Source: a virus
Reading direction: 5' to 3' (one strand)
DNA length: 53,942 nucleotides
Virus record (IMG/VR): IMGVR_UViG_3300047470_000541
Location: 1 to 53,942 of that record
How positions within the stretch are numbered: the first letter of the stretch is position 1; each line of letters starts with the position of its first letter. The position numbers were made by a program, and so were the translations under genes. This document shows positions 1 to 53,942 of the stretch, in pieces. The notes below the pieces were generated by a model. It saw nothing but the letters and a program-made list of their open reading frames with translations. It ran no database searches and had not been told where the DNA came from.

Positions 1-978
1 ATGGCGACTATCGAGCAGCGTCCCAATGGGACATGGCGGGCAAAGATCCGCAAAAAAGGCTATCCATCTCTTTCAGCGTCGTTTGATACGAAAGCTGATG
101 CACAACGGTGGTCGGCAGAAATTGAAGGCGATATGTCGCGAAAGAGATTTGTCGACACCAGGGAAGCGGAGGCCACCACTGTAGCGGAGGCACTTCAGCG
201 ATATGCGCGTGAGATTTCCGCGCAGAAGAAGGGGGCACGGCAGGAGCTTACCAGGATCAAAACCTGGGCCGAAGGCAAATACGGAACTAAGTCCCTGGCA
301 GAGCTTCGATCTTCGGACCTGGCCGATTATCGAGATGCGCGTCTGGCCGAAGGCGTATCCACGAACACTGTGCGCCTGTCACTGGCCCTGATCAGCCACC
401 TCTATACGGTCGCCATCAAGGATTGGGGTATTGAGGGATTGAGCAACCCGGTAGCCAAGCTGCGGATGCCAAAAGGCAGTAGGGAGCGCGATAGACGCCC
501 TTCATCCGTCGAACTTGCTGGGGTACTCAAGGCTTCACGTTCCATTCACAACGAGATGCCAGCCATCATCGAGATCGCAATCGAGACAGCCATGCGCCGT
601 GGTGAGCTACTCACACTGCGAAGAGAGCATATAAAAGGAAAGCACGCTATTCTGGAGGACACCAAGAATGGCAGTCGCCGGTTGGTTCCGCTTTCCATGC
701 GCGCCAGAACCTTGCTCGAATCGCTTCCAGCTCAAATTGATGGCTCAGTTTTCTCCCTGGCGCCGCACTCGGTAAGCCAATATTTCTTGCGCGCATGCCG
801 AGAGGCAAAGGTGGTGGATCTTCACTTTCACGACTTGCGACATGAAGGAACGTCGAGATTGTTTGAAAAGGGCTTGTCGATCATGGAGGTCGCCAGCATC
901 ACTGGGCACAAGACCATGAGCATGCTCAAACGTTATACCCACTTGTGCCCGGATGCTTTGGCCGACAAGCTCGGTTAA
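1..978 (+). CDS. int: Tyrosine-type phage integrase
   Basis: 325 aa site-specific tyrosine recombinase that would integrate and excise the prophage at the tRNA-Cys site. The N-terminal half (about 1-170) carries arm- and core-binding domains. The catalytic domain shows the full set of active residues: Arg199 in TAMRRGEL, Lys222 in TKNG, His277 and Arg280 in HDLRHE, His303 in TGHKT and nucleophile Tyr312 in KRYTH. The window opens on its ATG, so its ribosome site and attL cannot be seen. Its stop overlaps by 3 bp the stop of the convergent excisionase-like gene. Confidence 0.96.
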   Translation: MATIEQRPNGTWRAKIRKKGYPSLSASFDTKADAQRWSAEIEGDMSRKRFVDTREAEATTVAEALQRYAREISAQKKGARQELTRIKTWAEGKYGTKSLAELRSSDLADYRDARLAEGVSTNTVRLSLALISHLYTVAIKDWGIEGLSNPVAKLRMPKGSRERDRRPSSVELAGVLKASRSIHNEMPAIIEIAIETAMRRGELLTLRREHIKGKHAILEDTKNGSRRLVPLSMRARTLLESLPAQIDGSVFSLAPHSVSQYFLRACREAKVVDLHFHDLRHEGTSRLFEKGLSIMEVASITGHKTMSMLKRYTHLCPDALADKLG

Positions 979-1223
979 CCCACTCGGGAAAGTGTCGGCG
1001 GGACCTGACGTTTTCTGCCTGGCCTAGCAGGCACATGGCCCCCGTCCTCGCACTCCTGCAAAAACCGGCGCACGGTGCTGACCCTCCAACAGATCCGGCT
1101 ACCTTGCTTGAAAAAAGGTGGCAACCATGGCGCTCCGGCTTGCCGCGCGCTGCGGATAGATGACTCGGAACGGCCGAGCAGTTTGGCTAGTTCGGGGATG
1201 TGGATGATTTCTTGCTCTATCAT
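975..1223 (-). CDS. Excisionase-like helix-turn-helix protein
   Basis: 82 aa. The N-terminal half reads as a MerR/AlpA-type winged HTH: 'IPELAKLLGRSESSIRSA' followed by a basic wing and 'WRVSTVRRFLQE', typical of small phage excisionases that bend DNA at att sites and steer integrase toward excision. It sits tail to tail with int. It is the last gene of the leftward operon, which fits expression on induction together with recombination genes. A role as regulator rather than Xis cannot be excluded. Confidence 0.65.
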   Translation of the reverse strand: MIEQEIIHIPELAKLLGRSESSIRSARQAGAPWLPPFFKQGSRICWRVSTVRRFLQECEDGGHVPARPGRKRQVPPTLSRVG

Positions 1224-1549
1224 GGCTGTACTTCCTTGCTCATCGCTTCATCGATCACTTCACCTGTTTTGTTCGCCGGTACCGCGGCGAGCTCCCGCCA
1301 AACCGAACCGCGTTGCCGGTTCAGCCAGCGATATCGCTCTGCGTCCCTGTTTGTTGCCTTGTTCTTGGCCTCAGTCCCCGCCCTGAAACCATCAGCCGCT
1401 GCGGTGGCCATGTCGGCGGCGGTGTAGCCTGGTGTCGGCCCGCCTCTCAAATGCTCGATCATCTGTGCTTGTTGGGCGATGGTCGCTTTCGCTGCGATCA
1501 GCTCCCACTCCGTCTGGGTCAGGCCTTCCAGCTTTTCATTGGCGCTCAT
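1220..1549 (-). CDS. Hypothetical phage protein
   Basis: 109 aa. The start at 1549 is chosen because a strong GGAGGAAG ribosome site lies just upstream and the ATG overlaps the preceding stop by 4 bp (ATGA). An ATG 12 bp earlier has poorer spacing. Predicted mostly helical and charged; the middle has 'TAADMATAAADGFRAG' and a basic stretch near 'KNKATNRDAERYRWL', a pattern frequent in small Pseudomonas phage proteins. Its own stop overlaps the start of the excisionase-like gene. No function recognised. Confidence 0.7.
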   Translation of the reverse strand: MSANEKLEGLTQTEWELIAAKATIAQQAQMIEHLRGGPTPGYTAADMATAAADGFRAGTEAKNKATNRDAERYRWLNRQRGSVWRELAAVPANKTGEVIDEAMSKEVQP

Positions 1550-1755
1550 ACCTTCCTCCATGCAGCATTCGACACCCGCGCCCAGCGCTCTTGGGTGACG
1601 ATGATGAAATCGCGGATCCCAGTCATGACCTTGTGCATCTCGCCGTCGAACTCGACGAACTGGCCGGCTTTGCGGTGTTCTGGCACGCGGTCGATGACGT
1701 CCAACAGCTTGCCCGGGCGACCGTCTGTGTTCTGTTCATGGATGTCATACTGCAT
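1546..1755 (-). CDS. Hypothetical small phage protein
   Basis: 69 aa, translationally coupled on both sides: its ATG lies inside the end of the upstream gene and its stop overlaps the next ATG. The sequence is hydrophilic, with 'GQFVEFDGEMHKVMTGIRDF' in the middle suggesting a small beta fold. Family not recognised. Confidence 0.6.
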   Translation of the reverse strand: MQYDIHEQNTDGRPGKLLDVIDRVPEHRKAGQFVEFDGEMHKVMTGIRDFIIVTQERWARVSNAAWRKV

Positions 1756-1936
1756 GGCGTTCCACCTCGATGCGTTTCTGGATGCCAGCCCGGTAGGCTT
1801 CAGGCCTCATCGCGGCGGTCTTTTCGATATTGGCGATGACGCGCTCGACGCCGCCGAATCGTTGGTCTACTTGGCGCCCGGCCGCGATCAACTGATCGGC
1901 CAGATTCCAGCCTTCTCTTTCTTCAATGCGAGACAT
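1745..1936 (-). CDS. Hypothetical small phage protein
   Basis: 63 aa, charged and helical (MSRIEEREGWNLADQLI...). A GGAG lies about 8 bases before the ATG. The end overlaps the start of the next gene by 11 bp. First of a tightly packed group of four leftward genes ending with the excisionase-like gene. Not recognised. Confidence 0.6.
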   Translation of the reverse strand: MSRIEEREGWNLADQLIAAGRQVDQRFGGVERVIANIEKTAAMRPEAYRAGIQKRIEVERHAV

Positions 1937-2007
1937 AGTGGCTCCATCTCAGCCTTTCACCGAAAGGCATGGTTAAATGTGGGATGGTTCGCAAAGGATT
2001 TGGGGTT

Positions 2008-2184
2008 ATGGATAAATTGTTTAAAAGCCCAATGTTTATCATTGGAGTTCCATTGGTAATTTGCGGATTTGGCATAGGCCTGAACGACCTACTGAGAGGG
2101 GCTGGGTTTAGTCGCGTTGCCTTGGGCCTTTTAATATCGGGATTCGCTTTTTTGGCGATCGGATGGATGCGCCGGAAAGGGTGA
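2008..2184 (+). CDS. Small membrane protein, opposite to the surrounding operon
   Basis: 58 aa from the ATG at 2008, chosen because AAAGGA stands at suitable spacing; the same frame is open upstream to 1969. Two hydrophobic segments (about residues 8-25 and 33-50) with a basic tail RRKG suggest a small inner-membrane protein. It is one of a few rightward genes inside the leftward operon, which suggests its own promoter and expression in the lysogen, as for moron genes. Function unknown. Confidence 0.5.
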   Translation: MDKLFKSPMFIIGVPLVICGFGIGLNDLLRGAGFSRVALGLLISGFAFLAIGWMRRKG

Positions 2185-2241
2185 GTATTTCTGGATTCCT
2201 CGCCAGCCGTTCACCGGCAGGCTGGTAGGTGGAAGAGGGGT

Positions 2242-3105
2242 TTAGTCGCCGCAGAAGCAGTCGATGTCTTCGGAATAGCCAAACGCATCCATTTGGCCTT
2301 TGTAGTTTTCGGCGTACCAGGCCAAGTGGGAGTACTTCGGGCGATCCATGCGGAACACCTGGTTGAATCTTTCCTCGGCCCCAGACCAAAAAATCACTCG
2401 TTCCGGCTCGGCCTGGATTGCCTTGAACAGCTTGTCCTCGCCTTTTTTCCAACAAAGGTCGCAGTTGCCCAAGTCGGAATCCATGCCGAGGTCGAAAACC
2501 TGCGCCTGCCAAAATGCTGCGACGTCTTCCTTCGTGACGCCCGCGGTATAGGAAGGGCAGACATTTTCCCAGCGGGTTCCGCCCTTCGCGTTGGCGGCCA
2601 TCATCCGGTGATACCGTCCGGCTTCGTCCTTGCGGATGCCGATCACGCAATCCCACTCGTCGTAGCCAAGCGCTCGCATGTGCTTCTCGCCGATCTTGAT
2701 CTTCAAGTAGGCGGTGCACATGTTGTTCGAGAAATTCGGCAGTACCGGCGGCATGTTCTTTTCCGCCTTCCGGTACGCGGCGTAATACTCGAGCATCATG
2801 GTGAATGGTTCCCCGTTACGGCTGGCGGTCTCGAAGTCCACCAGCTTGTACCAAGGCGCCTCATCCGGCTGACCATACACACGACACCACTCCATCCAGA
2901 CGATGTTCACGTTCCAGCGTTTGGCAATCTGGTCAATGAAGATCAGCGTTTCCTCGCGCTCCTTGCCGGTGTTCTGGAAGAACAGGTGCACATCTGGCGG
3001 CAATGTTCCGCCGTGGGCCTCAAGGATCTTGTAGACCATGTGCCCGCTAGTGCGACCACCGCTGATGCCGATCTGAGCCGGGCCGGTGATGAGGTATGAA
3101 TTCAT
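2242..3105 (-). CDS. PP-loop ATP pyrophosphatase, PAPS-reductase-like
   Basis: 287 aa. The N-terminus carries the PP-loop 'GISGGRTSG' (about residues 12-20), the ATP-binding signature of the adenosine-nucleotide alpha-hydrolase fold shared by PAPS reductases, ATP sulfurylase subunits and DndC-type proteins. The C-terminal part holds Cys pairs 'CDLCWKKG' and 'CFCGD' at the very end, which could bind metal or a cluster. The start at 3105 has AAGGGG upstream and overlaps the stop of a 17-codon ORF. True PAPS reduction is unlikely in a phage; sulfur or nucleotide chemistry on DNA or RNA is a guess. Confidence 0.75.
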   Translation of the reverse strand: MNSYLITGPAQIGISGGRTSGHMVYKILEAHGGTLPPDVHLFFQNTGKEREETLIFIDQIAKRWNVNIVWMEWCRVYGQPDEAPWYKLVDFETASRNGEPFTMMLEYYAAYRKAEKNMPPVLPNFSNNMCTAYLKIKIGEKHMRALGYDEWDCVIGIRKDEAGRYHRMMAANAKGGTRWENVCPSYTAGVTKEDVAAFWQAQVFDLGMDSDLGNCDLCWKKGEDKLFKAIQAEPERVIFWSGAEERFNQVFRMDRPKYSHLAWYAENYKGQMDAFGYSEDIDCFCGD

Positions 3106-3158
3106 CACCGCGGCCCCTTGTAGCAGTACACGTAGGCGAACCAAGCGAGGGCGATCAT
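3105..3158 (-). CDS. Tiny ORF, 17 aa hydrophobic peptide
   Basis: Encodes MIALAWFAYVYCYKGPR. It has an excellent GGAGGTGA ribosome site, its ATG overlaps the upstream stop (ATGA) and its TGA overlaps the downstream ATG. Such double coupling suggests real translation, either as a micro membrane peptide or as a leader that reinitiates ribosomes onto the PP-loop gene. Confidence 0.4.
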   Translation of the reverse strand: MIALAWFAYVYCYKGPR

Positions 3159-3397
3159 GGCGTCACCTCCGTTTTTTCTGGAAACGATGCCTTGGCCTCG
3201 GTTCTGAATTCAATTTGCGCACCTGATCCGTGACGACCTTCCGACCAGGTGATGCGTTTGCCGCAGTAGCACCCGGTCGACTGGGAAAGGTCGAAGTTTT
3301 GCCGGAACTCCATCGAGATGCCGGTCATGCCGTGCTTGCGCGCCAACGCGACGACGGCTTGAGCGAACTCGACATCGTGATCTGTCACTGCGGTCAT
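3155..3397 (-). CDS. Hypothetical phage protein
   Basis: 80 aa; contains 'GCYCGKRITW', a short Cys pair that could be half of a metal site. Start overlaps the stop of the upstream 110 aa gene by 4 bp; stop overlaps the following tiny ORF. Not recognised. Confidence 0.6.
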   Translation of the reverse strand: MTAVTDHDVEFAQAVVALARKHGMTGISMEFRQNFDLSQSTGCYCGKRITWSEGRHGSGAQIEFRTEAKASFPEKTEVTP

Positions 3398-3726
3398 GGT
3401 GCCACCTTCCGACCCCAGACGCAGACAGGGCCATCCTCGGCGTCATGGATCGACAGGATGAACCAGCCCTGTTCGACTGGTTGCTGGATTTCCCACGCCG
3501 AGCAATCGCACTGGCCGTCATCCATATAGGCATCGAATACGTCGACGGGAACGTCGCTTTCCATATAGGTGATTTTGGTTTCCACCTGGTGACGCAGGCA
3601 CCATTTCTGAAATTGCGCCTCGGTGATCTCGTCGTCGAACTCCGACAGGTAGTCAGGGTGGGTCCACCAGCCGTCGGTGTCACGTTCGACGGGCAACGGC
3701 TGGATCAAAACAGTTTCTTCAGGCAT
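3394..3726 (-). CDS. Hypothetical acidic phage protein
   Basis: 110 aa, acidic, with aromatic residues spread evenly (WWTHPDYL, WFILSIHD, VCVWG), suggesting a compact beta-rich protein. First gene of a coupled run (this gene, 3155, 3105 micro-ORF, PP-loop gene). A repeat-rich non-coding stretch lies directly upstream. Family not recognised. Confidence 0.6.
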   Translation of the reverse strand: MPEETVLIQPLPVERDTDGWWTHPDYLSEFDDEITEAQFQKWCLRHQVETKITYMESDVPVDVFDAYMDDGQCDCSAWEIQQPVEQGWFILSIHDAEDGPVCVWGRKVAP

Positions 3727-3749
3727 GACTTCGTCCTTGCCGCTATAGC

Positions 3750-3871
3750 GGCTGACTTTGAGTTAACAAAAATTGAGGGAAAGCGACGAAAATTAAGATT
3801 TTCGCGGCGGAGTTAAGATTTTCTAGGCGTGGAGTGCAAATGTGCTCCTGCCGGGATGTGGCTGACTTTGA
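3750..3871. promoter_or_regulatory. Repeat-rich putative control region
   Basis: Non-coding, locally AT-rich. Contains two pairs of direct repeats: GGCTGACTTTGA at 3750-3761 and 3860-3871, and TTAAGATTTTC at 3793-3803 and 3813-3823 (20 bp apart, two helical turns). It also holds a dyad, GGAG-N2-CA-N2-TG-N2-CTCC, at 3831-3848. It lies upstream of the leftward gene starting at 3726. Role as promoter/operator is inferred from position and repeats only. Confidence 0.4.
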
Positions 3872-3877
3872 AGGGGG

Positions 3878-3964
3878 TTACTTGGCGTTATGGAAGAAAC
3901 AGCAGGCGAACATTACTGCGAGAGCCGACAGCAGTGCCCAGCTGGTTATTAAATTCGTCAGCAT
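3878..3964 (-). CDS. Micro membrane protein
   Basis: 28 aa (starts MLTNLITSWALLSALAV), one hydrophobic segment followed by Cys-rich 'CCFFHNAK'. GAGGG ribosome site about 8 bases before the ATG, which overlaps the end of the upstream HTH gene. Small membrane peptides of this kind are common in phage operons; function unknown. Confidence 0.4.
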   Translation of the reverse strand: MLTNLITSWALLSALAVMFACCFFHNAK

Positions 3965-4263
3965 GATTGAGCCCTCATAGCGCGGAGCTGGCTTTGGAAG
4001 GTTGAGCGGTGGAAGCCGATTCGCTTCTGCACGTCGACCCAGTTCGAGCCGGTGGCGCGCATATCCAGGGCCATTGCGAGGTAATCATCCGTGCACTGCC
4101 GAGGCTTGCCCTTGTTGCCGAGGACGACGCCGGCAGCATTCAGGTAGCGTACAACGGTAGGGCATGAACACCCGGCCGCATCCGCAATGTGATCAGTGGG
4201 ATGTCCCGCCGCGTGCATCGTGAAAATCAGCCCGACCGAGTCAGGCGATAACTTGGCTGTCAT
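3958..4263 (-). CDS. Putative HTH DNA-binding protein
   Basis: 101 aa from the ATG at 4263, preceded by GGAGGA. Two HTH-like stretches: 'HPTDHIADAAGCSCPTVVRYL' near residues 23-43 and 'NWVDVQKRIGFHRSTFQSQL' near the C-terminus. This resembles small phage regulators or terminase-small-subunit-like helical proteins. A longer reading frame upstream (to 4470) is rejected because another, better-supported gene covers it. Confidence 0.55.
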   Translation of the reverse strand: MTAKLSPDSVGLIFTMHAAGHPTDHIADAAGCSCPTVVRYLNAAGVVLGNKGKPRQCTDDYLAMALDMRATGSNWVDVQKRIGFHRSTFQSQLRAMRAQSC

Positions 4264-4402
4264 GCTCATTCCTCCGTGCATGTTCCCGTTGACGGGCTTT
4301 GCTGCATTTGTCGTGGTTGCCTTTGCTGCGGGGCCGGTGGCAGATCTCGCACTCGAAGTGGAGCTCCATGTAGCCCGCGGCGAGCTTTCCTGTGGATGGC
4401 AT
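4241..4402 (-). CDS. Small Cys/His-rich protein, possible zinc finger
   Basis: 53 aa, with 'FECEICHRPRSKGNHDKCSK': Cys-x2-Cys followed by His and Cys, a likely metal site, and a very basic C-terminus. GGGAGG lies at ideal spacing before the ATG at 4402. It overlaps the start of the next gene by 23 bp. Unknown role; nucleic-acid binding is plausible. Confidence 0.5.
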   Translation of the reverse strand: MPSTGKLAAGYMELHFECEICHRPRSKGNHDKCSKARQREHARRNEHDSQVIA

Positions 4403-4531
4403 GGGGCCTCCCGGGATTGGGTGGTGTGAGGGGATGCGGTTCGGTCATCTACAAGGTACTGAGCTGGCAAGATCCAGCGAGGTGAGGTAACTATGTTCGC
4501 CCCGGCATGAAGTCGGATCTAGGAGAATCAG

Positions 4532-4732
4532 ATGCTTGCAAACAACTGTTGTGACTTATCTCGCCATGAAATCGATGACGGAAAGGGGGCAGGCTCCTTT
4601 AAAGAAACAGAGCGGCGAAACCCAATTGGGACATTAATCACCTGGTACACATGCGGCGAATGTGGTGATAAGTGGAAGCGCACCGCGCCGGACGTAAAAT
4701 ATTCTGAAGGGGTGTGGCATCACGACGGTTAA
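4532..4732 (+). CDS. Small zinc-ribbon-like protein
   Basis: 66 aa with an early 'NNCCDLSRH' and the later knuckle 'YTCGECGDKWKR', together able to form a zinc ribbon. A strong AGGAGA ribosome site precedes the ATG. It is rightward, against the neighbouring operon, and ends 12 bp from the convergent stop of the cytosine methyltransferase. Probably expressed alone; function unknown. Confidence 0.55.
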   Translation: MLANNCCDLSRHEIDDGKGAGSFKETERRNPIGTLITWYTCGECGDKWKRTAPDVKYSEGVWHHDG

Positions 4733-4743
4733 GTGAAGTTTCT

Positions 4744-5667
4744 TTAGGCGGCTGCCTTCAGCGCATCGAGAATTCGCTGCCCCGCCAGAGGCGGTACCGC
4801 ATTGCCAGCCATGTGCATGGTCAAGCGGTGGTTGTCCGGGCGCAGAGTGTCGGGCGGGAACGACATGGCGGCCAGTGCCTCATTCGCCGAAAGCATCCTC
4901 ATCTCATCACCGCGCACCAAAGCCCATCGGTCAAGCGTGGTGATGGTTCCGATCGGGCGGTTGATATCGCGGCCAGTGAGCCCCGAACCTTTTCCGTAGT
5001 AGGGCATGATGAATTGTTCGCCGAAACGTTCGCGACCGTTGCGCACTCTATCGAGTGTGGCCTGGGCCCGGCCCGGCTTATTGATCGGTGACCAGCGGCC
5101 GGCGTTGAAGTCGAGGAAGCTGGCAGCGGGCACATGCTGACGCCGGTGCAGCTCGAGCATCAGCGGCGACCTGCTGCGGGTGCAGACCAAAAACAAGCGT
5201 ACGCGGTGCTGAGGCACGCCAAGGTCCGCGCAATCCACGACATGGGGCGCGATCATGTAGCCCAATGCGGCCATGGCCTGCGACCAAGCGGGGTATAAGG
5301 CCCAAGCCGTGAATTCTTCGACGTTCTCGACCAGTACCACTTCCGGCCGGTGGAACTCTGCAGCTGAAACAACCGCCCAGGCTGTTGATCGCGATGCGTC
5401 GTGCTGAGCGTTCCCAGACTTCTTGCCGCGCGCCTTCGAATGTCCCTGGCAACACGGTGAGGCGAGCATAATGTCGTGGGCCGGAACCTTCGACCAATCC
5501 GCCTGGTGCAGGTCCTGGCAGATGTGAATTGCATCCGGGTGGTTAGCGCTGTGCCACTCGACGGCGACAGGCCAGTGATTGGCGGCCCAGATTACGTCGA
5601 TACCTGCATTGCGGGCACCGGTAGACCATCCGCCGAGACCGGCGAACAAATCGATTGCTGTAGACAT
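4744..5667 (-). CDS. DNA (cytosine-5-)-methyltransferase
   Basis: 307 aa Dcm-type enzyme. Motif I 'DLFAGLGG' (residues 6-13), motif IV 'SPCCQGHS' with likely nucleophile Cys73, motif VI 'VENV' (about 113-116), motif VIII 'PQHRVRLF' and motif X 'GNAVPP' near the C-terminus are all in order. Start at 5667 follows GAGGATC; the frame is open further upstream without a better start. No cognate restriction gene is adjacent, so it is probably an orphan that protects phage DNA or alters host methylation. The short variable region gives no target prediction. Confidence 0.9.
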   Translation of the reverse strand: MSTAIDLFAGLGGWSTGARNAGIDVIWAANHWPVAVEWHSANHPDAIHICQDLHQADWSKVPAHDIMLASPCCQGHSKARGKKSGNAQHDASRSTAWAVVSAAEFHRPEVVLVENVEEFTAWALYPAWSQAMAALGYMIAPHVVDCADLGVPQHRVRLFLVCTRSRSPLMLELHRRQHVPAASFLDFNAGRWSPINKPGRAQATLDRVRNGRERFGEQFIMPYYGKGSGLTGRDINRPIGTITTLDRWALVRGDEMRMLSANEALAAMSFPPDTLRPDNHRLTMHMAGNAVPPLAGQRILDALKAAA

Positions 5668-5767
5668 TGTTGATCCTCGCCGGCTGGCGTGATTCGTTGA
5701 AGTGGGGTATTTGTTTAGATTCGGGCCTGCAACTGGCCGCAATGGCGTAATACGTGGAGAACTTGCA

Positions 5768-6049
5768 ATGGACGCTTCACAGGTAAAACACACTGTAAAA
5801 CTCGACACCAATATCTCCTCTGTGTGCCCTTACTGCACTCAATGGCAGGAAGGTCGAGATATCGACGTAAACATCAACCACCTCATACAGGCTCATGGAG
5901 GGACCGTTCTGCATGTGGGGTGCGAGTCATCAATGGATGATGGTAATCGGCCGTATCATCAGACAGTGGCGATACTGGGCTTCAAAGATATTCCGCCAGA
6001 GAAGCCTCCTGTGAAGTTCGTTATTGAAAGGACAGTTCCAGGGGAATAG
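5768..6049 (+). CDS. Hypothetical protein with a Cys pair
   Basis: 93 aa from the ATG at 5768, with GGAG upstream. Contains 'SVCPYCTQWQ', then a His-rich stretch 'NHLIQAHGGTVLHVGCES', so C-C-H-H spacing could form a zinc finger. Rightward between two leftward methyltransferase genes, again suggesting independent expression. Not recognised. Confidence 0.5.
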   Translation: MDASQVKHTVKLDTNISSVCPYCTQWQEGRDIDVNINHLIQAHGGTVLHVGCESSMDDGNRPYHQTVAILGFKDIPPEKPPVKFVIERTVPGE

Positions 6050-6072
6050 TGCAGCGCAATCGGTGAGGACAC

Positions 6073-6840
6073 TCATGCGAACATGTCGATTTGCGGCGCC
6101 GGCGTGTTCACCCTGATCAGCTCGGCATCCAAGCGAGATTTCGCGGTAGCGAAAATCGCTTCGTCCTGCTCGATTCCCAGGAACCGGCGGTTGAGCTGAA
6201 GGCAGGCGACACCGGTGGAACCGCTTCCCATCGTGTTATCCATTACCACTTGTCCCGGGTTGGTGTAGGTGCTGATCAGGAACTTCATCCAGGCGACTGG
6301 CTTCTGCGTTGGGTGAAAGCTTCCGGACTGCTTGTCGCTTGAAAAGAACTGAACCGAGCGCGGGTACCGGTCTGTTGAGTCGTATTCGGTAAGGCGCAAG
6401 GCCTTCCCGTAGCACTCGGAATCAACTGTCTTCCGCTAGCTGGTCTTGCGCTCATGCCCGGTCGACATCTGCGGGTTGTACACCGGTTGCTGGCGGTAAA
6501 AGACCTGTGCGCTTTCGTGTGCTCGGAGCGGCTGCTTCTTGGCGTTCAGAAACCCGGTGGCGTTGCCTTTTTCCCAGATCCATTCATACCGGTAGTGCCT
6601 TGGGTTGCTGGCCACCACCAGCGAAGCGAACGGCTGGGCTGCACACAACACAATGGCCGCCTCGGGCTTGGCGATTCGTAGGTACTCACGCCAGAGTGTG
6701 TCGAAGGGGATGATCGCATCCCACGCGCACTGGGTCGTGCCGTAGGGCAGATCAGCGAGGATCAAGTCGACACTGTTGTCCGGCATGGTTTTCATCACCT
6801 CAAGGCAATCGCCGAGGTACAACCAAGGCTCCATGGCCAT
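6073..6840 (-). pseudogene. DNA adenine/N4-cytosine methyltransferase interrupted by in-frame TAG
   Basis: The reading frame runs 6840 to 6073 with one TAG at 6436-6438. The first part (134 aa) has 'YLGDCLEVM' and the catalytic 'ADLPYGTT' (DPPY-type). The second part has 'SFHPTQKPVAWM' and the AdoMet loop 'NTMGSGSTG'. The order DPPY then FxGxG suits a beta-class enzyme of about 255 aa. Both halves lie in exactly the same frame (start distance divisible by three), and codons flanking the TAG read on smoothly. A single point mutation, or amber readthrough, explains it. A TTG at 6399 could restart translation but would lack the catalytic motif. Confidence 0.85.
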
Positions 6841-6860
6841 TCGCGGAATCTCCTGATGGG

Positions 6861-8021
6861 TTATTTCTTCGAAAAGGTCTTGGTCAAGGCGCCGTTGACT
6901 GCATGGCCGCGCCTCAGAACAACATTTGCCAACTTCTCGCGGTCCTTCTCGCTATGACTGGCCTGACTGAGCAGGCCGAAATAGCTGTTGGCAGTCTCCC
7001 GCAGATCCTCGGCCGGTGCAGCAGCGGTGCGCTTTATGGCCTGAGCCAGCGAACGCTTGCGGGTGGTTCGCCGCCACGGCTTGATGATGTGACCAACGAA
7101 GTCGACGCCGCGGTCGACCGGTTGCAGGATGGTCTTGGTCGGGTTCAGCTTGGCGCCCAAGCTGGGAAGGAAGGCTTCGACCTCCGCCAGCCAGGCGTTG
7201 AGCTGTTGCGGCGACTCATGCAAGAACACGAAGTCATCGACGTAGCGGACATAATGCTTGGCGCGGAGCGTGTGCTTGGCGAACTGGTCCAGTGCGTCGA
7301 GGTAGACGTTGGCAAAGAACTGCGACGACAGGTTGCCGATGGGCAGGCCGAGATGTGCAGGCTGCGCGGTGAGGCGCTTGTGCTGCGGCACCCGGTTAAA
7401 CAGATGGGCCGCGCTGCGCACCTCGTAGTCTTCGCGAGGGTCGTGCATCAGGATCTGTTCGGCGAGTGCCAGCCACCAGGGCTCGGTGATCTTGGCGGCC
7501 AGCTGCCGACGCAGGACCTGTTTGTCGATGGCGACGAAGAAGTTGGCCAGGTCGAGCTTGAGATACCAGCAGGGCGTCGACCAGTTCTGGCTGGCGCTGC
7601 GGATCTTCGCCTCAAGTCGTTTCGCAGCGTACAACGTGCCGCGCCCGGGGATACAGGCGCAACTGTCCGCTATGAAGCTGGCGTAGAAGCGCGGTGCCAC
7701 ACGGTTGTACAGCAGGTGGTGGACGACGCGGTCCCGGAACGCAGCGGCCCAGACTTCTCGGGCTTTTGGTCGGGTGACCACGAAGCATATCGAACGGCCT
7801 GGCCGGTAAGTGCCGGCGATCAGGTCGTCGTGTAGACCGATCAGATTGCGTTCCAGATCCATTTCGAAGGCCAATGCACTGGCGCTGTTGCGCTTCGTGC
7901 GCCGGCAGTCGTAATAGGCCTGAACCAGTTCGCTGAACGGGTAGGGACCAACAGTCGAATCTGCGGACGGGGCGGACGCGGAGCTCGTTGTTCTTGTCAT
8001 CGTTGTTCTGATTGCCATCAT
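6861..8021 (-). CDS. Diversity-generating retroelement reverse transcriptase
   Basis: 386 aa at the earliest ATG. It copies the template repeat RNA into adenine-mutated cDNA that replaces variable repeats. Palm motifs: 'YLKLDLANFF' (Asp157), the DGR-typical 'GLPIGNLSSQ' (225-234) and catalytic 'YVDD' (260-263), then 'GVDFVGH'. No maturase or endonuclease domain follows, unlike group II introns. The start is unusual: ATG 8021 lies inside the template repeat, so about 20 N-terminal residues are template-encoded in another frame; no clear ribosome site is seen. The next in-frame Met (residue 54) would cut into the conserved part. Last gene of the DGR cassette. Confidence 0.93.
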   Translation of the reverse strand: MMAIRTTMTRTTSSASAPSADSTVGPYPFSELVQAYYDCRRTKRNSASALAFEMDLERNLIGLHDDLIAGTYRPGRSICFVVTRPKAREVWAAAFRDRVVHHLLYNRVAPRFYASFIADSCACIPGRGTLYAAKRLEAKIRSASQNWSTPCWYLKLDLANFFVAIDKQVLRRQLAAKITEPWWLALAEQILMHDPREDYEVRSAAHLFNRVPQHKRLTAQPAHLGLPIGNLSSQFFANVYLDALDQFAKHTLRAKHYVRYVDDFVFLHESPQQLNAWLAEVEAFLPSLGAKLNPTKTILQPVDRGVDFVGHIIKPWRRTTRKRSLAQAIKRTAAAPAEDLRETANSYFGLLSQASHSEKDREKLANVVLRRGHAVNGALTKTFSKK

Positions 8022-8061
8022 CGAAGTTCATGTTGAATGCGTTGTTGGCGGAGCGCTGCGA
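7961..8061 (-). repeat. DGR template repeat (TR)
   Basis: 101 bp. In the coding (minus) sense it carries 30 adenines, many as AAC codons when read in the target-gene frame (that frame gives '...NAFNMNFDDGNQNNDD...'). It matches VR1 (8660-8760) with 15 differences, 14 at template A, and VR2 (9354-9454) with 18 differences, 17 at template A. The GC-rich end near 7961 corresponds to the initiation (IMH-like) segment; each VR has one non-A change there. Overlaps the first 61 bp of the reverse transcriptase ORF. Confidence 0.96.
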
Positions 8062-8232
8062 CCAATCGTGCTATCTACGTCGCCAAGCCGAAGGCAGAAC
8101 CGATCAGCGAGGAAACTGCGCGAGACCAGCACGGACGCTTTAGACCGTCGGTATCTCTGATGCGCATGGCGGTGACCCAGAGGTCAGCGGCACGACCAGA
8201 TTCAATTCGCACAGACCTGAAAGCCGTGACTC

Positions 8233-8589
8233 TCAGGTGGCGGGCGCGGTTGGGATTGAGCGTTTCCAGGCAGACGCCTGCTTGCCGATGGAGGTGGTGA
8301 CCTCTATCGCGGCGGCGTGCTGCCCGACACTGATGAACCGACTCTCTTTGAAGAGCCGCATCAGGAACTCGATGACCTGGACCTTCTCAATTAGCAAGGT
8401 CAGGTGTGGACTCTTGTCCCGGGTCGAGTTGGCCCGGGCAATCAACATCAGCACGTCGATACATTCATCGATGACGCGCTTCCCGAGAGACTGCTTGAGA
8501 TCTCGGGGTATGTTGCGAGTGAGGTTCGTGGCCATCTGCAGCAGGCCGAGCGAAGCCTTGTAGATACTCAAATCCGTGTGCATTCCCAT
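8233..8589 (-). CDS. avd: DGR accessory variability determinant (Avd-like)
   Basis: 118 aa, all-helical and basic, beginning MGMHTDLSIYKASLG. Length, helix pattern ('LSIYKASLGLLQMATNL', 'RVIDECIDVLMLIARAN', 'LLIEKVQVIEFLMRLFKE') and place between target and template match Avd four-helix-bundle proteins. In Bordetella phage BPP-1, Avd forms a pentamer that binds the reverse transcriptase and template RNA. GGAGAG lies about 9 bases before the ATG. 171 bp separate its stop from the template repeat; I see no gene there. Confidence 0.88.
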   Translation of the reverse strand: MGMHTDLSIYKASLGLLQMATNLTRNIPRDLKQSLGKRVIDECIDVLMLIARANSTRDKSPHLTLLIEKVQVIEFLMRLFKESRFISVGQHAAAIEVTTSIGKQASAWKRSIPTAPAT

Positions 8590-8611
8590 GATGGGTGCTC
8601 TCCAAGAGCAA

Positions 8612-8629
8612 CCGGCCGCAGGCGGCCGG
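8612..8629 (-). other. GC-rich hairpin after VR1 (candidate DGR hairpin)
   Basis: CCGGCCG/CGGCCGG perfect 7-bp stem with a 4-base loop, 31 bp past the end of VR1 and before avd. No T tract follows, so it is a poor terminator. In BPP-1 a hairpin/cruciform just downstream of the variable repeat is needed for efficient target recognition; this one is in the equivalent place. Confidence 0.5.
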
Positions 8630-8643
8630 ATTAAATTAACGAA

Positions 8644-9264
8644 TTATTGAATAAGCTGACTGCGGACGGGGCGGACGCGGCGCTCGCCGTACTTGCCACC
8701 GTAGTACTGAGTGCCATCATCGAAGAACATGCCGAATGCGTTGCGGGCGGAGCGCTGCGAACTCGACCAGTACCAGGTGTCCCGGAAGGCTTCGGCACCG
8801 CCAGCTTGAAAGGCAGTAATCGAGGTCTGTTCTGGCGACTCTTCGCTGTACAGTTGGCCAGCCGGCTCGCTGTTCGGGTTGTCACCATCGCGGCGGCCAG
8901 CCCAATTCTCTTCGGTGGTCGGCTTGAAGTGGCGATACTGCAGCTCCTGCACGTCGCGCGCCGGGATCGCCCAGTCTGTGAAACCGCCGATATCCAGAGC
9001 CAGCACCTGCTGCGCCAGTTCGCTACCGGCGGCTGCCATGGCTTCAGTATTGGCACGGCTGTTGGTGAAACTGTCGGCGCCTTCGATCTTCTCGCCGTAC
9101 TCTCCCCAAGCACCGCTTAGTTCGTACGCGGCGCCCGCGGTGATGTTCAGGTAGCGGTTACCAGTGTCCGGATCGTGGGTGATCCCGCTGAAGAACCCGC
9201 CGCCGAATGGCTGGCCGATTTCCGGAATGGTCATCGCTGGAGTTGCTTGGGCTGCTGCGGTCAT
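8644..9264 (-). CDS. DGR target protein 1, C-type-lectin-like variable domain
   Basis: 206 aa from the ATG at 9264, chosen for its AGAGGAAAG ribosome site over one 27 bp upstream. The C-terminal part ('FRDTWYWSSSQRSA...RRVRPVRS') is the DUF1566/CLec-like fold used by DGR targets, where surface residues can vary without breaking the fold. The last codons are the 101-bp VR1: relative to the template frame, several Asn codons became Arg, Gly, Phe, Thr and Tyr. The N-terminal half (PFGGGFFSG, GNRYLNITAGAAYEL) is unlike known fibre modules. No signal peptide. Ligand and location unknown. Confidence 0.88.
   Translation of the reverse strand: MTAAAQATPAMTIPEIGQPFGGGFFSGITHDPDTGNRYLNITAGAAYELSGAWGEYGEKIEGADSFTNSRANTEAMAAAGSELAQQVLALDIGGFTDWAIPARDVQELQYRHFKPTTEENWAGRRDGDNPNSEPAGQLYSEESPEQTSITAFQAGGAEAFRDTWYWSSSQRSARNAFGMFFDDGTQYYGGKYGERRVRPVRSQLIQ
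8660..8760 (-). repeat. DGR variable repeat 1 (VR1)
   Basis: 101 bp at the 3' end of target gene 1, aligned without gaps to the template at 7961-8061. 86 of 101 bases are identical. 14 of 15 differences are at template adenines (coding strand), changed to G, T or C; the remaining one is a T-to-G in the GC-rich 3' segment. Confidence 0.96.
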
Positions 9265-9290
9265 GGTCTTTCCTCTTTTCGAAGGCAACA

Positions 9291-9309
9291 AAAAAGGCGC
9301 TGCTGCGCC
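9291..9309 (-). terminator. Hairpin and T-run after VR2 gene
   Basis: GGCGC-AGCA-GCGCC stem-loop followed by six T on the minus strand, between target gene 2 and target gene 1, 45 bp past the end of VR2. Works on paper as an intrinsic terminator; by position it could also serve as the DGR hairpin for VR2. Confidence 0.6.
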
Positions 9310-9340
9310 CGGTGCCGATCAAGAACGAATGATTGAAAGA

Positions 9341-9949
9341 TTAAATAAAGAATCTGCGGACGGGGCGGCCGCGGAGCTCGTGGCCCTTGTCACCGTAGCC
9401 CTGATAGCCACCAGCGAAGGACATGTAGAACGCGACGTAGGCGGAGCGCTGCGATGAAGACCAGTACCAGGTGTCTTTCGCGAACAATTCCGGCACATTC
9501 AACCAGCAGTGGTACAGCTCGCCGCAGGCGGGCAGGTAGAAATCATCGTGGCCGTCAGCTTGGTGCTCGGCGCAGGCGTCTGCTGCTGGATGATCGTCGC
9601 GATCATCGGCGTACAGTGCTTGGGTATTGGCGAGGCCATCGGTCTTGCTGGTAGCCTCAGACTCCTTGCCTCGACCGCCCCACTCATGTTTGCCGAGGTC
9701 GTCCTTGGCGATGATCAGGTAATGCGCCGGAACATCGCCGCGCGCCGCTACCAGGCCGCCATTGAACCCGCCTTGTCCGGGCCAGTATTCGCCGAGCGCC
9801 GGAATAGGGCCTGATGCAACTGCTTGAACATTGGCTGCTGGCGGCAGTGCCTGGGCAAGCATGCCAGCCATTAGCAGCTGAACCATGCGTTCGGACGTGC
9901 CCTTGATCTTGATGCCTTCCGCTTCAATAGAGATCGTATTGGCTTTCAT
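9341..9949 (-). CDS. DGR target protein 2, C-type-lectin-like variable domain
   Basis: 202 aa from the ATG at 9949 (GAGGGAT ribosome site). The N-terminus MKANTISIEAEGIKIKG and 'MVQLLMAGMLAQAL' differ fully from target 1. The C-terminal domain ('DDFYLPACGELYHCWL', 'DTWYWSSSQRSAY...RGRPVRR') is again DUF1566/CLec-like. The final 101 bp are VR2, with Tyr, Val, Ser, Ala, Gly and His replacing template-encoded Asn and Asp. First gene of the DGR cassette. The middle contains an acidic, His-rich stretch. Partner and location unknown. Confidence 0.88.
   Translation of the reverse strand: MKANTISIEAEGIKIKGTSERMVQLLMAGMLAQALPPAANVQAVASGPIPALGEYWPGQGGFNGGLVAARGDVPAHYLIIAKDDLGKHEWGGRGKESEATSKTDGLANTQALYADDRDDHPAADACAEHQADGHDDFYLPACGELYHCWLNVPELFAKDTWYWSSSQRSAYVAFYMSFAGGYQGYGDKGHELRGRPVRRFFI
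9354..9454 (-). repeat. DGR variable repeat 2 (VR2)
   Basis: 101 bp ending target gene 2, gap-free alignment to the template with 83 of 101 identical. 17 of 18 differences lie at template adenines (coding strand); the other is a T-to-G near the GC-rich end. Its substitution pattern differs from VR1, so both were mutated independently. Confidence 0.96.
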
Positions 9950-10012
9950 CGGTATCCCTCGTGGATGAGTAAGATTGTTCGTGATCGATTGCCGTGACGT
10001 CACGCTAAATCG

Positions 10013-10261
10013 TCACGGAGTACAAATGTGCTCTTGTAGGCTTTCGTCAGACATTCGATCCGCGGCCCAGATGAGCCGCGACACCACGTCTTGCTCTTCC
10101 GTGATGTCGAGCCGTGACATGAGGCTTTTCAGGCGGGCGTCATCGTTGTGGTAGAGGTCCAGCGATATGCGGCGAGAAAGTAGGCGGGCGAGACGTTCGG
10201 TTTCGGACTGCTTGTCCCGGTCGCGTTTCTCCTGCTGACGCTGCGCGGGTGTCTTGGCCAT
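10013..10261 (-). CDS. Hypothetical basic helical protein
   Basis: 82 aa beginning MAKTPAQRQQEKRDRDKQSE, a charged helix, then 'RRISLDLYHNDDARLKSLM' and 'EEQDVVSRLIWAADRM'. This resembles small phage RHH-like or coiled-coil proteins. GGAG lies 5 bases before the ATG; the stop of the upstream gene is 2 bp away. The final codons contain a dyad motif also found at 3831-3848. Function unknown. Confidence 0.6.
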   Translation of the reverse strand: MAKTPAQRQQEKRDRDKQSETERLARLLSRRISLDLYHNDDARLKSLMSRLDITEEQDVVSRLIWAADRMSDESLQEHICTP

Positions 10262-10263
10262 AT

Positions 10264-10920
10264 TCACTCCGGCTGCTTTGGCTCTTTTGCGATGAACACG
10301 GGCCTGGGTCCACCGCGACCAGTCTTGGGATAGTCGATTTCGAACTTGTCCAGGAGGCGACTGAAGGCCCGATAGTTGACCCCGAGCTTTTCGGTGGCTT
10401 GATTGCGGGTCAATCCGAGTTCTTTGAACGCCTTGATCCTCTCGGCATTCTTCGCATCCCTGGCTTCGTCTGGCATCCAAGGGCGTAGGTTTGAGGTGGG
10501 GGCATAACTGGATTTTTTGAAGGAGAAGCCATTTTGCTTGGCGATTGAGTGCAGTTTGCGCCGGTCCATACCGGTGTGTGCCATGGCTTCGGCCTGGGTC
10601 ATGTTTGCCGCGAGATTCCTGATGAGTTCTATCAGGTCGGCCTTGTCCTTGGCGCGTTGTGCAATGCGCTCTTCACGTTCGATATCGCGCTGAGCCATCT
10701 TGTCGAGCCAGACCGTTGTTTCTGCTTTCGGTACGGGCTTTGGCATCTTCTTACGCGGCGGTGGTTCATGGCGCGCTGGGGGAGGCCTGAAGCTTGGCCC
10801 CTCCAACACCTCAATAGTCCCTCCTTTTCCGAGATAGGCCTCCTGAAGCAGGGCCAATTCGTGACGCTGAGGGTCGAGCTCCCTGACCATGTTCAGATCG
10901 TTGCTGATGTATGCGCTCAT
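10264..10920 (-). CDS. Putative DNA-binding protein with two HTH segments
   Basis: 218 aa. The middle is proline- and lysine-rich (RPPPARHEPPPRKKMPKP). It is followed by 'NMTQAEAMAHTGMDRRKLHSIA' and a C-terminal 'LTRNQATEKLGVNYRAFSRLLD', both HTH-like. Start overlaps the stop of the exonuclease gene by 4 bp, placing it in the recombination operon. Possible regulator or accessory recombination factor; not firmly identified. Confidence 0.6.
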   Translation of the reverse strand: MSAYISNDLNMVRELDPQRHELALLQEAYLGKGGTIEVLEGPSFRPPPARHEPPPRKKMPKPVPKAETTVWLDKMAQRDIEREERIAQRAKDKADLIELIRNLAANMTQAEAMAHTGMDRRKLHSIAKQNGFSFKKSSYAPTSNLRPWMPDEARDAKNAERIKAFKELGLTRNQATEKLGVNYRAFSRLLDKFEIDYPKTGRGGPRPVFIAKEPKQPE

Positions 10921-11684
10921 GCTGCTTTATTCCGCAGTTTCACCTCATACCCGTCGACCAGTAGTTTGAATTGCCACAGGTCTTCCTCAAGCTTTTCGAT
11001 GTAGTCGTCATCGCGCTTGAACTCTTGAAGCCAGAGTTGGCGCCCGACTGGCTTGAGCAAGGGGCAGTACATCCCGATGTGCCACCACTTCCGGCCAGTG
11101 ATCCACATGCAACCCTGCACCTGGTCGATGATCCCGCTGGCATCGTTGTCGATGTGGAAGGAGCGCAGCTTTTCCGGGGCAAGGAAACATTTGTACTCCG
11201 AGCCTCCGTCCTCACCAATAAAGCCGTCAGCACTGGCCCCGAAGGCGCCGTCGTCGGTCTTTACCAGCCCTACCTGCGTGACGATCAGGCCGGTTTGGAT
11301 TTCGTGTTCCATGCGGGCTTCTGGCTCAAGCTCATGGCCGCGGCGCATCTGCCAGGTCTCGAATCCGTTGTCGAGCGGCTTGCCGCCGATGCGCTCAACT
11401 GCCAGTTGGAAGGCGTAATCAAGAGCAGCCGAGGAGGGCTCGCCGACGGTTTCGCCATCGAGGGCACGCTGTACGACTTCGGCCTTTGGCCCAGCCTTGT
11501 AGCCCGCCAGCTCGCGGGCTTTTGCCTCGCCATGGCCGGCAAGCATGGCATCGACATAGGTGCGTTGTTGCGTGGTGAGCCCGTTCACCTTCGACCGGGC
11601 GGTTGTGAACATGCTGGCTGTAATACAGCCTGCGCGCTCCTGGAACCAGATGTCTGACCCCTGCGTGCAATTGATCTGGATCAT
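10917..11684 (-). CDS. YqaJ / lambda-exonuclease-like viral recombinase nuclease
   Basis: 255 aa. The N-terminus 'QGSDIWFQERAGCITASMF' matches the YqaJ/lambda Exo entry motif (Q-G-x-x-x-W-x-x-x-R-x-G-x-x-T-A-S). The core has 'MRRGHELEPEARMEHE', then 'GASADGFIGEDGGSEYKCF', giving the metal-binding D...ExK site. It degrades one strand of double-stranded DNA ends to leave 3' single strands for annealing. Coupled (ATGA) to the ERF gene upstream, the classic exonuclease plus annealase pair. Confidence 0.9.
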   Translation of the reverse strand: MIQINCTQGSDIWFQERAGCITASMFTTARSKVNGLTTQQRTYVDAMLAGHGEAKARELAGYKAGPKAEVVQRALDGETVGEPSSAALDYAFQLAVERIGGKPLDNGFETWQMRRGHELEPEARMEHEIQTGLIVTQVGLVKTDDGAFGASADGFIGEDGGSEYKCFLAPEKLRSFHIDNDASGIIDQVQGCMWITGRKWWHIGMYCPLLKPVGRQLWLQEFKRDDDYIEKLEEDLWQFKLLVDGYEVKLRNKAA

Positions 11685-12439
11685 TGGGTTTTCTCCAAAA
11701 TCGCTTTGCGTGCAGTGACGGCAGTCTTCACCGTTCCGTAACCATGCGTATCGCCAGATGCCTGCAAGACCTTCAGGCTAGCTTGCCAAACGTCCTTCAG
11801 TTCATCGGGAGTTTTCGTCTGTTCGACTCGCTCCAGAATGTCTGCGACCACTTGGGCCCGCATGTCGTCGGTATCAGAACCGTCAGCCGATTGGCCGTCA
11901 TCGTCCCGCGCTTCGCCGGTCGTAATGTTGAGCAAGGCACACATCACGTAGCGCTTCCCGTAAGTAACGGATGATCCAACGGCTTGCACGTCGTTCCGGC
12001 CCTTGCCGGCGTCGATCGGCAAAAACATCGTGGTGTCTTCCCGGTGCCCAGCGCTATGCATGAGGATGCCCTTGACGTTCACCCCAGTAGCTTCCCGGTC
12101 AACCTTGAACGTAATAGCGAAGCCATGCCGCTGCATGATCGGCTTCAACGTCACGTTGATGTCGTCGAGGGTGGCGTAGGTGTTGCCGGTATGTAGGTTC
12201 ACCGCGCCTTCTACTACGGTTGGTATCTCGCACTGCATCTGCGCCATCGCGGCGTTGAAGGCCTGCTCGGCATCTTTTGCCTGCATGCGTTCGTGCATTT
12301 GCAGAAGTCGTTCCATTTTGTCGATGTCGCAAGATGGATCGGCAGCAGCCCGGCTGATGACTGCCATGATGCTGGTGTCACTGGAGATCGGCACCACGGT
12401 CTGGCGGCGCTGCTCCGGCATGATGATTTCTGTGCTCAT
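11681..12439 (-). CDS. erf: ERF-family single-strand annealing protein
   Basis: 252 aa. The core 'FNAAMAQMQCEIPTVVEG', 'YATLDDINVTLKPIMQRHGFAI' and 'GSSVTYGKRYVMCALLNI' is the ERF (essential recombination function, P22 type) signature; the acidic C-terminal third is variable. It would form rings on single strands and anneal complementary DNA for recombination or circularisation of the phage genome. Works with the adjacent nuclease. Confidence 0.9.
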   Translation of the reverse strand: MSTEIIMPEQRRQTVVPISSDTSIMAVISRAAADPSCDIDKMERLLQMHERMQAKDAEQAFNAAMAQMQCEIPTVVEGAVNLHTGNTYATLDDINVTLKPIMQRHGFAITFKVDREATGVNVKGILMHSAGHREDTTMFLPIDAGKGRNDVQAVGSSVTYGKRYVMCALLNITTGEARDDDGQSADGSDTDDMRAQVVADILERVEQTKTPDELKDVWQASLKVLQASGDTHGYGTVKTAVTARKAILEKTQ

Positions 12440-12449
12440 GCTGGCTTCC

Positions 12450-13607
12450 TTAGTAAGTGATGGCGATGGCTGGGATCTTGCGTTGGGCGATGAGGGTGAT
12501 GGCCTGCTTGGCGCATTCTTCGGTCATGCCACCAGAGACGAATGCTTCTAGCGCTGCGCGGTTGATCGACTTCTTGTGGGCAAGATCCGCCTCGCGGGCT
12601 TGTGCCTGCTGAAGCTCGAATGCCACTGCAGCGGCCTGGCGATCCAGTTCATCCTGACGCGCACGCTCTACTGCTGCAGCCTGACGCTGCTCTGCGGCGA
12701 TGCGGGCTTGCTCTGCTTGCTGTTCAGCAGCCATTTGGTCAGCCTTGGCCTGAGCTGCTTGTCGTTCGGCTTGCTCGGCCTGGAGTTGCAGTTGCAGTCG
12801 CTGGCGTTCGGCGGCCGCTTCGGCATCCCGTGCAGCTTGCTCAGTGGCACGCTGTGCGGCGGCGGCTTGGTCGATCAGATCCTGCTCGCGCTTGGCTGCG
12901 GCATCACGTTCTGCTTGAGCGCGCTGCTCGGCTTCGATGCGAGCCTGCTCGGACGCTACGCGGGCAATCTCCGCTTCACGGTCACGCTGAGCCTGTGTTT
13001 CGACCTCTGCGCGCAACCGGACCAGCTCGGCCTGTTCGGCCTCGTATTGGTCTCGGGCGGAGAGGGCGGCGCGCAGCCGGGTCAGGACGTGGTCCTTGGT
13101 GCGGGCCGCTTCAGCTTCGAACTCTTGCCAGTGGTCACCAATCTGTATGGCTTCTGCTGTGGCGATTCCGCTCCGTAGTTCGGCAGCACTCAAAAGGCCA
13201 ATATCGACAGCAAGATCCTCGATCGCCTGGATCGCATCGACATGCCTGTCCTTGCGCGCTATCTCGGCAGCTTCCCAATCGGTCAGCGGTTTGCGGGTTT
13301 CATCCCGCAGCGCGTCCATGGCATCGACAAATTCCTTCAGTTCGGCCTCGACGACCTTCGGCTGCTCCTTCAAGCGCTTCAGGTATTCGCGACCAGGCTT
13401 TTCGACGGCGACTTTGGACTTGCTAACCTTGGCGGCAAGGGAGGCGATGCGGTCGCGGCCTTTGGCAGTGGACAGGTCCGGCACCTGGGAGCTGACTTCT
13501 TCTTTCACTGCAGCAAGGAAGGGCTTCAGGCCGTCCTTCACATAGATGACAGGGGCATTGGCTTCGCTGATGTCGTCGATGGTGACGGCAAGTTGAGTCG
13601 CGGACAT
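12450..13607 (-). CDS. Coiled-coil protein of the recombination operon
   Basis: 385 aa from the ATG at 13607 (GGAAGGA upstream). Residues about 60-190 are helical and charged; about 190-340 are a continuous Ala/Gln/Glu/Arg-rich coiled coil, often mislabelled TolA-like. A compact tail 'NRAALEAFVSGGMTEECAKQAI' ends it. This protein type is commonly placed beside ERF/exo pairs in Pseudomonas phages; a structural or DNA-binding support role is likely but unproven. No membrane segment, so not a TolA. Confidence 0.7.
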   Translation of the reverse strand: MSATQLAVTIDDISEANAPVIYVKDGLKPFLAAVKEEVSSQVPDLSTAKGRDRIASLAAKVSKSKVAVEKPGREYLKRLKEQPKVVEAELKEFVDAMDALRDETRKPLTDWEAAEIARKDRHVDAIQAIEDLAVDIGLLSAAELRSGIATAEAIQIGDHWQEFEAEAARTKDHVLTRLRAALSARDQYEAEQAELVRLRAEVETQAQRDREAEIARVASEQARIEAEQRAQAERDAAAKREQDLIDQAAAAQRATEQAARDAEAAAERQRLQLQLQAEQAERQAAQAKADQMAAEQQAEQARIAAEQRQAAAVERARQDELDRQAAAVAFELQQAQAREADLAHKKSINRAALEAFVSGGMTEECAKQAITLIAQRKIPAIAITY

Positions 13608-13647
13608 GGGGATTCCTTCCGCCATGCAGGCGGCGCATGAGTTCGAG

Positions 13648-13764
13648 TTATTGAGTGAGCTGGCCGACGTAGGCGCTGGTCAGCAGGACGAAGGTGGTGC
13701 CGACGAGGACGATGGCTGAGCCTCGGAGCATGTAGATGCGTTTTGCACGCTGGTAGGAGGTCAT
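13648..13764 (-). CDS. Small membrane protein
   Basis: 38 aa: a basic start (MTSYQRAKRIYMLR) and then one hydrophobic segment 'GSAIVLVGTTFVLLTSAYV'. AAGGTG precedes the ATG, which overlaps the previous stop (ATGA). Unknown function. Confidence 0.45.
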   Translation of the reverse strand: MTSYQRAKRIYMLRGSAIVLVGTTFVLLTSAYVGQLTQ

Positions 13765-13970
13765 GGGCAGCACCTTGGCGATCCGCCGCAGTAAGACATG
13801 TCAGGATCGAAGCCGTCTGCCGGGTCGCCGCCATAACTATACGGGCGGTCGCAAACCCGGCGGGTTGCAAGCAGGTTGCCGCGCTTGTCTTCCCACAGAC
13901 CATCAGGCAGGGCTGGGCGCTGATTCAGTGGCGTGACTGGCTGCATCACCCACTCCTCGAACGGCCTCAT
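13761..13970 (-). CDS. Hypothetical small protein
   Basis: 69 aa beginning MRPFEEWVMQPVTPLNQRPA, Cys at the end (CGGSPRCCP). The ATG at 13970 overlaps the stop of the upstream micro-ORF; a longer frame to 14135 collides with two coupled small genes and is not preferred. Not recognised. Confidence 0.5.
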   Translation of the reverse strand: MRPFEEWVMQPVTPLNQRPALPDGLWEDKRGNLLATRRVCDRPYSYGGDPADGFDPDMSYCGGSPRCCP

Positions 13971-14083
13971 CTCGCCACCGCCATAGGGAGGCTGGCATGG
14001 TCGCGCTGAATTTCGCGGACTTGGTCGTACATGCCCCAGCAGAAGACTGTTAGCACGGTGAGAATCCAGAATGTAAGCTTCAT
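13967..14083 (-). CDS. Small membrane protein
   Basis: 38 aa, N-terminal hydrophobic anchor (MKLTFWILTVLTVFCWG) then a charged tail. A strong GGGAGGTGA ribosome site stands 4-5 bases before the ATG. Stop/start overlaps on both sides. Could be a signal-anchored micropeptide; unknown. Confidence 0.5.
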   Translation of the reverse strand: MKLTFWILTVLTVFCWGMYDQVREIQRDHASLPMAVAR

Positions 14084-14217
14084 CAATCACCTCCCCAGTA
14101 CTGAAGCGGGATGAACGTGTACTGCTCTTTCCCATGGTGGCGCACTCGCCAGTATTCGAGGTCGATCCGGTTGAGCAATTCTTGAAAGGTGTAGGAGCGG
14201 GTGGCGAGGCGTTTCAT
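14083..14217 (-). CDS. Hypothetical small protein
   Basis: 44 aa (begins MKRLATRSYTFQELLNR), basic and aromatic. Coupled to both neighbours by overlapping stop and start codons; GAGG upstream. Not recognised. Confidence 0.5.
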   Translation of the reverse strand: MKRLATRSYTFQELLNRIDLEYWRVRHHGKEQYTFIPLQYWGGD

Positions 14218-14348
14218 GTCAGCCTCACGACCAGCATGCCGCGCCGGATTTGGACCTTGATGCGTTTTGGCAAGTCAGCGACCAGAAAAAAGCCCTGACG
14301 GTTCAGGGCTTCGGTCATTGCTTTGGCGTTTCTCGCGATGATGATCAT
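14214..14348 (-). CDS. Hypothetical small protein
   Basis: 44 aa (begins MIIIARNAKAMTEALNRQG), very basic C-terminal half. Coupled by ATGA to both neighbours. Notable because a textbook intrinsic terminator hairpin lies inside its coding sequence (14291-14310). Function unknown. Confidence 0.45.
   Translation of the reverse strand: MIIIARNAKAMTEALNRQGFFLVADLPKRIKVQIRRGMLVVRLT
14291..14310 (-). terminator. Intrinsic-terminator-like hairpin inside a small ORF
   Basis: AGCCCTGA-ACCG-TCAGGGCT: perfect 8-bp stem with tetraloop, followed directly by six T on the minus strand. Lies in the leftward operon within the 44 aa ORF 14214-14348. Confidence 0.6.
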
Positions 14349-14560
14349 GCGGCAACTCCCTTCAGTTGGCTCACGCGCTTGGCGCGTTTCTCGTCCAGCT
14401 CATTGCGGTACTGGTTGGCCGTGGCCTGGTCGATCAATTCGCAGAACTCGGCGAGCTCGATCATGCCCATAACAAACGTGTGATCGGGCACCGGGGAGTG
14501 AGTGACGCCGATCTTGGCGACTTCGTACTCGATGGCAGAGATTGCTCGGGTGTTGTTCAC
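14345..14560 (-). CDS. Hypothetical small protein
   Basis: 71 aa, mostly helical ('MGMIELAEFCELIDQATANQY', then a basic 'RNELDEKRAKRVSQLKG'). Coupled by 4-bp overlaps to both neighbours. Not recognised. Confidence 0.55.
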   Translation of the reverse strand: MNNTRAISAIEYEVAKIGVTHSPVPDHTFVMGMIELAEFCELIDQATANQYRNELDEKRAKRVSQLKGVAA

Positions 14561-14979
14561 AGCTCGTCTTCCTCTGCCTTGGCTATCAGTGCGTCGTCAG
14601 CAAGAGGATCTAGCAGCATCTCGGCGATTTCGCCGAGCTTGCCCAGCGGATGGTCACTGCGGCCCAGCAGTTCGGCTACAGCAATCTTGTCCGCGCTGCC
14701 AAACGCCGCCGTTATGAGAAGCCAGCCGAGCGCCGAGGTATGTACCTCACTATCAGCAAGCCGGTTGTTCACGTACTCGTCGACCGCTAGGGCGAAGTCC
14801 TCAGCGGTCACGCCCTGTGGAGCACGCATGCGGCGCTGGAATGACACGTTGTTGCCGCCCAGCAGTTCTTCGGATGCGTTGTAAATCCATTCCGCCCGAG
14901 CGTCATCTTGCGGGCTTTCGCTCACTGGAGGCGGCAGGCGTCGTTCAAGTCTCAACTGAGCAAGCTGTGTTGCGTTCAT
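14557..14979 (-). CDS. Hypothetical phage protein
   Basis: 140 aa from the ATG at 14979, with GGAGG 5 bases upstream; an in-frame ATG at 15066 with GAGG at short spacing is the alternative and adds 29 residues. Helical, acidic at the end (DALIAKAEEDEL). Second gene of the leftward operon. Not recognised. Confidence 0.6.
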   Translation of the reverse strand: MNATQLAQLRLERRLPPPVSESPQDDARAEWIYNASEELLGGNNVSFQRRMRAPQGVTAEDFALAVDEYVNNRLADSEVHTSALGWLLITAAFGSADKIAVAELLGRSDHPLGKLGEIAEMLLDPLADDALIAKAEEDEL

Positions 14980-15074
14980 GATCGCCTCCAGATGGCGAGG
15001 TGGAGTAGGCGAGGGCCGCCCATCCGTTTTAAACATATTGACCGCGGGCCATTTGGCGCGATCCATTTGCCTCG

Positions 15075-15200
15075 TTAAGCGATGTATCCACCAGGCATAG
15101 TGACAACGACCTTCTTGGCTACAGGGTCATGCATCCGTCCTTTGGCGCAGTCGTGGACGTCGGGGCGGGGCTTGCGGGGAATTCGTGGGGTGCGTTTCAT
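15075..15200 (-). CDS. Small basic protein, first gene of the leftward operon
   Basis: 41 aa, starts MKRTPRIPRKPRPDVHDCAK, strongly basic at the N-terminus. The ribosome site is weak (GAG). It lies directly after a terminator in the presumed pL transcript, a position where lambdoid phages often place an antiterminator; the Arg-rich start would fit an RNA binder, but this is speculation. Confidence 0.4.
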   Translation of the reverse strand: MKRTPRIPRKPRPDVHDCAKGRMHDPVAKKVVVTMPGGYIA

Positions 15201-15225
15201 GGCGGGTCACTCGATTGAGCAATAA

Positions 15226-15249
15226 AAAGCCCGGCGCGAACCGGGCTTT
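15226..15249. terminator. Bidirectional terminator in the presumed pL leader
   Basis: AAAGCCCGG-CGCGAA-CCGGGCTTT: 9-bp stem with T runs on both strands. It stands between the left operator region and the leftward operon, where it would stop transcription unless antiterminated (tL1-like). Confidence 0.75.
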
Positions 15250-15850
15250 ACCTTCCCTACATGACTACCGGGCGCATGAGGCGTCGGATAGTTGTCTGTG
15301 GTTTACATGGCTGCAAATCCTCCGCGTTGTGTTGAAGTGCTAAGAAGCTGCATTGGAATGTCGGTCCTGACCAAGATGCCTAACTACGTCCGCCCGTTCG
15401 CATACAAACAGTTGGCCTGGATCAGCTTTTTTCATGGGGCGCCGACATTCCGATGCAGCCTCTCCATCACCATGGAGATATCGGGCCATTTGCGTCTGGC
15501 TGACGTGTACGGAGATGGCTTTCGAATGCCTCCCGGGGTTTGAGAGGCAGTCGTAAAGCCAGATGGCGATCCGGAAACAGCCAGAAGCCATCTGAGGTGA
15601 TGCAGGGGGTCGCGTTGCGCGGATGTTGCTTGGTCATCCGCATCCCAAAGCACCCCGTCCCCGAGGTGCTTCAGTGATGCTTTCTGCCGTGACCCGCTAC
15701 TGGCGGCAGTCACCGGCTTAAATCTCTATGTCAAAGAACTTGGCTTCAGTCGGTCCCTGGAGAAGGGGCTGAGAGATCACTTCGCTGATCCCGGGCTATC
15801 TGGCGGCTTCACCAGTCGTTTGGTGGGTCTCTTGAGGCCCTGGCCCGTTG
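15250..15850. other. Leader region without a confident gene
   Basis: About 600 bp between the left operators and the leftward operon. Leftward frames 15432-15713 (93 aa) and 15340-15591 (83 aa) and a rightward one at 15301-15543 are open, but they overlap each other, lack good ribosome sites and show no recognisable domain. It contains a self-similar segment: 15352-15361 (TTGGAATGTC) recurs near 15446 in inverted form. Untranslated leader, or a small gene of unknown kind. Confidence 0.35.
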
Positions 15851-15868
15851 CGCTTGTGTTTGTAAGTG

Positions 15869-15923
15869 CAAGTAGACTTGCATTTATAAAAGCATGCTGG
15901 TGCTTTGAATGCAAGCACGCTTG
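15869..15923. promoter_or_regulatory. Left operator cluster (OL-like)
   Basis: Two good copies of a 12-bp palindrome, CAAGTAGACTTG (15869-15880) and CAAGCACGCTTG (15912-15923), with a degenerate copy AAAGCATGCTGG between (15889-15900). The same palindrome, CAAGCATGCTTG, is at the right cluster 1.3 kb away. On the minus strand TTGCAT and an AT-rich TTTTATAA stretch near 15885-15915 could form a leftward promoter (pL). Confidence 0.7.
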
Positions 15924-15938
15924 TATATATTTTTATTA

Positions 15939-15954
15939 CTGTATGGATGTACAG
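15939..15954. promoter_or_regulatory. LexA (SOS) box
   Basis: CTGTATGGATGTACAG, a perfect CTGT-N8-ACAG match set in a longer palindrome (TTACTGT...ACAGTAA), 20 bp upstream of the DUF1654-like ATG and just after the left operators. Confidence 0.8.
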
Positions 15955-15973
15955 TAATAAAAAGGACGGCATC

Positions 15974-16291
15974 ATGGCAAAGAAGAAGGGCAGTGCGGGA
16001 CCGGCGCCTCGGCAGGAAATGACCGGGCTCGATCGGCTTGGTTTGAGGGTTTCCTCGATGATCAATCACCCGACCGCGCAACATCAGCGTTGGGTGACGA
16101 TCCATCGCCTCGAAACGGAGGGCGATCAAGAGTGGGAGGAGGTGATGGGGCTGCTTTCCGAGACGGACGATCTGGAAATGACGTTCAACGACGACGAGTC
16201 GGTGACGTTGCGGTGGGAAGCGCGATCAGACGAAGATCGGGTTCTTGAAGTGGCTGATCTGGATGAGGTGGAGGAGCCGGCTCCTTTCTAA
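15974..16291 (+). CDS. DUF1654-like protein under LexA control
   Basis: 105 aa from the ATG at 15974, with AAGGA upstream. Core 'GLDRLGLRVSSMINHPTAQHQRWVTIHRL' followed by 'WEEVMGLLSETDDLEMTFNDDESVTLRW' fits the DUF1654 family, known mostly from Pseudomonas chromosomes and prophages and without a known activity. The adjacent LexA box and left operators place it under both SOS and CI/Cro control. A role in induction, for example as antirepressor, is a reasonable but untested idea. Confidence 0.75.
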   Translation: MAKKKGSAGPAPRQEMTGLDRLGLRVSSMINHPTAQHQRWVTIHRLETEGDQEWEEVMGLLSETDDLEMTFNDDESVTLRWEARSDEDRVLEVADLDEVEEPAPF

Positions 16292-16301
16292 GAGGCACAA
16301 A

Positions 16302-16324
16302 AAGCCCGGCATCGAGCCGGGCTT
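16302..16324. terminator. Bidirectional terminator between DUF1654 gene and cI
   Basis: AAGCCCGGC-ATCGA-GCCGGGCTT, 9-bp stem, A run before it (T run on the minus strand). Serves convergent transcription of the DUF1654 gene and cI. Confidence 0.8.
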
Positions 16325-16352
16325 CATATCTGACGGAAAACAGATTTCGGCG

Positions 16353-17213
16353 TCAGACCTTCTGTGCATTCCAGACGAGTAGAACCTTGGCGTGGATGGT
16401 TACGTCATCGATCCGCGCAGTCTGATTCTCGTAATGTTTGTTGTCAGAGATCATCCGCAGGTGATCCTCGTCGACCTGCTGCAGTCTTTTGATATAGAGG
16501 AGGCCATGCCAGGTCAGTACGTAAACGCCATCCCCAATGAACTCGTTTACGCCACGGTCAACGATGACAGGATCTTTGTCATTGATCGTGCCTTCCATGC
16601 TCTGGCCCCAGCCGGTGATCATCGCCAGCGCAGCAGCAGAGGTATAGGTGACACCTTTCTCGCGCAGCACATCCTCCCGCACGATCAGGTTGCGAATGGC
16701 CTCGTTATAGTCGGCCGGCACCTGGCCGTGTCCCATCGCAGCGCGCACGTCGTACTGCGGAATCAGGATCTCGTCCGGCCTTGCCTTCAACCCCGAGAAG
16801 TCGGCTTCAATGACTTTCCCGCCCGACTCGCTCGCAACTGCCAGCGCGGCAGCAGCTAGTTTCTCCTGGGCAGCCGAATCAAGACTCTTGCCGGCATGCT
16901 TGCGGATCATTTCAAGCATTTTTTGAGCAGCCCCGGTTCCAGTAACAGCGACACCAGTGCTCTCGGTTTGCCCCACCTTTCTATGGGGAGGCTCCCCCTT
17001 GCCCGATAGAAGCCAGTCGACCGTGGTGTCGTAGCCCTCAGCTATGGCAATGAGGTTCTCGTTCTTGATGTTCTCCGTGTCCCCGGCAAACCACTGGCGC
17101 ACGGCTTCATAGCTGACCCCGCAAGTGGTCGCCAAGTCACGCTTAAACCCACGTACGCCGATTTCCGGCTTCCTCGCGAGCACAAGTTTTGTAATTCGAT
17201 CAGTGGTTTTCAT
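16353..17213 (-). CDS. cI: CI-type repressor, HTH plus S24 peptidase domain
   Basis: 286 aa. The N-terminal HTH (about residues 15-60) contains 'CGVSYEAVRQWFAGD'. The C-terminal LexA/S24 domain has the catalytic Ser205 in 'GWGQSMEGTI' and Lys242 in 'LLYIKRLQ', with 'GDGVYVLTWHG' between. It should bind the 12-bp palindromes at both operator clusters and keep lysogeny. At the expected cleavage bond the sequence is Ala159-Met160-Gly ('RAAMGHG') instead of Ala-Gly. No clear ribosome site precedes the ATG, which lies only 12 bp from an operator, as in lambda where the cI transcript from pRM is leaderless. Confidence 0.92.
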   Translation of the reverse strand: MKTTDRITKLVLARKPEIGVRGFKRDLATTCGVSYEAVRQWFAGDTENIKNENLIAIAEGYDTTVDWLLSGKGEPPHRKVGQTESTGVAVTGTGAAQKMLEMIRKHAGKSLDSAAQEKLAAAALAVASESGGKVIEADFSGLKARPDEILIPQYDVRAAMGHGQVPADYNEAIRNLIVREDVLREKGVTYTSAAALAMITGWGQSMEGTINDKDPVIVDRGVNEFIGDGVYVLTWHGLLYIKRLQQVDEDHLRMISDNKHYENQTARIDDVTIHAKVLLVWNAQKV

Positions 17214-17225
17214 CAGTGCAATTTA

Positions 17226-17273
17226 CAAGACTGCTTGTCAAGCATGCTTGCCTTGTAAACACAAGCATGCTTG
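17226..17273. promoter_or_regulatory. Right operator cluster (OR-like)
   Basis: Three copies of the palindrome: CAAGACTGCTTG (17226-17237), CAAGCATGCTTG (17239-17250) and CAAGCATGCTTG (17262-17273), the last two identical and perfect. They fill the divergent cI/cro gap, so promoters for both must overlap them. TTGTAA near 17254 and TATGAG near 17277 are candidate cro promoter elements. Confidence 0.8.
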
Positions 17274-17299
17274 AATATGAGTAAGCAAAGGAGGTCGGC

Positions 17300-17476
17300 A
17301 TGACCAAAACACAAGCGATCAAGCATTTCGGCTCTGTATCGGCACTGGCTAAGGCGCTGAGCGTGACTTACGAGGCCGTTCGCCAATGGGACGGGGTGCC
17401 GGAGTTGCGCCAGTACCAAATCGAGCGAATCACCCAAGGTGCTCTGAAAGCTGAGCAGAAAACCCAAGCTGCATAG
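17300..17476 (+). CDS. cro: Cro-like repressor
   Basis: 58 aa, starts MTKTQAIKHFGSVSALAKAL; HTH 'VSALAKALSVTYEAVRQWDG', typical of Cro/YdaS-type proteins. It shares 'SVTYEAVRQW' closely with the CI recognition helix region ('GVSYEAVRQW'), in line with binding the same operators. GGAGG stands before the ATG. Faces away from cI across the operators; first gene of the rightward early operon. Confidence 0.85.
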   Translation: MTKTQAIKHFGSVSALAKALSVTYEAVRQWDGVPELRQYQIERITQGALKAEQKTQAA

Positions 17477-17551
17477 CCGTGCCGACAGCCTGCATACGAA
17501 CTGAACAAATACAGCGCTTAAACCAACTTCAACCACGTAAGGAATCAATAA

Positions 17552-17746
17552 ATGGCCTACGACGACACACGCCACCTAAAGGATCGGGAAATTAAATCCC
17601 GCTACGACGATGAAACATATGAAGCGCTGAAGGCAGTAGCGCGTCTGCACAAGCTTCAGCTCGCTGTTTTCGTTCGCATGTGCGTTGAGGAAAAACTGGA
17701 AAGCATTGTTGAGTCAGATGCTACCGGTAAACACATGTCGGCCTGA
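17552..17746 (+). CDS. Small ribbon-helix-helix-like regulator
   Basis: 64 aa. 'REIKSRYDDETYEALKAVARLH' followed by 'LAVFVRMCVEEKLE' gives the beta-helix-helix pattern of Arc/MetJ-type DNA binders. AAGGAA upstream of the ATG. Takes the cII position between cro and the initiator gene; a regulatory role is inferred. Confidence 0.65.
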   Translation: MAYDDTRHLKDREIKSRYDDETYEALKAVARLHKLQLAVFVRMCVEEKLESIVESDATGKHMSA

Positions 17747-17765
17747 AGGGCCTGAAGGAGGCTAT

Positions 17766-18008
17766 GTGCCTGAAACCACGATCTGCCATGGGATCGATGG
17801 GCGCCTCTACGAAAAGCTTGAACGGTTGGCCAAAGACGCGGGCATGACGCCCGACGAGTACGCCGCAAAGCTTGGAGCAGAACGCTTTTTCGAGAAGACC
17901 AGGCCAAAAGGGGCAGGAAAGCTTCGAAACCTGCCAACACCCCGGCGCAACCATCCGCCGGACTTAAAAGGGCCTGAAAAAGGAGGGGCTGATGAAGACC
18001 CCGAATAG
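17766..18008 (+). CDS. Hypothetical small protein, GTG start
   Basis: 80 aa from GTG 17766, preceded by AAGGAGG at ideal spacing; the frame is open upstream but without comparable signals. 'DGRLYEKLERLAKDAGMTPDEYAAKLGAERFFE' is a helix pair reminiscent of RHH antitoxin-like proteins; the C-terminal third is Pro/Lys-rich and probably disordered. Unknown. Confidence 0.55.
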   Translation: MPETTICHGIDGRLYEKLERLAKDAGMTPDEYAAKLGAERFFEKTRPKGAGKLRNLPTPRRNHPPDLKGPEKGGADEDPE

Positions 18009-18033
18009 AGGCACAAAAACAGCAGACGAAAAA

Positions 18034-18055
18034 AAACCACCCGGCCAGGTGGTTT
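18034..18055. terminator. tR1-like terminator
   Basis: AAACCACC-CGGCCA-GGTGGTTT stem-loop with flanking A and T runs between the small regulator genes and the initiator gene. Confidence 0.65.
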
Positions 18056-18130
18056 CTTGCGTTGCGTACTGCAAAACGTTCTGGAGCGAATCATGAACGA
18101 CACCGAAAGAAGCGTCAAGGGGGTCATGTG

Positions 18131-18928
18131 ATGGCCCGCATTCGAACTGTCAAACCTGAGTTCTGGTCGAGCGAGCAGGTGATGTCCTGCTCTCCGATCG
18201 CTCGACTCCTCTTCATCGGTATCTGGAATTTCTGCGACGACGGCGGGAACCATCCGATGTCACCCCGGACAATTAAGGCCCTGGTCTTCCCAGGCGACGA
18301 CATCACCATTGATGCAGTTGAGCGCTTGATCGGTGAGTTGGTTGCTGCTGACCTGCTCATTACCTACTTCGCCGAAGGGAAGGTCTACCTGCATGTGCTG
18401 GGCTGGAAGCACCAGAAGATCGAAAAGAAGAACTTCAAATACCCGCCATTCACTACTGAATTCGACGACCAGTCGGAGAGCGGTCGTCGACAATTCGCCG
18501 AGGAGTCGTCGACTGATCGTCGACCGCTCGACCCCGGAAGGGAAGGGAAGGGAATAGGAGAAGATCAACACAACACTAACGCGGGCGAGTTTGATTTTTC
18601 AGACCCGGAGCTAACCGTCGACCCAAAGACCCCATGCGAGATGACCCTTGAGTGGAAGCCTGACGAGAAGCTGCTGAAGGCTTACGCATTGCGCATGGCA
18701 ATCCCTGTTCACGCTTTTACGGACGAAGCTACAGCCTCATTCGTTTGCCATTACTCGGCATCGGGTCGATTCGAAACGCAAGTCTCTTGGGTGAGCCTGC
18801 TGGTGAAGTGGGTGAAGCGTGACTTCGCCACCGCTAGCAACGTTCGCCCATTCCCTGTGAAGCGTCAGACCAGCGAGCCTGACTTCGATGACACCACCTG
18901 GGCGAATAACCTCGGGGTGATCTCATGA
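18131..18928 (+). CDS. Phage replication initiator, O-like with DnaT-type C-terminus
   Basis: 265 aa from the ATG at 18131 (AAGGGGG upstream). The N-terminal winged-helix region 'MARIRTVKPEFWSSEQV...LLFIGIWNFCDDGGN' is the phage replication-protein type. A low-complexity middle coincides with iteron DNA. The C-terminal 'EWKPDEKLLKAYALRM...FVCHYSASGRFETQVSW' fits the DnaT DNA-binding domain. It would bind the origin inside its own gene and recruit the loader encoded next. Confidence 0.85.
   Translation: MARIRTVKPEFWSSEQVMSCSPIARLLFIGIWNFCDDGGNHPMSPRTIKALVFPGDDITIDAVERLIGELVAADLLITYFAEGKVYLHVLGWKHQKIEKKNFKYPPFTTEFDDQSESGRRQFAEESSTDRRPLDPGREGKGIGEDQHNTNAGEFDFSDPELTVDPKTPCEMTLEWKPDEKLLKAYALRMAIPVHAFTDEATASFVCHYSASGRFETQVSWVSLLVKWVKRDFATASNVRPFPVKRQTSEPDFDDTTWANNLGVIS
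18483..18524. repeat. Iterons, putative replication origin
   Basis: Three direct copies of TCGTCGAC within GTCGTCGAC (18483-18491), GTCGTCGAC (18505-18513) and ATCGTCGAC (18516-18524), followed by a CTCGACC half copy and a purine-rich GGAAGGGAAGGGAAGGG run. They lie in the middle of the initiator gene, as lambda ori does within O. Confidence 0.55.
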
Positions 18929-19641
18929 AGCCGGTCACGGAACTGATGGCAACCATCGGCAACTTGCCAACTGCCGCGCCTGTCCAGCCGCTTTGTGTAA
19001 CGCCGGAAACGGCCGAGGTTGTGAATGACCTGTTCCGCCGCCTGCGCGGGATCTTTCCGGCTTGGCGCCAGGCGTGGCCATCGACCGAAGCGCTTGCGTC
19101 AGCGAAAGAGGAATGGATCAAAGAGTTCGCCGCCGTCGGCATTCGTTCGCTGGAGCAAATCGAGTTCGGTGTCCAGCACTGCCGAAAGCTGAAGAAGCCT
19201 TTCGCGCCGAGCGTTGGTGAGTTCATCGCTATGTGCACTCCCGGTCCTGAGGACTTCGGCATGCCCATCGTCGCGGACGCGTGGATGGAAGCGCTGATGG
19301 GCACCTACAGCCATGAAGCTGTGCGTATCGCAGCCAATGAAACCGGGATCTTCGATCTGCGCGCCGCCAAGCAGGGTGACAAGGGCCTGTGGGAGCGCTT
19401 CAACCGCAACTACGAGATCGTCCTTCGTCGCGCCCTGGCAGGCCAGCCGCTCGACGGGAAGATTCTCACCGGCATCGGTCACGACCGCCAGAAGAATGAG
19501 TTCGATCTGGCTAACGAGATTGCCGACCAACAAAACCAGGCACGAATCCTTCAGCAAGGCATACCGGCCGACGGCAAGTCAGCTCGCGTGCTGCTGCTCG
19601 CGAGGTTCGGCAGGAACAAGGATCAGGAGATTTCCCAATGA
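18925..19641 (+). CDS. Replication protein P-like helicase loader
   Basis: 238 aa; ATGA overlap with the initiator gene. 'VVNDLFRRLRGIFPAWRQAWPS', then 'EWIKEFAAVGIRSLEQIEFGVQHCR', matches the lambda P family, which brings host DnaB to the origin. C-terminal part charged. The O/P pairing supports both calls. Confidence 0.85.
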   Translation: MKPVTELMATIGNLPTAAPVQPLCVTPETAEVVNDLFRRLRGIFPAWRQAWPSTEALASAKEEWIKEFAAVGIRSLEQIEFGVQHCRKLKKPFAPSVGEFIAMCTPGPEDFGMPIVADAWMEALMGTYSHEAVRIAANETGIFDLRAAKQGDKGLWERFNRNYEIVLRRALAGQPLDGKILTGIGHDRQKNEFDLANEIADQQNQARILQQGIPADGKSARVLLLARFGRNKDQEISQ

Positions 19642-19853
19642 GCGATATCTGCGATGACGCCGACGTTGTAATCGAAGAGGCCCGCAATCGTGCCCTTGCC
19701 CAGATCCCTCGTTACACCGGCATCAGTGCCACTGAATGCGAGTGCGGCGAAGAGATCCCGGAAGGCCGTCGTCTGGCTATTCCAGGGGTGAGGCTGTGCG
19801 CTGCGTGTCAGTCCATCAGCGACCTGAAAGCGAAGGGAGTGCGCCGTGGCTGA
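19638..19853 (+). CDS. TraR/DksA-type zinc-finger protein
   Basis: 71 aa. N-terminal acidic helix, then 'CECGEEIPEGRR' and 'LCAACQ', the C4 finger of TraR/DksA-like proteins that enter the RNA polymerase secondary channel. The family is frequent in phages at this place. Coupled (ATGA) to the P gene. Confidence 0.85.
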   Translation: MSDICDDADVVIEEARNRALAQIPRYTGISATECECGEEIPEGRRLAIPGVRLCAACQSISDLKAKGVRRG

Positions 19854-20286
19854 CCTCATGCTCCGTAACGAATCCGACCGCAACCGATTGATGGGGTATC
19901 TGGCCGGTCTGGACCTGGCCAAACCACGCAAGCTGACCATCGTTGAAGTCCGCAGCAAGCGCAGCGATGCCCAGAACAAGATGCTGTGGATGTGGAATGG
20001 GCTGATCCAGGCCCATCTGCGCGAATCTTTCGGCCAGCTCGCCAGCTCGGAAGAGTGGCACGAAATCCTGGTGTCGAAGCTGTGGCCTGCCGAGGTTCAC
20101 CCGGTGCAGCTACCGGACGGCACCAAGTACCGCGTTGGCCGGGCCAAGACTCGCAAGTTCACCGTCGCCGAGATGACCCAGTACCTGGAGCTGCTGGATG
20201 CTTATTGCGCCGAGCACCTGCAACTGCTGCTTCCACATCCTGATGACCTCATGTACGCCATCTACGGCGAAAGGAAGGCGGCATGA
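19846..20286 (+). CDS. ninB: NinB/Orf-like recombination protein
   Basis: 146 aa. 'ADLMLRNESDRNRLMGYLAG' and 'SDAQNKMLWMWNGLIQAHL' with the C-terminal 'MTQYLELLDAYCAEH' fit the NinB family, the lambda Orf protein that binds single-stranded DNA and helps load the annealing machinery. Overlaps the TraR gene by 8 bp. Confidence 0.88.
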   Translation: MADLMLRNESDRNRLMGYLAGLDLAKPRKLTIVEVRSKRSDAQNKMLWMWNGLIQAHLRESFGQLASSEEWHEILVSKLWPAEVHPVQLPDGTKYRVGRAKTRKFTVAEMTQYLELLDAYCAEHLQLLLPHPDDLMYAIYGERKAA

Positions 20287-20588
20287 GCCAGTTCAAGCCA
20301 GGAGACATGGCACTGATCGTTGGCTGCAAAAACAGCTCGGTGAACCTTGGGAAAACCTGCGAACTGATTGCCTTCCTGCGGCCAGGGGAAAGGCTCGATT
20401 TTCCGCACGGCAATGCTTTCGATGGTGTGCGACACATAGGCACCACGGCAGGCTGGTTTGTGGCTGGCGAAACGTTGGTGTCTTCATTTGGCAGCGTCGG
20501 ATTCACCATCGTGCGAGAACAGCACCTTGCACCTCTGCGCGGAGACTTCGCCCCAGAGCAGCAGAAGTCGCAGGAGGTGTCGGCATGA
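20283..20588 (+). CDS. Hypothetical nin-region protein
   Basis: 101 aa. 'KPGDMALIVGCKNSSVNLGKTCEL' suggests a small SH3-like beta barrel, as in several nin-region proteins. Coupled by 4 bp on both sides. Function unknown. Confidence 0.65.
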   Translation: MSQFKPGDMALIVGCKNSSVNLGKTCELIAFLRPGERLDFPHGNAFDGVRHIGTTAGWFVAGETLVSSFGSVGFTIVREQHLAPLRGDFAPEQQKSQEVSA

Positions 20589-20680
20589 TCTGGTTTATCG
20601 CGCTGATCCTGGCCATGGGCGGCGAGCCATTCGGGGCTGTGATGTGCTGCCTGATCGCCGCCGCGATGGAGGTCCGCTGA
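20585..20680 (+). CDS. Micro membrane protein
   Basis: 31 aa, starts MIWFIALILAMGG, nearly all hydrophobic with a charged end. ATGA overlap upstream; TGATG overlap with ninG downstream. Confidence 0.45.
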   Translation: MIWFIALILAMGGEPFGAVMCCLIAAAMEVR

Positions 20681-21261
20681 TGAGCATCCCATCCAAACCG
20701 CGCAAGGCGAAGACCTGCACCAACGAAGAATGCAGGGCCTCATTCGTACCCCAGCGCCTCGGTCAAAAGGTGTGCAGTCCGGCCTGCGGGCTGGCGACCA
20801 AGGACGTGAACCAGGAGAAGGCGCGCAAGGCTCTTGCCGATTTAGGCCGCAAGGAACTGCGCGCAGCGAAGGAGAAGGTGAAGTCGCGGGCCGAGCATAT
20901 GAAGGATGCCCAGACGGCTTTCAACGCCTGGGTGCGCGAGCGTGACGCCAAGTTGCCATGCATCAGCTGCGGTCGTCACCACCAGGGAAAGTACGACGCC
21001 GGGCACTACCGCACAGTCGGGAGCAATCCCGCGCTGCGCTTCGAGCCTCTCAACTGCCACCGCCAGTGCTCGCCATGCAACACGCACAAGTCCGGCGACA
21101 TCGTGAACTACCGCATCGAACTGGTGAAGCGGATCGGTGCCGAGCTTGTCGAGTGGCTGGAAGGCCCTCATGAGCCCCGGCGCTACACCATCGAAGACCT
21201 CAAAGTCATCACCGCCGAATACCGCGCCAAAACCCGTGAACTCAAGAGGGCTGCAGCATGA
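20680..21261 (+). CDS. ninG: NinG/Rap-like recombination nuclease
   Basis: 193 aa from the ATG at 20680, coupled to the micro-ORF. The N-terminus has paired cysteines ('CTNEECRASF', 'CSPACG'); the C-terminal half has 'PCISCGRHHQGKYDAGHYRTVGSNPALRF' and 'NCHRQCSPCNTHKSGD', the NinG zinc-binding HNH-like core. Lambda NinG (Rap) is a Holliday-junction endonuclease favouring focused recombination. Confidence 0.9.
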   Translation: MSIPSKPRKAKTCTNEECRASFVPQRLGQKVCSPACGLATKDVNQEKARKALADLGRKELRAAKEKVKSRAEHMKDAQTAFNAWVRERDAKLPCISCGRHHQGKYDAGHYRTVGSNPALRFEPLNCHRQCSPCNTHKSGDIVNYRIELVKRIGAELVEWLEGPHEPRRYTIEDLKVITAEYRAKTRELKRAAA

Positions 21262-21368
21262 TCATCCATCTCTACGTCGGCTTCATGTTTTTGCTCGGTA
21301 TTGGGTTGCTTGAGGGTATTCGCCACTTGCTGCGGCGGGAGCGGATCGCGCGGGGGATTCGGCCATGA
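21258..21368 (+). CDS. Micro membrane protein
   Basis: 36 aa: hydrophobic 'VGFMFLLGIGLLEGI' then a basic tail 'RHLLRRERIARG'. Coupled by 4-bp overlaps to ninG and to the next gene. Confidence 0.45.
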   Translation: MIIHLYVGFMFLLGIGLLEGIRHLLRRERIARGIRP

Positions 21369-21568
21369 ACTGGAAGCAAACCACCAAGCACTGCATTACG
21401 TCCGATGAAGGCTACCTGATCAGCAAATACGCGCTTCAGGATGGATCGGCCTACGTCGCTCGGTCACCGGCGCCGGCGGGGAAAATCCTGCACTCCGGCA
21501 GGGACCTGGCCAAGGCCAAGGCCGCATGCATCGACCATTTCGAGAAGGCGCAGAAGGTGGCTGCATGA
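21365..21568 (+). CDS. Hypothetical small protein
   Basis: 67 aa, begins MNWKQTTKHCITSDEGYLIS; a beta-rich front and a helical 'LAKAKAACIDHFEKA' end. Coupled on both sides. Common small type in Pseudomonas phages; function unknown. Confidence 0.6.
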   Translation: MNWKQTTKHCITSDEGYLISKYALQDGSAYVARSPAPAGKILHSGRDLAKAKAACIDHFEKAQKVAA

Positions 21569-21858
21569 GCCCGGAGCTTCAATACCCGATCGTCTTCGCC
21601 TCGGCTTTCTTTCAGGTTTTCTTGCTTGGGCTGAACAGCAAGCTTCTGCGCGACGACAAGATCGCTGCCGGGTTCTTCGTGAGCTGGATGATTACCCTGG
21701 CGCAGTTCGCCTACATCTGGGCCGTGGCGCATTCCAACATCTCGACTGGCGTTTTCCTGATCGTCTCAGGTTTCGGTGGGTCGATAGGCATCACAGCCGC
21801 GCAATTCTTCTACCGCTGGTACGACTCGAAATTTCATCGCAAAGGGGTAGCAGCATGA
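21565..21858 (+). CDS. Membrane protein
   Basis: 97 aa from the ATG at 21565, overlapping the previous stop. Three hydrophobic segments: about 5-22, 32-52 and 58-80. Begins MSPELQYPIVFASAFFQVF. Role unknown; not an obvious holin given its place in the early operon. Confidence 0.6.
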   Translation: MSPELQYPIVFASAFFQVFLLGLNSKLLRDDKIAAGFFVSWMITLAQFAYIWAVAHSNISTGVFLIVSGFGGSIGITAAQFFYRWYDSKFHRKGVAA

Positions 21859-22292
21859 CCGTACTCAAGCCAACGAACCCAAAGGACCTGATCGGAAGCG
21901 GAAAGCTGCCTCTTCACCTGTGGCCGGTGACTGCTACCGCGCTGGGTAGCCTCGGGCTGCTCGATGGGATGCTGAAGTACGGCCGCTCAAACTTCCGTGC
22001 AGTCGGGGTCCGGGCCTCGATCTACTACGACGCCGCCAGCCGTCATTTGAACGCATGGTTTGAAGGGGAGGCGGTCGATCCTGACAGCGGATTGCCGCAC
22101 TTGGCCCACGCGCTCGCCTGCTTGGCGATCATTGTCGACGCAGAGGCTGCTGGGAAGCTCAATGACGACCGCATGCACCCCGGCGGTTACCGGGAGCTGA
22201 TCAACAGTCTCACTCCCCACGTTGCGCGCCTCAAGGAAGTCCATGCGGACAAAAGCCCTCAGCACTACACCATTGCGGGAGTCGCCCAATGA
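21855..22292 (+). CDS. Putative dATP/dGTP diphosphohydrolase-type protein (DUF5664-like)
   Basis: 145 aa. 'TNPKDLIGSGKLPLHLWP' and 'LGLLDGMLKYGRSNFRAVGVRASIYYDAASRHLNAWFEGE', then 'LPHLAHALACLAIIVDA', match the all-helical phage family related to nucleotide (MazG/HD-like) hydrolases. Acidic and His residues in helices ('YYDAASRHLNAW', 'HLAHAL') could hold metal. It may adjust dNTP pools during replication; substrate not certain. Confidence 0.65.
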   Translation: MTVLKPTNPKDLIGSGKLPLHLWPVTATALGSLGLLDGMLKYGRSNFRAVGVRASIYYDAASRHLNAWFEGEAVDPDSGLPHLAHALACLAIIVDAEAAGKLNDDRMHPGGYRELINSLTPHVARLKEVHADKSPQHYTIAGVAQ

Positions 22293-23488
22293 GCGAACGT
22301 AAAGTCACGGACGAACAGATCATCGACGCTCTCGAAGTGCAGGGTATGAAGATGGCGCAGGCTGCAGAGCACCTTGGGCTGCATCTGCGGAGTTTGCAGA
22401 AGCGCAAGGCCCGCATGGTCCGCAAAGGCTGGAGCCCGGAGCACGACATGACTCACATCGTGCCAGACGGCTTCCGTCTGCGCGGGACCTCGAGCTTGTA
22501 CAAAGAAGGTGTGAAGGCGCCAGTGCTTCAATGGGTGAAGACCTCGATCGACCATGAGCGGCAACGCGAACTGAATGAGGCCTTTGCCAAGGCGTTCCTC
22601 GAAGACGTGGACTCGCTGCCTGAAATCAGAGGGCCTATTGAGGCTCTGGATACCGATATCATCCCGTGGTTCCAGATTGGTGATGCCCACATAGGAATGC
22701 TTGCCCACTCCCACGAGGTCGGCCACAACTTCGACCTGAAGATTGCCGAGCGCGAGTTGATCGTCGCCATGCACAAACTGATCGACCGGGCGCCGAGCTG
22801 CGAGCGGTGCGTCATTCAGGATCTGGGTGACATGTCGCACTACCAGGACTTCACCGCCAAGAGTGAATCCGGCCACGACTTCGACTTCGATAGCCGGTAC
22901 CCGAAGATGATCGAGGTCTGTGCCCGCGTAATGCGCTCAATCGTCGATAAGGCGCTCACGAAGTTCCAGTTCGTCGACGTGATCGTAAACCAGGGCAACC
23001 ACTCCCGGTCGAACGACGTCTGGATGCGGATCTTCCTGAATCACGTCTATCAGGAAAACCCGCGGCTTCACGTCCTCGACAACTCCAGCGTGTTCATCCC
23101 ATACCGCATGGGCAACACCTTCGTGATGTGCCACCACAGCGATAAGTGCAAGCCAGATCGACTGATTGACGTGATGGCCACTGACTTCTCCGTGGACTGG
23201 GGTGAGGCGACCTACCGCTACATCGACATCGGCCATATACACCACCGGATGCAGTCGAAGGAATCCGCCGGCGTGACGGTTGAGTCGTGGAATCAGCTAG
23301 CCCCTGGCGACAAGTACGCGCACGACGGTGGCTGGCGGTCCCGCGCATGCCTGAGCGCTGTACTGCGCTCCAAGACGTATGGCGAGAAGGGTCGCATAAC
23401 CATCAGCGCCGAAGAGGTGAAGGACATTATCGCCAGCGCCGTGCCAGGTGCTGAAGCTTCGAAACGTCGCGCTGTGTATTCGGTTTAA
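22289..23488 (+). CDS. HTH and metallophosphoesterase protein
   Basis: 399 aa. The N-terminal HTH 'GMKMAQAAEHLGLHLRSLQKRKARM' is followed by a calcineurin-like phosphoesterase core: 'FQIGDAHIG', 'LGDMSH', 'NQGNHSR' and 'IGHIHH' supply the metal ligands. Related phage proteins lie in replication regions; DNA or nucleotide phosphodiester cleavage is likely. Coupled to the hydrolase gene by 4 bp. Confidence 0.8.
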   Translation: MSERKVTDEQIIDALEVQGMKMAQAAEHLGLHLRSLQKRKARMVRKGWSPEHDMTHIVPDGFRLRGTSSLYKEGVKAPVLQWVKTSIDHERQRELNEAFAKAFLEDVDSLPEIRGPIEALDTDIIPWFQIGDAHIGMLAHSHEVGHNFDLKIAERELIVAMHKLIDRAPSCERCVIQDLGDMSHYQDFTAKSESGHDFDFDSRYPKMIEVCARVMRSIVDKALTKFQFVDVIVNQGNHSRSNDVWMRIFLNHVYQENPRLHVLDNSSVFIPYRMGNTFVMCHHSDKCKPDRLIDVMATDFSVDWGEATYRYIDIGHIHHRMQSKESAGVTVESWNQLAPGDKYAHDGGWRSRACLSAVLRSKTYGEKGRITISAEEVKDIIASAVPGAEASKRRAVYSV

Positions 23489-23500
23489 GGGGGAGACATC

Positions 23501-24046
23501 ATGACCTATCGCAACGTGGTATCCGCAGTGGTGCGCGCTCTGGCCGCCGAGACCATCATCTCTGCCGGGGGATGCGACTTTGAGCCGAAGGTTCAGTGCG
23601 CCAAGCAGAAGGGGGAGATAGTCGGGAAGGAGGCTGCGTTCCTGACCGACTGCTGGGTGTTCGGTCGGTTGCATAAGGGACTGGAAGCGGCCCAGTGGCG
23701 CGCCCTGGTAGCGAAGTTTTCCACGCACACCGACCGCAAGCATGCAGCAATTGTCGAGCTGACGCGCGCGATCCGCTCGCCTGCGCCGGAACGGTTCCGC
23801 CACTGCGCGGTTGTTACTTGGGCATTACCAAAATTGGCTGGCGTTGAAGGAAAGCGTTCGACCAACGTGCTGCCGGCCGGCTGGTATGAGATGGATAACT
23901 GGACGGATGAGCCGCATCCTATCAAGACTCAAGAGCGCTGGCGCCGGGACATTCGCAAGAGCCTCGAGTCAGCAGTTGATGAGGCTTTACAGGCCGCTCA
24001 AGAAATTCTCGATCATGAAAGCTTAATTGGCACAGAAGCTGCTTGA
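23501..24046 (+). CDS. Hypothetical protein in the position of a late antiterminator
   Basis: 181 aa, basic, helical C-terminus. GGGGGAG upstream of the ATG. It is the last gene of the early rightward operon and is followed by a terminator, as lambda Q is. I see no convincing Q motif, so the antiterminator idea rests on position alone. Confidence 0.55.
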   Translation: MTYRNVVSAVVRALAAETIISAGGCDFEPKVQCAKQKGEIVGKEAAFLTDCWVFGRLHKGLEAAQWRALVAKFSTHTDRKHAAIVELTRAIRSPAPERFRHCAVVTWALPKLAGVEGKRSTNVLPAGWYEMDNWTDEPHPIKTQERWRRDIRKSLESAVDEALQAAQEILDHESLIGTEAA

Positions 24047-24118
24047 CAATGACTGAGCCAGTGAGCCACTATCTCGTCATCCTGTCGTACTTGCGCATGT
24101 AGGTTAGGAAAAAAGCCC

Positions 24119-24140
24119 GCCCGTCGAGACGGGCTTTTTT
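24119..24140 (+). terminator. Terminator before the late operon
   Basis: GCCCGT-CGAG-ACGGGC hairpin followed by six T; an alternative longer pairing of AGCCCG with CGGGCT is also possible. Separates early and late rightward genes. The 24047-24204 gap holds nothing else I can support. Confidence 0.85.
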
Positions 24141-24204
24141 GTTTGGTGTTAGGGCTATGCTGATGTGAGACATCCCCTGCTGCTGCCACGCGCACGCGAG
24201 AGCT

Positions 24205-24405
24205 ATGGACAACATATCAATTCGATGGGCTTCGAACTTTTTGTTGTCGATAGGCACCGGTTTTTTGATAACCGGTGCGGCTACTTTAGTGATTGGGGAG
24301 GCAATAAGCGCGGACACGCGCGAGGCTAGTATCATCATGATTGTGTTGAGCTTTGCGCCAACAATCGCATCGTGGCTAGTCGCTCTGAAGGAGACTGACG
24401 AATGA
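24205..24405 (+). CDS. Small membrane protein
   Basis: 66 aa with two hydrophobic segments (about 8-30, 40-60), ending 'VALKETDE'. No good ribosome site is visible. Coupled to the next gene by an ATGA overlap. Unknown. Confidence 0.5.
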   Translation: MDNISIRWASNFLLSIGTGFLITGAATLVIGEAISADTREASIIMIVLSFAPTIASWLVALKETDE

Positions 24406-24620
24406 TGCTACAGGTATTGCTAATTTGGGCTGGCCTAGTGCTCGCATTCCTGTGTCTTGTCGTAAAAGTCGGCAGGGGCAGGAAGGTCAAGCAAGACGAA
24501 GCTCGTGCTGTGAGAGCAGAGGCAGAGCGTCAAGCCGCTTACGAGAGTCGTTGCCAAACCATCACTGACTACATGGAGGCTGTTGATCAGAGGAAGCACA
24601 GGAAGCATAAAGCTTCTTAG
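24402..24620 (+). CDS. Membrane-anchored small protein
   Basis: 72 aa: one N-terminal hydrophobic helix (LLIWAGLVLAFLCLVV) and a long charged helix rich in Arg, Glu and Ala, with a basic 'KHRKHKAS' end. Resembles an i-spanin shape but the true spanins are at 50.7 kb. Unknown. Confidence 0.5.
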   Translation: MMLQVLLIWAGLVLAFLCLVVKVGRGRKVKQDEARAVRAEAERQAAYESRCQTITDYMEAVDQRKHRKHKAS

Positions 24621-24654
24621 TGACGCTGTTAGCCAACAGAGTTGTGAACTTGAG

Positions 24655-24680
24655 AGCCCGACCATTGCGTCGGGCTTTTT
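24655..24680 (+). terminator. Intrinsic terminator
   Basis: AGCCCGAC-CATTGC-GTCGGGCT followed by TTTT; perfect 8-bp stem. Confidence 0.8.
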
Positions 24681-24712
24681 ATTGTCCCGGATCCCCAATC
24701 CCCAGCGATTTT

Positions 24713-24737
24713 GGCGCCTCACACTGGCGCCTTTTTT
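24713..24737 (+). terminator. Intrinsic terminator (tandem)
   Basis: GGCGCC-TCACACT-GGCGCC followed by six T, only about 40 bp after another terminator and just before the holin-like gene. Confidence 0.8.
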
Positions 24738-24771
24738 ATTCCTACCACATGCAATTGAAGAGGTCGAGCGC

Positions 24772-25092
24772 ATGGAATTCATTCATCGCCTGCTCGACAA
24801 GACCGAATGGATCGTTGCCGGATTCCTCGGCGCCATTGTCGCGAGCTGGTGGCACAAAGACGATTTGACGGACTGGAAGGCGTGGGTGGTCTTCTTGATC
24901 ACCGGTGTTGCATGCGCCCTGTACCTGACTGGGATTGTCAGCACCTACCTTGGCATCACGGACCCCAGCAATGTGGCCGGTGTCGGCTTCCTTTTGGGAG
25001 CCTTCGGCGGGTCGCTCATGACCGCCATTAACCGCGCCATCAAGGCCGCCGACCTCTGGGCGCTTATTCGCTCGAAGTTCGGAGGGGGTTAA
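24772..25092 (+). CDS. Holin-like membrane protein
   Basis: 106 aa from the ATG at 24772 (AAGAGG upstream). Three hydrophobic helices: 'WIVAGFLGAIVASWW', 'WVVFLITGVACALYLTGIV' and 'VAGVGFLLGAFGGSLMTAI', with a short charged tail. Fits phage holins that permeabilise the inner membrane at lysis. The endolysin is 25 kb away at the other end of the late operon, which is unusual, so the call is by topology. Confidence 0.6.
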   Translation: MEFIHRLLDKTEWIVAGFLGAIVASWWHKDDLTDWKAWVVFLITGVACALYLTGIVSTYLGITDPSNVAGVGFLLGAFGGSLMTAINRAIKAADLWALIRSKFGGG

Positions 25093-25095
25093 CCC

Positions 25096-25428
25096 ATGAA
25101 TCTTCAAACGTTGAGCACCCTGTTCATTGGCGTTATCAGCCTGTGGGCCATGTGGTGCATGTTGAGCGCGCGAGTCCACGACGGGATCGTCGGCAAGGTC
25201 ATCTACGCCGCGATCATGGTGTCAGGCTTCGCGATCGTCACCAGGGCCGAGACGGTGTTTGTTTCCCCGTCCACGGCTGGCGTCACCTTTCACGGAGCGC
25301 TCGCATTGGCTGGACTTCGACATTGGTTCGTCGCCAACCACTGGCCCCGCGTGAAAGGCTGGCTGTGCCGATATCTCCACTGCGAGCAATGCCTGAACAA
25401 CGAAACCACCAAGGCGGACAAGACATGA
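25096..25428 (+). CDS. Membrane protein of the holin cluster
   Basis: 110 aa, three hydrophobic segments in the first 80 residues, then a Cys-containing tail 'CRYLHCEQCLNN'. Lies 3 bp after the holin-like gene and overlaps the next by 4 bp. This arrangement recurs in Pseudomonas phages; a holin or anti-holin partner is plausible. Confidence 0.6.
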   Translation: MNLQTLSTLFIGVISLWAMWCMLSARVHDGIVGKVIYAAIMVSGFAIVTRAETVFVSPSTAGVTFHGALALAGLRHWFVANHWPRVKGWLCRYLHCEQCLNNETTKADKT

Positions 25429-25652
25429 ACCTGATTCCCCAATGGCAACAGCTCTGGAAGATGTACAGCGTTCAGTTGGCGTCCCTATTGGTACTGCTCA
25501 ACACCGCCGCCTACTTCTGGCCATCGTTCCAAGCCCTGGTCAGTCCTGGGCTCTTTGCCGCGGTGAATGGGTTTCTCGCTGCCGCGATTGCCGTCGCTCG
25601 GGCGATCCAGCAGCCAGCGCTGACCACTCCGATAGACAAGCCCACCGCTTAA
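25425..25652 (+). CDS. Small holin-associated membrane protein
   Basis: 75 aa from the ATG at 25425 (starts MNLIPQWQQLWKMYSVQLAS). Two hydrophobic helices; a common small Pseudomonas phage protein next to holins. Possible second holin or pinholin-like partner. Confidence 0.6.
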   Translation: MNLIPQWQQLWKMYSVQLASLLVLLNTAAYFWPSFQALVSPGLFAAVNGFLAAAIAVARAIQQPALTTPIDKPTA

Positions 25653-25762
25653 ACCAAAGGGTGCCTGGCTTCGTGCGGGCGCCACTCCACACGCAATAAA
25701 GTGCGCATATCCGGCTGAAACGCTTGGAATATTCGCATTTAATTTCACATCGGGTGATCGCC

Positions 25763-25942
25763 ATGGCCATACAACTTGTGCTGAAGGCCTATCACCCGTG
25801 GTGGTTCCGCTTCTACGTGGTGGCCGTGAACACCTTCGCCTATCTGATGGACTTGGAAGTCGACACCGACAAACTCGATGCCCAGGCCAAGAAGGCGCGA
25901 AGGTACCGCGAGATCGATCCAGGTGAAGAGGCCAAGCCATGA
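25763..25942 (+). CDS. Hypothetical small protein
   Basis: 59 aa, starts MAIQLVLKAYHPWWFRFYVV; aromatic hydrophobic front and charged C-terminal half (DKLDAQAKKARRYREIDPGE). Coupled by 4 bp to the following hydrolase gene. Unknown. Confidence 0.55.
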   Translation: MAIQLVLKAYHPWWFRFYVVAVNTFAYLMDLEVDTDKLDAQAKKARRYREIDPGEEAKP

Positions 25943-26382
25943 CGACCATTGCCTACAAAGACGGCATCATCGCCTATGACTCCCGCGTATCTGCTGGGCG
26001 GACGATTATTTACGACGACGTCGACAAGAAGCGTGAGCGCGACGGCGTGTTCTTCTTCGGTACCGGCGCCACCGGCGAGATCAACGAACTAATCGGCGCC
26101 TACTTCGGTGAAGAGATTGTCGGGGAGTGCGGTGCATCTGCACTGGTGGTGCATGGTGATGACCTGATGATCATCGGCTGGTCAGAAGGCAAACTCTGGA
26201 AGAGCCCGATACATGCTGACAAGCCATATGCGATCGGTAGCGGTGAAGATCATGCTTTGACCGCGTTCGATATGGGCGCAACTGCGTACCAAGCTGTCGA
26301 GATGGCCATGAAGCGTGATACAGGCACAGGCGGCAAGATCAGGACGCTGACTGTGAAATCCTCAGAGCTTGCCGCCGAATGA
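25939..26382 (+). CDS. Ntn-hydrolase, HslV/proteasome-beta-like
   Basis: 147 aa. The N-terminus M-T-T-I-A-Y-K-D-G-I-I-A-Y-D matches proteasome beta and HslV starts, where the Thr after the initiator Met becomes the nucleophile; Asp and the 'SRVSAG' turn follow. 'YAIGSGEDHALTAFDMGATAYQAVEMAMKRD' is the conserved second half. Such phage proteins are thought to be proteases. Location just before head genes suggests processing or turnover during assembly, but no target is known. Confidence 0.75.
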   Translation: MTTIAYKDGIIAYDSRVSAGRTIIYDDVDKKRERDGVFFFGTGATGEINELIGAYFGEEIVGECGASALVVHGDDLMIIGWSEGKLWKSPIHADKPYAIGSGEDHALTAFDMGATAYQAVEMAMKRDTGTGGKIRTLTVKSSELAAE

Positions 26383-26383
26383 T

Positions 26384-26758
26384 TCAGTTGCGGAAAGCTT
26401 CGACTTTCTGAGGCATGGCTGGGAACCACAGCCAGTCGCCGTCCTGCACCGGAGTGTTGAAGTTGCGCTTCACCTCGAACACGCGATCATCCCCATTGCT
26501 TCCCGTTACCGACAGGATATGCGCCGATTGCCAGCCTTTGAATGGTTCTGTCTTTAGACCTAGCCATCCTGATCGCCTAACAGAGCCTACGCTGCTGTCC
26601 GATCCATAGTAGAAAGTCCGTTCGCCTGGATTGAAATTGTACGGCACCCCAGAAAGTTGCACTGGGTCTTCATTCCCTGCGTAAATCTCGATATCCGCTT
26701 TATTGAATTCCACCGATCCGATTCCTTGTGTTGGATTGAACGTCACCAATACCGGCAA
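26384..26758 (-). CDS. Unknown protein on the opposite strand (moron-like)
   Basis: 124 aa at the longest frame (TTG 26758); a GTG 33 codons in is another candidate start. Beta-rich, with aromatic residues (YNFNPGERTFYYGS, DGDWLWFPAMPQ). Reverse orientation inside the late operon, without a coupled neighbour, suggests a separately expressed insert. No signal peptide. Not recognised. Confidence 0.55.
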   Translation of the reverse strand: MPVLVTFNPTQGIGSVEFNKADIEIYAGNEDPVQLSGVPYNFNPGERTFYYGSDSSVGSVRRSGWLGLKTEPFKGWQSAHILSVTGSNGDDRVFEVKRNFNTPVQDGDWLWFPAMPQKVEAFRN

Positions 26759-26788
26759 CCAGCCACCATTTCAAGTGCCAGGTGATTC

Positions 26789-27412
26789 GTGAACAGACCG
26801 ATGCCACCTGCCTCGATCCTGGAGCTGTCAGGACTGTCCGACTTCGGTATTCGCCTGACGCCAGCGCCTGAAGTGTGGGAGTGGCTGAGCGCCGAAATCC
26901 TGGCTGACACCGGCAGCATCCATAACGAAGACCATACCCACCTGCTGGACGCTGATGTCCGCATCATGTGGGCATCGTCCCACTTCGAGAAGCAGGGAAG
27001 GACGGTTCTCGGCCAGACCGAACAGGTAGCGTTCCGCGCTGGTGGTTGGCAGAAGGCCCGGATGGAACAGCAGATGTTCGATTGGTTCGGCGATGTGCCG
27101 GCTTTCATCATCACTCTGGCTGCCGACTATTGCGACACCTGCAGCGATACCGACTTCTGTGCATTGGTTGAGCACGAGCTCTATCACATCGCCCATGCGA
27201 CCGATAAGTACGGTCAGCCAGCCTTCACTGAAGAGGGCATTCCGAAGCTGAAGATGCGCGGCCATGACGTCGAAGAGTTCGTCGGTGTGGTCCGGCGCTA
27301 TGGTGCGAGCCACGACGTTCAGGCTCTGGTGGATGCTGCAAACAAACCTGCTGAGGTGGGGAAACTGAACATTTCGAGGGCCTGCGGAACCTGTCTGCTC
27401 AAGTCGGCCTGA
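26789..27412 (+). CDS. Putative phage metallopeptidase
   Basis: 207 aa. The zinc-protease signature HExxH is present as 'EHELYHIAH' (about residues 129-137), with a possible third ligand in 'GHDVEEFVGV'. 'CDTCSDTDFC' and 'RACGTC' may bind a further metal. This matches the putative phage metallopeptidase family found near terminase genes. Substrate unknown. Confidence 0.8.
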   Translation: MNRPMPPASILELSGLSDFGIRLTPAPEVWEWLSAEILADTGSIHNEDHTHLLDADVRIMWASSHFEKQGRTVLGQTEQVAFRAGGWQKARMEQQMFDWFGDVPAFIITLAADYCDTCSDTDFCALVEHELYHIAHATDKYGQPAFTEEGIPKLKMRGHDVEEFVGVVRRYGASHDVQALVDAANKPAEVGKLNISRACGTCLLKSA

Positions 27413-27445
27413 ATCCAGTGACAGGTTTTGACGGATGACAACCAT

Positions 27446-27907
27446 ATGGCAGTACTACGAAGCGAGGTCAAAGCCTTCATCGTGCAGGCTCTTGCCTGCT
27501 TCGATACGCCATCTCAGGTGGTTGAATCGGTCAAGAAGGAATTCGGGATCGAGATGAGCCGGCAGCAGTGCGAATCTCACGATCCTACGAAGTTTGCCGG
27601 GCAAGGCCTTGGCGCCAAGTGGGTCGAACTGTTCCACGCTGCCCGCAAGCGCTTTCGTGAAGAGACAATCGACATCCCGATCGCCAACCGAGCCTATCGA
27701 CTCCGAGCGCTTGGTCGCATGGCTGAGAAGGCAGAGAACATGAAGAACATGGCGTTGACTGCTCAGTTGTTGGAGCAGGCTGCCAAGGAAGTCGGGGATA
27801 TCTACGTCAACCGACACCGAAGGGATGAGCCCGACGACGAGCCAGCCGTTCCGACCCGTATCCAGGTCGATGTAGTGGATGCGAGGAAGCCAGATGCCGA
27901 GCCTTAA
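27446..27907 (+). CDS. terS: Terminase small subunit, DUF2280-like
   Basis: 153 aa from the ATG at 27446, with GGATGA upstream. 'LRSEVKAFIVQALACFDTPSQVVESVKKEFGIEMSRQQCESHDP' is a DUF2280-type HTH front; the second half is helical with a basic/acidic tail. It directly precedes and overlaps (14 bp) the large terminase gene, as small subunits do, and would recognise the packaging start site. Confidence 0.82.
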   Translation: MAVLRSEVKAFIVQALACFDTPSQVVESVKKEFGIEMSRQQCESHDPTKFAGQGLGAKWVELFHAARKRFREETIDIPIANRAYRLRALGRMAEKAENMKNMALTAQLLEQAAKEVGDIYVNRHRRDEPDDEPAVPTRIQVDVVDARKPDAEP

Positions 27908-29192
27908 CGTTCCGCAGGCTCAATTCCTAACGTTGCCACACAAATTCCGCGCATTCGTTGCCGGGTTCGGTTCGGGAAAGACCTGGGTTGGCTGTTCGGC
28001 GCTCAGCAAGCATTTCATGGAGTGGCCAAGTGTCAACGCTGGCTACTTCGCACCGACTTACCCGCAGATCCGCGACATCTTCTATCCGACCATGGACGAG
28101 GTGGCCTATGACTGGGGGCTGAAGACAAAGATCAACCAAGCGAACCATGAGGTTCACATCTACAGCGGCCGGCAGTATCGCGGCACGGTGATTTGCCGGT
28201 CGATGGAAAAGCCGCAGACCATCGTTGGCTTCAAGATCGGTCACGCGCTGGTGGACGAGCTGGACGTGCTGACGTCGATCAAGGCTCAACAGGCCTGGCG
28301 CAAGATCATCGCCCGGATGCGTTACAACCTGCCGGGGCTGAAGAACGGCGTCGACGTGACAACGACACCGGAAGGCTTCAAGTTCGTCTTCTTGCAGTTC
28401 GTGAAGCAGTTGCGCGACAAGCCTTCGCTGAAGGACATGTACGGCTTGGTGCAGGCCAGCACCTTCGACAATGAGTTGAACCTGCCGGATGACTACATCC
28501 AGTCGCTGATGGAGTCGTACCCGCCTCAGCTGATTCTGGCTTACCTGAACGGCCAGTTCGTCAACCTGACGTCCGGGTCGATCTACCACGCATACGACCG
28601 CAAGCTGAACCAGTGTTTCGACACTGTGCAGCCCGGCGAGCCGTTGTTCATCGGCATGGACTTCAACGTCGGCAAGATGGCCGCGATCACCCACGTCAAG
28701 CGTGACCAGGGTCTGCCGCGCGCGGTGGATGAGCTGGTAGAAGGCTATGACACGCCGGACATGATCAAGCGCATCAAGGAGCGCTACTGGCGCTACAACG
28801 GCAACGACTTCGATAAGACCTGCGAAATCCGGATCTATCCGGACGCTTCCGGAGACTCGCGAAAGTCCGTCAACGCCAGCCTCACTGATATCGCAATGCT
28901 GAAACAGGCCGGTTTCGCGGTGATTGCGCCAGCAGCAAACCCGCCTGTGAAGGACCGGATCAACGCCATGAACGCGATGCTCTGCAACGCGGCTGGGGAG
29001 CGTCGCTACCTGATCAACTCGTTCACCTGTCCAACCTATGCAGACGGCCTTGAGCAACAGATTTGGGCACCCAACGGTGAGCCAGACAAGAGTCAGGGCA
29101 ATGACCACGCAAACGATGCAGGCGGTTACTTCATCTACAAAGACTTCCCGATCATCAAACGCACCGCCACCAGCGAACCTCTGAGAATGTGA
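27894..29192 (+). CDS. terL: Terminase large subunit
   Basis: 432 aa from the ATG at 27894. ATPase: Walker A 'AGFGSGKT' (near residue 28), Walker B 'HALVDELD'. Nuclease: 'FIGMDFNVGKMA', 'IYPDASGDS' and the C-terminal 'NDHANDAGGYF' supply the acidic metal-binding triad. Motor and headful/cos nuclease of packaging. Confidence 0.95.
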   Translation: MPSLNVPQAQFLTLPHKFRAFVAGFGSGKTWVGCSALSKHFMEWPSVNAGYFAPTYPQIRDIFYPTMDEVAYDWGLKTKINQANHEVHIYSGRQYRGTVICRSMEKPQTIVGFKIGHALVDELDVLTSIKAQQAWRKIIARMRYNLPGLKNGVDVTTTPEGFKFVFLQFVKQLRDKPSLKDMYGLVQASTFDNELNLPDDYIQSLMESYPPQLILAYLNGQFVNLTSGSIYHAYDRKLNQCFDTVQPGEPLFIGMDFNVGKMAAITHVKRDQGLPRAVDELVEGYDTPDMIKRIKERYWRYNGNDFDKTCEIRIYPDASGDSRKSVNASLTDIAMLKQAGFAVIAPAANPPVKDRINAMNAMLCNAAGERRYLINSFTCPTYADGLEQQIWAPNGEPDKSQGNDHANDAGGYFIYKDFPIIKRTATSEPLRM

Positions 29193-29194
29193 AT

Positions 29195-30583
29195 ATGAGT
29201 GATGACCCTAGCAAGACGCTCAAGGTCGTGGATGACATGCGCGAAGATTGGGCAATCATCGACGCTCTCATGGGCGGGACGAGGGCCATGCGCAAGGCCG
29301 GCACGAAGTTTTTGCCGCAGTGGCCGAAGGAGGAGAGCGACGCCTATCAGGCCCGGCTCAAGACTTCGACGTTATTGCCAGCCTTGAGCGAGACGGTGCA
29401 AAACATGACCGGGCGCGTATTTGCCGATCCGATCACGCTTACCGAAGACGTGCCGGACCAGATCAGAGAGATGGCCGAGGACTTCGACCTTCAGGGGAAC
29501 AACCTGCAGGTCTGGGCTCAGTCGTTTTTCAGTGGCGGCCTATCCCATGGACTGTTTCATGTTCTGGTCGACCATCCCAAGGCTGAAGGCATCAAGACCA
29601 AGGCTGAAGAGAAATCAGCTGGCGTTCGCCCCTACGCGGTCATGATCAAGCCCGGCCAGGTGCTCGGCTGGCGGTCTGAAAACAAAGGCGGCGAGCAGGT
29701 CCTGACGCAGTTCCGGTACATGGAGTGCGTCGAGGTCGATGACGGTGCGTTCGGTACCAAAAGCGTGGACCAGATCCGCGTGCTCGTGCCGGGCGGGTGG
29801 GCCACCTACCGCGAAGTCGATGACGGCAACGGCAAGAAGACCTGGCAGAAGGACGACGAGGGCCTAACCAGCCTCACCGTGATCCCGCTGACAACCTTCT
29901 ACACCAAGCGCACCGGATTCCTCACCGCAACGCCCCCGCTCCTTGAGTTGGCGAACATGAACGTCAAGCATTGGCAGTCCCAAAGCGACCAGGACAACAT
30001 CCTGCACATCGCTCGGGTGCCGATGTTGGCAGTGATCGGCCTCGATGAAGGGGAGTCGATCACCGTCGGCGCCGGATCGGCCACAAGGCTGCCGAAAGAC
30101 TGCGACATGAAGTGGGTCGAGCACACGGGCAAGGCGATCGAGGCCGGCCGCACGTCGCTGCTTGATCTCGTCGAAGACATGCGCCTGGCCGGAGCAAAGC
30201 TGCTCCAGAAGGAAAAGCAGACCGTCAAGACTGCTTCCCAGTCCGAGGAAGAGGCCGCGCAGGAGATGAGCCCGCTCCAGACCATGGCCGGGCAACTCGA
30301 GGATGCGCTAGACCAGGTGCTCCAGTTCTTCGCGCTTTGGATGAAGCTCGACGACGGCGGCCACGTTAAGGTCAAGGGCAACTTCGACGTCGACTTCAGC
30401 CCAGAAACGACCATGCCTTTCCTGCTGAACCTGAATAAGGCCCGGATCCTCTCCGACGAGAGCCTTTTCCACGAGGTTCAACGGCGCGGCCTTCTCAGCG
30501 ATGAATTGGACTGGGAAGAAGAGAAGGCCAAGGTCGCAGCGCAGCCGATCTGGCTGGCCCCTTTGACTCCGCCCCAGCAATAA
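29195..30583 (+). CDS. Portal protein (DUF4055-like)
   Basis: 462 aa. 'AYQARLKTSTLLPALSETVQNMTGRVFADP' at the front and 'ANMNVKHWQSQSDQDNILHIARVPMLAVIG', 'SLLDLVEDMRLAGAKLL' in the middle are typical of DUF4055-type portals. Follows the terminase by 2 bp and precedes scaffold and coat genes. Forms the dodecameric entry of the head. Confidence 0.85.
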   Translation: MSDDPSKTLKVVDDMREDWAIIDALMGGTRAMRKAGTKFLPQWPKEESDAYQARLKTSTLLPALSETVQNMTGRVFADPITLTEDVPDQIREMAEDFDLQGNNLQVWAQSFFSGGLSHGLFHVLVDHPKAEGIKTKAEEKSAGVRPYAVMIKPGQVLGWRSENKGGEQVLTQFRYMECVEVDDGAFGTKSVDQIRVLVPGGWATYREVDDGNGKKTWQKDDEGLTSLTVIPLTTFYTKRTGFLTATPPLLELANMNVKHWQSQSDQDNILHIARVPMLAVIGLDEGESITVGAGSATRLPKDCDMKWVEHTGKAIEAGRTSLLDLVEDMRLAGAKLLQKEKQTVKTASQSEEEAAQEMSPLQTMAGQLEDALDQVLQFFALWMKLDDGGHVKVKGNFDVDFSPETTMPFLLNLNKARILSDESLFHEVQRRGLLSDELDWEEEKAKVAAQPIWLAPLTPPQQ

Positions 30584-30598
30584 CCGAACACCGAACAC

Positions 30599-30625
30599 AG
30601 CCCTGGCATCCGCCGGGGCTTTTTT
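30599..30625 (+). terminator. Terminator-like hairpin after the portal gene
   Basis: AGCCCTGGC-ATCC-GCCGGGGCT (9 bp with one G-T pair) followed by TTTTT, inside the late operon. Confidence 0.7.
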
Positions 30626-30703
30626 ATGGGCGCGATTCCGGATGGATAGCGCCGCGCCGGGCCGGATGGCTCAACAAATGGGCGGACGCCCGGAGATGCA
30701 TCA

Positions 30704-31462
30704 ATGAAACTGAAATTGGACGACCAAGGCCACGTTGTATTGCAAGACGGCAAGCCTGTGTACGTGTACGACGATGGCAAAGAGGTCGCTTTCGACGCTC
30801 CTGGCACCGTGAACACGATCACCCGGCTGAATGCTGAAGCCAAGTCCCACCGCGAAGGCAAAGAGGCTGCTGAAACTGCCCTGAAGGCTTTCGATGGGAT
30901 CACGGACGGCGCCGCCGCTAAAAAGGCCCTGGAGATCGTTACAAACCTCGATCAGAAAAAACTGGTGGATGCCGGCGAGATCGACAAGGTGAGGGAAGAA
31001 ATCAGCAAAGCCTACAAAGGCCAGCTCGACGAAGCCAACACCAAATCAGCGACCTTCGAGAAGCAGCTCTACGAGGAAAAGATCGGCGGTGCATTCAGCC
31101 GTTCCAAGTTCATCGGCGAGAAGCTGGCCATCCCCGCAGACCTGGTCCAATCCAAATTCGGCGCCGCCTTCAAAGTTGAGGATGGCAAAACCATCGCCTA
31201 CGACCAGCACGGCCAGAAGATCTACAGCCGCACGCGTCCCGGCGAAATCGCTGACTTCGACGAAGCAATCGAAACCCTTGTTGAGCAATACCCGCACCGC
31301 GATCACATCTTGAAGGGAAGCGGAGCCAATGGCTCTGGCGCCCCGAACAACGGTGGCAATGGCGGTAATGGCAAAAAATCTATCTCCCGATCCCAGTTCG
31401 ATGCACTTGACCCAATGGGCAAGCATGCACACGTCTCTGCGGGCGGCGAAGTTACCGACTGA
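30704..31462 (+). CDS. Head scaffolding protein
   Basis: 252 aa, charged and helical in the centre (EAKSHREGKEAAETALKAF...EISKAYKGQLDEANTKS), with a Gly/Asn-rich linker 'NNGGNGGNGKK' and a compact end. Position right before the coat gene and composition fit a scaffold that guides procapsid assembly. Confidence 0.75.
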   Translation: MKLKLDDQGHVVLQDGKPVYVYDDGKEVAFDAPGTVNTITRLNAEAKSHREGKEAAETALKAFDGITDGAAAKKALEIVTNLDQKKLVDAGEIDKVREEISKAYKGQLDEANTKSATFEKQLYEEKIGGAFSRSKFIGEKLAIPADLVQSKFGAAFKVEDGKTIAYDQHGQKIYSRTRPGEIADFDEAIETLVEQYPHRDHILKGSGANGSGAPNNGGNGGNGKKSISRSQFDALDPMGKHAHVSAGGEVTD

Positions 31463-31478
31463 TCCCTAGGAGCAATCC

Positions 31479-32636
31479 ATGAGCAACACTCTCACCGGCC
31501 TTACCACCACGATCTACAACGCACTGGACGTCGTGTCGCGCGAACTGGTCGGGTTCATCCCGGCTGTATCGTCTGACATGACCTATGACCGCGCCGCTGT
31601 AGGTCAGACCGTCACCTCGCCTGTGGCGCCGGCTGCAACCGCATCCGATATCACCCCGGCCGTGACTCCGCCAAACGATGGCGACCAGAGTATCGGCTCC
31701 GTGTCGATGACCATTACCAAGGCTCGCCGGGTTCCGGTGCGTTGGAACGGTGAAGAGAAACGCGGCCTGGATAACAATGGCGCGTCGTACAACGTCATCC
31801 TGCGCGACCAGCTCGCTCAGGGTATGCGTGCACTGGTGAACGAGGTCGAGTCCGACATCGCCAGCCTCTTCACCAAGACCTCGCGTGCCTATGGCACCGC
31901 CGGTACAGTGCCGTTCGCCACCAACCTGGCAGAAGCTGCGCAGATGCGCAAAATCCTGTCGGACAACGGCGCACCAATGAGCGACCTGCAGATGGTGCTG
32001 GACACCACTGCCGGCGCGAGTATGCGCACCCTGGGCCAACTGACCAAGGCGAACGAAGCCGCTGACACTAGCTTGCTGCGTCGTGGCGTGCTGTTGGATG
32101 TGCACGGCTTTGCGATCCGCGAATCGGCACAGGTCAAAACCCCTGTGGTCGGTACCGGCGCTGCTGGCACCACCAACACTACGGGTTACGCCGTAGGCGC
32201 CACTGTCATCACCCTGGCCTCGGCCGGTACCGGCTCGATCCTGGCCGGTGACGTGATCACTTTTGCTGGTGATACCGCCAACAAGTACGTCGTTGCCTCC
32301 GGCGATGCTGACGTCTCCAACGGCGGCACCATCACCCTGGCTGCACCTGGCCTGCGCAAAGCGATCCCAGCCGCCGCAACCCTGGTCACCGTGATTGCCG
32401 CGACCACCCGCAACATGGCGTTTGCCCGCTCGGCTCTGGCTGTTGCCACCCGCGCACCGGCTCTGCCAGAAGGTGGCGACAGCGCGTCCGATCGCATGAT
32501 CATCACTGACCCGGTCAGCGGCCTCTCGTTCGAGATCTCGCTGTACAAGCAATACCGCCAAATCCAGTACGAAATCGCACTGGCATGGGGTGTTGCTGCA
32601 GTCAAAACCGAGCACATGGCTCTGCTGCTCGGCTAA
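31479..32636 (+). CDS. Major capsid protein, P22 coat-like
   Basis: 385 aa. 'VSRELVGFIPAVSSDMTYDRAAVGQTV' near the start and 'LLRRGVLLDVHGFAIRES', 'NMAFARSALAVATRAPA', 'EISLYKQYRQIQYEIALAWGVAAV' are features of the P22-type coat family (HK97 fold). A Gly/Thr-rich section (about 225-290) looks like the inserted I-domain loop. AGGAG ribosome site. Confidence 0.82.
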   Translation: MSNTLTGLTTTIYNALDVVSRELVGFIPAVSSDMTYDRAAVGQTVTSPVAPAATASDITPAVTPPNDGDQSIGSVSMTITKARRVPVRWNGEEKRGLDNNGASYNVILRDQLAQGMRALVNEVESDIASLFTKTSRAYGTAGTVPFATNLAEAAQMRKILSDNGAPMSDLQMVLDTTAGASMRTLGQLTKANEAADTSLLRRGVLLDVHGFAIRESAQVKTPVVGTGAAGTTNTTGYAVGATVITLASAGTGSILAGDVITFAGDTANKYVVASGDADVSNGGTITLAAPGLRKAIPAAATLVTVIAATTRNMAFARSALAVATRAPALPEGGDSASDRMIITDPVSGLSFEISLYKQYRQIQYEIALAWGVAAVKTEHMALLLG

Positions 32637-32643
32637 TCGGATT

Positions 32644-32665
32644 GCCCGGGGCTTCGGCTCCGGGC
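32644..32665 (+). terminator. Stable hairpin with TTCG loop after the coat gene
   Basis: GCCCGGGGC-TTCG-GCTCCGGGC, 9-bp stem with one G-T pair and the very stable UUCG tetraloop. Only a weak T run follows (TTATC), so it may protect the abundant coat mRNA more than terminate. Confidence 0.6.
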
Positions 32666-32687
32666 TTATCAATCTCTGGAGAAGCAC

Positions 32688-32852
32688 ATGAGTGACAAAG
32701 TACTGAAGGTCCAGCCATGGGGCGAGGATCAAGGCGATTACGTCCTGATCGACGCCGAAAGTTTCGACGAGAGCATCCACAAGCTGTATGTCGAAAAAGA
32801 GCCGTCTACCAAGGACAAGAAGTCCGCAGGTGACAGCAAGAATTCGCAGTAA
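32688..32852 (+). CDS. Hypothetical small head-region protein
   Basis: 54 aa, starts MSDKVLKVQPWGEDQGDYV; acidic front, Lys/Ser-rich end. GGAG upstream of the ATG. Unknown; possibly a head decoration or connector piece. Confidence 0.55.
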   Translation: MSDKVLKVQPWGEDQGDYVLIDAESFDESIHKLYVEKEPSTKDKKSAGDSKNSQ

Positions 32853-32890
32853 CAAGCCAAACCGGCGGAAACCGATAGCAGGAGCCGAAC

Positions 32891-33283
32891 ATGCTTACTG
32901 ATCAGCAAAAGTCGGACGCCAGACGCTACGCCGGTTATCCGATGCAGGGTGACGTGACGCTGGACGACCGGCGGGACACGGCTTGGGGCTGGGTTGCTCC
33001 GATGATCTGGCAAACGCTGAATCACCGGCTCGAGAGCTTGCGCCCCGAGGAAGAAGTCACGATGACCAACTTCCTGACCAAGTTGGCCGGCCTCGAAACG
33101 GACGTCCTGTCCTCTACCGAGAACCTCGACACGGATCAAGCCGCCGTCTGGGTGCACAACAAGAACGAAGTGCGCGACCGGATGAACCTATACCGGATCT
33201 GGCGGCGCGAGTTGTGCGGTTTTATCGGCGTTCCCCCTGGTCCTTCACTCGGCGACGGCGGAATCAGCCTGGCAAGGGGGTGA
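32891..33283 (+). CDS. Head-tail connector-region protein
   Basis: 130 aa. 'LTDQQKSDARRYAGYPMQGD' opens a helical protein with 'WQTLNHRLESL' and 'RMNLYRIWRRELCGFIGVPPGP'. Gene order (coat, this, two more, sheath) suits an adaptor of the gp6-like kind. Identity by position only. Confidence 0.6.
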   Translation: MLTDQQKSDARRYAGYPMQGDVTLDDRRDTAWGWVAPMIWQTLNHRLESLRPEEEVTMTNFLTKLAGLETDVLSSTENLDTDQAAVWVHNKNEVRDRMNLYRIWRRELCGFIGVPPGPSLGDGGISLARG

Positions 33284-33284
33284 T

Positions 33285-33923
33285 ATGGACGGCACCAAGC
33301 TCCAGGCGAAGATTTACATCGGCTATGGCAAGGCCGCCAAGCGAATCGGTTTCGACTACCAGCAATTCCGCGCTACCAGCGCCAGTAACCCGCTGTCGTC
33401 AACCGCTTTGCAGGCGCTGCCGGTGTCGTTCACCACCAATTTCAAGTACTCCGCGCCGAACAAGTACGGTAAAGCCGATTGGCTTGGCCTGTTCGATGCG
33501 CGGGAGTTCGCTGTCGGCGACTTCCTTGTGGGGCGGCAGGGCACCTTCTTCATCGCAGCAATGCAAGACACGCTGCCGATACTCTGTGTGCAGACGAACC
33601 AAGTCATCGACGTGCTGCGGGTCGGGATAAATGCGGGTGTGGGCCTGGGTGGTTGGGCCGGCGGTGTGCGTGCTGATGAGGTGCCTATCATGCAGGGCTG
33701 GCCAGCCAGCATCTTGCAGGGCACGAAGGGCGAGACTAACGAGGCGAAGCTACCGCAGGACGTCAAAACCCCGTGGTGGACGATCCTGCTGCCGGCTTAC
33801 CCGGGGATTGTGTTCCGTACCAGCGACATCATCCGTGACGACCTCGACCGCAAATACATGATTTCGAGCGCTGAGCTTACGGACATGGGTTGGCGAATTA
33901 CGGCCATGCAGGCACAGGTGTGA
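33285..33923 (+). CDS. Head-tail connector-region protein
   Basis: 212 aa, mixed alpha/beta, no clear motif; starts MDGTKLQAKIYIGYGKAAKR. One base after the preceding gene. Likely part of the neck, by position. Confidence 0.6.
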   Translation: MDGTKLQAKIYIGYGKAAKRIGFDYQQFRATSASNPLSSTALQALPVSFTTNFKYSAPNKYGKADWLGLFDAREFAVGDFLVGRQGTFFIAAMQDTLPILCVQTNQVIDVLRVGINAGVGLGGWAGGVRADEVPIMQGWPASILQGTKGETNEAKLPQDVKTPWWTILLPAYPGIVFRTSDIIRDDLDRKYMISSAELTDMGWRITAMQAQV

Positions 33924-33924
33924 T

Positions 33925-34746
33925 ATGGCGAGCCTAACCGATGTACTGAAACAGGTCGCCGCGCAGGTCGCCGCGCTTGCTTACCCAAACGGGACTGGTC
34001 AAACGAGCGCCTCAGGCATTCCAGTGCGTGTTTACCCTGGCTGGCCAGTGCCGAACGTGCTTGAGACTGACCTTGAGGCGGGATGGGCGCACATCAGCGT
34101 TTATCCGTTCGGCAAGGACAAGAAGTCCACGCGTTATCTCGGGCGAGGCTGGGAGCTACTGACCAGCCCGGTGCACACGGTCGTGATGACGGTCGCCGGA
34201 TCGGTAGTGACGCTCTCCGGGACGGTCAGCAAGCAGAACCTGCTGATCAACCTCAACGGCACCCACTACGTCTACGCCATGCAGGTCACGGACACGCTCA
34301 CGACTGCCGCCACAGCGCTTGCCTCGATGATCCCAGGCGCTTCTAACGTGGGCCAGGTCATCACGCTTAGCGGGGCGCACAGCGTCTTCACACGCGTAGG
34401 TGGTTTCGGCACGGCCTTCAAGGAGACGAAGCGCCAGGAGCAGATGATCCAGATCATTGTTTGGGCCAACTCGCCCGACGCCCGGGCCGCGGTGGCTGAT
34501 CCGCTCGACTCGGCGCTGTCCGACGGCACCAACATCTCCTTCACGGACGGTTCCGCCGGGATTATCCGATCAGCCGGCACGCTGATGACTGACCAACTGC
34601 AGAAGGCCGATCTCTATCGGCTCGACCTGTTCTACATGATCGACTACGCCACCACTCAGACGCTGCAATCCACCGAAGTCATCGCTCCGGTGCTGAACAT
34701 CGTCAACGCCCAGTCCGGGCTTCCTGTAATCACTGTGAACCCTTGA
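33925..34746 (+). CDS. Putative tail terminator / neck protein
   Basis: 273 aa. 'GIPVRVYPGWPVPNVLETDLEAGWAHISVYPFG' and 'FKETKRQEQMIQIIVWANSPDAR' resemble phage proteins that cap the tail; immediately upstream of the sheath gene block. A Thr/Ala/Gly-rich beta section (about 85-150) lies between. Confidence 0.6.
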   Translation: MASLTDVLKQVAAQVAALAYPNGTGQTSASGIPVRVYPGWPVPNVLETDLEAGWAHISVYPFGKDKKSTRYLGRGWELLTSPVHTVVMTVAGSVVTLSGTVSKQNLLINLNGTHYVYAMQVTDTLTTAATALASMIPGASNVGQVITLSGAHSVFTRVGGFGTAFKETKRQEQMIQIIVWANSPDARAAVADPLDSALSDGTNISFTDGSAGIIRSAGTLMTDQLQKADLYRLDLFYMIDYATTQTLQSTEVIAPVLNIVNAQSGLPVITVNP

Positions 34747-34754
34747 GGCCCGAC

Positions 34755-34925
34755 ATGGACTCCGAAACCAAACCGGCAAAGGTTAAAACCTCGCCGTACA
34801 AGCTGACTGTGAAATTCGCCTTCGCCGACTACCAAGTTGGCCAAGCAATCACCGATCCCGATGAAGTCGCCGCCATTTTGGCCGGCGAGTGCGCGGGTAA
34901 CGTCCTGAAAGTCGCCAACGCCTAA
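34755..34925 (+). CDS. Hypothetical small tail-region protein
   Basis: 56 aa from the ATG at 34755; Lys-rich front, compact 'YKLTVKFAFADYQVGQAITDPDEVAAILAGE'. Followed by a terminator-like hairpin. Unknown. Confidence 0.55.
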   Translation: MDSETKPAKVKTSPYKLTVKFAFADYQVGQAITDPDEVAAILAGECAGNVLKVANA

Positions 34926-34945
34926 CAGGCGAAACCCACACACAG

Positions 34946-34971
34946 AAAACCGCCCGCTGAGGCGGTTTTTT
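34946..34971 (+). terminator. Terminator-like hairpin before the sheath gene
   Basis: AAAACCGCC-CGCTGA-GGCGGTTTT then T: 9-bp stem, symmetric A/T runs. Confidence 0.8.
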
Positions 34972-34987
34972 CATTTAGGAGGACGCC

Positions 34988-36544
34988 ATGCCCATTTACC
35001 CGGCAGGCAGCTTGAATACGGCGGCGTTAACCGCCCCCGATCTCTACATCCAGATCCAACCGCCAAAGACCCGCTATATCAACGGTGTGGCAACTGACAT
35101 CCTCGGCATCGTCGGTGTTGCTGACTGGGGCCCGGTGGGTGCAGCCACCCTGATTGGATCTCCTGGTGATGCGTCGCAACAATTCGGCGCTCAGGTCGTG
35201 CGCAAGTATGACTTGTGCACTGCGATCGCCGTGTCGATCCAAGGGGGCGCGTCGAACATTCGCGCCGTGCGGGTCACTGACGGCACTGACACCGCCGCCA
35301 CGACCACGCTGAAAGACACCGCCGCTGCAACAGGCGCCACACTGACTGCGCGCTACACCGGCACTCTGGGCAATTCACTCAGCGCTACCCTGTCGACTGG
35401 TTCGGCTGCTTCAAGTTGGAAGCTAACCATCACTCTGCCTGGCGTTGCGCCTGAAGTATTCGACAACATCACCGGCTCCGCCTTGCCGCTGTGGACGAAC
35501 ATTGTCAGCGCTGTGAACAACGGCCAGTCTGGTATCCGTGGCCCATCGCAGTTGGTAGTTGCCACGGTCGGCGTATCCATCCTCGCCCCAGTGGCCGTAA
35601 CGCAGACCGTTGCGTTTACGACCGGCACTTCTGGCAACACCACCATCACTGACGCGATTCTGGTCGGCACCGATGGTGTGACCGGCGCAACCCGCAAAGG
35701 CATGTACGCCTTGCGCGGCAGTGGTGCTCAAGTCGCCAACCTGGTGGATCTAACCGACAGCACGCAATGGCCGACCATGCTGACTTTCGGCCTGTCCGAA
35801 GGTTGCTACATGGTTAGCCAAGGCGCTGCGGGGGCGTCCTACGTGACTGTCGGCACAGCGCTGACCACAGCGGGCTGTGACAGCTACGCCCTGAAAGTCA
35901 TGGTCGGTGATTGGGTGTACTGGCAAGACCAGGTCAACGGCCAGCAGCGCATGATTGCTCCTGCTACCTTCGCCGCAGCCAAAATTGCATCGCTGTCGCC
36001 GAACCAGAGCCCGCTGAACAAACCGATCACTAACGCAGTATCGACTCAGCGCAACCTCGCGCAGCAGCCATACAGCATTGCCGAGATCGGCGCGATCAAC
36101 ACCGCGCGTCTGGACGTCATCACCAACCCTTGCCCGGGCGGCAGCTACTTTGGCCACCGTTCCGGCTTGAACGTGTCCAGCAATGCCGCGGTAAACGGCG
36201 ACAACTACACCCGGATGACCAACTTCATCTCGCTGACCATTGCCGCCTCGTTCGGCGGTGTGATCGGCCAGTTGCAGACGCCGGATGTGCGCCGCACCAC
36301 CAAATCGACCATGGAAAGCTTCCTGCAGACGTTGGTTGACCAAGGAATGATCGGCGACGTCAACGGTGGCCCGGCGTTCTCGGTCCAGATCGACAAGGCG
36401 AACAACCCGGATTCGCGTGTCGCCCTTGGCTACATGCAGGCTGACGTGCAGGTCAAATACCTGTCCGTGATTCGCTACTTCCTGGTGAATTTGGAAGCAG
36501 GTCAGTCCGTCTCGATCGTTGCATCCGCCACCCCGCGCCCCTAA
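34988..36544 (+). CDS. Contractile tail sheath protein
   Basis: 518 aa. The N-terminus 'TAPDLYIQIQPPKTRYINGVATDILGIVG' and 'DWGPVGAATLIGSPGDASQQFG' is the sheath-family opening; the C-terminal 'TRMTNFISLTIAASFGGVIGQLQTPDVRR' and 'VQVKYLSVIRYFLVNLEAGQSV' is the conserved assembly domain. Shows that the phage is a myovirus. AGGAGG upstream. Confidence 0.92.
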   Translation: MPIYPAGSLNTAALTAPDLYIQIQPPKTRYINGVATDILGIVGVADWGPVGAATLIGSPGDASQQFGAQVVRKYDLCTAIAVSIQGGASNIRAVRVTDGTDTAATTTLKDTAAATGATLTARYTGTLGNSLSATLSTGSAASSWKLTITLPGVAPEVFDNITGSALPLWTNIVSAVNNGQSGIRGPSQLVVATVGVSILAPVAVTQTVAFTTGTSGNTTITDAILVGTDGVTGATRKGMYALRGSGAQVANLVDLTDSTQWPTMLTFGLSEGCYMVSQGAAGASYVTVGTALTTAGCDSYALKVMVGDWVYWQDQVNGQQRMIAPATFAAAKIASLSPNQSPLNKPITNAVSTQRNLAQQPYSIAEIGAINTARLDVITNPCPGGSYFGHRSGLNVSSNAAVNGDNYTRMTNFISLTIAASFGGVIGQLQTPDVRRTTKSTMESFLQTLVDQGMIGDVNGGPAFSVQIDKANNPDSRVALGYMQADVQVKYLSVIRYFLVNLEAGQSVSIVASATPRP

Positions 36545-36563
36545 GCGCTGAACCACTTCCCAG

Positions 36564-36585
36564 CCCGGCCTAGCGCCGGGTTTTT
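36564..36585 (+). terminator. Terminator-like hairpin between sheath and tube genes
   Basis: CCCGGC-CTAGC-GCCGGG followed by five T. Confidence 0.75.
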
Positions 36586-36600
36586 CATTTGGAGAACGCC

Positions 36601-37032
36601 ATGCCCGGTCAAGGTGGATACAACACGGGGAAAGATGTCTCGATCGACATCAACACCCCGACGGGGCCGATCCGGCTCGCAAAGATCATGAATTTCGATT
36701 CAAAACCGAAGGTCACCAATCAGGACATCACCCCGCTGAACGGCTTGACCGATGAGCTGATGATCCCGAAAGGCTGGACCGGTACATTCGAAGCTGAGCG
36801 CGTCGACTCCACCCTCGATGATTGGTGGGCGCAGTTCGAAAGCGACTACTACAACGGTGTGAATCAGGCGCCGGCCACCATCACCGAAACCATTCAGGAA
36901 ATCGGCGGCGGCAGCACCACCTGGCGCTACACCAACGTGATCCTGAAGCTTGAAGGCGCAGGCAAGAAAGAAGGCGACAAAACGATCCGTCAGTCGATGT
37001 CCTTCACCGCTCGCCGCCGCATCAAGGTTTGA
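36601..37032 (+). CDS. Tail tube protein
   Basis: 143 aa from the ATG at 36601 (GGAG). 'LAKIMNFDSKPKVTNQDITPLNGLTDELMIPKGWTGTFE', 'WWAQFESDYYNG' and 'IRQSMSFTARRRIKV' fit the tube family of Mu-like and related myophages. Sits between sheath and chaperone genes as expected. Confidence 0.85.
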   Translation: MPGQGGYNTGKDVSIDINTPTGPIRLAKIMNFDSKPKVTNQDITPLNGLTDELMIPKGWTGTFEAERVDSTLDDWWAQFESDYYNGVNQAPATITETIQEIGGGSTTWRYTNVILKLEGAGKKEGDKTIRQSMSFTARRRIKV

Positions 37033-37121
37033 TCCTGTTCGCATGGCAGCCCGGCAGGGCGCGGGACTCGTCACCCCGCACGCCATGCACTTTGACGACT
37101 CGCTGACCAGAGGTTTTACCC

Positions 37122-37532
37122 ATGACCAAAGTTACCGTTCACGAAAGCGTTGCTGCACCTGTTCATGTTGATCAGAAGCCGCGCTTCGAGACACTCCAGG
37201 ATTCGAAAGGCCGCACCATCCAGTTGCGCAAGTTAGGTCCGCTCGAACAAGGCCGCATTGTGATGGCTGTCGGTGGCGAGACTGCCGGCAACCAGACCTT
37301 CATGTCCGGATTCGCGCTTCCGGCTGCCATGGTCGTCTACATCGACGACACCCCGTACGGTCTGCCGCAAACGCTGACCCAGATCGAGGGTGTACTGAAA
37401 GAGCTCGGCGAAGAGGGGATGGAAGCGATCAATGCTCACTTCCTGAAGAAGTACGAGGCCGCCAAAGCCGAAGCTGACGCCAAAGCACTTCAGGAGAGCC
37501 TTGGCGCTGAGCAGGCCGCAGCAAAAAACTAG
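37122..37532 (+). CDS. Tail assembly chaperone, short form (G-like)
   Basis: 136 aa, zero-frame product. 'RTIQLRKLGPLEQGRIVMAVGG' and 'LTQIEGVLKELGEEGMEAINAHF' are tail-chaperone-like; the end is Ala/Lys-rich. It stops at TAG directly after a slippery heptamer, which allows a longer fused form. Confidence 0.82.
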   Translation: MTKVTVHESVAAPVHVDQKPRFETLQDSKGRTIQLRKLGPLEQGRIVMAVGGETAGNQTFMSGFALPAAMVVYIDDTPYGLPQTLTQIEGVLKELGEEGMEAINAHFLKKYEAAKAEADAKALQESLGAEQAAAKN

Positions 37533-37714
37533 CAACGAACCCCGAGTTTCGCCGCGATTGCTGGCTGGTGAAAAACGGGGTTCCGTTCGATAGCCTTTTT
37601 GATTGCGGACCGCTGACCGATTATGAGCGCTTCGCCTTCTCCATACTGTTCTCCGAATTCGAGGGGGCAGGGGAGTGGAACTGGTCCAGCATGCAATTCG
37701 ACAAGAAGGAGTGA
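37122..37714 (+). CDS. Tail assembly chaperone, -1 frameshifted long form (GT-like)
   Basis: A -1 slip at 37523-37529 would skip the TAG and add about 60 residues: 'LATNPEFRRDCWLVKNGVPF' and onward to 'SSMQFDKKE' at 37714, total near 197 aa. The extra frame is fully open, reads as real protein and has no start of its own. Both forms would chaperone the tape measure protein, as lambda gpG and gpGT do. Confidence 0.8.
37523..37529 (+). other. Slippery heptamer A AAA AAC
   Basis: Sequence AAAAAAC in the zero frame A-AAA-AAC followed immediately by TAG; both tRNAs can re-pair after a one-base backward slip. This is the classical -1 frameshift signal at the classical place. Confidence 0.82.
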
Positions 37715-37716
37715 CC

Positions 37717-38202
37717 ATGGAATTCAAGAGTTTGGGCAGCCTAGCGCTGCACATGGCCAGTCAAGAGGTTGCATTGCTGGCCAGCCTCCATGCGGGACTG
37801 GAGAAGTGCGCGGTCAAGGTCGAGACCACCGCAAAGGACGAGATCGGTCATTACCAGTCCGGTATTGGACCGTTTCCAGCCTGGGCGGATTTGGCCGACT
37901 CGACGGAGGAGCAGAAAGCGAAGATGGGCTATCCATCTGACGCGCCATTGCTTGCCAGTGGCGCCATGCAAAACAGCATCTCCCACACCACGCATCTGCT
38001 CGAGGCGGTGATCGGCTCAACTGATAAGAAGATGGTTTATCACGAATTTGGCACGCCAAGAATGCCGGCGCGCCCAGTGATAGGGCCGGCGGTCCTGCGC
38101 AATAGGGAGTACATCCGGAGAGTGCTGGGCGCCGCGACAGTGGCTGGGCTCATCGGCGGCTCAGCGATTCATGCCTCTCTGGGTTACGACTCTACTCCGT
38201 AA
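37717..38202 (+). CDS. HK97 gp10-like neck/tail protein
   Basis: 161 aa from the ATG at 37717. Helical front, 'VETTAKDEIGHYQSGIGPFPAWADL', then 'MVYHEFGTPRMPARPVIGPAVLRN', the end motif of gp10-like and virion morphogenesis proteins. Placement between chaperone and tape measure is less usual, so the exact role is open. Confidence 0.65.
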   Translation: MEFKSLGSLALHMASQEVALLASLHAGLEKCAVKVETTAKDEIGHYQSGIGPFPAWADLADSTEEQKAKMGYPSDAPLLASGAMQNSISHTTHLLEAVIGSTDKKMVYHEFGTPRMPARPVIGPAVLRNREYIRRVLGAATVAGLIGGSAIHASLGYDSTP

Positions 38203-38500
38203 CCCACATCGGTCCGTTCGCGGTCTTTACCTGCATGTACAGGCCTTCGCGCTTGAGCACTGGAAATTGGCCTGTCAGCGGTTTGCACATGTAGGTGGAC
38301 AGGTTCACCAGCGATTCACGCATCTCAGCCCGCTGCGCTACGTAGTGCGGCAGCTCGGACATGATGTTTTGCATCAGCACCTGGCGCGATTGCTGTGTGC
38401 CCTGGTCCTCGCAGCCATATTCCCCGTCGAGCTTCAGTTCTGCCTCACTCGCTGCGGTGGAAAACGCAGCCATGGCCATAAGAAGCAGTGCCGTTTTCAT
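38192..38500 (-). CDS. Secreted small protein, moron in tail operon
   Basis: 102 aa from the ATG at 38500, GGTGA upstream. A clear signal peptide, MKTALLLMAMAAFSTAASEA, with cleavage likely after Ala; the mature part has two Cys that could pair ('YGCEDQG', 'YMCKPL'). Leftward, between rightward tail genes and overlapping the end of the previous gene by 11 bp. Probably a periplasmic protein made by the lysogen. Function unknown. Confidence 0.65.
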   Translation of the reverse strand: MKTALLLMAMAAFSTAASEAELKLDGEYGCEDQGTQQSRQVLMQNIMSELPHYVAQRAEMRESLVNLSTYMCKPLTGQFPVLKREGLYMQVKTANGPMWVTE

Positions 38501-38504
38501 GCAG

Positions 38505-38747
38505 TCACCGAATGAAGAATGCGTAGAGGGTGAAAAGGATGGCGCACAAAGCGCCTCCCGCGAAGACCATGACAAGACTGCTGCAAGTGAAAACGAGAAG
38601 TGCGGACTGTATGCCAAGGCCTGTCGTGCGCCGCACCGTCTTTTTTACTGGTCGTGGCTCCGCGTTCTTCAGCGGTAGAGATCGCATAGAGCCAACATCC
38701 TGAATTCGGCCGTTCACCCATTGATACGTTCGATGTCCGCTTGCCAT
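38505..38747 (-). CDS. Membrane protein, moron partner
   Basis: 80 aa from the ATG at 38747 (GGGTGA upstream). Basic soluble front, then one long hydrophobic stretch 'ALLVFTCSSLVMVFAGGALCAILFTLYAFFI' that may cross twice. Four bp before the secreted-protein gene, same strand: a two-gene operon against the tail genes. Confidence 0.6.
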   Translation of the reverse strand: MASGHRTYQWVNGRIQDVGSMRSLPLKNAEPRPVKKTVRRTTGLGIQSALLVFTCSSLVMVFAGGALCAILFTLYAFFIR

Positions 38748-38778
38748 GTGATTCACCCACAAACCAGGAATAGTCATT

Positions 38779-40881
38779 ATGGCTTTTGAGGCTTATTCGG
38801 TCGCCGTCAAGCTATCGCTCATCAACCATGTAAGCGCCGGTATGCTGATGATCAGCAAAAGCCTGGCCGCAGCCGGCCAAGATGTCGACAAGCTCAATGC
38901 TAAGTTGGCGTCGATAGGGAAGCAAGGCGCCATTGGGGGCCTCATGGTTGCCGGCGGACTTGGTATCGCGGCAATGTTCAAGACGCCGCTCGATGAGGCC
39001 AAGAAGTTTCAGAACGAGGTTGAGCGCTTTCGCTCCCTCGGTCTGGGCGACAAGGTCACCGATGATGCGGTGAAGTTTGCCAGCGGCATGAACACCTACG
39101 GCACCAGCATTCGCGAGAACCTCGGCCTGCTGCGTGACGCACAAACTGTTTTCGGCGACTTCCATGAAGCCAAAATGGTCGTTCCACTGCTGTCCAAAAT
39201 GAAGTTCGCCAACGCCGCGCTGTATGGCGATGAAGGCGGCGCGATGAAAGACCGCGCTTTCATGGACATGCTGAAAGTCATTGAGATGCGCGGCGGGTTG
39301 AAGAGCGAGGAAGCGTTCAACAAGCAAGCGAACATGATCCAGCAGGTGCAAACAGCAACCGGTGGGCGAGTTGGCGCCAATGAATACCTGAACTTCATCA
39401 AGACCGGCGGCGTGGCTGCCAAAGGCATGAAGGACGACAAGTTCTACTACAACATGGAACCGTTGATTCAGGAGATGGGCGGCTTCCGAGTCGGTACCGG
39501 CCTAATGTCCGGTTACCAGAACCTTGTTCAGGGCCGAACCACTGCACGCGCTGCGAACGAACTCATGCGCCTGGGCATGCTCGACCCGAAAATGGTCGAT
39601 TATGACAAGGTCGGGAGAATCAAGCAGATCAAGCCAGGCGCCGTGCATGGCTCCGACCTGATGGTTGAAGATCCGTTTCAGTGGATGAAAACGGTCATGC
39701 TGCCGGCGTTCGCCAGTAAAGGAATCACCTCACAGCAGGCAATCCTTAACGAAATCGGTGCGATTTTCACGAATCGTACGGCTTCAAACCTGTATTCGAC
39801 GATGTTTTTGCAGCAGGCGAACATCGAAAAGAACATGAAGTTGAACGCTGGCGCCGCGGGCATCGACGAGTTGGAGAAAAACGCCAAGAACACGCTCTCC
39901 GGTAAGCAGCTGGAGTTCGGTGCTAAGTGGCGCGATCTGATGCTCAATCTGGGCGCCATCGTGCTTCCTTTGGCAATCAAGGCGCTCGACAAGCTGAACC
40001 CTGCGCTGAAAGACCTCGCTCTCTGGATGAATGATAACCAGGGTAAGGTGAAGGCTTTCGTCTATGCGTTGATGGGGTTGTCTGCATTCCTGATCACTGG
40101 CGGCCTGATCAACATGGTTATCGCGGCCGGGAGGGGCTTCTGGCTCCTCGGCAAGGCGATGATTTTCGTCACTGGCACTGCGCTTGCGCCGCTGATACCC
40201 ATGCTTGCACGGTTTGGCACGTACCTTGTGATTTTCGTGATAGATGCGTTCAAAGCAATCGGCATGTTCCTTTCCTCCGGCTTCTTGCGCGGCCTTGTTA
40301 TGGCTTTTCTGTCGCCGCTCAAGTTGCTGGGGCAAGGCCTACTCTTTCTCGGTCGTGCGCTGCTGATGACCCCGATCGGCCTTGTTGTGACGGCCATTGC
40401 CGCCGCAGCCTTCCTGCTCTGGAACAACTGGAAGGAGATCAGCAAGTCGCTGAAACTCATGTGGAACGACATGAAGACGGGGTTCGTGAAGCTGTTCAAC
40501 GGCGATATCGGCGGAGCGTTTAAATCGTTCGCACTGGTCTTCTTGACTGGCTGGCAGACGATTTTCAACACGCTTATCGCCGGAGCGAACGCGATCCTTC
40601 CGGCGTCGATGCAGATCTCGAAGACGACCTTCGCCGATACCTACAGGGCCGGCAGTGCGCCGCGTGAACCTTGGTCACCCATGGTCGCGCCGGTGCCGAA
40701 CAAGTCCTCGGGCAAGGATGAGCAGAACATCAATCTGTACCTGGATGGCAAGAAACTGACCGACGTGGTGATCCAGCGCGCCGCCAAGGAGGCTGCCAAG
40801 CCACGGACGGGCACGCAAGGCTTCGACCCTACCCGCAGCATGCTGATGCCTGGAACCCCGAGCACAGCCTACCCAAGGTGA
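38779..40881 (+). CDS. Tail tape measure protein
   Basis: 700 aa, second longest time-honoured sign being its place after the chaperones. Starts MAFEAYSVAVKLSLINHVSAG; helical throughout, with a hydrophobic block (about 420-560) typical of tape measures, and a tail 'NINLYLDGKKLTDVVIQRA'. Sets tail length and is ejected ahead of DNA. Confidence 0.88.
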   Translation: MAFEAYSVAVKLSLINHVSAGMLMISKSLAAAGQDVDKLNAKLASIGKQGAIGGLMVAGGLGIAAMFKTPLDEAKKFQNEVERFRSLGLGDKVTDDAVKFASGMNTYGTSIRENLGLLRDAQTVFGDFHEAKMVVPLLSKMKFANAALYGDEGGAMKDRAFMDMLKVIEMRGGLKSEEAFNKQANMIQQVQTATGGRVGANEYLNFIKTGGVAAKGMKDDKFYYNMEPLIQEMGGFRVGTGLMSGYQNLVQGRTTARAANELMRLGMLDPKMVDYDKVGRIKQIKPGAVHGSDLMVEDPFQWMKTVMLPAFASKGITSQQAILNEIGAIFTNRTASNLYSTMFLQQANIEKNMKLNAGAAGIDELEKNAKNTLSGKQLEFGAKWRDLMLNLGAIVLPLAIKALDKLNPALKDLALWMNDNQGKVKAFVYALMGLSAFLITGGLINMVIAAGRGFWLLGKAMIFVTGTALAPLIPMLARFGTYLVIFVIDAFKAIGMFLSSGFLRGLVMAFLSPLKLLGQGLLFLGRALLMTPIGLVVTAIAAAAFLLWNNWKEISKSLKLMWNDMKTGFVKLFNGDIGGAFKSFALVFLTGWQTIFNTLIAGANAILPASMQISKTTFADTYRAGSAPREPWSPMVAPVPNKSSGKDEQNINLYLDGKKLTDVVIQRAAKEAAKPRTGTQGFDPTRSMLMPGTPSTAYPR

Positions 40882-40887
40882 TAACCG

Positions 40888-41871
40888 ATGAGCTTCACAA
40901 GCTTCCTGGACAACTTCGCTCCGGGCGGGGATCCGTTCGCCACTCGTTTGATCGTCGGGGATGTTGAATTCTCCGGCCTAGAGGTCCCAGAGGCGGTGAC
41001 GATTGGGGCCAAACAGGCGCTGGTCGTGCACAAGCTGGTGGGTGGGCGACGGATCGTCGACGTGCTAGGCGTGGATTACGACAACATCGGATGGTCGGGC
41101 TGGATGCTCGGCGCTACGGCGGGGGATCGGGTCGCCGAACTCGAAACTCTGCGGGATGAAGGGCTGCCGCTCACGTTCAACATGGACGGCTACTACTTCA
41201 GCGTTGTGATCCATTCGTTTACCGCGCGCTTCGAGCATGTCTACCGCCGCTACTACGACATTGAGCTCGTAGTGGTTTCACGGTTGGATGCGCCAATCAC
41301 CGGGAATGCTCTGGCAGGAACTCTGGATGCGCTGATTGACAGCGATGTAGGGGGCGCGCTCGGTTTGTCCAGCGTTATCGACTCCGGAGCGGTCAGCACA
41401 AGCGTCAACGCGGTGAAGGATGCCGTGTCGCAGGTGCAGGGCTTCGCAAACGCCACGATCGAGACGGTGCAGACGGTCGTTCGACCACTAGTTGCCGCCC
41501 AGGCTGTCGTGCAGTCGGTCATCTCCCAGGTCGGCGCGTCGATCAATGACATCACCACGCTTGGCGGGTTGATCCCCGGCAATCCCGTCTCGACGGCTGC
41601 AGACAACGTGCTGCGACAGAGCTATGCGCTGACCCAGCTAGCGCCCCTGTACCAGATGCAGAGTGTGCTCGAGCGGTTGCAGAAGAACGTGCTCGCCGGG
41701 CCTCTGGCAAACGGTACGTCCAACGTCACCACCAGCAACTCAACCCTGCAGAGGGTGGCCGCCGACAACTACGGCGATCAGTCGCGCTGGACCGAGATTG
41801 CCGCCGCAAACAGCATTGCCGACCCGCAGCTCGATGGTATTCAGACGATAAAAATCCCAGTAGGTGAATAA
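40888..41871 (+). CDS. DNA circularisation / tail hub protein (Mu gp43-like)
   Basis: 327 aa. The N-terminal domain 'DVEFSGLEVPEAVTIGAKQALVVHKLVGGRRIVDVLG' is the DNA_circ_N type. The C-terminus 'LQRVAADNYGDQSRWTEIAAANSIADPQ' is LysM-like. In Mu-like tails this protein links tube and baseplate. Confidence 0.82.
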   Translation: MSFTSFLDNFAPGGDPFATRLIVGDVEFSGLEVPEAVTIGAKQALVVHKLVGGRRIVDVLGVDYDNIGWSGWMLGATAGDRVAELETLRDEGLPLTFNMDGYYFSVVIHSFTARFEHVYRRYYDIELVVVSRLDAPITGNALAGTLDALIDSDVGGALGLSSVIDSGAVSTSVNAVKDAVSQVQGFANATIETVQTVVRPLVAAQAVVQSVISQVGASINDITTLGGLIPGNPVSTAADNVLRQSYALTQLAPLYQMQSVLERLQKNVLAGPLANGTSNVTTSNSTLQRVAADNYGDQSRWTEIAAANSIADPQLDGIQTIKIPVGE

Positions 41872-42978
41872 GTGGACCTGAACACAGCCGAGACAGAGCA
41901 AGTTGTCCGGCAGGTAGCCGGCCGCCTGCTTTTAAATGGGGTTGAGGTGCCGTTTGTAGGCTGCGATATCGACAGTAACGCCTTTTACTCGGCAGACACC
42001 TTCGCAGTGCAGTTCGCTAGAACGGACATGCCGCCGCCGTACCACACCATGCAGTGGTGGGCGGCGCAAACGGAGATCGAGGTGTCCATCTCCATCGGAC
42101 TCATTGATAACAGCGTCGAGAACTGGCGCACGCTAATCGTTGGCACTGTAGACCGTCTCAGCATCCGCATGAGCAGATTCGAGATCAACCTGGAAGGTCG
42201 TGACTACACCAGTAAATTCATCGATACGAAGACCAACGAGAAATTTACCAACATGACCACCAGCGAGGTGGCCATCCTGCTGGCGAATCGCCGCGGACTC
42301 ACGCCGGTTGTTACCGCAACTAAGACCCAGGTCGGTGGGATCACCAAGTGGGACCACGCTCACTGCACGGATGAGCGTACTGAATGGGATCTGCTGGCCT
42401 ACTTCGCAGGACTGGATGGATTCCAGGTGTACGTGACCGGCAACAAACTGCATTACGAGCCGGCACTCGATCCAGAGACCACCGATCAGTATCTGATTCG
42501 CTGGGTAGAGCCTGGTGCGCTGGCCTACCCGCAGTGCAATACAACCGATGACCTGACATTCGAACGGGACCTCACTCTGGCCCGCGGCGTGACCGTGCAG
42601 GTGCTCTCCTACAAGGATGGCAAGACCTACAAGGCCACGTTTCCAACGAACTCCGCCAAGGGGATTTCGCCCGGCCAGGCCACCCCCAAGCGGCAGGTCT
42701 ACGAGATCAAGCGCAACGGGCTGGATCAGCAGGCAGCTCAGCAGCTTGCCCAGAAGATCCACAAGCAGATCACCGACCACGAAATGCGCATGTATGGGTC
42801 ATTGCCAGGCGACAACTTGCTGATGCCGAACACCATCGTGCGCGTCGAGGGGACTGGGTCCAGCTTTGACCAGCTTTATTACGTCGACTCCGTGCGCCGA
42901 TCGCTGAGCTTTGACGCCGGCTACACCATGAGCCTTTCGGCCAAGAACCATAACCCCAACTCAATGGTGCAGCCATGA
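41872..42978 (+). CDS. Baseplate hub protein (Mu gp44-like)
   Basis: 368 aa with a GTG start immediately after the preceding stop. 'DTFAVQFARTDMPPPY', 'GRDYTSKFIDTKTNEKFTNMTTSEVAILLANR' and 'ARGVTVQVLSYKDGKTYKA' fit the late-control/gpD-hub family. Forms the trimeric centre on which the spike sits. Confidence 0.85.
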   Translation: MDLNTAETEQVVRQVAGRLLLNGVEVPFVGCDIDSNAFYSADTFAVQFARTDMPPPYHTMQWWAAQTEIEVSISIGLIDNSVENWRTLIVGTVDRLSIRMSRFEINLEGRDYTSKFIDTKTNEKFTNMTTSEVAILLANRRGLTPVVTATKTQVGGITKWDHAHCTDERTEWDLLAYFAGLDGFQVYVTGNKLHYEPALDPETTDQYLIRWVEPGALAYPQCNTTDDLTFERDLTLARGVTVQVLSYKDGKTYKATFPTNSAKGISPGQATPKRQVYEIKRNGLDQQAAQQLAQKIHKQITDHEMRMYGSLPGDNLLMPNTIVRVEGTGSSFDQLYYVDSVRRSLSFDAGYTMSLSAKNHNPNSMVQP

Positions 42979-43556
42979 TCACAGACCTTGCCAATGCCAT
43001 GCGGCAGCAGCAGTCGGACGATCTGACGGGGCCGCGCACGGGCACGATCACCAGCTACGACCCAGACAATGGAGTGGTGAAGGTTGCGATCCAGCCAGAG
43101 GGCCGAGAAACCAATTGGATTCCGCTCGACTGCCCAGGGGTCGGCAACGGCTGGGGCTTTCAGATCGGTCCCCAGATCGGCGATGAGGTGACCGTCAGCT
43201 TCGACTCATCCGACCCCAACCTCGGGAAAGTCAACGCGCGACACACGAATAGCATCAATAAACCGATGCCCGTCCCGTCCGGCGAGATCTGGGCGATCCA
43301 CGAATCCGGTGCTCTGCTCAAATTCAACGCGGATGGCACGGTGTCGCTGCATTCAGGTGTAGCCATTAACTACGACGCCCCGCAGCACAACTTCACTGGT
43401 GGGCCGGTCACCATGGATCACACGCTGACGGTCACTGACAGCACTGGCGTGGTGGTGAGTGGTGGTGACGTCAAGGCCGACACCATTTCGCTCAAAACCC
43501 ACCGCACAAGCGGCGTCACTCCTGGTGGCGGGACTTCTTCGGTGCCAGTCGTATGA
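42975..43556 (+). CDS. Baseplate spike protein (gpV / Mu gp45-like)
   Basis: 193 aa. 'GTITSYDPDNGVVKVAIQPEGRETNWIPLDCPGVGNGWGF' is the OB-like front of gpV/gp45 proteins, and the C-terminal repetitive beta part forms the spike. Coupled (ATGA) to the hub gene. Confidence 0.82.
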   Translation: MITDLANAMRQQQSDDLTGPRTGTITSYDPDNGVVKVAIQPEGRETNWIPLDCPGVGNGWGFQIGPQIGDEVTVSFDSSDPNLGKVNARHTNSINKPMPVPSGEIWAIHESGALLKFNADGTVSLHSGVAINYDAPQHNFTGGPVTMDHTLTVTDSTGVVVSGGDVKADTISLKTHRTSGVTPGGGTSSVPVV

Positions 43557-43918
43557 AAGACTTGAACCACTACGTCGGCGACGATCTTTCGCTGTCACCG
43601 ACCGGGAGCCTATCGCCTGTAGAGGGCATCGAGCGCGGCAAGCAACGCGTTCTGCGCCGGCTCATCACCAACCCGGGCGACTACCTGTTTCACCCTGAAT
43701 ACGGCGCTGGACTCGGGCGATACGTCGGCGCGCTGATAAACGTCCCCGAGATCATCGCACTAATTCGAGGGCAGATCCTGCTCGAGGACTGCGTCGCGAA
43801 GAAACCGGCTCCGGTGATATCCGTCACCCCATCCAACGAAACACTCTCCGTCAATATCGGCTACACCGATTCACCCCTGGGTGAGCCGGTGACGCTCTCG
43901 TTTGAGGTAAATCGCTGA
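43553..43918 (+). CDS. Baseplate wedge protein (gp25/Mu gp46-like)
   Basis: 121 aa. 'RVLRRLITNPGDYLFHPEYGAGLGRYVGALI' is the gpW/gp25 signature with the conserved P-EYG-G. Coupled to the spike gene. Confidence 0.88.
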   Translation: MKDLNHYVGDDLSLSPTGSLSPVEGIERGKQRVLRRLITNPGDYLFHPEYGAGLGRYVGALINVPEIIALIRGQILLEDCVAKKPAPVISVTPSNETLSVNIGYTDSPLGEPVTLSFEVNR

Positions 43919-43919
43919 T

Positions 43920-45047
43920 ATGGCATCGCTCAATATCAAGGACTTCACCACTCTGGTTCGCGACCAGGTGACCGCGATTCAGGGTCGCGCTGCCGGACTG
44001 GTCGACTTCACCATCGGCTCGCTGTTGCGTGCGATCTCCGAGAGCAATGCGAGCGTTCTGCAATGGCTGCAGCAGTTGATCGTCACGCTGCTGGCGACCA
44101 CGCGAGCATCCACGTCATCGGGTACCGACCTTGACACCTGGATGGCTGACTTCGGTTTTCTGCGGCTCTCGGCCAGCTTCGCAACCGGTAGCGTCACGTA
44201 TTCGCGGTTCACGCCGACCAACTCGGCCTTGATCCCGATTGGCTCGCTGGTGGGTTCCACCGACGGCTCGCAGCAGTATTCAGTCACGATCGACACGGCA
44301 AACCCGCTGTACAACGCCACGCTCGGCGGGTACTTGGTCCCGGCAGGTACCGCGACAGCCACCGTGCCAGTCATTGCGAGCACGGCGGGAGCTGCGGGCA
44401 ACGCTTTAATCGGCACCGTCACCATAATCGTCGGCAGCATTAGCGGAATCGACACGGTGACCAACACCACCGTTTTCGTCAACGGCGTTGATCCTGAAAG
44501 CGATTCCGCATTCCGGGCACGCTTCATCCTCTGGGTGCAGTCGCTATCCAAGGGCACTAAGGCGGCAATCGGTTACGCGCTGGCCTCGATGCAACAGGGC
44601 GTGACCTACACGCTGACCGAGAATCAGGATTACGCAGGCGGTCTGAACTACGGCTACTTCTATGCGGTGGTAGACGACGGCAGCGGGGCGCCTTCGGGGG
44701 CCTTCCTGACCTCGGCGGCCAACGCTGTGGAGGCTGTTCGCCCATTCACCAGCCGCTTCGGCATCTTCGGCCCGGTATTAGTGACGGCCAACGTTGGCAT
44801 GACCATCACCACAGACGCCTCGGTGTCGCATGCGGTCGTGGTCGCGCAGGTGATTTCGGCGATTCAGGTCTACATCTCCAGCCTAAGCCTGGGGCAAATA
44901 CTGCCCTATACCCAGCTGGCTTCGATTGCCTACGCCGTCAGTCCGGCCATCACCAACGTCTCGGCAATCCTGCTGAACGGCAGCACAGCGGATCTCGCCG
45001 CAACCAACAAGCAGGTCATCCGACCGGGCACAATCACGGTGGCTTAA
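43920..45047 (+). CDS. Baseplate J-like protein (Mu gp47-like)
   Basis: 375 aa. 'DFTIGSLLRAISESNASVLQWLQQLI', 'SGTDLDTWMADFGFLRL' and 'ESDSAFRARFILWVQSLSKGTKAAIGYAL' are baseplate-J hallmarks. Forms the wedge arms. Confidence 0.9.
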   Translation: MASLNIKDFTTLVRDQVTAIQGRAAGLVDFTIGSLLRAISESNASVLQWLQQLIVTLLATTRASTSSGTDLDTWMADFGFLRLSASFATGSVTYSRFTPTNSALIPIGSLVGSTDGSQQYSVTIDTANPLYNATLGGYLVPAGTATATVPVIASTAGAAGNALIGTVTIIVGSISGIDTVTNTTVFVNGVDPESDSAFRARFILWVQSLSKGTKAAIGYALASMQQGVTYTLTENQDYAGGLNYGYFYAVVDDGSGAPSGAFLTSAANAVEAVRPFTSRFGIFGPVLVTANVGMTITTDASVSHAVVVAQVISAIQVYISSLSLGQILPYTQLASIAYAVSPAITNVSAILLNGSTADLAATNKQVIRPGTITVA

Positions 45048-46418
45048 ATGGCGATTGGCGACAGTTCCGACATGTGGGGCAGGCTCAAAAACCTGCTACC
45101 TGCCGGCTGGTTCGGCGACAACAACCCGATCCGCGATGCGCTGCTTTGGGGCTACGCAAATGCTTTGGCCTGGGGTTACACCCTCTATCTATATGCGAAA
45201 GACCAGACCAGGATCAAGTCAGCCACCGATGGCTGGCTCGACCTGATCGGCCTGGATTTCTTCGGCAACAACCTTGTTCGCTACGCGAATCAGACGGATA
45301 CCAGCTACAGGAACCGCATCCTGATCAACATCTTCAGGGAGCGGACCACGCGCCACGCAATGGAACAGGTGTTGCTGGACCTGACCGGGCGCTCACCGAT
45401 CATCATCGAGCCAGCGCGACCCGCAGACGTTGGCGCCTATGGTGCGGCTGTAGCGGTCAGCCAGCCAGGCACCACGACGATGATCGATAACGGGATGATC
45501 GTTTATGTGCCGCCAAATACGCCGCGGTATCAGGCTGGGCAGCTGCTGGTCGAGGCCGCGAGCACGAACCTGCTCAAGTACAGCGGGCAGCTTGATAACT
45601 TGGCTTGGGGCAAAGTAGGTTCGACAGTAAGTGCTGACGCGATAACGTCACCGGACGGCTCGTTATCAGGCGATATGGTCGTAGAATCGGTGACGTTAAA
45701 CAATCACCACGTACAGATGCCAGCTACATTCGTGGCGGGGGATAATTACGCAATCAGCATGTTTGCAAAGGCAGGATCGCGATCAATATTGCAAATAACT
45801 GTGGGCAGTGCGGCATTTCCTGCTCTGCCTACAGCAAATTTTGATTTGCTGAGTGGGACTATATCTGTTGTATCTGGCGGAGCTGTTGCGGCAATAAATA
45901 GCCTGGGCGGCGGTTGGTACCGTTGCACTATATCAGCCGTTGCGGGAATTTCGGCCTCGACCGTGGCCACATTCATGATGCAAATCTCTCCTACTGCGGG
46001 GAGGTATGCTCAGTACACCGGGGATGGCGTATCCGGGCTTTATATGTGGGGCGCTCAAATCGAAGGTGGTCAGCTTTCCAGCTACATCCCCACCAGCGCA
46101 GTCACCGTCACCCGCGCCACTGACACCCTTCTGAACAACATGCCCGCCGGCTCGATCGCCATTGGCGGCTACGGCGCAGCCGGGGCCTACGGCTCGATCT
46201 CGCTTCCGTATCAAGCCTTCGTCACCGCCTTTCGCCCATTGGGCCAAGGGCTGCCTTTCGTGTCCGGCTACGGCATCTCGACGGGCGCTTACTCGACTCC
46301 AAGCCGATCCGCTTACGGGCAACTGTCCGGCGGGGACGTCACTGACGCAGACATCTATGCCGCCATCGATGCGACGAAGCCTATAGGCACCGTCGCCTGG
46401 ACCCGTATTTCCAGCTGA
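45048..46418 (+). CDS. Baseplate/tail protein (Mu gp48-like) with large inserted domain
   Basis: 456 aa, about twice the size usual for this family. The N-terminal 130 residues (DGWLDLIGLDFFGNNL, RNRILINIFRERTTRHAMEQVL) and the C-terminal 85 (YGAAGAYGSISLPYQAFVTAF ... ATKPIGTVAWTRISS) are the normal protein. Between them about 240 residues form a beta-rich, concanavalin/CBM-like module ('NLAWGKVGSTVSADAITSPDG', 'MWGAQIEGGQLSSYIPTS'). DNA of the insert (about 45590-45980) is more AT-rich than its flanks. Confidence 0.8.
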   Translation: MAIGDSSDMWGRLKNLLPAGWFGDNNPIRDALLWGYANALAWGYTLYLYAKDQTRIKSATDGWLDLIGLDFFGNNLVRYANQTDTSYRNRILINIFRERTTRHAMEQVLLDLTGRSPIIIEPARPADVGAYGAAVAVSQPGTTTMIDNGMIVYVPPNTPRYQAGQLLVEAASTNLLKYSGQLDNLAWGKVGSTVSADAITSPDGSLSGDMVVESVTLNNHHVQMPATFVAGDNYAISMFAKAGSRSILQITVGSAAFPALPTANFDLLSGTISVVSGGAVAAINSLGGGWYRCTISAVAGISASTVATFMMQISPTAGRYAQYTGDGVSGLYMWGAQIEGGQLSSYIPTSAVTVTRATDTLLNNMPAGSIAIGGYGAAGAYGSISLPYQAFVTAFRPLGQGLPFVSGYGISTGAYSTPSRSAYGQLSGGDVTDADIYAAIDATKPIGTVAWTRISS

Positions 46419-46435
46419 TCGAAACCCTACTTTAT

Positions 46436-46461
46436 AGCCGCCTTCATTGGCGGCTTTTTTT
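46436..46461 (+). terminator. Terminator-like hairpin before the fibre gene
   Basis: AGCCGCC-TTCATT-GGCGGCT followed by six or more T. Confidence 0.85.
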
Positions 46462-46471
46462 GGAGCAAACA

Positions 46472-48175
46472 ATGGATCGAGTCACTATTTATCCGGGAGC
46501 TATTCCTCTCGAAACGGACCTGCTCAGCACCAACAAGAACATGATGATTGCGCTGAGCAAGCTGTCGGCGGCAATGTTGGGTACTGGCACGGTTGCGAAC
46601 GGCTTTGCCGTGACACCAACTGGCCCGGCATCGCTGCAAGTTATCGCGGCCCCCGGTGAGATCTACAGCCTCCAGAACGTGGACGGAACGGCTTACAGCA
46701 GCATCGCCGCCGACACCACGCACCAGATCGTCAAACAGGGCATTTTGCTCGACTCCTCGACGCTGAGTTGCCCAGCGCCAGGCACTACCGGCCAGTCCAT
46801 CAACTACCTGATCGAAGTCGCCTATCAGGATCTCGACGCGAACCCAGTGGTGCTGCCGTATTACAACGCCAGCAACCCATCTCAAGCCTACAGCGGCCCG
46901 TCGAACAGCGGTGTGGCGCAGAATACCTCCCGCCGCGGCGTGGCCGTCATTCAGGTAAAGGCTGGCGCATCTGCAACCACGGGAAGCCAAGTGACTCCCG
47001 CACCGGATGCAGGCTTTGTCGGCCTTTATGTGGTTACCGTCGCATTCGGCCAGACCACCATCACATCAGGCAACATCAGTCAGTACAGCGGTGCCCCCCT
47101 AATTCCTGGTGGGCTGCTCCAAGCTGTCCAGAACGCCTCAACCACTGGCGGCACTGACATCGGCACGGCCAACGCTTACGCCGCCAACTTCACTCCCGCT
47201 ATTACTGCTCTGACTGACAAAATGGTGCTGTGCATCAAAGCGGTGAACGCTAACACCGCGGCCAGCACCTTCACTCCAGCGCCTGGTGTAATCGCAACCG
47301 CCCCAATCGTCGGTGGCAACCACTCCGCACTTCAAGGTGGCGAGATTGCTGTCAATGGCGATGTATGGCTGCAATGGAACAGTTCGATTGGCGCCGGTTC
47401 ATGGGTTCTGATTGATAGCACTGGGGGCGGGATGCAAATCGCCCCAGCAACCAAAAGCCAGCACGCCCTGCAGCTCGCTCAGGCAACTGGCCGCCTGCTA
47501 CGAACCTCTGTATATCGGAACAACGCGGGTACGCTTCAAGTATCTATCGATGGGGCTGCATTCGCCAACGTGGGGTCAACATTCACAGCATTGGCACTTA
47601 CTACCTCTGTCATTGTTCAGGTGCTTGGCGGTGGTGGCGGCGGTGGTGGTGCGGCTCCTACCGGCGCAGCGCAGACTGCAAACGGTTCAGGGGGTGGTGC
47701 TGGCGGGTATGGCAAAAGCCGAATACTGTCTGGGTTTTCTGGCGTGACTGTAGCTGTCGGAGCTGGCGGCACTGCGTCTGCCGGTGTGGCGGGCGGTAAT
47801 GGCGGTACATCTTCTTTTGGCGGCCTAATATCCTCGGCCGGCGGACAGGGCGGTGTCCTCGGCGCCGCTTTGCCAACGTCGACCACCGCCCCAGTAGGAC
47901 AGGCTTCTGGCGGTACATCCACCGGTGGCAATATGATCAGTAGCACAGGCTCTACTGGGAAATCTGCGTTTTATTCGGCAAACAACATTAGCGGAACGGG
48001 CGGCGATTCCGTATACGGCGGAGGCGCTGCATTTGTAAGCGGGATATCGTCGGGCAACCAAGCTGTATCACCGGGCTCGGGCGGTTCCGGGGCGGCGCTT
48101 CCAGCAAGTTCTGGGTCTGCCGCTGGCGGTGGCGCTGGTGCAGGCGGTTTGGTGACTATCGAGGAATATGCATAA
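46472..48175 (+). CDS. Tail fibre protein with glycine-rich tip
   Basis: 567 aa from the ATG at 46472 (GGAG). The N-terminal half ('RVTIYPGAIPLETDLLSTNKNMM', 'APGEIYSLQNVDGTAYSSI') is the baseplate-attaching fibre part. From about residue 390 on it is extremely Gly-rich with GGxG runs, as in polyglycine-helix adhesin tips that determine host range. Followed by a fibre assembly gene. Its end is not a DGR variable repeat. Confidence 0.82.
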   Translation: MDRVTIYPGAIPLETDLLSTNKNMMIALSKLSAAMLGTGTVANGFAVTPTGPASLQVIAAPGEIYSLQNVDGTAYSSIAADTTHQIVKQGILLDSSTLSCPAPGTTGQSINYLIEVAYQDLDANPVVLPYYNASNPSQAYSGPSNSGVAQNTSRRGVAVIQVKAGASATTGSQVTPAPDAGFVGLYVVTVAFGQTTITSGNISQYSGAPLIPGGLLQAVQNASTTGGTDIGTANAYAANFTPAITALTDKMVLCIKAVNANTAASTFTPAPGVIATAPIVGGNHSALQGGEIAVNGDVWLQWNSSIGAGSWVLIDSTGGGMQIAPATKSQHALQLAQATGRLLRTSVYRNNAGTLQVSIDGAAFANVGSTFTALALTTSVIVQVLGGGGGGGGAAPTGAAQTANGSGGGAGGYGKSRILSGFSGVTVAVGAGGTASAGVAGGNGGTSSFGGLISSAGGQGGVLGAALPTSTTAPVGQASGGTSTGGNMISSTGSTGKSAFYSANNISGTGGDSVYGGGAAFVSGISSGNQAVSPGSGGSGAALPASSGSAAGGGAGAGGLVTIEEYA

Positions 48176-48639
48176 TGAAAACGTACGCACTGATAGACCA
48201 TGGGTCCGTTTTTGAAATCATTCCGCCAGTGGTCTATGACGACGAAGATCCGGAGTGGCAGGAAGGTGACGCAAGCCGGATCGGCCAAGAGATCCCAATC
48301 AGACTTCGGCGTCACCCGGATATGGTGGCCAACATGGTCGATGTGACATATGAGGATCCGATGCCGGGGCAGAACTGGACTTACAGTGATGGTGTTTTTG
48401 CGCCGCCTGTTCCCTATCAGCCGACTCCAGAGGAAACTCTGGCCGAAAACATCCGGTCTCGTGATGCTTATTTGTCCCAGGCAACCTTGGCCATCGCTCC
48501 GCTGCAGGATGCCGTTGATTTGGATGAGGCAACCCAGGCGGAGACTGATCAGCTCAAGAAGTGGAAGCAGTACCGGGTCGCGGTTAATCGGATTGACCTG
48601 ACCCAGGCAAGCCCAGTGTGGCCACTACAGCCCGACTGA
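48175..48639 (+). CDS. Tail fibre assembly chaperone (Tfa-like)
   Basis: 154 aa. 'DVTYEDPMPGQNWTYSDGVFAPP' and the C-terminal helical 'RDAYLSQATLAIAPLQDAVDL...KKWKQYRVAVNRIDL' are typical of Tfa/U chaperones. Start overlaps the fibre stop (TAATG). Confidence 0.8.
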   Translation: MKTYALIDHGSVFEIIPPVVYDDEDPEWQEGDASRIGQEIPIRLRRHPDMVANMVDVTYEDPMPGQNWTYSDGVFAPPVPYQPTPEETLAENIRSRDAYLSQATLAIAPLQDAVDLDEATQAETDQLKKWKQYRVAVNRIDLTQASPVWPLQPD

Positions 48640-48749
48640 AACAATGATGGCGTGCTGCAGCTAGCACATGCAGCCGCCATCGGTTCTTTAAATGCGGCCT
48701 GCGCAGTTACCAACCCGACTTGAGTTGATTTTTTGGTGGCGAAAAAAAA

Positions 48750-48770
48750 ACCGCTAACTAGCGGTCTTTT
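48750..48770. terminator. Bidirectional terminator
   Basis: ACCGCT-AACT-AGCGGT with a run of A before and T after, between convergent fibre-chaperone and acyltransferase genes. Confidence 0.8.
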
Positions 48771-48779
48771 TCCATTTAT

Positions 48780-49916
48780 TTAAATCGTAACCGTTTCAGG
48801 AGCGGCTTTCCTCGCGGATGGGAGTTTGATCCTTTCTAGATAGCGTTCTGAGATATGTGCGATAGGTATTGTAATCGCCGCTAGCACTAGTCCTGTTAGC
48901 ATGCCAAGTGTTATATAGTAGTCGCTAACGGTTATTCCAGAAATGTAATAGGCAATTATGTAAAGCAGCGGTACGTTCCAAAGGTAAAGGCTGTAACTAA
49001 TCTTTCCGAGATATTGTGAAATACCAAGTGACAGAAATTTGTTGAGGGCGCTTTGCTCTTTCCCCATTACATGAGTTATTACGAAAAATAACGCTCCGAT
49101 CTGCAAGATGAAAGGGGTTAGGTAGAACGGGCTTGCCAGTGTCATTAGGAAGATAAATAAAAATAGAAAAATAGCCCATTTGAACTTTGAGGTGCTTTCA
49201 ATTACTGCCTTTGACTCGTAAAGGTTCGCAGCTAACATTCCTATGGTAAAGCAGGGCATCCAAAGGTACGCGGAAGCTGATCCCAGCCCCATGGCAGATA
49301 CCTCTCGAACCATTAGAGAATACCCTAGAAGCATGAAAAGGGCAGCGATTCCTAGCCAGCGTTTCAAGGCAAAGGCTAGCAACAGGAACGGGATTGCAAT
49401 CATCTCCACCTGAAGTGTCCACGACGCGCCGTGAAGGGTAATTTGATAAAGTGTTGCATTTTTTATTACATCAATAATTGGGATTGCTGGGTACGTTGCG
49501 GGTGCTAAAGTATTTACAAATTGATTTATCAGGAAAAAGACGAATAGGCAAACGATAAGCGCCGGATAAATACGCACCACGCGTTTAGCTGTAAATACAA
49601 ATGGAAGCTTCAACCAGTCTGATGCTGTGTCTGCTTTCAATGATCTGAATAGGACTGCGCCACTAATTCCAAAAAATAGCATAACGGCTGTTTGGCCGTT
49701 GATTAAACTCAAAAGAAACTTTAACAGAATGTCGGGAAAGCTTGCAGACCATGTGCTCGACGTTAAAACGTCACCTACTCTATGGCCTACGGGCCTCTTG
49801 TCGATGAATATAAGTAGCGAATGATAAAAAATTACCATCAAAGCGGCGTATCCACGTAGGCCGTCGATGGCGTGTATCCGCTCAGTTTTTTGAGTTGTTG
49901 AAATTTCTGCGCTCAT
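48780..49916 (-). CDS. Acyltransferase-3 family membrane protein (probable O-antigen modifier)
   Basis: 378 aa, about ten membrane helices. Family marks: 'HAIDGLRGYAALMVIFYH' (Arg-Gly-Tyr and the active His), 'RVVRIYPAL', 'GASWTLQVEM' and 'LGKISYSLYLWNVPLLY'. These enzymes move acetyl or other acyl groups to surface polysaccharide. Reverse strand, clearly AT-richer than neighbours and placed after the fibre genes: a classic lysogenic-conversion moron that could change the receptor and block superinfection. Confidence 0.85.
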   Translation of the reverse strand: MSAEISTTQKTERIHAIDGLRGYAALMVIFYHSLLIFIDKRPVGHRVGDVLTSSTWSASFPDILLKFLLSLINGQTAVMLFFGISGAVLFRSLKADTASDWLKLPFVFTAKRVVRIYPALIVCLFVFFLINQFVNTLAPATYPAIPIIDVIKNATLYQITLHGASWTLQVEMIAIPFLLLAFALKRWLGIAALFMLLGYSLMVREVSAMGLGSASAYLWMPCFTIGMLAANLYESKAVIESTSKFKWAIFLFLFIFLMTLASPFYLTPFILQIGALFFVITHVMGKEQSALNKFLSLGISQYLGKISYSLYLWNVPLLYIIAYYISGITVSDYYITLGMLTGLVLAAITIPIAHISERYLERIKLPSARKAAPETVTI

Positions 49917-50136
49917 TGTTGGCTCAATGGTTCATGTTTTTTTGATTTTTTAAGGCGGTCACGCTTAGGGGCCTATGACGCCGGGCGACAGAATAGCAAT
50001 TTTTTAGCGGAACAAGCACATCGAGTGCACTTTAACGCATTGAGAACCGCCTACTCATGCGACGTCCCTTCTGCAAACCTTTGCCATCTCGAATCCAACG
50101 TCTGCCATCTAGCGGATGCTTCGCCTGGAGAAAAGT

Positions 50137-50688
50137 ATGTCGATCACTCAGCAGCAGTTGCTGCAGATCCTCCCGAACGCCGGCAAACAAGCCGGCGTTT
50201 TTGCGTCTGCGCTGAATCTGGCGATGGACCGTTACCAAATCAACACCCGGCTGCGTATGGCGGCCTTCATCGCCCAGGTGGGCCATGAGTCAGGCCAGTT
50301 TCGGTATGTGAAGGAACTCGGTGGCGACCAGTACCTGAGCAAGTACGACACCGGCCCACTAGCTAAACGCCTGGGCAATTCCCCTGAGGCGGACGGCGAC
50401 GGGCAGAAGTACCGCGGGCGCGGCCTGATCCAGATTACGGGGCACGACAACTACCTGGCGTGTAGCAAGGCACTGTTCGGTGACGACCGCCTTCTGCGCA
50501 CCCCTGAATTGCTCGAGCAGGCAGAGTGGGCGTGCAAGTCCGCGGCGTGGTTCTGGAATTCGCGAAATCTGAATGCGCTGGCCGATTCTGAAGATTTGGT
50601 GGGGGTAACCCGTCGCATTAATGGCGGGACCAATGGCCTGGCCGAGCGCCTTGCTTTCTACAACGCCGCGCTGAAGGTGCTGGCATGA
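50137..50688 (+). CDS. Endolysin, GH19 chitinase-like muramidase
   Basis: 183 aa from the ATG at 50137 (GGAG). 'MAAFIAQVGHESGQFRYVKE' holds the catalytic Glu; 'YRGRGLIQITGHDNYLACSKAL' and 'WACKSAAWFWNSRNLN' are the GH19 substrate-cleft motifs. No signal peptide, so release needs a holin. Overlaps the spanin gene by 4 bp. Confidence 0.92.
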   Translation: MSITQQQLLQILPNAGKQAGVFASALNLAMDRYQINTRLRMAAFIAQVGHESGQFRYVKELGGDQYLSKYDTGPLAKRLGNSPEADGDGQKYRGRGLIQITGHDNYLACSKALFGDDRLLRTPELLEQAEWACKSAAWFWNSRNLNALADSEDLVGVTRRINGGTNGLAERLAFYNAALKVLA

Positions 50689-51197
50689 GCATCTGGCTGC
50701 GCATTCTTCCTTATATAGCAGCGGTGCTGCTGGCGGTCGGCGCGCTGTTCGGCGCCTACCACCATGGCCTGTCGGTGAAAGATGCTGAATGGCAGGGCCT
50801 GTGGAACGACCGCAACACGCTGGACGCGAAGGCGCTGGCTGCCAATGAGTCCGCTGAGCGATCCAAAGAACAAGCCCGTCAACAATCAATCAACAAGGCG
50901 ATTCAAGATGCTCAACGCACGATCGATCAAGCCACTGCTGATGCTGCTGCCGCTCGCGCTTCTGCTGACAGCCTGCGCGGGGCAGCAGACGCCCTTGCCG
51001 CTCGACTCGCAGCCAGTCAAGCTGGCGGCAATTCCTGCACTGCCGCCGCAAGCCAGGCAGCTTCCCGCGCCGCAGCAGTGCTTGCCGACGTGCTCAAGCG
51101 CGCTGACCAGCGAGCGGGCGAACTGGCAGAAGTTGCTGACCAAGCCCGAGCCCGGGGAATGACTTGCGAGCAGGCTTACGATGGGCTGGGGCGCTAG
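50685..51197 (+). CDS. Inner-membrane spanin (Rz-like, DUF2514)
   Basis: 170 aa: N-terminal anchor 'ILPYIAAVLLAVGALFGAYHHG', then a long Ala/Gln/Arg-rich coiled coil, with Cys at 'NSCTAAAS' and 'MTCEQAY'. Works with the nested lipoprotein to fuse inner and outer membranes after the endolysin has acted. Confidence 0.85.
   Translation: MSIWLRILPYIAAVLLAVGALFGAYHHGLSVKDAEWQGLWNDRNTLDAKALAANESAERSKEQARQQSINKAIQDAQRTIDQATADAAAARASADSLRGAADALAARLAASQAGGNSCTAAASQAASRAAAVLADVLKRADQRAGELAEVADQARARGMTCEQAYDGLGR
50908..51162 (+). CDS. Outer-membrane spanin lipoprotein (Rz1-like), nested
   Basis: 84 aa in the +1 frame entirely inside the Rz gene. Signal 'MLLPLALLLTACAGQQ' with lipobox LTAC; mature part Pro/Gln-rich (PLPLDSQPVKLAAIPALPPQ). 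This is the standard nested Rz1 arrangement. Confidence 0.85.
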   Translation: MLNARSIKPLLMLLPLALLLTACAGQQTPLPLDSQPVKLAAIPALPPQARQLPAPQQCLPTCSSALTSERANWQKLLTKPEPGE

Positions 51198-51541
51198 CCG
51201 TCCGGATTTTCTGGGACGCGCTTATCCAGCGCCGCCTGCAATTGCCGACGCAGCGTTTCATTTTGGGACTGGACTAGTCTAAGGCTGCTGAGCTCACTCA
51301 ATTGCTCAGTCGTTTCCGCTTCGAGGTGCGCCATCCATACCCGCTTCTGTTCAAGCTCGACCTTTATCTGGTCGTTCATTTCGACAAGCGTGGAGATGTT
51401 TTCCTTCGCGATCTGCAGCTGGCGCTTCAGGTCCTTGATGTCTTCCTCGAGCATGCTCGCGTAATGCTTGACGGTTTCCAGCCTGCTCGGACAACCGAGC
51501 CATTCGCTGGTGTCCTCGATTTCGTACGGGTCCACAGTCAT
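51194..51541 (-). CDS. Coiled-coil protein controlled by a LexA box
   Basis: 115 aa; a short N-terminal part 'YEIEDTSEWLGCPSRLETVKHY', then a long coiled coil (about 25-105). Leftward against the lysis genes, overlapping the end of the Rz gene by 4 bp. The LexA box 13 bp before its ATG makes it an SOS gene. Function unknown. Confidence 0.7.
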   Translation of the reverse strand: MTVDPYEIEDTSEWLGCPSRLETVKHYASMLEEDIKDLKRQLQIAKENISTLVEMNDQIKVELEQKRVWMAHLEAETTEQLSELSSLRLVQSQNETLRRQLQAALDKRVPENPDG

Positions 51542-51553
51542 GCCTTACTGGTA

Positions 51554-51569
51554 CTGTTTGCATATACAG
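51554..51569. promoter_or_regulatory. LexA (SOS) box
   Basis: CTGTTTGCATATACAG, a full CTGT-N8-ACAG match inside TACTGT...ACAGTA, 13 bp upstream of the leftward coiled-coil gene. Confidence 0.8.
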
Positions 51570-51742
51570 TAATTGAGGCGAAAGGTTTGAGCGAGCGTGA
51601 AGTGACGAACAGCGTTGGTGTGTGATTATTGACTTTCGCGAGCCGCGTCACCGGTACAAATTGGCCGGCTATGAGACAAGTGAATCGGGGGGTGATTCAG
51701 CTACCATATCTGAGATGGACTTCGCGGTAGGGAGGAGATTTT

Positions 51743-52171
51743 GTGGCTTTCGAAACATCGACGCATCCAGTTGCAAGAAAACAAATTTTCCGCATCGCGT
51801 GCATTGTCTACCTGCTGGCATTGCTGCCAGCTTGGTTTTTCACCAGCATTGGGAATATTGGCCTTGGGATAGCCGTGTGGCTGGCTTGTGTTTTTTACTT
51901 TCACCACCGTATCCGGCGGATTGATAAAGAGGTTTTGGCGGATAAAGCGAAATATGAAGCGCTGCTGGCGCGTCGAGACTCTCTTTTAAGAAAAGCACAA
52001 ATGAAAGTTTATCCCGAGACTCGTCTTGAGTGTTTTTCATTGCTTGAAGAGATTGATCACATCATGGAGTGGGGATTCGGAGATCCGGCAACCGATAGTA
52101 GAAATTTGGAGACCTTCATAGAATATCGCCATCGTGTCGAGAAAATCTTATGGCGGCTCGATGATGAGTAG
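51743..52171 (+). CDS. Membrane protein near attR, GTG start
   Basis: 142 aa from GTG 51743, with GGGAGGAG directly upstream. Two hydrophobic helices (about 17-35, 39-54), then a soluble charged helix with 'KVYPETRLECFSLLEEIDHIMEWGFG'. Last phage gene before attR; likely expressed in the lysogen. AT-richer than the tail genes. Unknown. Confidence 0.6.
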   Translation: MAFETSTHPVARKQIFRIACIVYLLALLPAWFFTSIGNIGLGIAVWLACVFYFHHRIRRIDKEVLADKAKYEALLARRDSLLRKAQMKVYPETRLECFSLLEEIDHIMEWGFGDPATDSRNLETFIEYRHRVEKILWRLDDE

Positions 52172-52281
52172 TCTTTTTGGCATCGCGAATCCTCCATGAA
52201 GAGGGTCAGCGTAACAGTCGTCAATCGTTGGGGGAATGGTGGGGCGGTCGGCAGAACGCCGGGGAAGGGTGAGGTTAGGCG

Positions 52282-52312
52282 TGGGACAAACTTGGGACAG
52301 TGAATGTCCCAA
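52282..52312. repeat. TGGGACA repeats, possible integrase arm sites
   Basis: TGGGACA at 52282-52288 and 52293-52299 in direct order, and TGTCCCA inverted at 52305-52311; the last two form TTGGGACA-GTGAA-TGTCCCAA. They lie about 70 bp inside the prophage from attR, where arm-type or Xis sites are expected. The 52172-52379 gap holds no gene I can support. Confidence 0.5.
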
Positions 52313-52379
52313 ACAGGCATATATGCCGATGCATGGATGTGTAGCGAAATCCTTTGTTTACTGGGTGTTGAGGCGGGAA

Positions 52380-52452
52380 GGCCAACAAAATGGCAAGATG
52401 CTAGCGGATTGCAAATCCGCCTACGCCGGTTCGATTCCGACCTCGGCCTCCA
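52380..52452 (+). other. attR: tRNA-Cys(GCA) 3' portion, probably not a functional tRNA
   Basis: From about 52401 the sequence is a perfect tRNA-Cys 3' part: anticodon stem GCGGA/TCCGC with loop TTGCAAA (anticodon GCA at 52411-52413), T-loop TTCGATT, acceptor strand CTCGGCC and CCA end at 52450-52452. The 5' third (GGCCAAC...) pairs imperfectly with CTCGGCC and the D-arm is irregular, so this looks like the att copy left after integration. An intact tRNA-Cys should lie just left of base 1. Confidence 0.75.
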
Positions 52453-52462
52453 CTATTGAAAA

Positions 52463-52492
52463 CCCCGCAGATTAACGTCTGCGGGGTTTTTT
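52463..52492 (+). terminator. Host tRNA terminator
   Basis: CCCCGCAGA-TTAACG-TCTGCGGGG with a six-T run, 10 bp after the tRNA CCA end. Confidence 0.9.
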
Positions 52493-52495
52493 ATT

Positions 52496-52575
52496 GGTTC
52501 TTCACGGATTACCGGGACAGCGCGTTCTTTTTCATGAAGATCAAGAGCGTCTTTCCCGGTAATCCGTGAAGAACC
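52496..52575. repeat. 80-bp element with 22-bp perfect inverted ends
   Basis: Arm 52496-52517 (starts GGTTCTTCACGGATTACCGG) is the exact reverse complement of arm 52554-52575, around a 36-bp spacer. T run after the right arm. The ends recall termini of ISL3-like insertion sequences, so it may be a MITE-like remnant; it could equally act as terminator for dctA. No clear target duplication is seen. Confidence 0.7.
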
Positions 52576-52640
52576 TTTTTTGTTATCGATTTTTATTCAG
52601 TCTGAGGGAGTTGGCATTTCCAGTTACCACCTTGGAACCG

Positions 52641-53942
52641 TTAAAGCGCCGCCTCCGGATTCCGCCCGAATACTCGGCTGTATTCAGCCTTCGCAGTCTG
52701 CTCGGTAAACTCTCCTGACCATTTCGATACCACTACCGTTGCCACGCTATTGCCGATGGTGTTGCAGGTGGCGATGGCCATGGACATGAACCGGTATACC
52801 CCGAACAGCAGTGCCAGGCCTTCCACTGGCAGCACGCCGATCGCTGTCACCGTGGCAGCGAACACCACAAAGCTGCCACCGGAAACCGCCGCTGCACCCT
52901 TTGAAGTCACCAGCATGATGGCGATGGTGCCCAGCTGTTGCTCCCAACTCATCGGCACGCCGTAGGCATTGGCGATGAACAGCACGCAGAGCGACATGTA
53001 GATGGACGTGCCATCCAGGTTGAAGGCATAGCCGGTAGGCAAGACCAGGCCGACGCTCTGCTTGGAGCAACCGAATTTCTCCAGTTTCTGAAGCAGGCGC
53101 GGCAGGGCGCTTTCCGAAGACGCGGTGCCCAACACAATGAAGATCTCGTCCTTGATGTACTTGAGGAATCGCCACAGGCTGAAGCCAGATATACGGCAGA
53201 CGGCGCCGAGCACCACGAAGATGAAGAACGCGACGCAGACGTAGAACATCAGCACCAGGTTAGCCAGCGACATCAGCACCGCGCTGCCATTGCTGCCGAC
53301 GGCGTAGGCCACTGAGCCGAAGGCACCGAGTGGAGCAAACTTCATGATCAGGTTGATGAACTCGAAGAAACATTCGGAGATACGACTCAAGCCATCCTCA
53401 ATCACGCTGCGGCGCTCAGGCTTGAGGGCCAGCAGGGCAAAACCAAATAGCACCGAGATCACCAGCACCTGCAGTAGTTGTCCGCCAGCGAAAGCTCCGA
53501 CGAAGTTGTCTGGGAAAATCCCGTAGATAAAGTCCATTGTGGAGGCCGGGGCGTGACCCTTGGCGACCGCCGCACTAGCCGCTGCCGCCGTGGCACTGCT
53601 CGGATGAGCGTCGTGCATGCCCGAGCCGATGTTCAACAAATTGCCCCACAGCAGGCCTATGGCCAGGGCAATGGTTGAGACGATTTCGAAGTAGATCAGT
53701 GCACGCAAGCCGACCTTGCCGACCCGCTTGATATCGCCTGCCGAGGCGATGCCATGGACGACGGTGAAGAACACCAGGGGTGCAACGGCAGTCTTGATCA
53801 GCTTGAGAAAGATATCGCCGAGAATCTTGAATTTGGCAGCCAGTTCCGGTGCCAGAAAGCCGAAGGCAATACCCAGCACCATGGCTGCGATGACCTGGAA
53901 GGTCAGGTCTTTGTAGAACGGCTTTTTGTTGATAGTGGTCAT
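52641..53942 (-). CDS. dctA: C4-dicarboxylate:cation symporter DctA
   Basis: 433 aa, complete, starting at the last base of the window. 'FLKLIKTAVAPLVFFTVVHGIA', the Ser-rich re-entrant loop 'VLGTASSESALPRLL', 'PTGYAFNLDGTSIYMSL' and 'ATCNTIGNSVATVVVSKW' are the glutamate/dicarboxylate transporter motifs; the 'TASSES' form is typical of DctA. Imports succinate, malate and fumarate. A Ser/Ala/His-rich loop (about 110-133) is somewhat long. Host gene beyond attR. Confidence 0.92.
   Translation of the reverse strand: MTTINKKPFYKDLTFQVIAAMVLGIAFGFLAPELAAKFKILGDIFLKLIKTAVAPLVFFTVVHGIASAGDIKRVGKVGLRALIYFEIVSTIALAIGLLWGNLLNIGSGMHDAHPSSATAAAASAAVAKGHAPASTMDFIYGIFPDNFVGAFAGGQLLQVLVISVLFGFALLALKPERRSVIEDGLSRISECFFEFINLIMKFAPLGAFGSVAYAVGSNGSAVLMSLANLVLMFYVCVAFFIFVVLGAVCRISGFSLWRFLKYIKDEIFIVLGTASSESALPRLLQKLEKFGCSKQSVGLVLPTGYAFNLDGTSIYMSLCVLFIANAYGVPMSWEQQLGTIAIMLVTSKGAAAVSGGSFVVFAATVTAIGVLPVEGLALLFGVYRFMSMAIATCNTIGNSVATVVVSKWSGEFTEQTAKAEYSRVFGRNPEAAL

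Follow-up and report, generated by a model that had tools for sequence, protein, structure and literature searches.

The 53,942-nt viral DNA that was analysed in this study (hereafter, the window) most probably carries a functional diversity-generating retroelement (DGR), in which one template repeat (TR) diversifies the ends of two paralogous target genes. Based on the sequence, we put the probability of this explanation as a whole at about 0.95. The features of the DGR are collected in Table 1.

Table 1. Positions of the DGR features in the window
Feature	Position	Strand	Description
DGR reverse transcriptase (RT)	6861..8021	minus	386-aa frame; conserved from about residue 24; motifs IGNLSSQ and YVDD
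Template repeat (TR)	7961-8061	minus	30 adenines; the RT frame starts within it (ATG 8021)
RT-15 structured RNA (RF03018)	8059..8249	minus	5′ leader of TR; 179.6 bits, E 8e-45
avd, accessory variability determinant	8233..8589	minus	118 aa; bAvd PF22296, E 1.5e-11
GC-rich inverted repeat, VR1	8612..8629	minus	CCGGCCGCCTGCGGCCGG; in most Pseudomonas relatives
AT-rich 4-nt-periodic tract, VR1	8630..8659	minus	after VR1
Target 1	8644..9264	minus	206 aa, putative Lcl/C-type-lectin-like; phrog_4245, E 1.7e-32; model and fold match
Variable repeat VR1	8660-8760	minus	14 A changes + 1 T
GC-rich inverted repeat, VR2	9296..9309	minus	GGCGCAGCAGCGCC, then TTTTTT; also terminator-like
AT-rich 4-nt-periodic tract, VR2	9323..9353	minus	after VR2
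Target 2	9341..9949	minus	202 aa, putative Lcl/C-type-lectin-like; N-terminal extension of ~45 residues; phrog_4245, E 2.9e-31
Variable repeat VR2	9354-9454	minus	17 A changes + 1 T

The TR and both variable repeats (VRs) are 101-nt copies without gaps, the VRs being located at the 3′ ends of two different genes. Read on the minus strand, the TR contains 30 A, 35 C, 22 G and 14 T, and the cassette runs in the order target 2, target 1, avd, TR and RT. The positions of the repeats, this gene order and the difference counts (14 of the 30 template adenines plus one other base in VR1, 17 plus one in VR2) had all been given in the initial annotation and were reproduced here. The changes comprised seven A to G, five A to T, two A to C and one T to G in VR1, and eight, six, three and one, respectively, in VR2. 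Nine altered sites were common to both VRs and the others were distinct; the match of VR2 to the TR extends over 105 nt, which is 4 nt beyond that of VR1. These VR copies were first detected by a repeat search without an adenine-tolerance filter. A BLAST search with the TR, which covered the whole 53,942-base IMG/VR virus record, returned only the TR, VR1 and VR2 and no further TR-like sequence, so that no third target was seen in the window. The start of target 1 was corrected from TTG 9291 to ATG 9264.

The RT matched PF00078 (RVT_1; E 9.8e-19) and phrog_1423 (E 1.2e-117), and both motifs given in Table 1 were present in its translation. Its closest PDB structure was 8ub7 (E 9.4e-36; listed under the title 'Reverse transcriptase'), which we take to be the DGR reverse transcriptase of BPP-1; the enzyme is thus of the DGR type. 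The avd product was recognised as an Avd by PF22296, with a score that exceeded the cut-off, and by phrog_3206 ('Avd protein of DGR'; E 9.7e-30); no match was found when it was compared with solved structures. Along with the adenine bias across the relatives, these RT and Avd matches bear out the DGR identity that was initially proposed. The opening of the RT frame was corrected to ATG 8021, which lies within the TR and is preceded by no visible Shine-Dalgarno sequence. Of 96 distinct loci, 94 have start codons of the RT frame inside the TR; 29 of them additionally offer a possible ATG, GTG or TTG downstream of the TR.

RT searches yielded 56 genome loci and 80 virus loci, in which the TR-VR pairs were found using a script for A-tolerant gap-free repeats. 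This gave 262 pairs in 128 loci, with the window counted. Two targets are usual here: exactly two VRs were present in 115 loci, three in eight, four in one and one in four. Besides the nine relatives that had three or four VRs in the fetched loci, some carry further VRs about 6–7 kb upstream. The TR and VRs were nearly identical except at the template adenines. When substitutions were counted by template base, as the initial annotation had proposed, template A was substituted in 43% of the cells for VR1 and 44% for VR2, compared with 0.2–0.6% for C, G and T; the A-tolerant search biases the absolute non-A rate low, and pairs with balanced change would score too low to be so common. The pairs were therefore adenine-biased and did not show the equal spread over bases that had been named beforehand as evidence against a DGR. 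It could be argued that drift without retrohoming, acting on the ends of ordinary paralogous genes, gave rise to the VRs, since the targets are paralogous and a repeat search found their ends to be alike over 148 nt, which exceeds the 101-nt VR. Drift is refuted by the base counts, as the per-site change at template A was ~75–250 times that at C, G or T in the 128 loci, and we give this explanation practically no credence.

Comparisons of the backbones were made with the VRs masked. Two loci (L123 and L126), in which a backbone of 2819 bp and the TR were identical, differed at 14 sites in VR1, all of which were at A, and at 18 sites in VR2, 17 of which were at A. A third locus (L008) had the same backbone as L083 and differed from it at 19 sites in VR1, all at A, and at none in VR2; compared with L094 (99.7% identity), it had no differences in VR1 and 13 in VR2, all at A. 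VR1 has therefore changed alone in one pair and VR2 alone in another, which means that the two targets are rewritten separately, as had been suggested for the window. Other pairs with identical backbones shared identical VRs, and some of these represent one genome in two collections. Variation of the VRs among near-identical genomes was thus found in the relatives, contrary to the initial proviso that VRs might never vary between identical strains; the window itself is without a near-identical partner. An inactive relic, i.e., VRs that underwent a single past diversification and no longer change, is very improbable. A single genome cannot reveal activity, and some relatives do appear frozen, such as one (L135) whose TR has about 20 A and whose VRs each have one or two A changes, but the RT, avd and TR of the window are intact and its close relatives carry differing VRs on an identical 2.8-kb backbone.

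The mechanism of DGRs is known almost entirely from BPP-1. According to PMC12875486, its 3′ spacer recruits the RT-Avd complex and primes the cDNA. A spacer of this type was not found between the TR and RT in the window; the conserved part of the RT begins within about 30 nt of the TR end, both here and in most relatives. The 172-nt gap between avd and the TR corresponds to a full-length Rfam RT-15 RNA, whose 179.6 bits compare with a gathering score of 82 bits. The initial annotation had overlooked this RNA, along with the tract after the VRs, the early-operon location of the targets and the orphan target copies that are described below. RT-15 was present in all 20 of the relatives scanned, with its 3′ end at the start of the TR. 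In a 40-locus alignment, 44 pairs of the leader structure displayed covariation, with compensatory change in 22 of them. The proportion of paired cells was 98.2% compared with no more than 41% when the structure was slid, and the compensatory cells numbered 146 compared with 11–24; that the structure comes from the alignment on which it was scored favours pairing of the cells and does not account for the compensatory ones. As the TR and RT leave no room for a 3′ spacer between them, we infer, with less certainty than for the DGR itself, that the RT-15 leader may take over the protein-recruiting role of the BPP-1 3′ spacer. A helix between the 3′ end of the TR and the RT coding sequence, with a possible role in priming, was also predicted, and covariation gave it no support. 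With its structured RNA placed opposite to that of BPP-1 relative to the template, this widespread lineage lends itself to asking which segments of the RNA are needed to recruit the enzyme and to prime the cDNA.

Analysis of the VR flanks revealed an AT-rich tract of ~30 nt with a 4-nt period, which was found after the VRs and never after the TR, and which was usually followed by a GC hairpin. The A+T content of the tracts was 68% compared with 45% in the TR flank and 41% in random sequence. Among 45 dissimilar tracts, identity at lags of 4, 8 and 12 was above that of shuffles (z of 11, 14 and 9), and 89% of the tracts exceeded the 99th percentile of random 34-mers drawn from the loci themselves, which none of the TR flanks did. 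The letters of the tract vary among the clades, while the 4-nt period is constant. A role in closing all reading frames was considered and rejected: the tracts closed 1.71 frames compared with 0.87 after shuffling, but an in-frame stop has to be present in any case, and no more than one frame is closed by 20 of the 45 tracts. In a small sample of distant DGRs (BPP-1, VP58.5, phiARM81mr, BalMu-1, Bacteroides F2, ACA1 and ZX4290), the spacers were mostly T-rich and the 4-nt pattern was not evident by eye. The GC-rich end of the VR (IMH) and the inverted repeat that follows it were both found. As PMC3240598 describes, hairpins after the VR are important in BPP-1 and lie 4–34 bp from the VR in phage DGRs; the loops in the window are CCTG or AGCA and do not follow the GRNA consensus of that paper. 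No description of the periodic tract was found by a term search of the literature, nor in the accessible portions of PMC3240598 and PMC12875486, the latter of which describes DGR target recognition as incompletely understood. As a guess, the AT-rich flank could aid cruciform extrusion or the opening of the target strands. The tract, which is conserved beside every VR, is a concrete candidate for a cis element in target recognition.

The C-type-lectin identity of both targets, which was part of the initial annotation, is moderately supported by sequence families and structural modelling. For target 1, the identity was supported, as its model (mean pLDDT 82.7) resembled the C-terminal domain of Legionella Lcl (8q4e; probability 0.99, E 0.014). 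For target 2, it was upheld by family only; its model, which was poor within the VR, had no significant match in the PDB. The Lcl_C matches were below the gathering score for both targets of the window and were seen in 30 of 36 and 31 of 38 homologues. The VRs would accordingly lie at the 3′ ends of C-type-lectin-like genes, as judged from the fold for target 1 and from the family for target 2.

The phage is a temperate tailed phage of the Pseudomonas type, with an integrase (1-978) and a cI-like repressor (16353-17213), to the right of which lie the genes for a contractile tail. The DGR and its targets sit among the leftward early genes, outside the tail module and on the opposite strand from the genes for structural proteins; the tail-fibre gene (46460-48175) is about 36 kb from the targets and has no VR. 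The relatives and Burkholderia phage Magia hold the DGR in the same place, beside recombination genes and the integrase. In a crude test for export signs, no typical hydrophobic segment or lipobox was found in either target. Receptor-binding proteins make up most of the phage DGR targets characterised so far (PMC10743442), and the fold is C-type-lectin-like, which could point to a classical tropism-switching DGR, i.e., to minor virion proteins that, like Mtd of BPP-1, bind the host surface from genes outside the tail module. This account is rather unlikely, given the early operon, the opposite strand and the distance from the tail fibre, the location that the relatives retain, and the orphan target copies, which lie beside cI in D3 and are surrounded by uncharacterised small genes in jumbo phages. 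Because the targets are early-operon proteins and not tail fibres, we lean slightly, on this positional argument, towards a diversified surface that binds a host or rival-phage factor and not an adsorption receptor.

Homologues of the targets were found in D3 (orf68), in nine Wroclawvirus jumbo phages and in FBPa42, U7 and U9. A profile search did not find RVT_1 in D3, U7, U9, FBPa42 or the nine jumbo records. For a comparison with the orphans, the TR was taken from Haboob and phPA-G, which are P. aeruginosa prophage DGRs; the PA5oct copy differed from it by 15 A changes plus one other and the FBPa42 copy by 17 A changes and no other, while those of D3 and MIJ3 had many non-A changes. The nine jumbo phages carried four VR haplotypes; their diversity was 0.065 in the gene body, 0.358 at the template-A sites and 0.150 at the other VR sites. 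No GC hairpin was evident after the orphan VRs, and the tree of the gene bodies was poorly resolved. The orphan VRs may have been rewritten in trans by homing or acquired by recombination, the latter being slightly favoured. The RT-less lytic jumbo phages of the PA5oct group carry orphan copies with adenine-biased VRs, and target copies in such phages suggest that hypervariable genes pass between prophages and lytic phages.

Under the preferred reading of a functional DGR, an RNA that spans RT-15 and the TR would be bound by the RT and Avd, and an error-prone cDNA in which the adenines are randomised would be copied from the TR. This cDNA would replace the VR of one target or the other, each independently, at their common GC-rich 3′ end, with the AT-rich tract and the GC hairpin assisting the replacement. 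A broader combination is put forward tentatively and is less likely than not: the 5′ leader acts in place of the 3′ spacer, the tract marks the targets and helps to open or recognise the site, small intracellular early proteins are diversified, e.g., against host defences or rival phages, and the target ends of the jumbo phages are renewed by resident prophages through trans homing or recombination.

The type of cassette is already known. DGRs with two VRs have been described since 2012 in DiGReF, for Pseudomonas fluorescens WH6, Burkholderia, Ralstonia and Sideroxydans, and targets far from the RT in the same genome were also reported, according to PMC3521204. As described there, these DGRs have one TR and two VRs in paralogous targets, as does the window, and the WH6 host is also a Pseudomonas; they are probably of the same lineage, a likeness that is one of description. 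A term search of the accessible text of PMC3521204 found no leader RNA, periodic tract or jumbo-phage orphans, and no description of the RNA layout, of the tract beside the targets or of target copies in giant lytic phages was found in the literature searched. In Rfam, RF03018 is merely named RT-15 RNA; here, a full-length member is assigned a place directly 5′ of a DGR template, as its leader. The DGR of BPP-1 (L143) resembles that of the window in the order of avd, TR and RT, the A-specific change and the hairpin after the VR. It differs in that its TR abuts avd and is separated from brt by a 144-nt spacer, whereas in the window a structured RNA precedes the TR and the RT begins inside it, and in that its one target is a tail protein, whereas the window has two early-operon proteins. 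The DGR of Magia (L150) is closer, with an RT that is 67% identical and two small lectin-like early-operon targets, one of which its authors annotated as a potential DGR target; however, its TR is about 90 nt, and the tract is present with no GC hairpin seen after the VRs. The RNA layout, the periodic tract and the orphans make the DGR of the window a variant worth testing, with the tract and the jumbo-phage orphans as the main points of interest. Phage DGRs may do more than switch receptors, as is suggested by targets that lie outside the tail module and have copies in lytic phages lacking an RT.

An AT-rich tract with a periodicity of 4 nt immediately follows the VRs and is absent after the TR, both in the window and in all of its relatives. 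When the residues at VR positions matching the AAY codons of the TR were tallied across all loci, the diversified Asn codons were found to be strongly skewed towards Tyr (22%), Gly (14%), Asp (12%) and Ser (10%), with Cys, Arg, Ala and Pro each accounting for less than 1%, which suggests selection or a bias of the RT.

In the relative locus L135, the TR lies just upstream of the RT at 6001, has only about 20 adenines and is nearly identical to the VRs. It was possibly overwritten by a VR copy, which, if true, would mean that the system is frozen. The partial record of phage D14O has a target gene with an intact VR with A-only differences, adjoined by an avd-sized gene. An identical target gene occurs in the virus contigs L202 and L203, in which no match to the RT profile RVT_1 was found; this is possibly a DGR that has decayed. 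Orphan target genes were also present in phages that lack an RT, namely nine Wroclawvirus jumbo phages, which together carry four VR haplotypes, FBPa42 and D3, and several of these genes have adenine-biased VRs.

Among the other genes of the window phage, the DNA methyltransferase reading frame is in two pieces, possibly because of a frameshift or stop mutation. An O-antigen acetylase-like gene, whose orientation is opposite to that of the late genes, is probably a lysogenic conversion gene.

Coordinates of the features in the window and in related loci
Feature	Record	Position
AT-rich 4-nt-periodic tract after VR1	window	8630-8659
AT-rich 4-nt-periodic tract after VR2	window	9323-9353
DNA methyltransferase frame	window	6073-6840 (pieces 6436-6840 and 6073-6399)
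O-antigen acetylase-like gene	window	48780-49916
Target gene	D14O (L166)	2025-2381
Orphan target	L153	2145-2636
Orphan targets	L154, L155, L158-L164, L142

Follow-up and report, generated by a model that had tools for sequence, protein, structure and literature searches.

A phage diversity-generating retroelement whose reverse transcriptase probably starts inside its own template repeat

Where does translation of the reverse transcriptase (RT) begin in a diversity-generating retroelement (DGR) whose template repeat (TR) runs directly into the RT gene? The question is raised by a complete DGR on the minus strand of the 53,942-nt stretch of DNA analyzed here (the window), a virus record from a Pseudomonas-type phage. 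The answer that we regard as very probable, judging from the sequence of this element and its relatives, is that one stretch of RNA serves both as template and as the 5' end of the RT coding region.

On the minus strand, to which all features below belong, the element reads target gene 1, target gene 2, avd (accessory variability determinant), the structured RNA RT-15, the TR, and the RT gene. The TR (7961–8061; 101 nt, 30 of them adenines) was recognized by its repeat family and by adenine-specific mismatches to two variable repeats, VR1 (9354–9454) in target gene 1 and VR2 (8660–8760) in target gene 2, both of which align with it without gaps and lie at the 3' ends of their genes. The GC-rich CTCCGCGTCCGCCCCGTCCGCAG stretch is the 3' end of the TR. 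Mismatches fall at TR adenines in 14 of 15 cases for VR2 and in 17 of 18 for VR1 (31/33 together; the other two are T7982>G and T7976>G); across 138 DGRs, this holds for 98.3% of 3660 TR/VR mismatches. Target gene 1 (9341–9949) and target gene 2 (8644–9264; putative C-type-lectin family) are Lcl_C-like, with matches of 24.4 and 31.8 bits (E 4e-5 and 2e-7, respectively), both below the curated Pfam cut-off of 34.9. Each has a Shine-Dalgarno (SD) sequence at its ATG (9949 and 9264), while longer ORF calls reach GTG 10003 and TTG 9291. The avd gene (8233–8589) matches Pfam bAvd with 45.1 bits (cut-off 40). Some relatives (L015, L036, L072, L090) carry a third VR at a distance of approximately 2–3 kb upstream, and thus a third target gene for their TR. 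No promoter-like site was found on the minus strand in a scan of positions 6700–10300; a match at 7994–8021 was discarded, as it lies on the plus strand and is near chance level.

The RT ORF (6861–8021; 386 aa) contains the RVT_1 domain (E 9.8e-19) and the motifs LPIGNLSSQ and YVDD. Its closest solved structure by sequence is 8ub7, a 328-aa RT (E 9e-36) that aligns with the brt sequence of phage BPP-1. Residues 1–20 are encoded by the TR. The N-terminal half has low AlphaFold confidence, with no helix predicted before residue 29.

The first-pass annotation had placed the first ATG of the RT at 8021, inside the template, and this coordinate is right, as is its count of 61 template bases encoding 20 residues in a frame different from that of the target protein: the interval from 8021 to 7961 holds 61 nt, or 20 codons plus one base, in the +1 frame relative to the target. 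It had also seen no in-frame start between the template and the region "GPYPF". Indeed, the codons leading from the TR end to the conserved RT core (GAT TCG ACT GTT GGT CCC TAC CCG TTC) include no in-frame ATG, GTG, or TTG, nor the near-cognate CTG, ATT, ATC, or ATA. On the other side, upstream starts are blocked by an in-frame TGA (8028–8030). Hence, the RT start must lie within the TR. The RT-frame ATGs available there are 8021, then 8018, which together form a tandem ATG ATG (8016–8021), and then 8000. The latter is found in nearly no other genome, and nearly all relatives have a threonine codon in its place. Of the tandem pair, 8018 is the more conserved, and it is, beside 8021, the likeliest start. 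Upstream of the TGA, the RT frame is open for approximately 50 codons, through RT-15 (8028–8182); this open frame stops 6 bases before ATG 8021, and termination-reinitiation is conceivable. In some relatives, the equivalent of the TGA is missing.

A longer RT, started upstream and translated through the entire TR, has some precedent: 17 relatives also offer an in-frame ATG upstream of the TR, the RT of Burkholderia phage Magia is annotated with a start at -177, and in phages VP58.5, ACA1, phiARM81mr, and BS-TP1 the TR is situated within the RT ORF. We nevertheless consider this reading extremely unlikely, because the TGA at 8030–8028 stands in its way, here as in most close relatives; an upstream start of the kind annotated in Magia is excluded here unless the stop codon is read through.

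Homologous DGRs were collected from 80 viral loci, 56 genome loci, and phage records, and their TR was mapped by an adenine-tolerant repeat scan. This yielded 138 elements with a mapped TR, the window included. At RT identities as low as 62%, no more than a few codons separate the TR end from the RT core in the mapped relatives. An RT-frame ATG that is not followed by a stop is present inside the TR in 133 of the 138 elements. The exceptions are L083, L084, and L141, where such an ATG occurs only after the TR; L139, with ATGs both before and after it; and L137, with one only before it. Since four relatives can start the RT after the TR, the overlap is not essential to the DGR of this family.

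The common in-TR ATG among the relatives is the counterpart of 8018, and the counterpart of 8021 varies. The middle base of the conserved ATG is the wobble base of an Asp or Asn codon in the target frame. Of 51 unique TRs without gaps, 50 have T there, whereas the other NAY codons in the TR mostly end in C; in the same 51 TRs, the wobble base one codon upstream is variable. A rival reading is that the ATG stems by coincidence from a conserved lectin motif (Asp-Asp-Gly or Asn-Gly) in the target frame, the true RT start being elsewhere or unimportant. The ATG does fall on a conserved motif of the target protein; moreover, AAC-rich TR frames rarely contain stops, and hence an open RT frame alone is unremarkable. 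However, these elements prefer GAC and AAC over the alternatives (1904:755 and 1535:279, respectively), yet the wobble base is almost invariably T. When target-frame codons of the TR were swapped for synonyms, with codon usage taken from the RT genes of these elements, an RT-frame ATG was expected in 34.1 of 69 unique TRs and observed in 66. Among lineage representatives, it was observed in 21 of 23 against 11.3 expected (P ~5e-6, treating the 23 lineages as independent; the ATG of L139 sits just past its mapped TR end, and the count is 20 without it).

Losses of the conserved ATG also coincide with the presence of other starts: another nearby in-frame ATG was found in 8 of 9 members lacking the conserved one, compared with 6 of 114 members that have it. 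The replacements lie just after the TR in L083/L084 and L141, at -9 in L139, further upstream within the TR (-87 to -90) in L129–L131 and L143, and just before the TR (-93) in L137; GTG occurs at -90 in L135 and at the conserved position in L119. Well supported branches of the tree force a minimum of four changes between presence and absence of the conserved ATG. Given in addition that this genome offers no other RT start, mere coincidence seems very improbable to us.

We also considered, and rejected, selection on the TR-encoded RT residues: diversity at positions that are wobble in the target frame and second in the RT frame is equal on the two sides of the start (0.163 before it vs. 0.162 after it), with no extra constraint, and thus only the start codon stands out. 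That the in-TR start codon is kept by selection across the clade is well supported by these comparisons, and, as the codon is retained far above chance, the double use of the template looks real. Of the two options that the first-pass annotation had left side by side, a template that is also coding is thereby favored, while a non-standard start downstream of the TR finds no candidate codon, and the relatives vary freely in that stretch.

How would ribosomes recognize such a start? Predicted pairing with the anti-SD sequence at the TR ATG is negligible (mean -0.4 kcal/mol, n=114, best -3.3), compared with -6.0 to -6.4 kcal/mol for avd and both target genes; of three further genes in the window, two have values of about -6 and the third -3.5. 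Relocated RT starts are heterogeneous in this respect (-6.1 in L141, -3.8 in L083, none in L139). In 43 divergent elements, predicted RNA structure along the locus is also at its minimum around the TR start, where 60-nt windows have about -7 kcal/mol vs. -12 to -20 elsewhere. With SD absent and the RNA at its least structured, our best guess is that the RT is initiated without SD on open, A-rich RNA. The TR presumably cannot easily carry an SD, as its sequence must encode the target. The brt gene of BPP-1 has no clear ribosome-binding site either, and adding one raised activity 100-fold (PMC12875486); by analogy, weak RT translation may be a general trait of DGRs.

The mechanism that we propose runs as follows. 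Ribosomes would start the RT without SD at ATG 8018 (or 8021) within the TR, which would provide unstructured, A-rich RNA for this purpose. The wobble base that creates the ATG leaves the target protein unchanged and would be held by selection for RT translation; the remaining TR-encoded residues would form an unconstrained tail, and the conserved enzyme would begin near residue 29. The same stretch of RNA, with RT-15 on its 5' side, would be the source of the A-mutagenized cDNA. Three elements of this scheme are our inference: functional initiation without SD in vivo, a part for RT-15 in templating, and a shared set of transcripts for translation and templating.

A bolder version, raised by the first-pass annotation as a possible built-in control, would turn the overlap into a switch, in which ribosome start in the TR and copying by the RT-Avd complex exclude each other, and a selected feedback limits RT supply or couples RT to template use. 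In 133 of 138 elements, the start codon does overlap with the template; in addition, no SD precedes the start, and weak brt translation limits the activity of BPP-1 reconstituted in E. coli (PMC12875486). At the same time, an RT start immediately downstream of the TR is available to L083, L084, L139, and L141, BPP-1 has 144 nt between TR and brt, and the data can be explained with no switch at all, by genome compaction together with the requirement for some start codon. We therefore consider a switch rather unlikely. Equally doubtful is its extension to a bifunctional DGR RNA in which exclusion between ribosome and RT-Avd would determine how fast hypermutation proceeds, and RT-15 would be the 5' equivalent of the 3' spacer of BPP-1. 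The preferred reading, a template that also carries the RT start, is useful in this context, as the balance between RT supply and template RNA in DGRs is poorly known. A clade with a start that appears to be fixed by selection within the template allows a clean test of this balance, since one or two wobble changes would remove the start and leave the protein meaning of the template unaltered.

RT-15 (Rfam RF03018) was identified at 8059–8249 as a full match (model positions 1–192; 179.6 bits, gathering threshold 82, E 1e-44). It abuts the TR on the upstream side and overlaps the 3' end of avd (8233–8249); it was found in the window and in all 17 of the 17 divergent relatives scanned. The match rests on the covariance model and not on the fold of the 356-nt RNA, whose overall folding is no more stable than that of shuffles (z = +0.8). 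On the 3' side, a structured non-coding spacer between TR and RT of the BPP-1 type is absent, the TR ending at the RT core. A hidden 3' spacer, i.e., an RNA constraint running into the RT gene, was rejected, as synonymous variation past the TR is ordinary from codon 10 onward (0.24 in the first 10 codons and 0.39 in the next, in a gene-wide range of 0.25–0.54). By analogy with BPP-1, where the spacer folds and recruits the RT-Avd complex (PMC12875486), RT-15 may play the role of this spacer from the 5' side and serve as a 5' scaffold of the DGR RNA.

Both VRs are followed by GC-rich hairpins, at 8612–8629 (30 nt after VR2; a 7-bp stem) and at 9295–9310 (about 40 nt after VR1). These hairpins, with stems of 5–7 bp and 4-nt loops CCTG and AGCA, are kept in many relatives. 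They resemble the target-recognition hairpin of BPP-1; in DGRs, the hairpin or cruciform downstream of the VR has a GC-rich stem of 7–10 bp and a 4-nt GRNA loop (PMC3240598), which the loops observed here do not fit. Alternatively, they could be terminators.

Overlap of TR and RT is itself a published class, structural group 3 of DiGReF (PMC3521204), and the window, with 61 nt shared at the 5' end of the RT gene, fits this layout. Among twelve other phage DGRs surveyed, the whole TR was found inside the annotated RT ORF in the VHML-type DGRs of Vibrio phage VP58.5 and Pseudoalteromonas phage ACA1, and likewise in Aeromonas phage phiARM81mr and Bacteroides phage BS-TP1. VP58.5 has no in-frame start after the TR, and its only in-frame ATG, GTG, or TTG precedes the TR and overlaps the avd stop. 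In the four loci concerned, L149 (3737–3865), L152 (3737–3865), L151 (3713–3848), and L153 (3713–3930), the RT N-terminus reads as the target lectin motif, e.g., RGGNWNNGSNAGLGALNLNNARSNSN. Taken together, DiGReF group 3 and these phages demonstrate that the layout is known and recurrent. The four phages differ from the window in that their RT N-terminus lies in the frame of the target protein, whereas here it is in the +1 frame. Further, DiGReF group 3 was defined on annotated ORFs, while here the in-TR start appears to be under selection and its RNA context, RT-15, is identified. In a partial search of the literature, we found no earlier statement that an in-template start is conserved by selection.

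The adjacency of RT-15 to a DGR template is new here, in that the Rfam entry names no DGR role, with partial coverage of the literature on RT-15. The RNA is also annotated in Pseudomonas phage Cruim01, and its full-length match adjoining the TR ties this Rfam family to a DGR template, suggesting that a DGR RNA can have its structured portion on the 5' side of the template. BPP-1 (mtd-avd-TR-brt) shares with the element in the window the order target-avd-TR-RT, a pattern of adenine mutagenesis, and an RT gene with no clear ribosome-binding site (PMC12875486); the GC hairpins after the VRs may be a further likeness. The difference lies around the TR, which is followed by a 144-nt non-coding spacer in BPP-1, whereas in the window it runs straight into the RT gene and the structured RNA is located on its 5' side.

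Follow-up and report, generated by a model that had tools for sequence, protein, structure and literature searches.

Early-operon targets of a diversity-generating retroelement clade in phages of Proteobacteria

Introduction

In the literature covered here, phage diversity-generating retroelements (DGRs) are usually described as receptor-switching tools. The DGR of BPP-1 (mtd/avd/TR/brt) diversifies a tail protein encoded beside the virion genes; its retrohoming requires a cruciform (PMC3240598), and a spacer RNA recruits the complex of reverse transcriptase (RT) and Avd (PMC12875486). Likewise, Roux et al. 2021 class the viral targets of three RT clades as mostly tail proteins (PMC8144416). 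DUF1566 targets, multiple VRs and a TR overlapping the RT start have already been described (PMC6642488, PMC3521204). For Burkholderia phage Magia, DGR targets were noted by the authors in genes 47 and 57, and the announcement suggests a change of host range; the early position of these genes is not discussed in the portion consulted (PMC7883833).

Here we analyse a DGR in a Pseudomonas phage window, i.e. the whole stretch of 53,942 nucleotides of IMG/VR record IMGVR_UViG_3300047470_000541. The locus shares with BPP-1 the order target–Avd–TR–RT, adenine-specific changes, a C-terminal VR in a C-type lectin fold and a GC hairpin after a VR. However, the BPP-1 target is a tail protein beside the virion genes, whereas the targets here, and in relatives, are two or three small proteins of an early operon, and the RT is only 32% identical to BPP-1 Brt. 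Magia has an RT of the same clade and two short lectin-fold targets in its cI-side operon, albeit these are shorter and match target 2 (T2) weakly (38% over 65 residues).

Results

The window contains a complete DGR consisting of RT, Avd, TR and two targets, arranged leftward in the order target 2, target 1 (T1), Avd, TR, RT (Table 1). The features expected of a DGR were found, i.e. an RT, adenine specificity between TR and VR, an Avd and a VR at the C-terminus of a C-type lectin fold; the two features of BPP-1-type tropism switching, a tail target in the late block and a 3' spacer RNA (RF03022), were not found in the window. The earlier note, made from the sequence alone, had placed both targets in a leftward early operon, outside the virion gene block and more than 35 kb from the fibre gene, and this placement holds. 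The leftward run starts below the cI-like repressor and includes ERF, YqaJ exonuclease and HTH genes, and the virion genes lie apart, at 27.9–46.4 kb on the other strand. The distance to the fibre gene is 36.5 kb on the linear map; since the window starts at the integrase, a circular molecule would reduce it to about 14.4 kb, to which any missing sequence has to be added. Even on a closed circle, the fibre gene lies beyond the integrase and in another operon than the targets.

Table 1. Features of the DGR cassette and of its surroundings in the window.
Feature	Position	Strand	Support
Integrase, opposite strand in the window	1..978	+	PHROG 1, E 9.3e-56
Cytosine-5 DNA methyltransferase, downstream of RT	4744..5811	-	PF00145, E 3.7e-37
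DGR reverse transcriptase	6861..8021	-	PF00078, E 9.8e-19; PHROG 1423, E 1.2e-117
TR, 31 A, overlaps start of RT ORF	7957..8065	-	
RT-15 structured RNA (RF03018), directly 5' of TR	8059..8249	-	179.6 bits, E 6.3e-45, full length
bAvd accessory protein	8233..8589	-	PF22296, 45.1 bits (cut-off 40); PHROG 3206, Avd protein of DGR
Hairpin after VR1, 7 G-C pairs, 4-nt loop	8612..8629	-	
Target 1 (T1), 206 aa, single C-type lectin domain	8644..9264	-	Model pLDDT 85.6
VR1, C-terminus of T1	8660..8762	-	TR comparison
Terminator-like hairpin and T-run after VR2	9295..9310	-	
Target 2 (T2), 202 aa, N-terminal beta-beta-alpha module and Lcl/DUF1566-type C-type lectin domain	9341..9949	-	Model pLDDT 90.2
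VR2, C-terminus of T2	9350..9458	-	TR comparison
Upstream genes of the same leftward run: 82-aa ORF, HTH protein, YqaJ exonuclease, ERF, 391-aa PHROG 1376 protein	10013..13625	-	
cI-like repressor, heads the leftward region	16353..17213	-	PHROG 4, E 1.4e-41
Virion gene block: terminase, capsid, sheath, tape measure, baseplate	27879..46418	+	
Tail fibre gene	46460..48175	+	PHROG 863, E 9.4e-32; PHROG 6202 and 11303, tail fibre

Three further genes of the window were recorded. A DNA methyltransferase at 6073-6840 (-) is apparently split by one in-frame stop into ORFs 6436-6840 and 6073-6399, which reflects either a pseudogene or a sequence error. A phosphoadenosine-phosphosulfate reductase-like gene is present at 2242-3144 (-), and an O-acetyltransferase gene with a possible role in serotype conversion at 48780-49916 (-).

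Both VRs were confirmed as adenine-specific variants of the TR at 7957-8065 (-). VR1 differs from the TR at 14/30 A sites and 2/73 others, and VR2 at 17/31 A sites and 3/78 others. The TR holds nine Asn codons (AAC or AAT), so that up to about 10^17 proteins could in principle be encoded. Examination was extended to 143 loci in addition to the window, 80 of 198 viral matches being retained in the search for related loci; 12 RT loci had no target of the T1/T2 family in view. Leaving out the window copy (L001), two loci with a spurious TR match beside an RT remnant (L003 and L004) and one without a start codon (L074), 114 loci, including the window, provided 253 usable TR/VR pairs (259 before three loci were dropped). 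Across these pairs 3455/8039 A sites differ, as compared to 236/18401 others, and removal of nine copied contigs leaves 3171/7365 A sites and 215/16866 others.

Near-identical loci display the same pattern. Between L021 and L080 the TR and 3119 other sites are identical, while the VR differs at 19/66 A sites and 0/143 others; L080 and L082, viral records with the same source number, differ at 32/66 VR A sites, 0/143 others and 8/3156 sites elsewhere. Likewise, the VR differences between L136 and L137 fall almost only at A sites. In several other near-identical pairs (e.g. L105/L106) no VR change was found. As near-identical loci differ at VR adenines alone, the comparison of sequences indicates that the DGR is active in relatives, presumably with ongoing retrohoming.

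The codons derived from AAY in 224 distinct VRs of clade loci are strongly non-random: Cys (7 observed vs 148 expected), Arg, Ala and Pro are rare, and Tyr, Gly, Thr and Leu are common. A reading of this bias as protein selection was rejected; the two Ser codon sets are opposed (AGY 210 observed vs 151 expected, TCY 12 vs 45) and sites were pooled, which leaves room for effects of the RT or of the site, the opposed sets hinting at such a bias.

A GC-rich hairpin with a stem of at least 7 pairs follows 90/117 near T1 genes and a T-tailed hairpin follows 100/108 near T2 genes, as compared to stems of at least 7 pairs at 4/310 control gene ends. The hairpin after T1 genes resembles the BPP-1 cruciform, albeit with a loop that is mostly CTTG rather than GRNA. 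An Rfam scan of the window reported only RT-15, located 5' of the TR, and not Phage_DGR (RF03022), which in BPP-1 lies 3' of the TR. RT-15 (RF03018) was present in 7/7 further clade loci tested, and in the six with positions compared it ends within 6 nt of the TR start. Since the TR overlaps the RT start, any 3' element would fall within the RT coding sequence. RT-15 probably forms the 5' portion of the template RNA, which would give this Rfam family, for which no function is stated, a probable role as template-RNA leader.

The earlier note had described the two targets as having unrelated N-termini, which proved mostly wrong: T1 and T2 belong to one family of DUF1566/Lcl-type C-type lectins. 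Both match PHROG 4245 over nearly equal ranges of the profile (410-581 and 410-580), and their models share the C-type lectin fold. The top solved structure for both models is 8q4e, the C-terminal domain of Legionella Lcl (T2: Z 13.0, rmsd 3.6, 121 residues; T1: Z 11.5, rmsd 2.8, 122 residues), and D3 orf68 is found among the viral structure matches. The Pfam Lcl_C family (PF07603) scored 32.0 and 24.7 bits, in both cases under the curated cut-off of 34.9. With respect to the N-terminal parts, T1 is predicted to be a lectin domain alone, and only the first ~45 residues of T2 are without a counterpart; residues 5-34 form a beta-beta-alpha module and residues 39-42 a linker that is predicted poorly, and the claim is thus true for this part only. 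The idea that the T2 module is common to other early proteins was rejected, as it matched 91 target ORFs and just one other ORF, weakly (E 0.03). A fibre shaft or attachment domain is absent from both targets, which are single lectin domains. Long phage proteins annotated as S74 peptidase, collagen repeat or tail fibre also end in the same domain.

Legionella Lcl is a surface adhesin, and cellular DGRs are known to have DUF1566 lipoprotein targets. Both facts would suit surface or periplasmic proteins that alter the exterior of the lysogen, Lcl being the closest solved relative of the targets. However, an export signal of the kind that such a role implies was not seen in T1 or T2. In agreement with the earlier note, hydropathy revealed no signal peptide (15-residue maximum 1.08 for T1 and 1.43 for T2), and the hydrophobic helix of T2 is preceded by a beta-hairpin in the model. 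A function at the cell surface therefore appears very improbable.

The early position of the targets is a property of the clade. Counted over 113 loci (3 of 116 dropped, not dereplicated), the integrase family lies downstream wherever found (76/76 loci) and cI lies upstream in 52/53; in 38/42 loci that show both, cI, targets and integrase are all on one strand, an order from which the window departs with its integrase on the other strand. In a tree of 34 RTs, 28 proteobacterial RTs, among them the Magia RT and that of Shewanella phage QDWS, form one clade with support of 100/99. Owing to long branches the outer joins are uncertain, which does not affect this 28-row group. The RTs of BPP-1, phiARM81mr and Bise fall outside the clade, and in these phages the RT directly follows the virion genes or hypothetical genes after them. 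Among the neighbours, DNA methyltransferase families of the window type were found in 33/116 loci, a 'host nuclease inhibitor' gene occurs in the QDWS neighbourhood and a Lar-family gene in that of D3. The PMBT3 homologue lies beside lysis genes.

In 34 loci a target is found upstream of the RT at a distance of over 3 kb, always on the RT strand, and in all 12 of these with cI in view it starts 0.5-2.3 kb below cI and shares its strand. Similarly, the homologues of D3 (orf68), PMG1, FBPa42 and phi_D3 are located just below cI. Such places would be expected if the targets (T1–T3) were lysogeny-linked exclusion proteins, expressed from the prophage and binding varied parts of incoming rival phages in the manner of rexAB-type genes. 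Against this stand the position of most T1 and T2 genes deep within the recombination operon, the result of a promoter scan of the window, in which promoter-like sites were no commoner than in shuffles (2 vs 3.2), and the retention of the gene by jumbo phages that we take to be strictly lytic. Lysogeny-linked exclusion is the nearest rival to the reading preferred below, albeit a doubtful one.

Relatives of the targets persist in phages without an RT. Among 30 target-bearing phage records, 25 had no RT of this clade among the matches listed (40 of 63 RT records). Nineteen RT-less records, including PAN70, which was found with T2 only, were searched whole (duplicates, D14O and FBPa19 left out), and the RT was absent in 19/19, with only remnants in Aurca01 and Medea1. 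A set of Pseudomonas genomes (drawn evenly) contained the target family in 14/149; the RT was present in nine of the 14 and absent in five. Around the target, three of these five RT-less genomes have a cI-family match together with recombination genes or an integrase, one has a cI-family match only and one an integrase-family match only, which places the target in a repressor or recombination-operon context in 4/5; one of the five retains a 43-residue piece of RT. In combination, the RT-less relatives are found mostly in the same early position.

Some of these records display additional features. In Aurca01 and Medea1 (L003:6605-7184 and L004:12593-13154) a 73-residue remnant of the RT tail with a stop is retained and the targets are intact. 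The gene beside the remnant occupies the place that Avd, TR and RT have in Cruim01; it is presumably of HNH/NUMOD4 type, and the records label it RecB or hypothetical. D3 orf68 (L008:8965-9525) is frameshifted inside the VR relative to PMG1 and phi_D3. Two RT-less Pseudomonas family members (L158:9468-10205 and L159:8983-9717) carry ~60 extra residues past the VR-like end.

A homologue is also found in nine records of Wroclawvirus jumbo phages (L009, L145-L152). Compared to the TR of Haboob, a phage of P. aeruginosa, the PA5oct VR differs at 15/33 A sites and 2/70 others, a pattern that, as far as sequence comparison goes, is the mark of a DGR product, though PA5oct is without an RT. The other jumbo VRs are less clean (14-20/33 A sites, 6-14/70 others). 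Four haplotypes account for the nine VRs, with little variation inside each: in the group of Deifobo, 30-2, Paride and MIJ3 the VR differs at 0-6/105 sites and the rest of the gene at 11-23/387, and between haplotype groups the VR differs at 17-33 sites. The VR and the remaining gene seem to have different histories. Ongoing action of a DGR in trans on the jumbo phages was rejected as a simple reading, given four near-constant haplotypes. Frozen imports would fit better; constancy within the groups suggests that the loop was made by a DGR elsewhere and then imported and kept.

The PA5oct homologue, EST35_0104, is located in the long terminal repeat; such repeats of phages often hold early host-takeover genes. 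It is not marked for ESI-MS/MS in the PA5oct record, in which 19/39 CDSs at 46-95 kb are marked, one of them of 73 aa. The marked proteins include a recombination enzyme, so that marking is not confined to structural proteins. The missing mark is weak evidence for a non-virion protein.

These observations bear on a BPP-1-like function, in which T1 and T2 would be virion proteins, i.e. subunits of the fibre tip or of a decoration, with genes outside the late block. BPP-1 itself, with mtd beside the virion genes, provides a precedent, long fibre-like proteins of other phages carry this domain at their tip, and the PMBT3 homologue lies near lysis genes. However, the targets are on the strand opposite the late operon in the window and, in the 38 loci noted above, between cI and integrase on one strand; neither has a shaft or attachment domain, T1 being a lectin domain alone, and the PA5oct homologue is not marked as detected by MS. 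Moreover, family members occur in podo-, sipho-, myo- and jumbo phages, whose tails are unrelated, taking morphology in part from record names. Displaced virion proteins are thus an unlikely reading.

Discussion

The earlier note had named two possibilities for the targets: proteins of the virion whose genes lie elsewhere, or binders that are not part of the virion. We consider the second likely, because the early position is conserved across the RT clade and the targets are shaftless single lectin domains, because RT-less homologues are kept mostly in the early position and in lytic jumbo phages, and because PA5oct, the sole record with virion MS marks, leaves the homologue unmarked. A DGR that is aimed at small binders encoded among early genes, and not at the tail fibre, probably diversifies a protein working inside the infected cell. 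We accordingly lean towards the reading that this DGR is active, that it belongs to a phage branch with early, non-virion targets, and that each variant binds one intracellular partner.

The mechanism that we envisage runs as follows. As the sequence comparisons show, RT, Avd and TR rewrite the positions of TR adenines in two small C-type lectin domains, and in other loci often in three, the changes falling in the C-terminal loops. The targets would be expressed early and/or from the prophage and remain cytoplasmic, where each variant may bind one intracellular partner via its one variable loop, the partner most likely belonging to host defence or else to a competing phage. As the partner varies between hosts, a population with many variants would contain some binders. 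Winning variants could then be retained after loss of the RT and passed to other phages, including lytic jumbo phages. The DNA methyltransferases, the 'host nuclease inhibitor' gene of QDWS and the Lar-family gene of D3 nearby make counter-defence or phage–phage conflict the first choice of role, the most likely one from gene context, although many genes of early operons have nothing to do with defence. Points against this preferred reading are the PMBT3 copy near lysis genes, the occurrence of the domain in fibre-like proteins, the kinship with the Lcl adhesin and the hydrophobic helix of T2.

Several described proteins can be compared with the targets directly. The C-terminal domain of Legionella Lcl and DUF1566 (PF07603) share their fold, but the Pfam scores stay below cut-off and the targets have no export signal that we could see. 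D3 orf68 and PA5oct EST35_0104 share the homologous lectin domain and a VR-like C-terminus, but unlike the window the D3 and PA5oct genomes are RT-less. A literature search of titles and abstract starts, with most subscription journals outside its coverage, did not find early-operon DGR targets or an association of RT-15 with a DGR. As far as this search goes, it is apparently new that the targets lie early across the clade, that RT-15 adjoins the TR on its 5' side and that frozen DGR products occur in RT-less and jumbo phages.

On a wider and more tentative view, phages of Proteobacteria may possess a dedicated DGR branch, with its own RT clade, an RT-15 leader and two to three targets, that serves as an intracellular antibody-like repertoire against proteins of host defence or of rival phages, the winners being fixed by RT loss or by jumbo phage capture with the loop frozen. 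The early-operon RT clade provides a defined cultured set (Cruim01, Haboob, LPPA56, Magia, the D3 relatives and Paride) in which a role of DGRs other than in receptor recognition can be pursued. If the targets bind intracellular proteins, DGRs would evolve binders against cellular machinery, and the frozen variants are ready for ligand testing.
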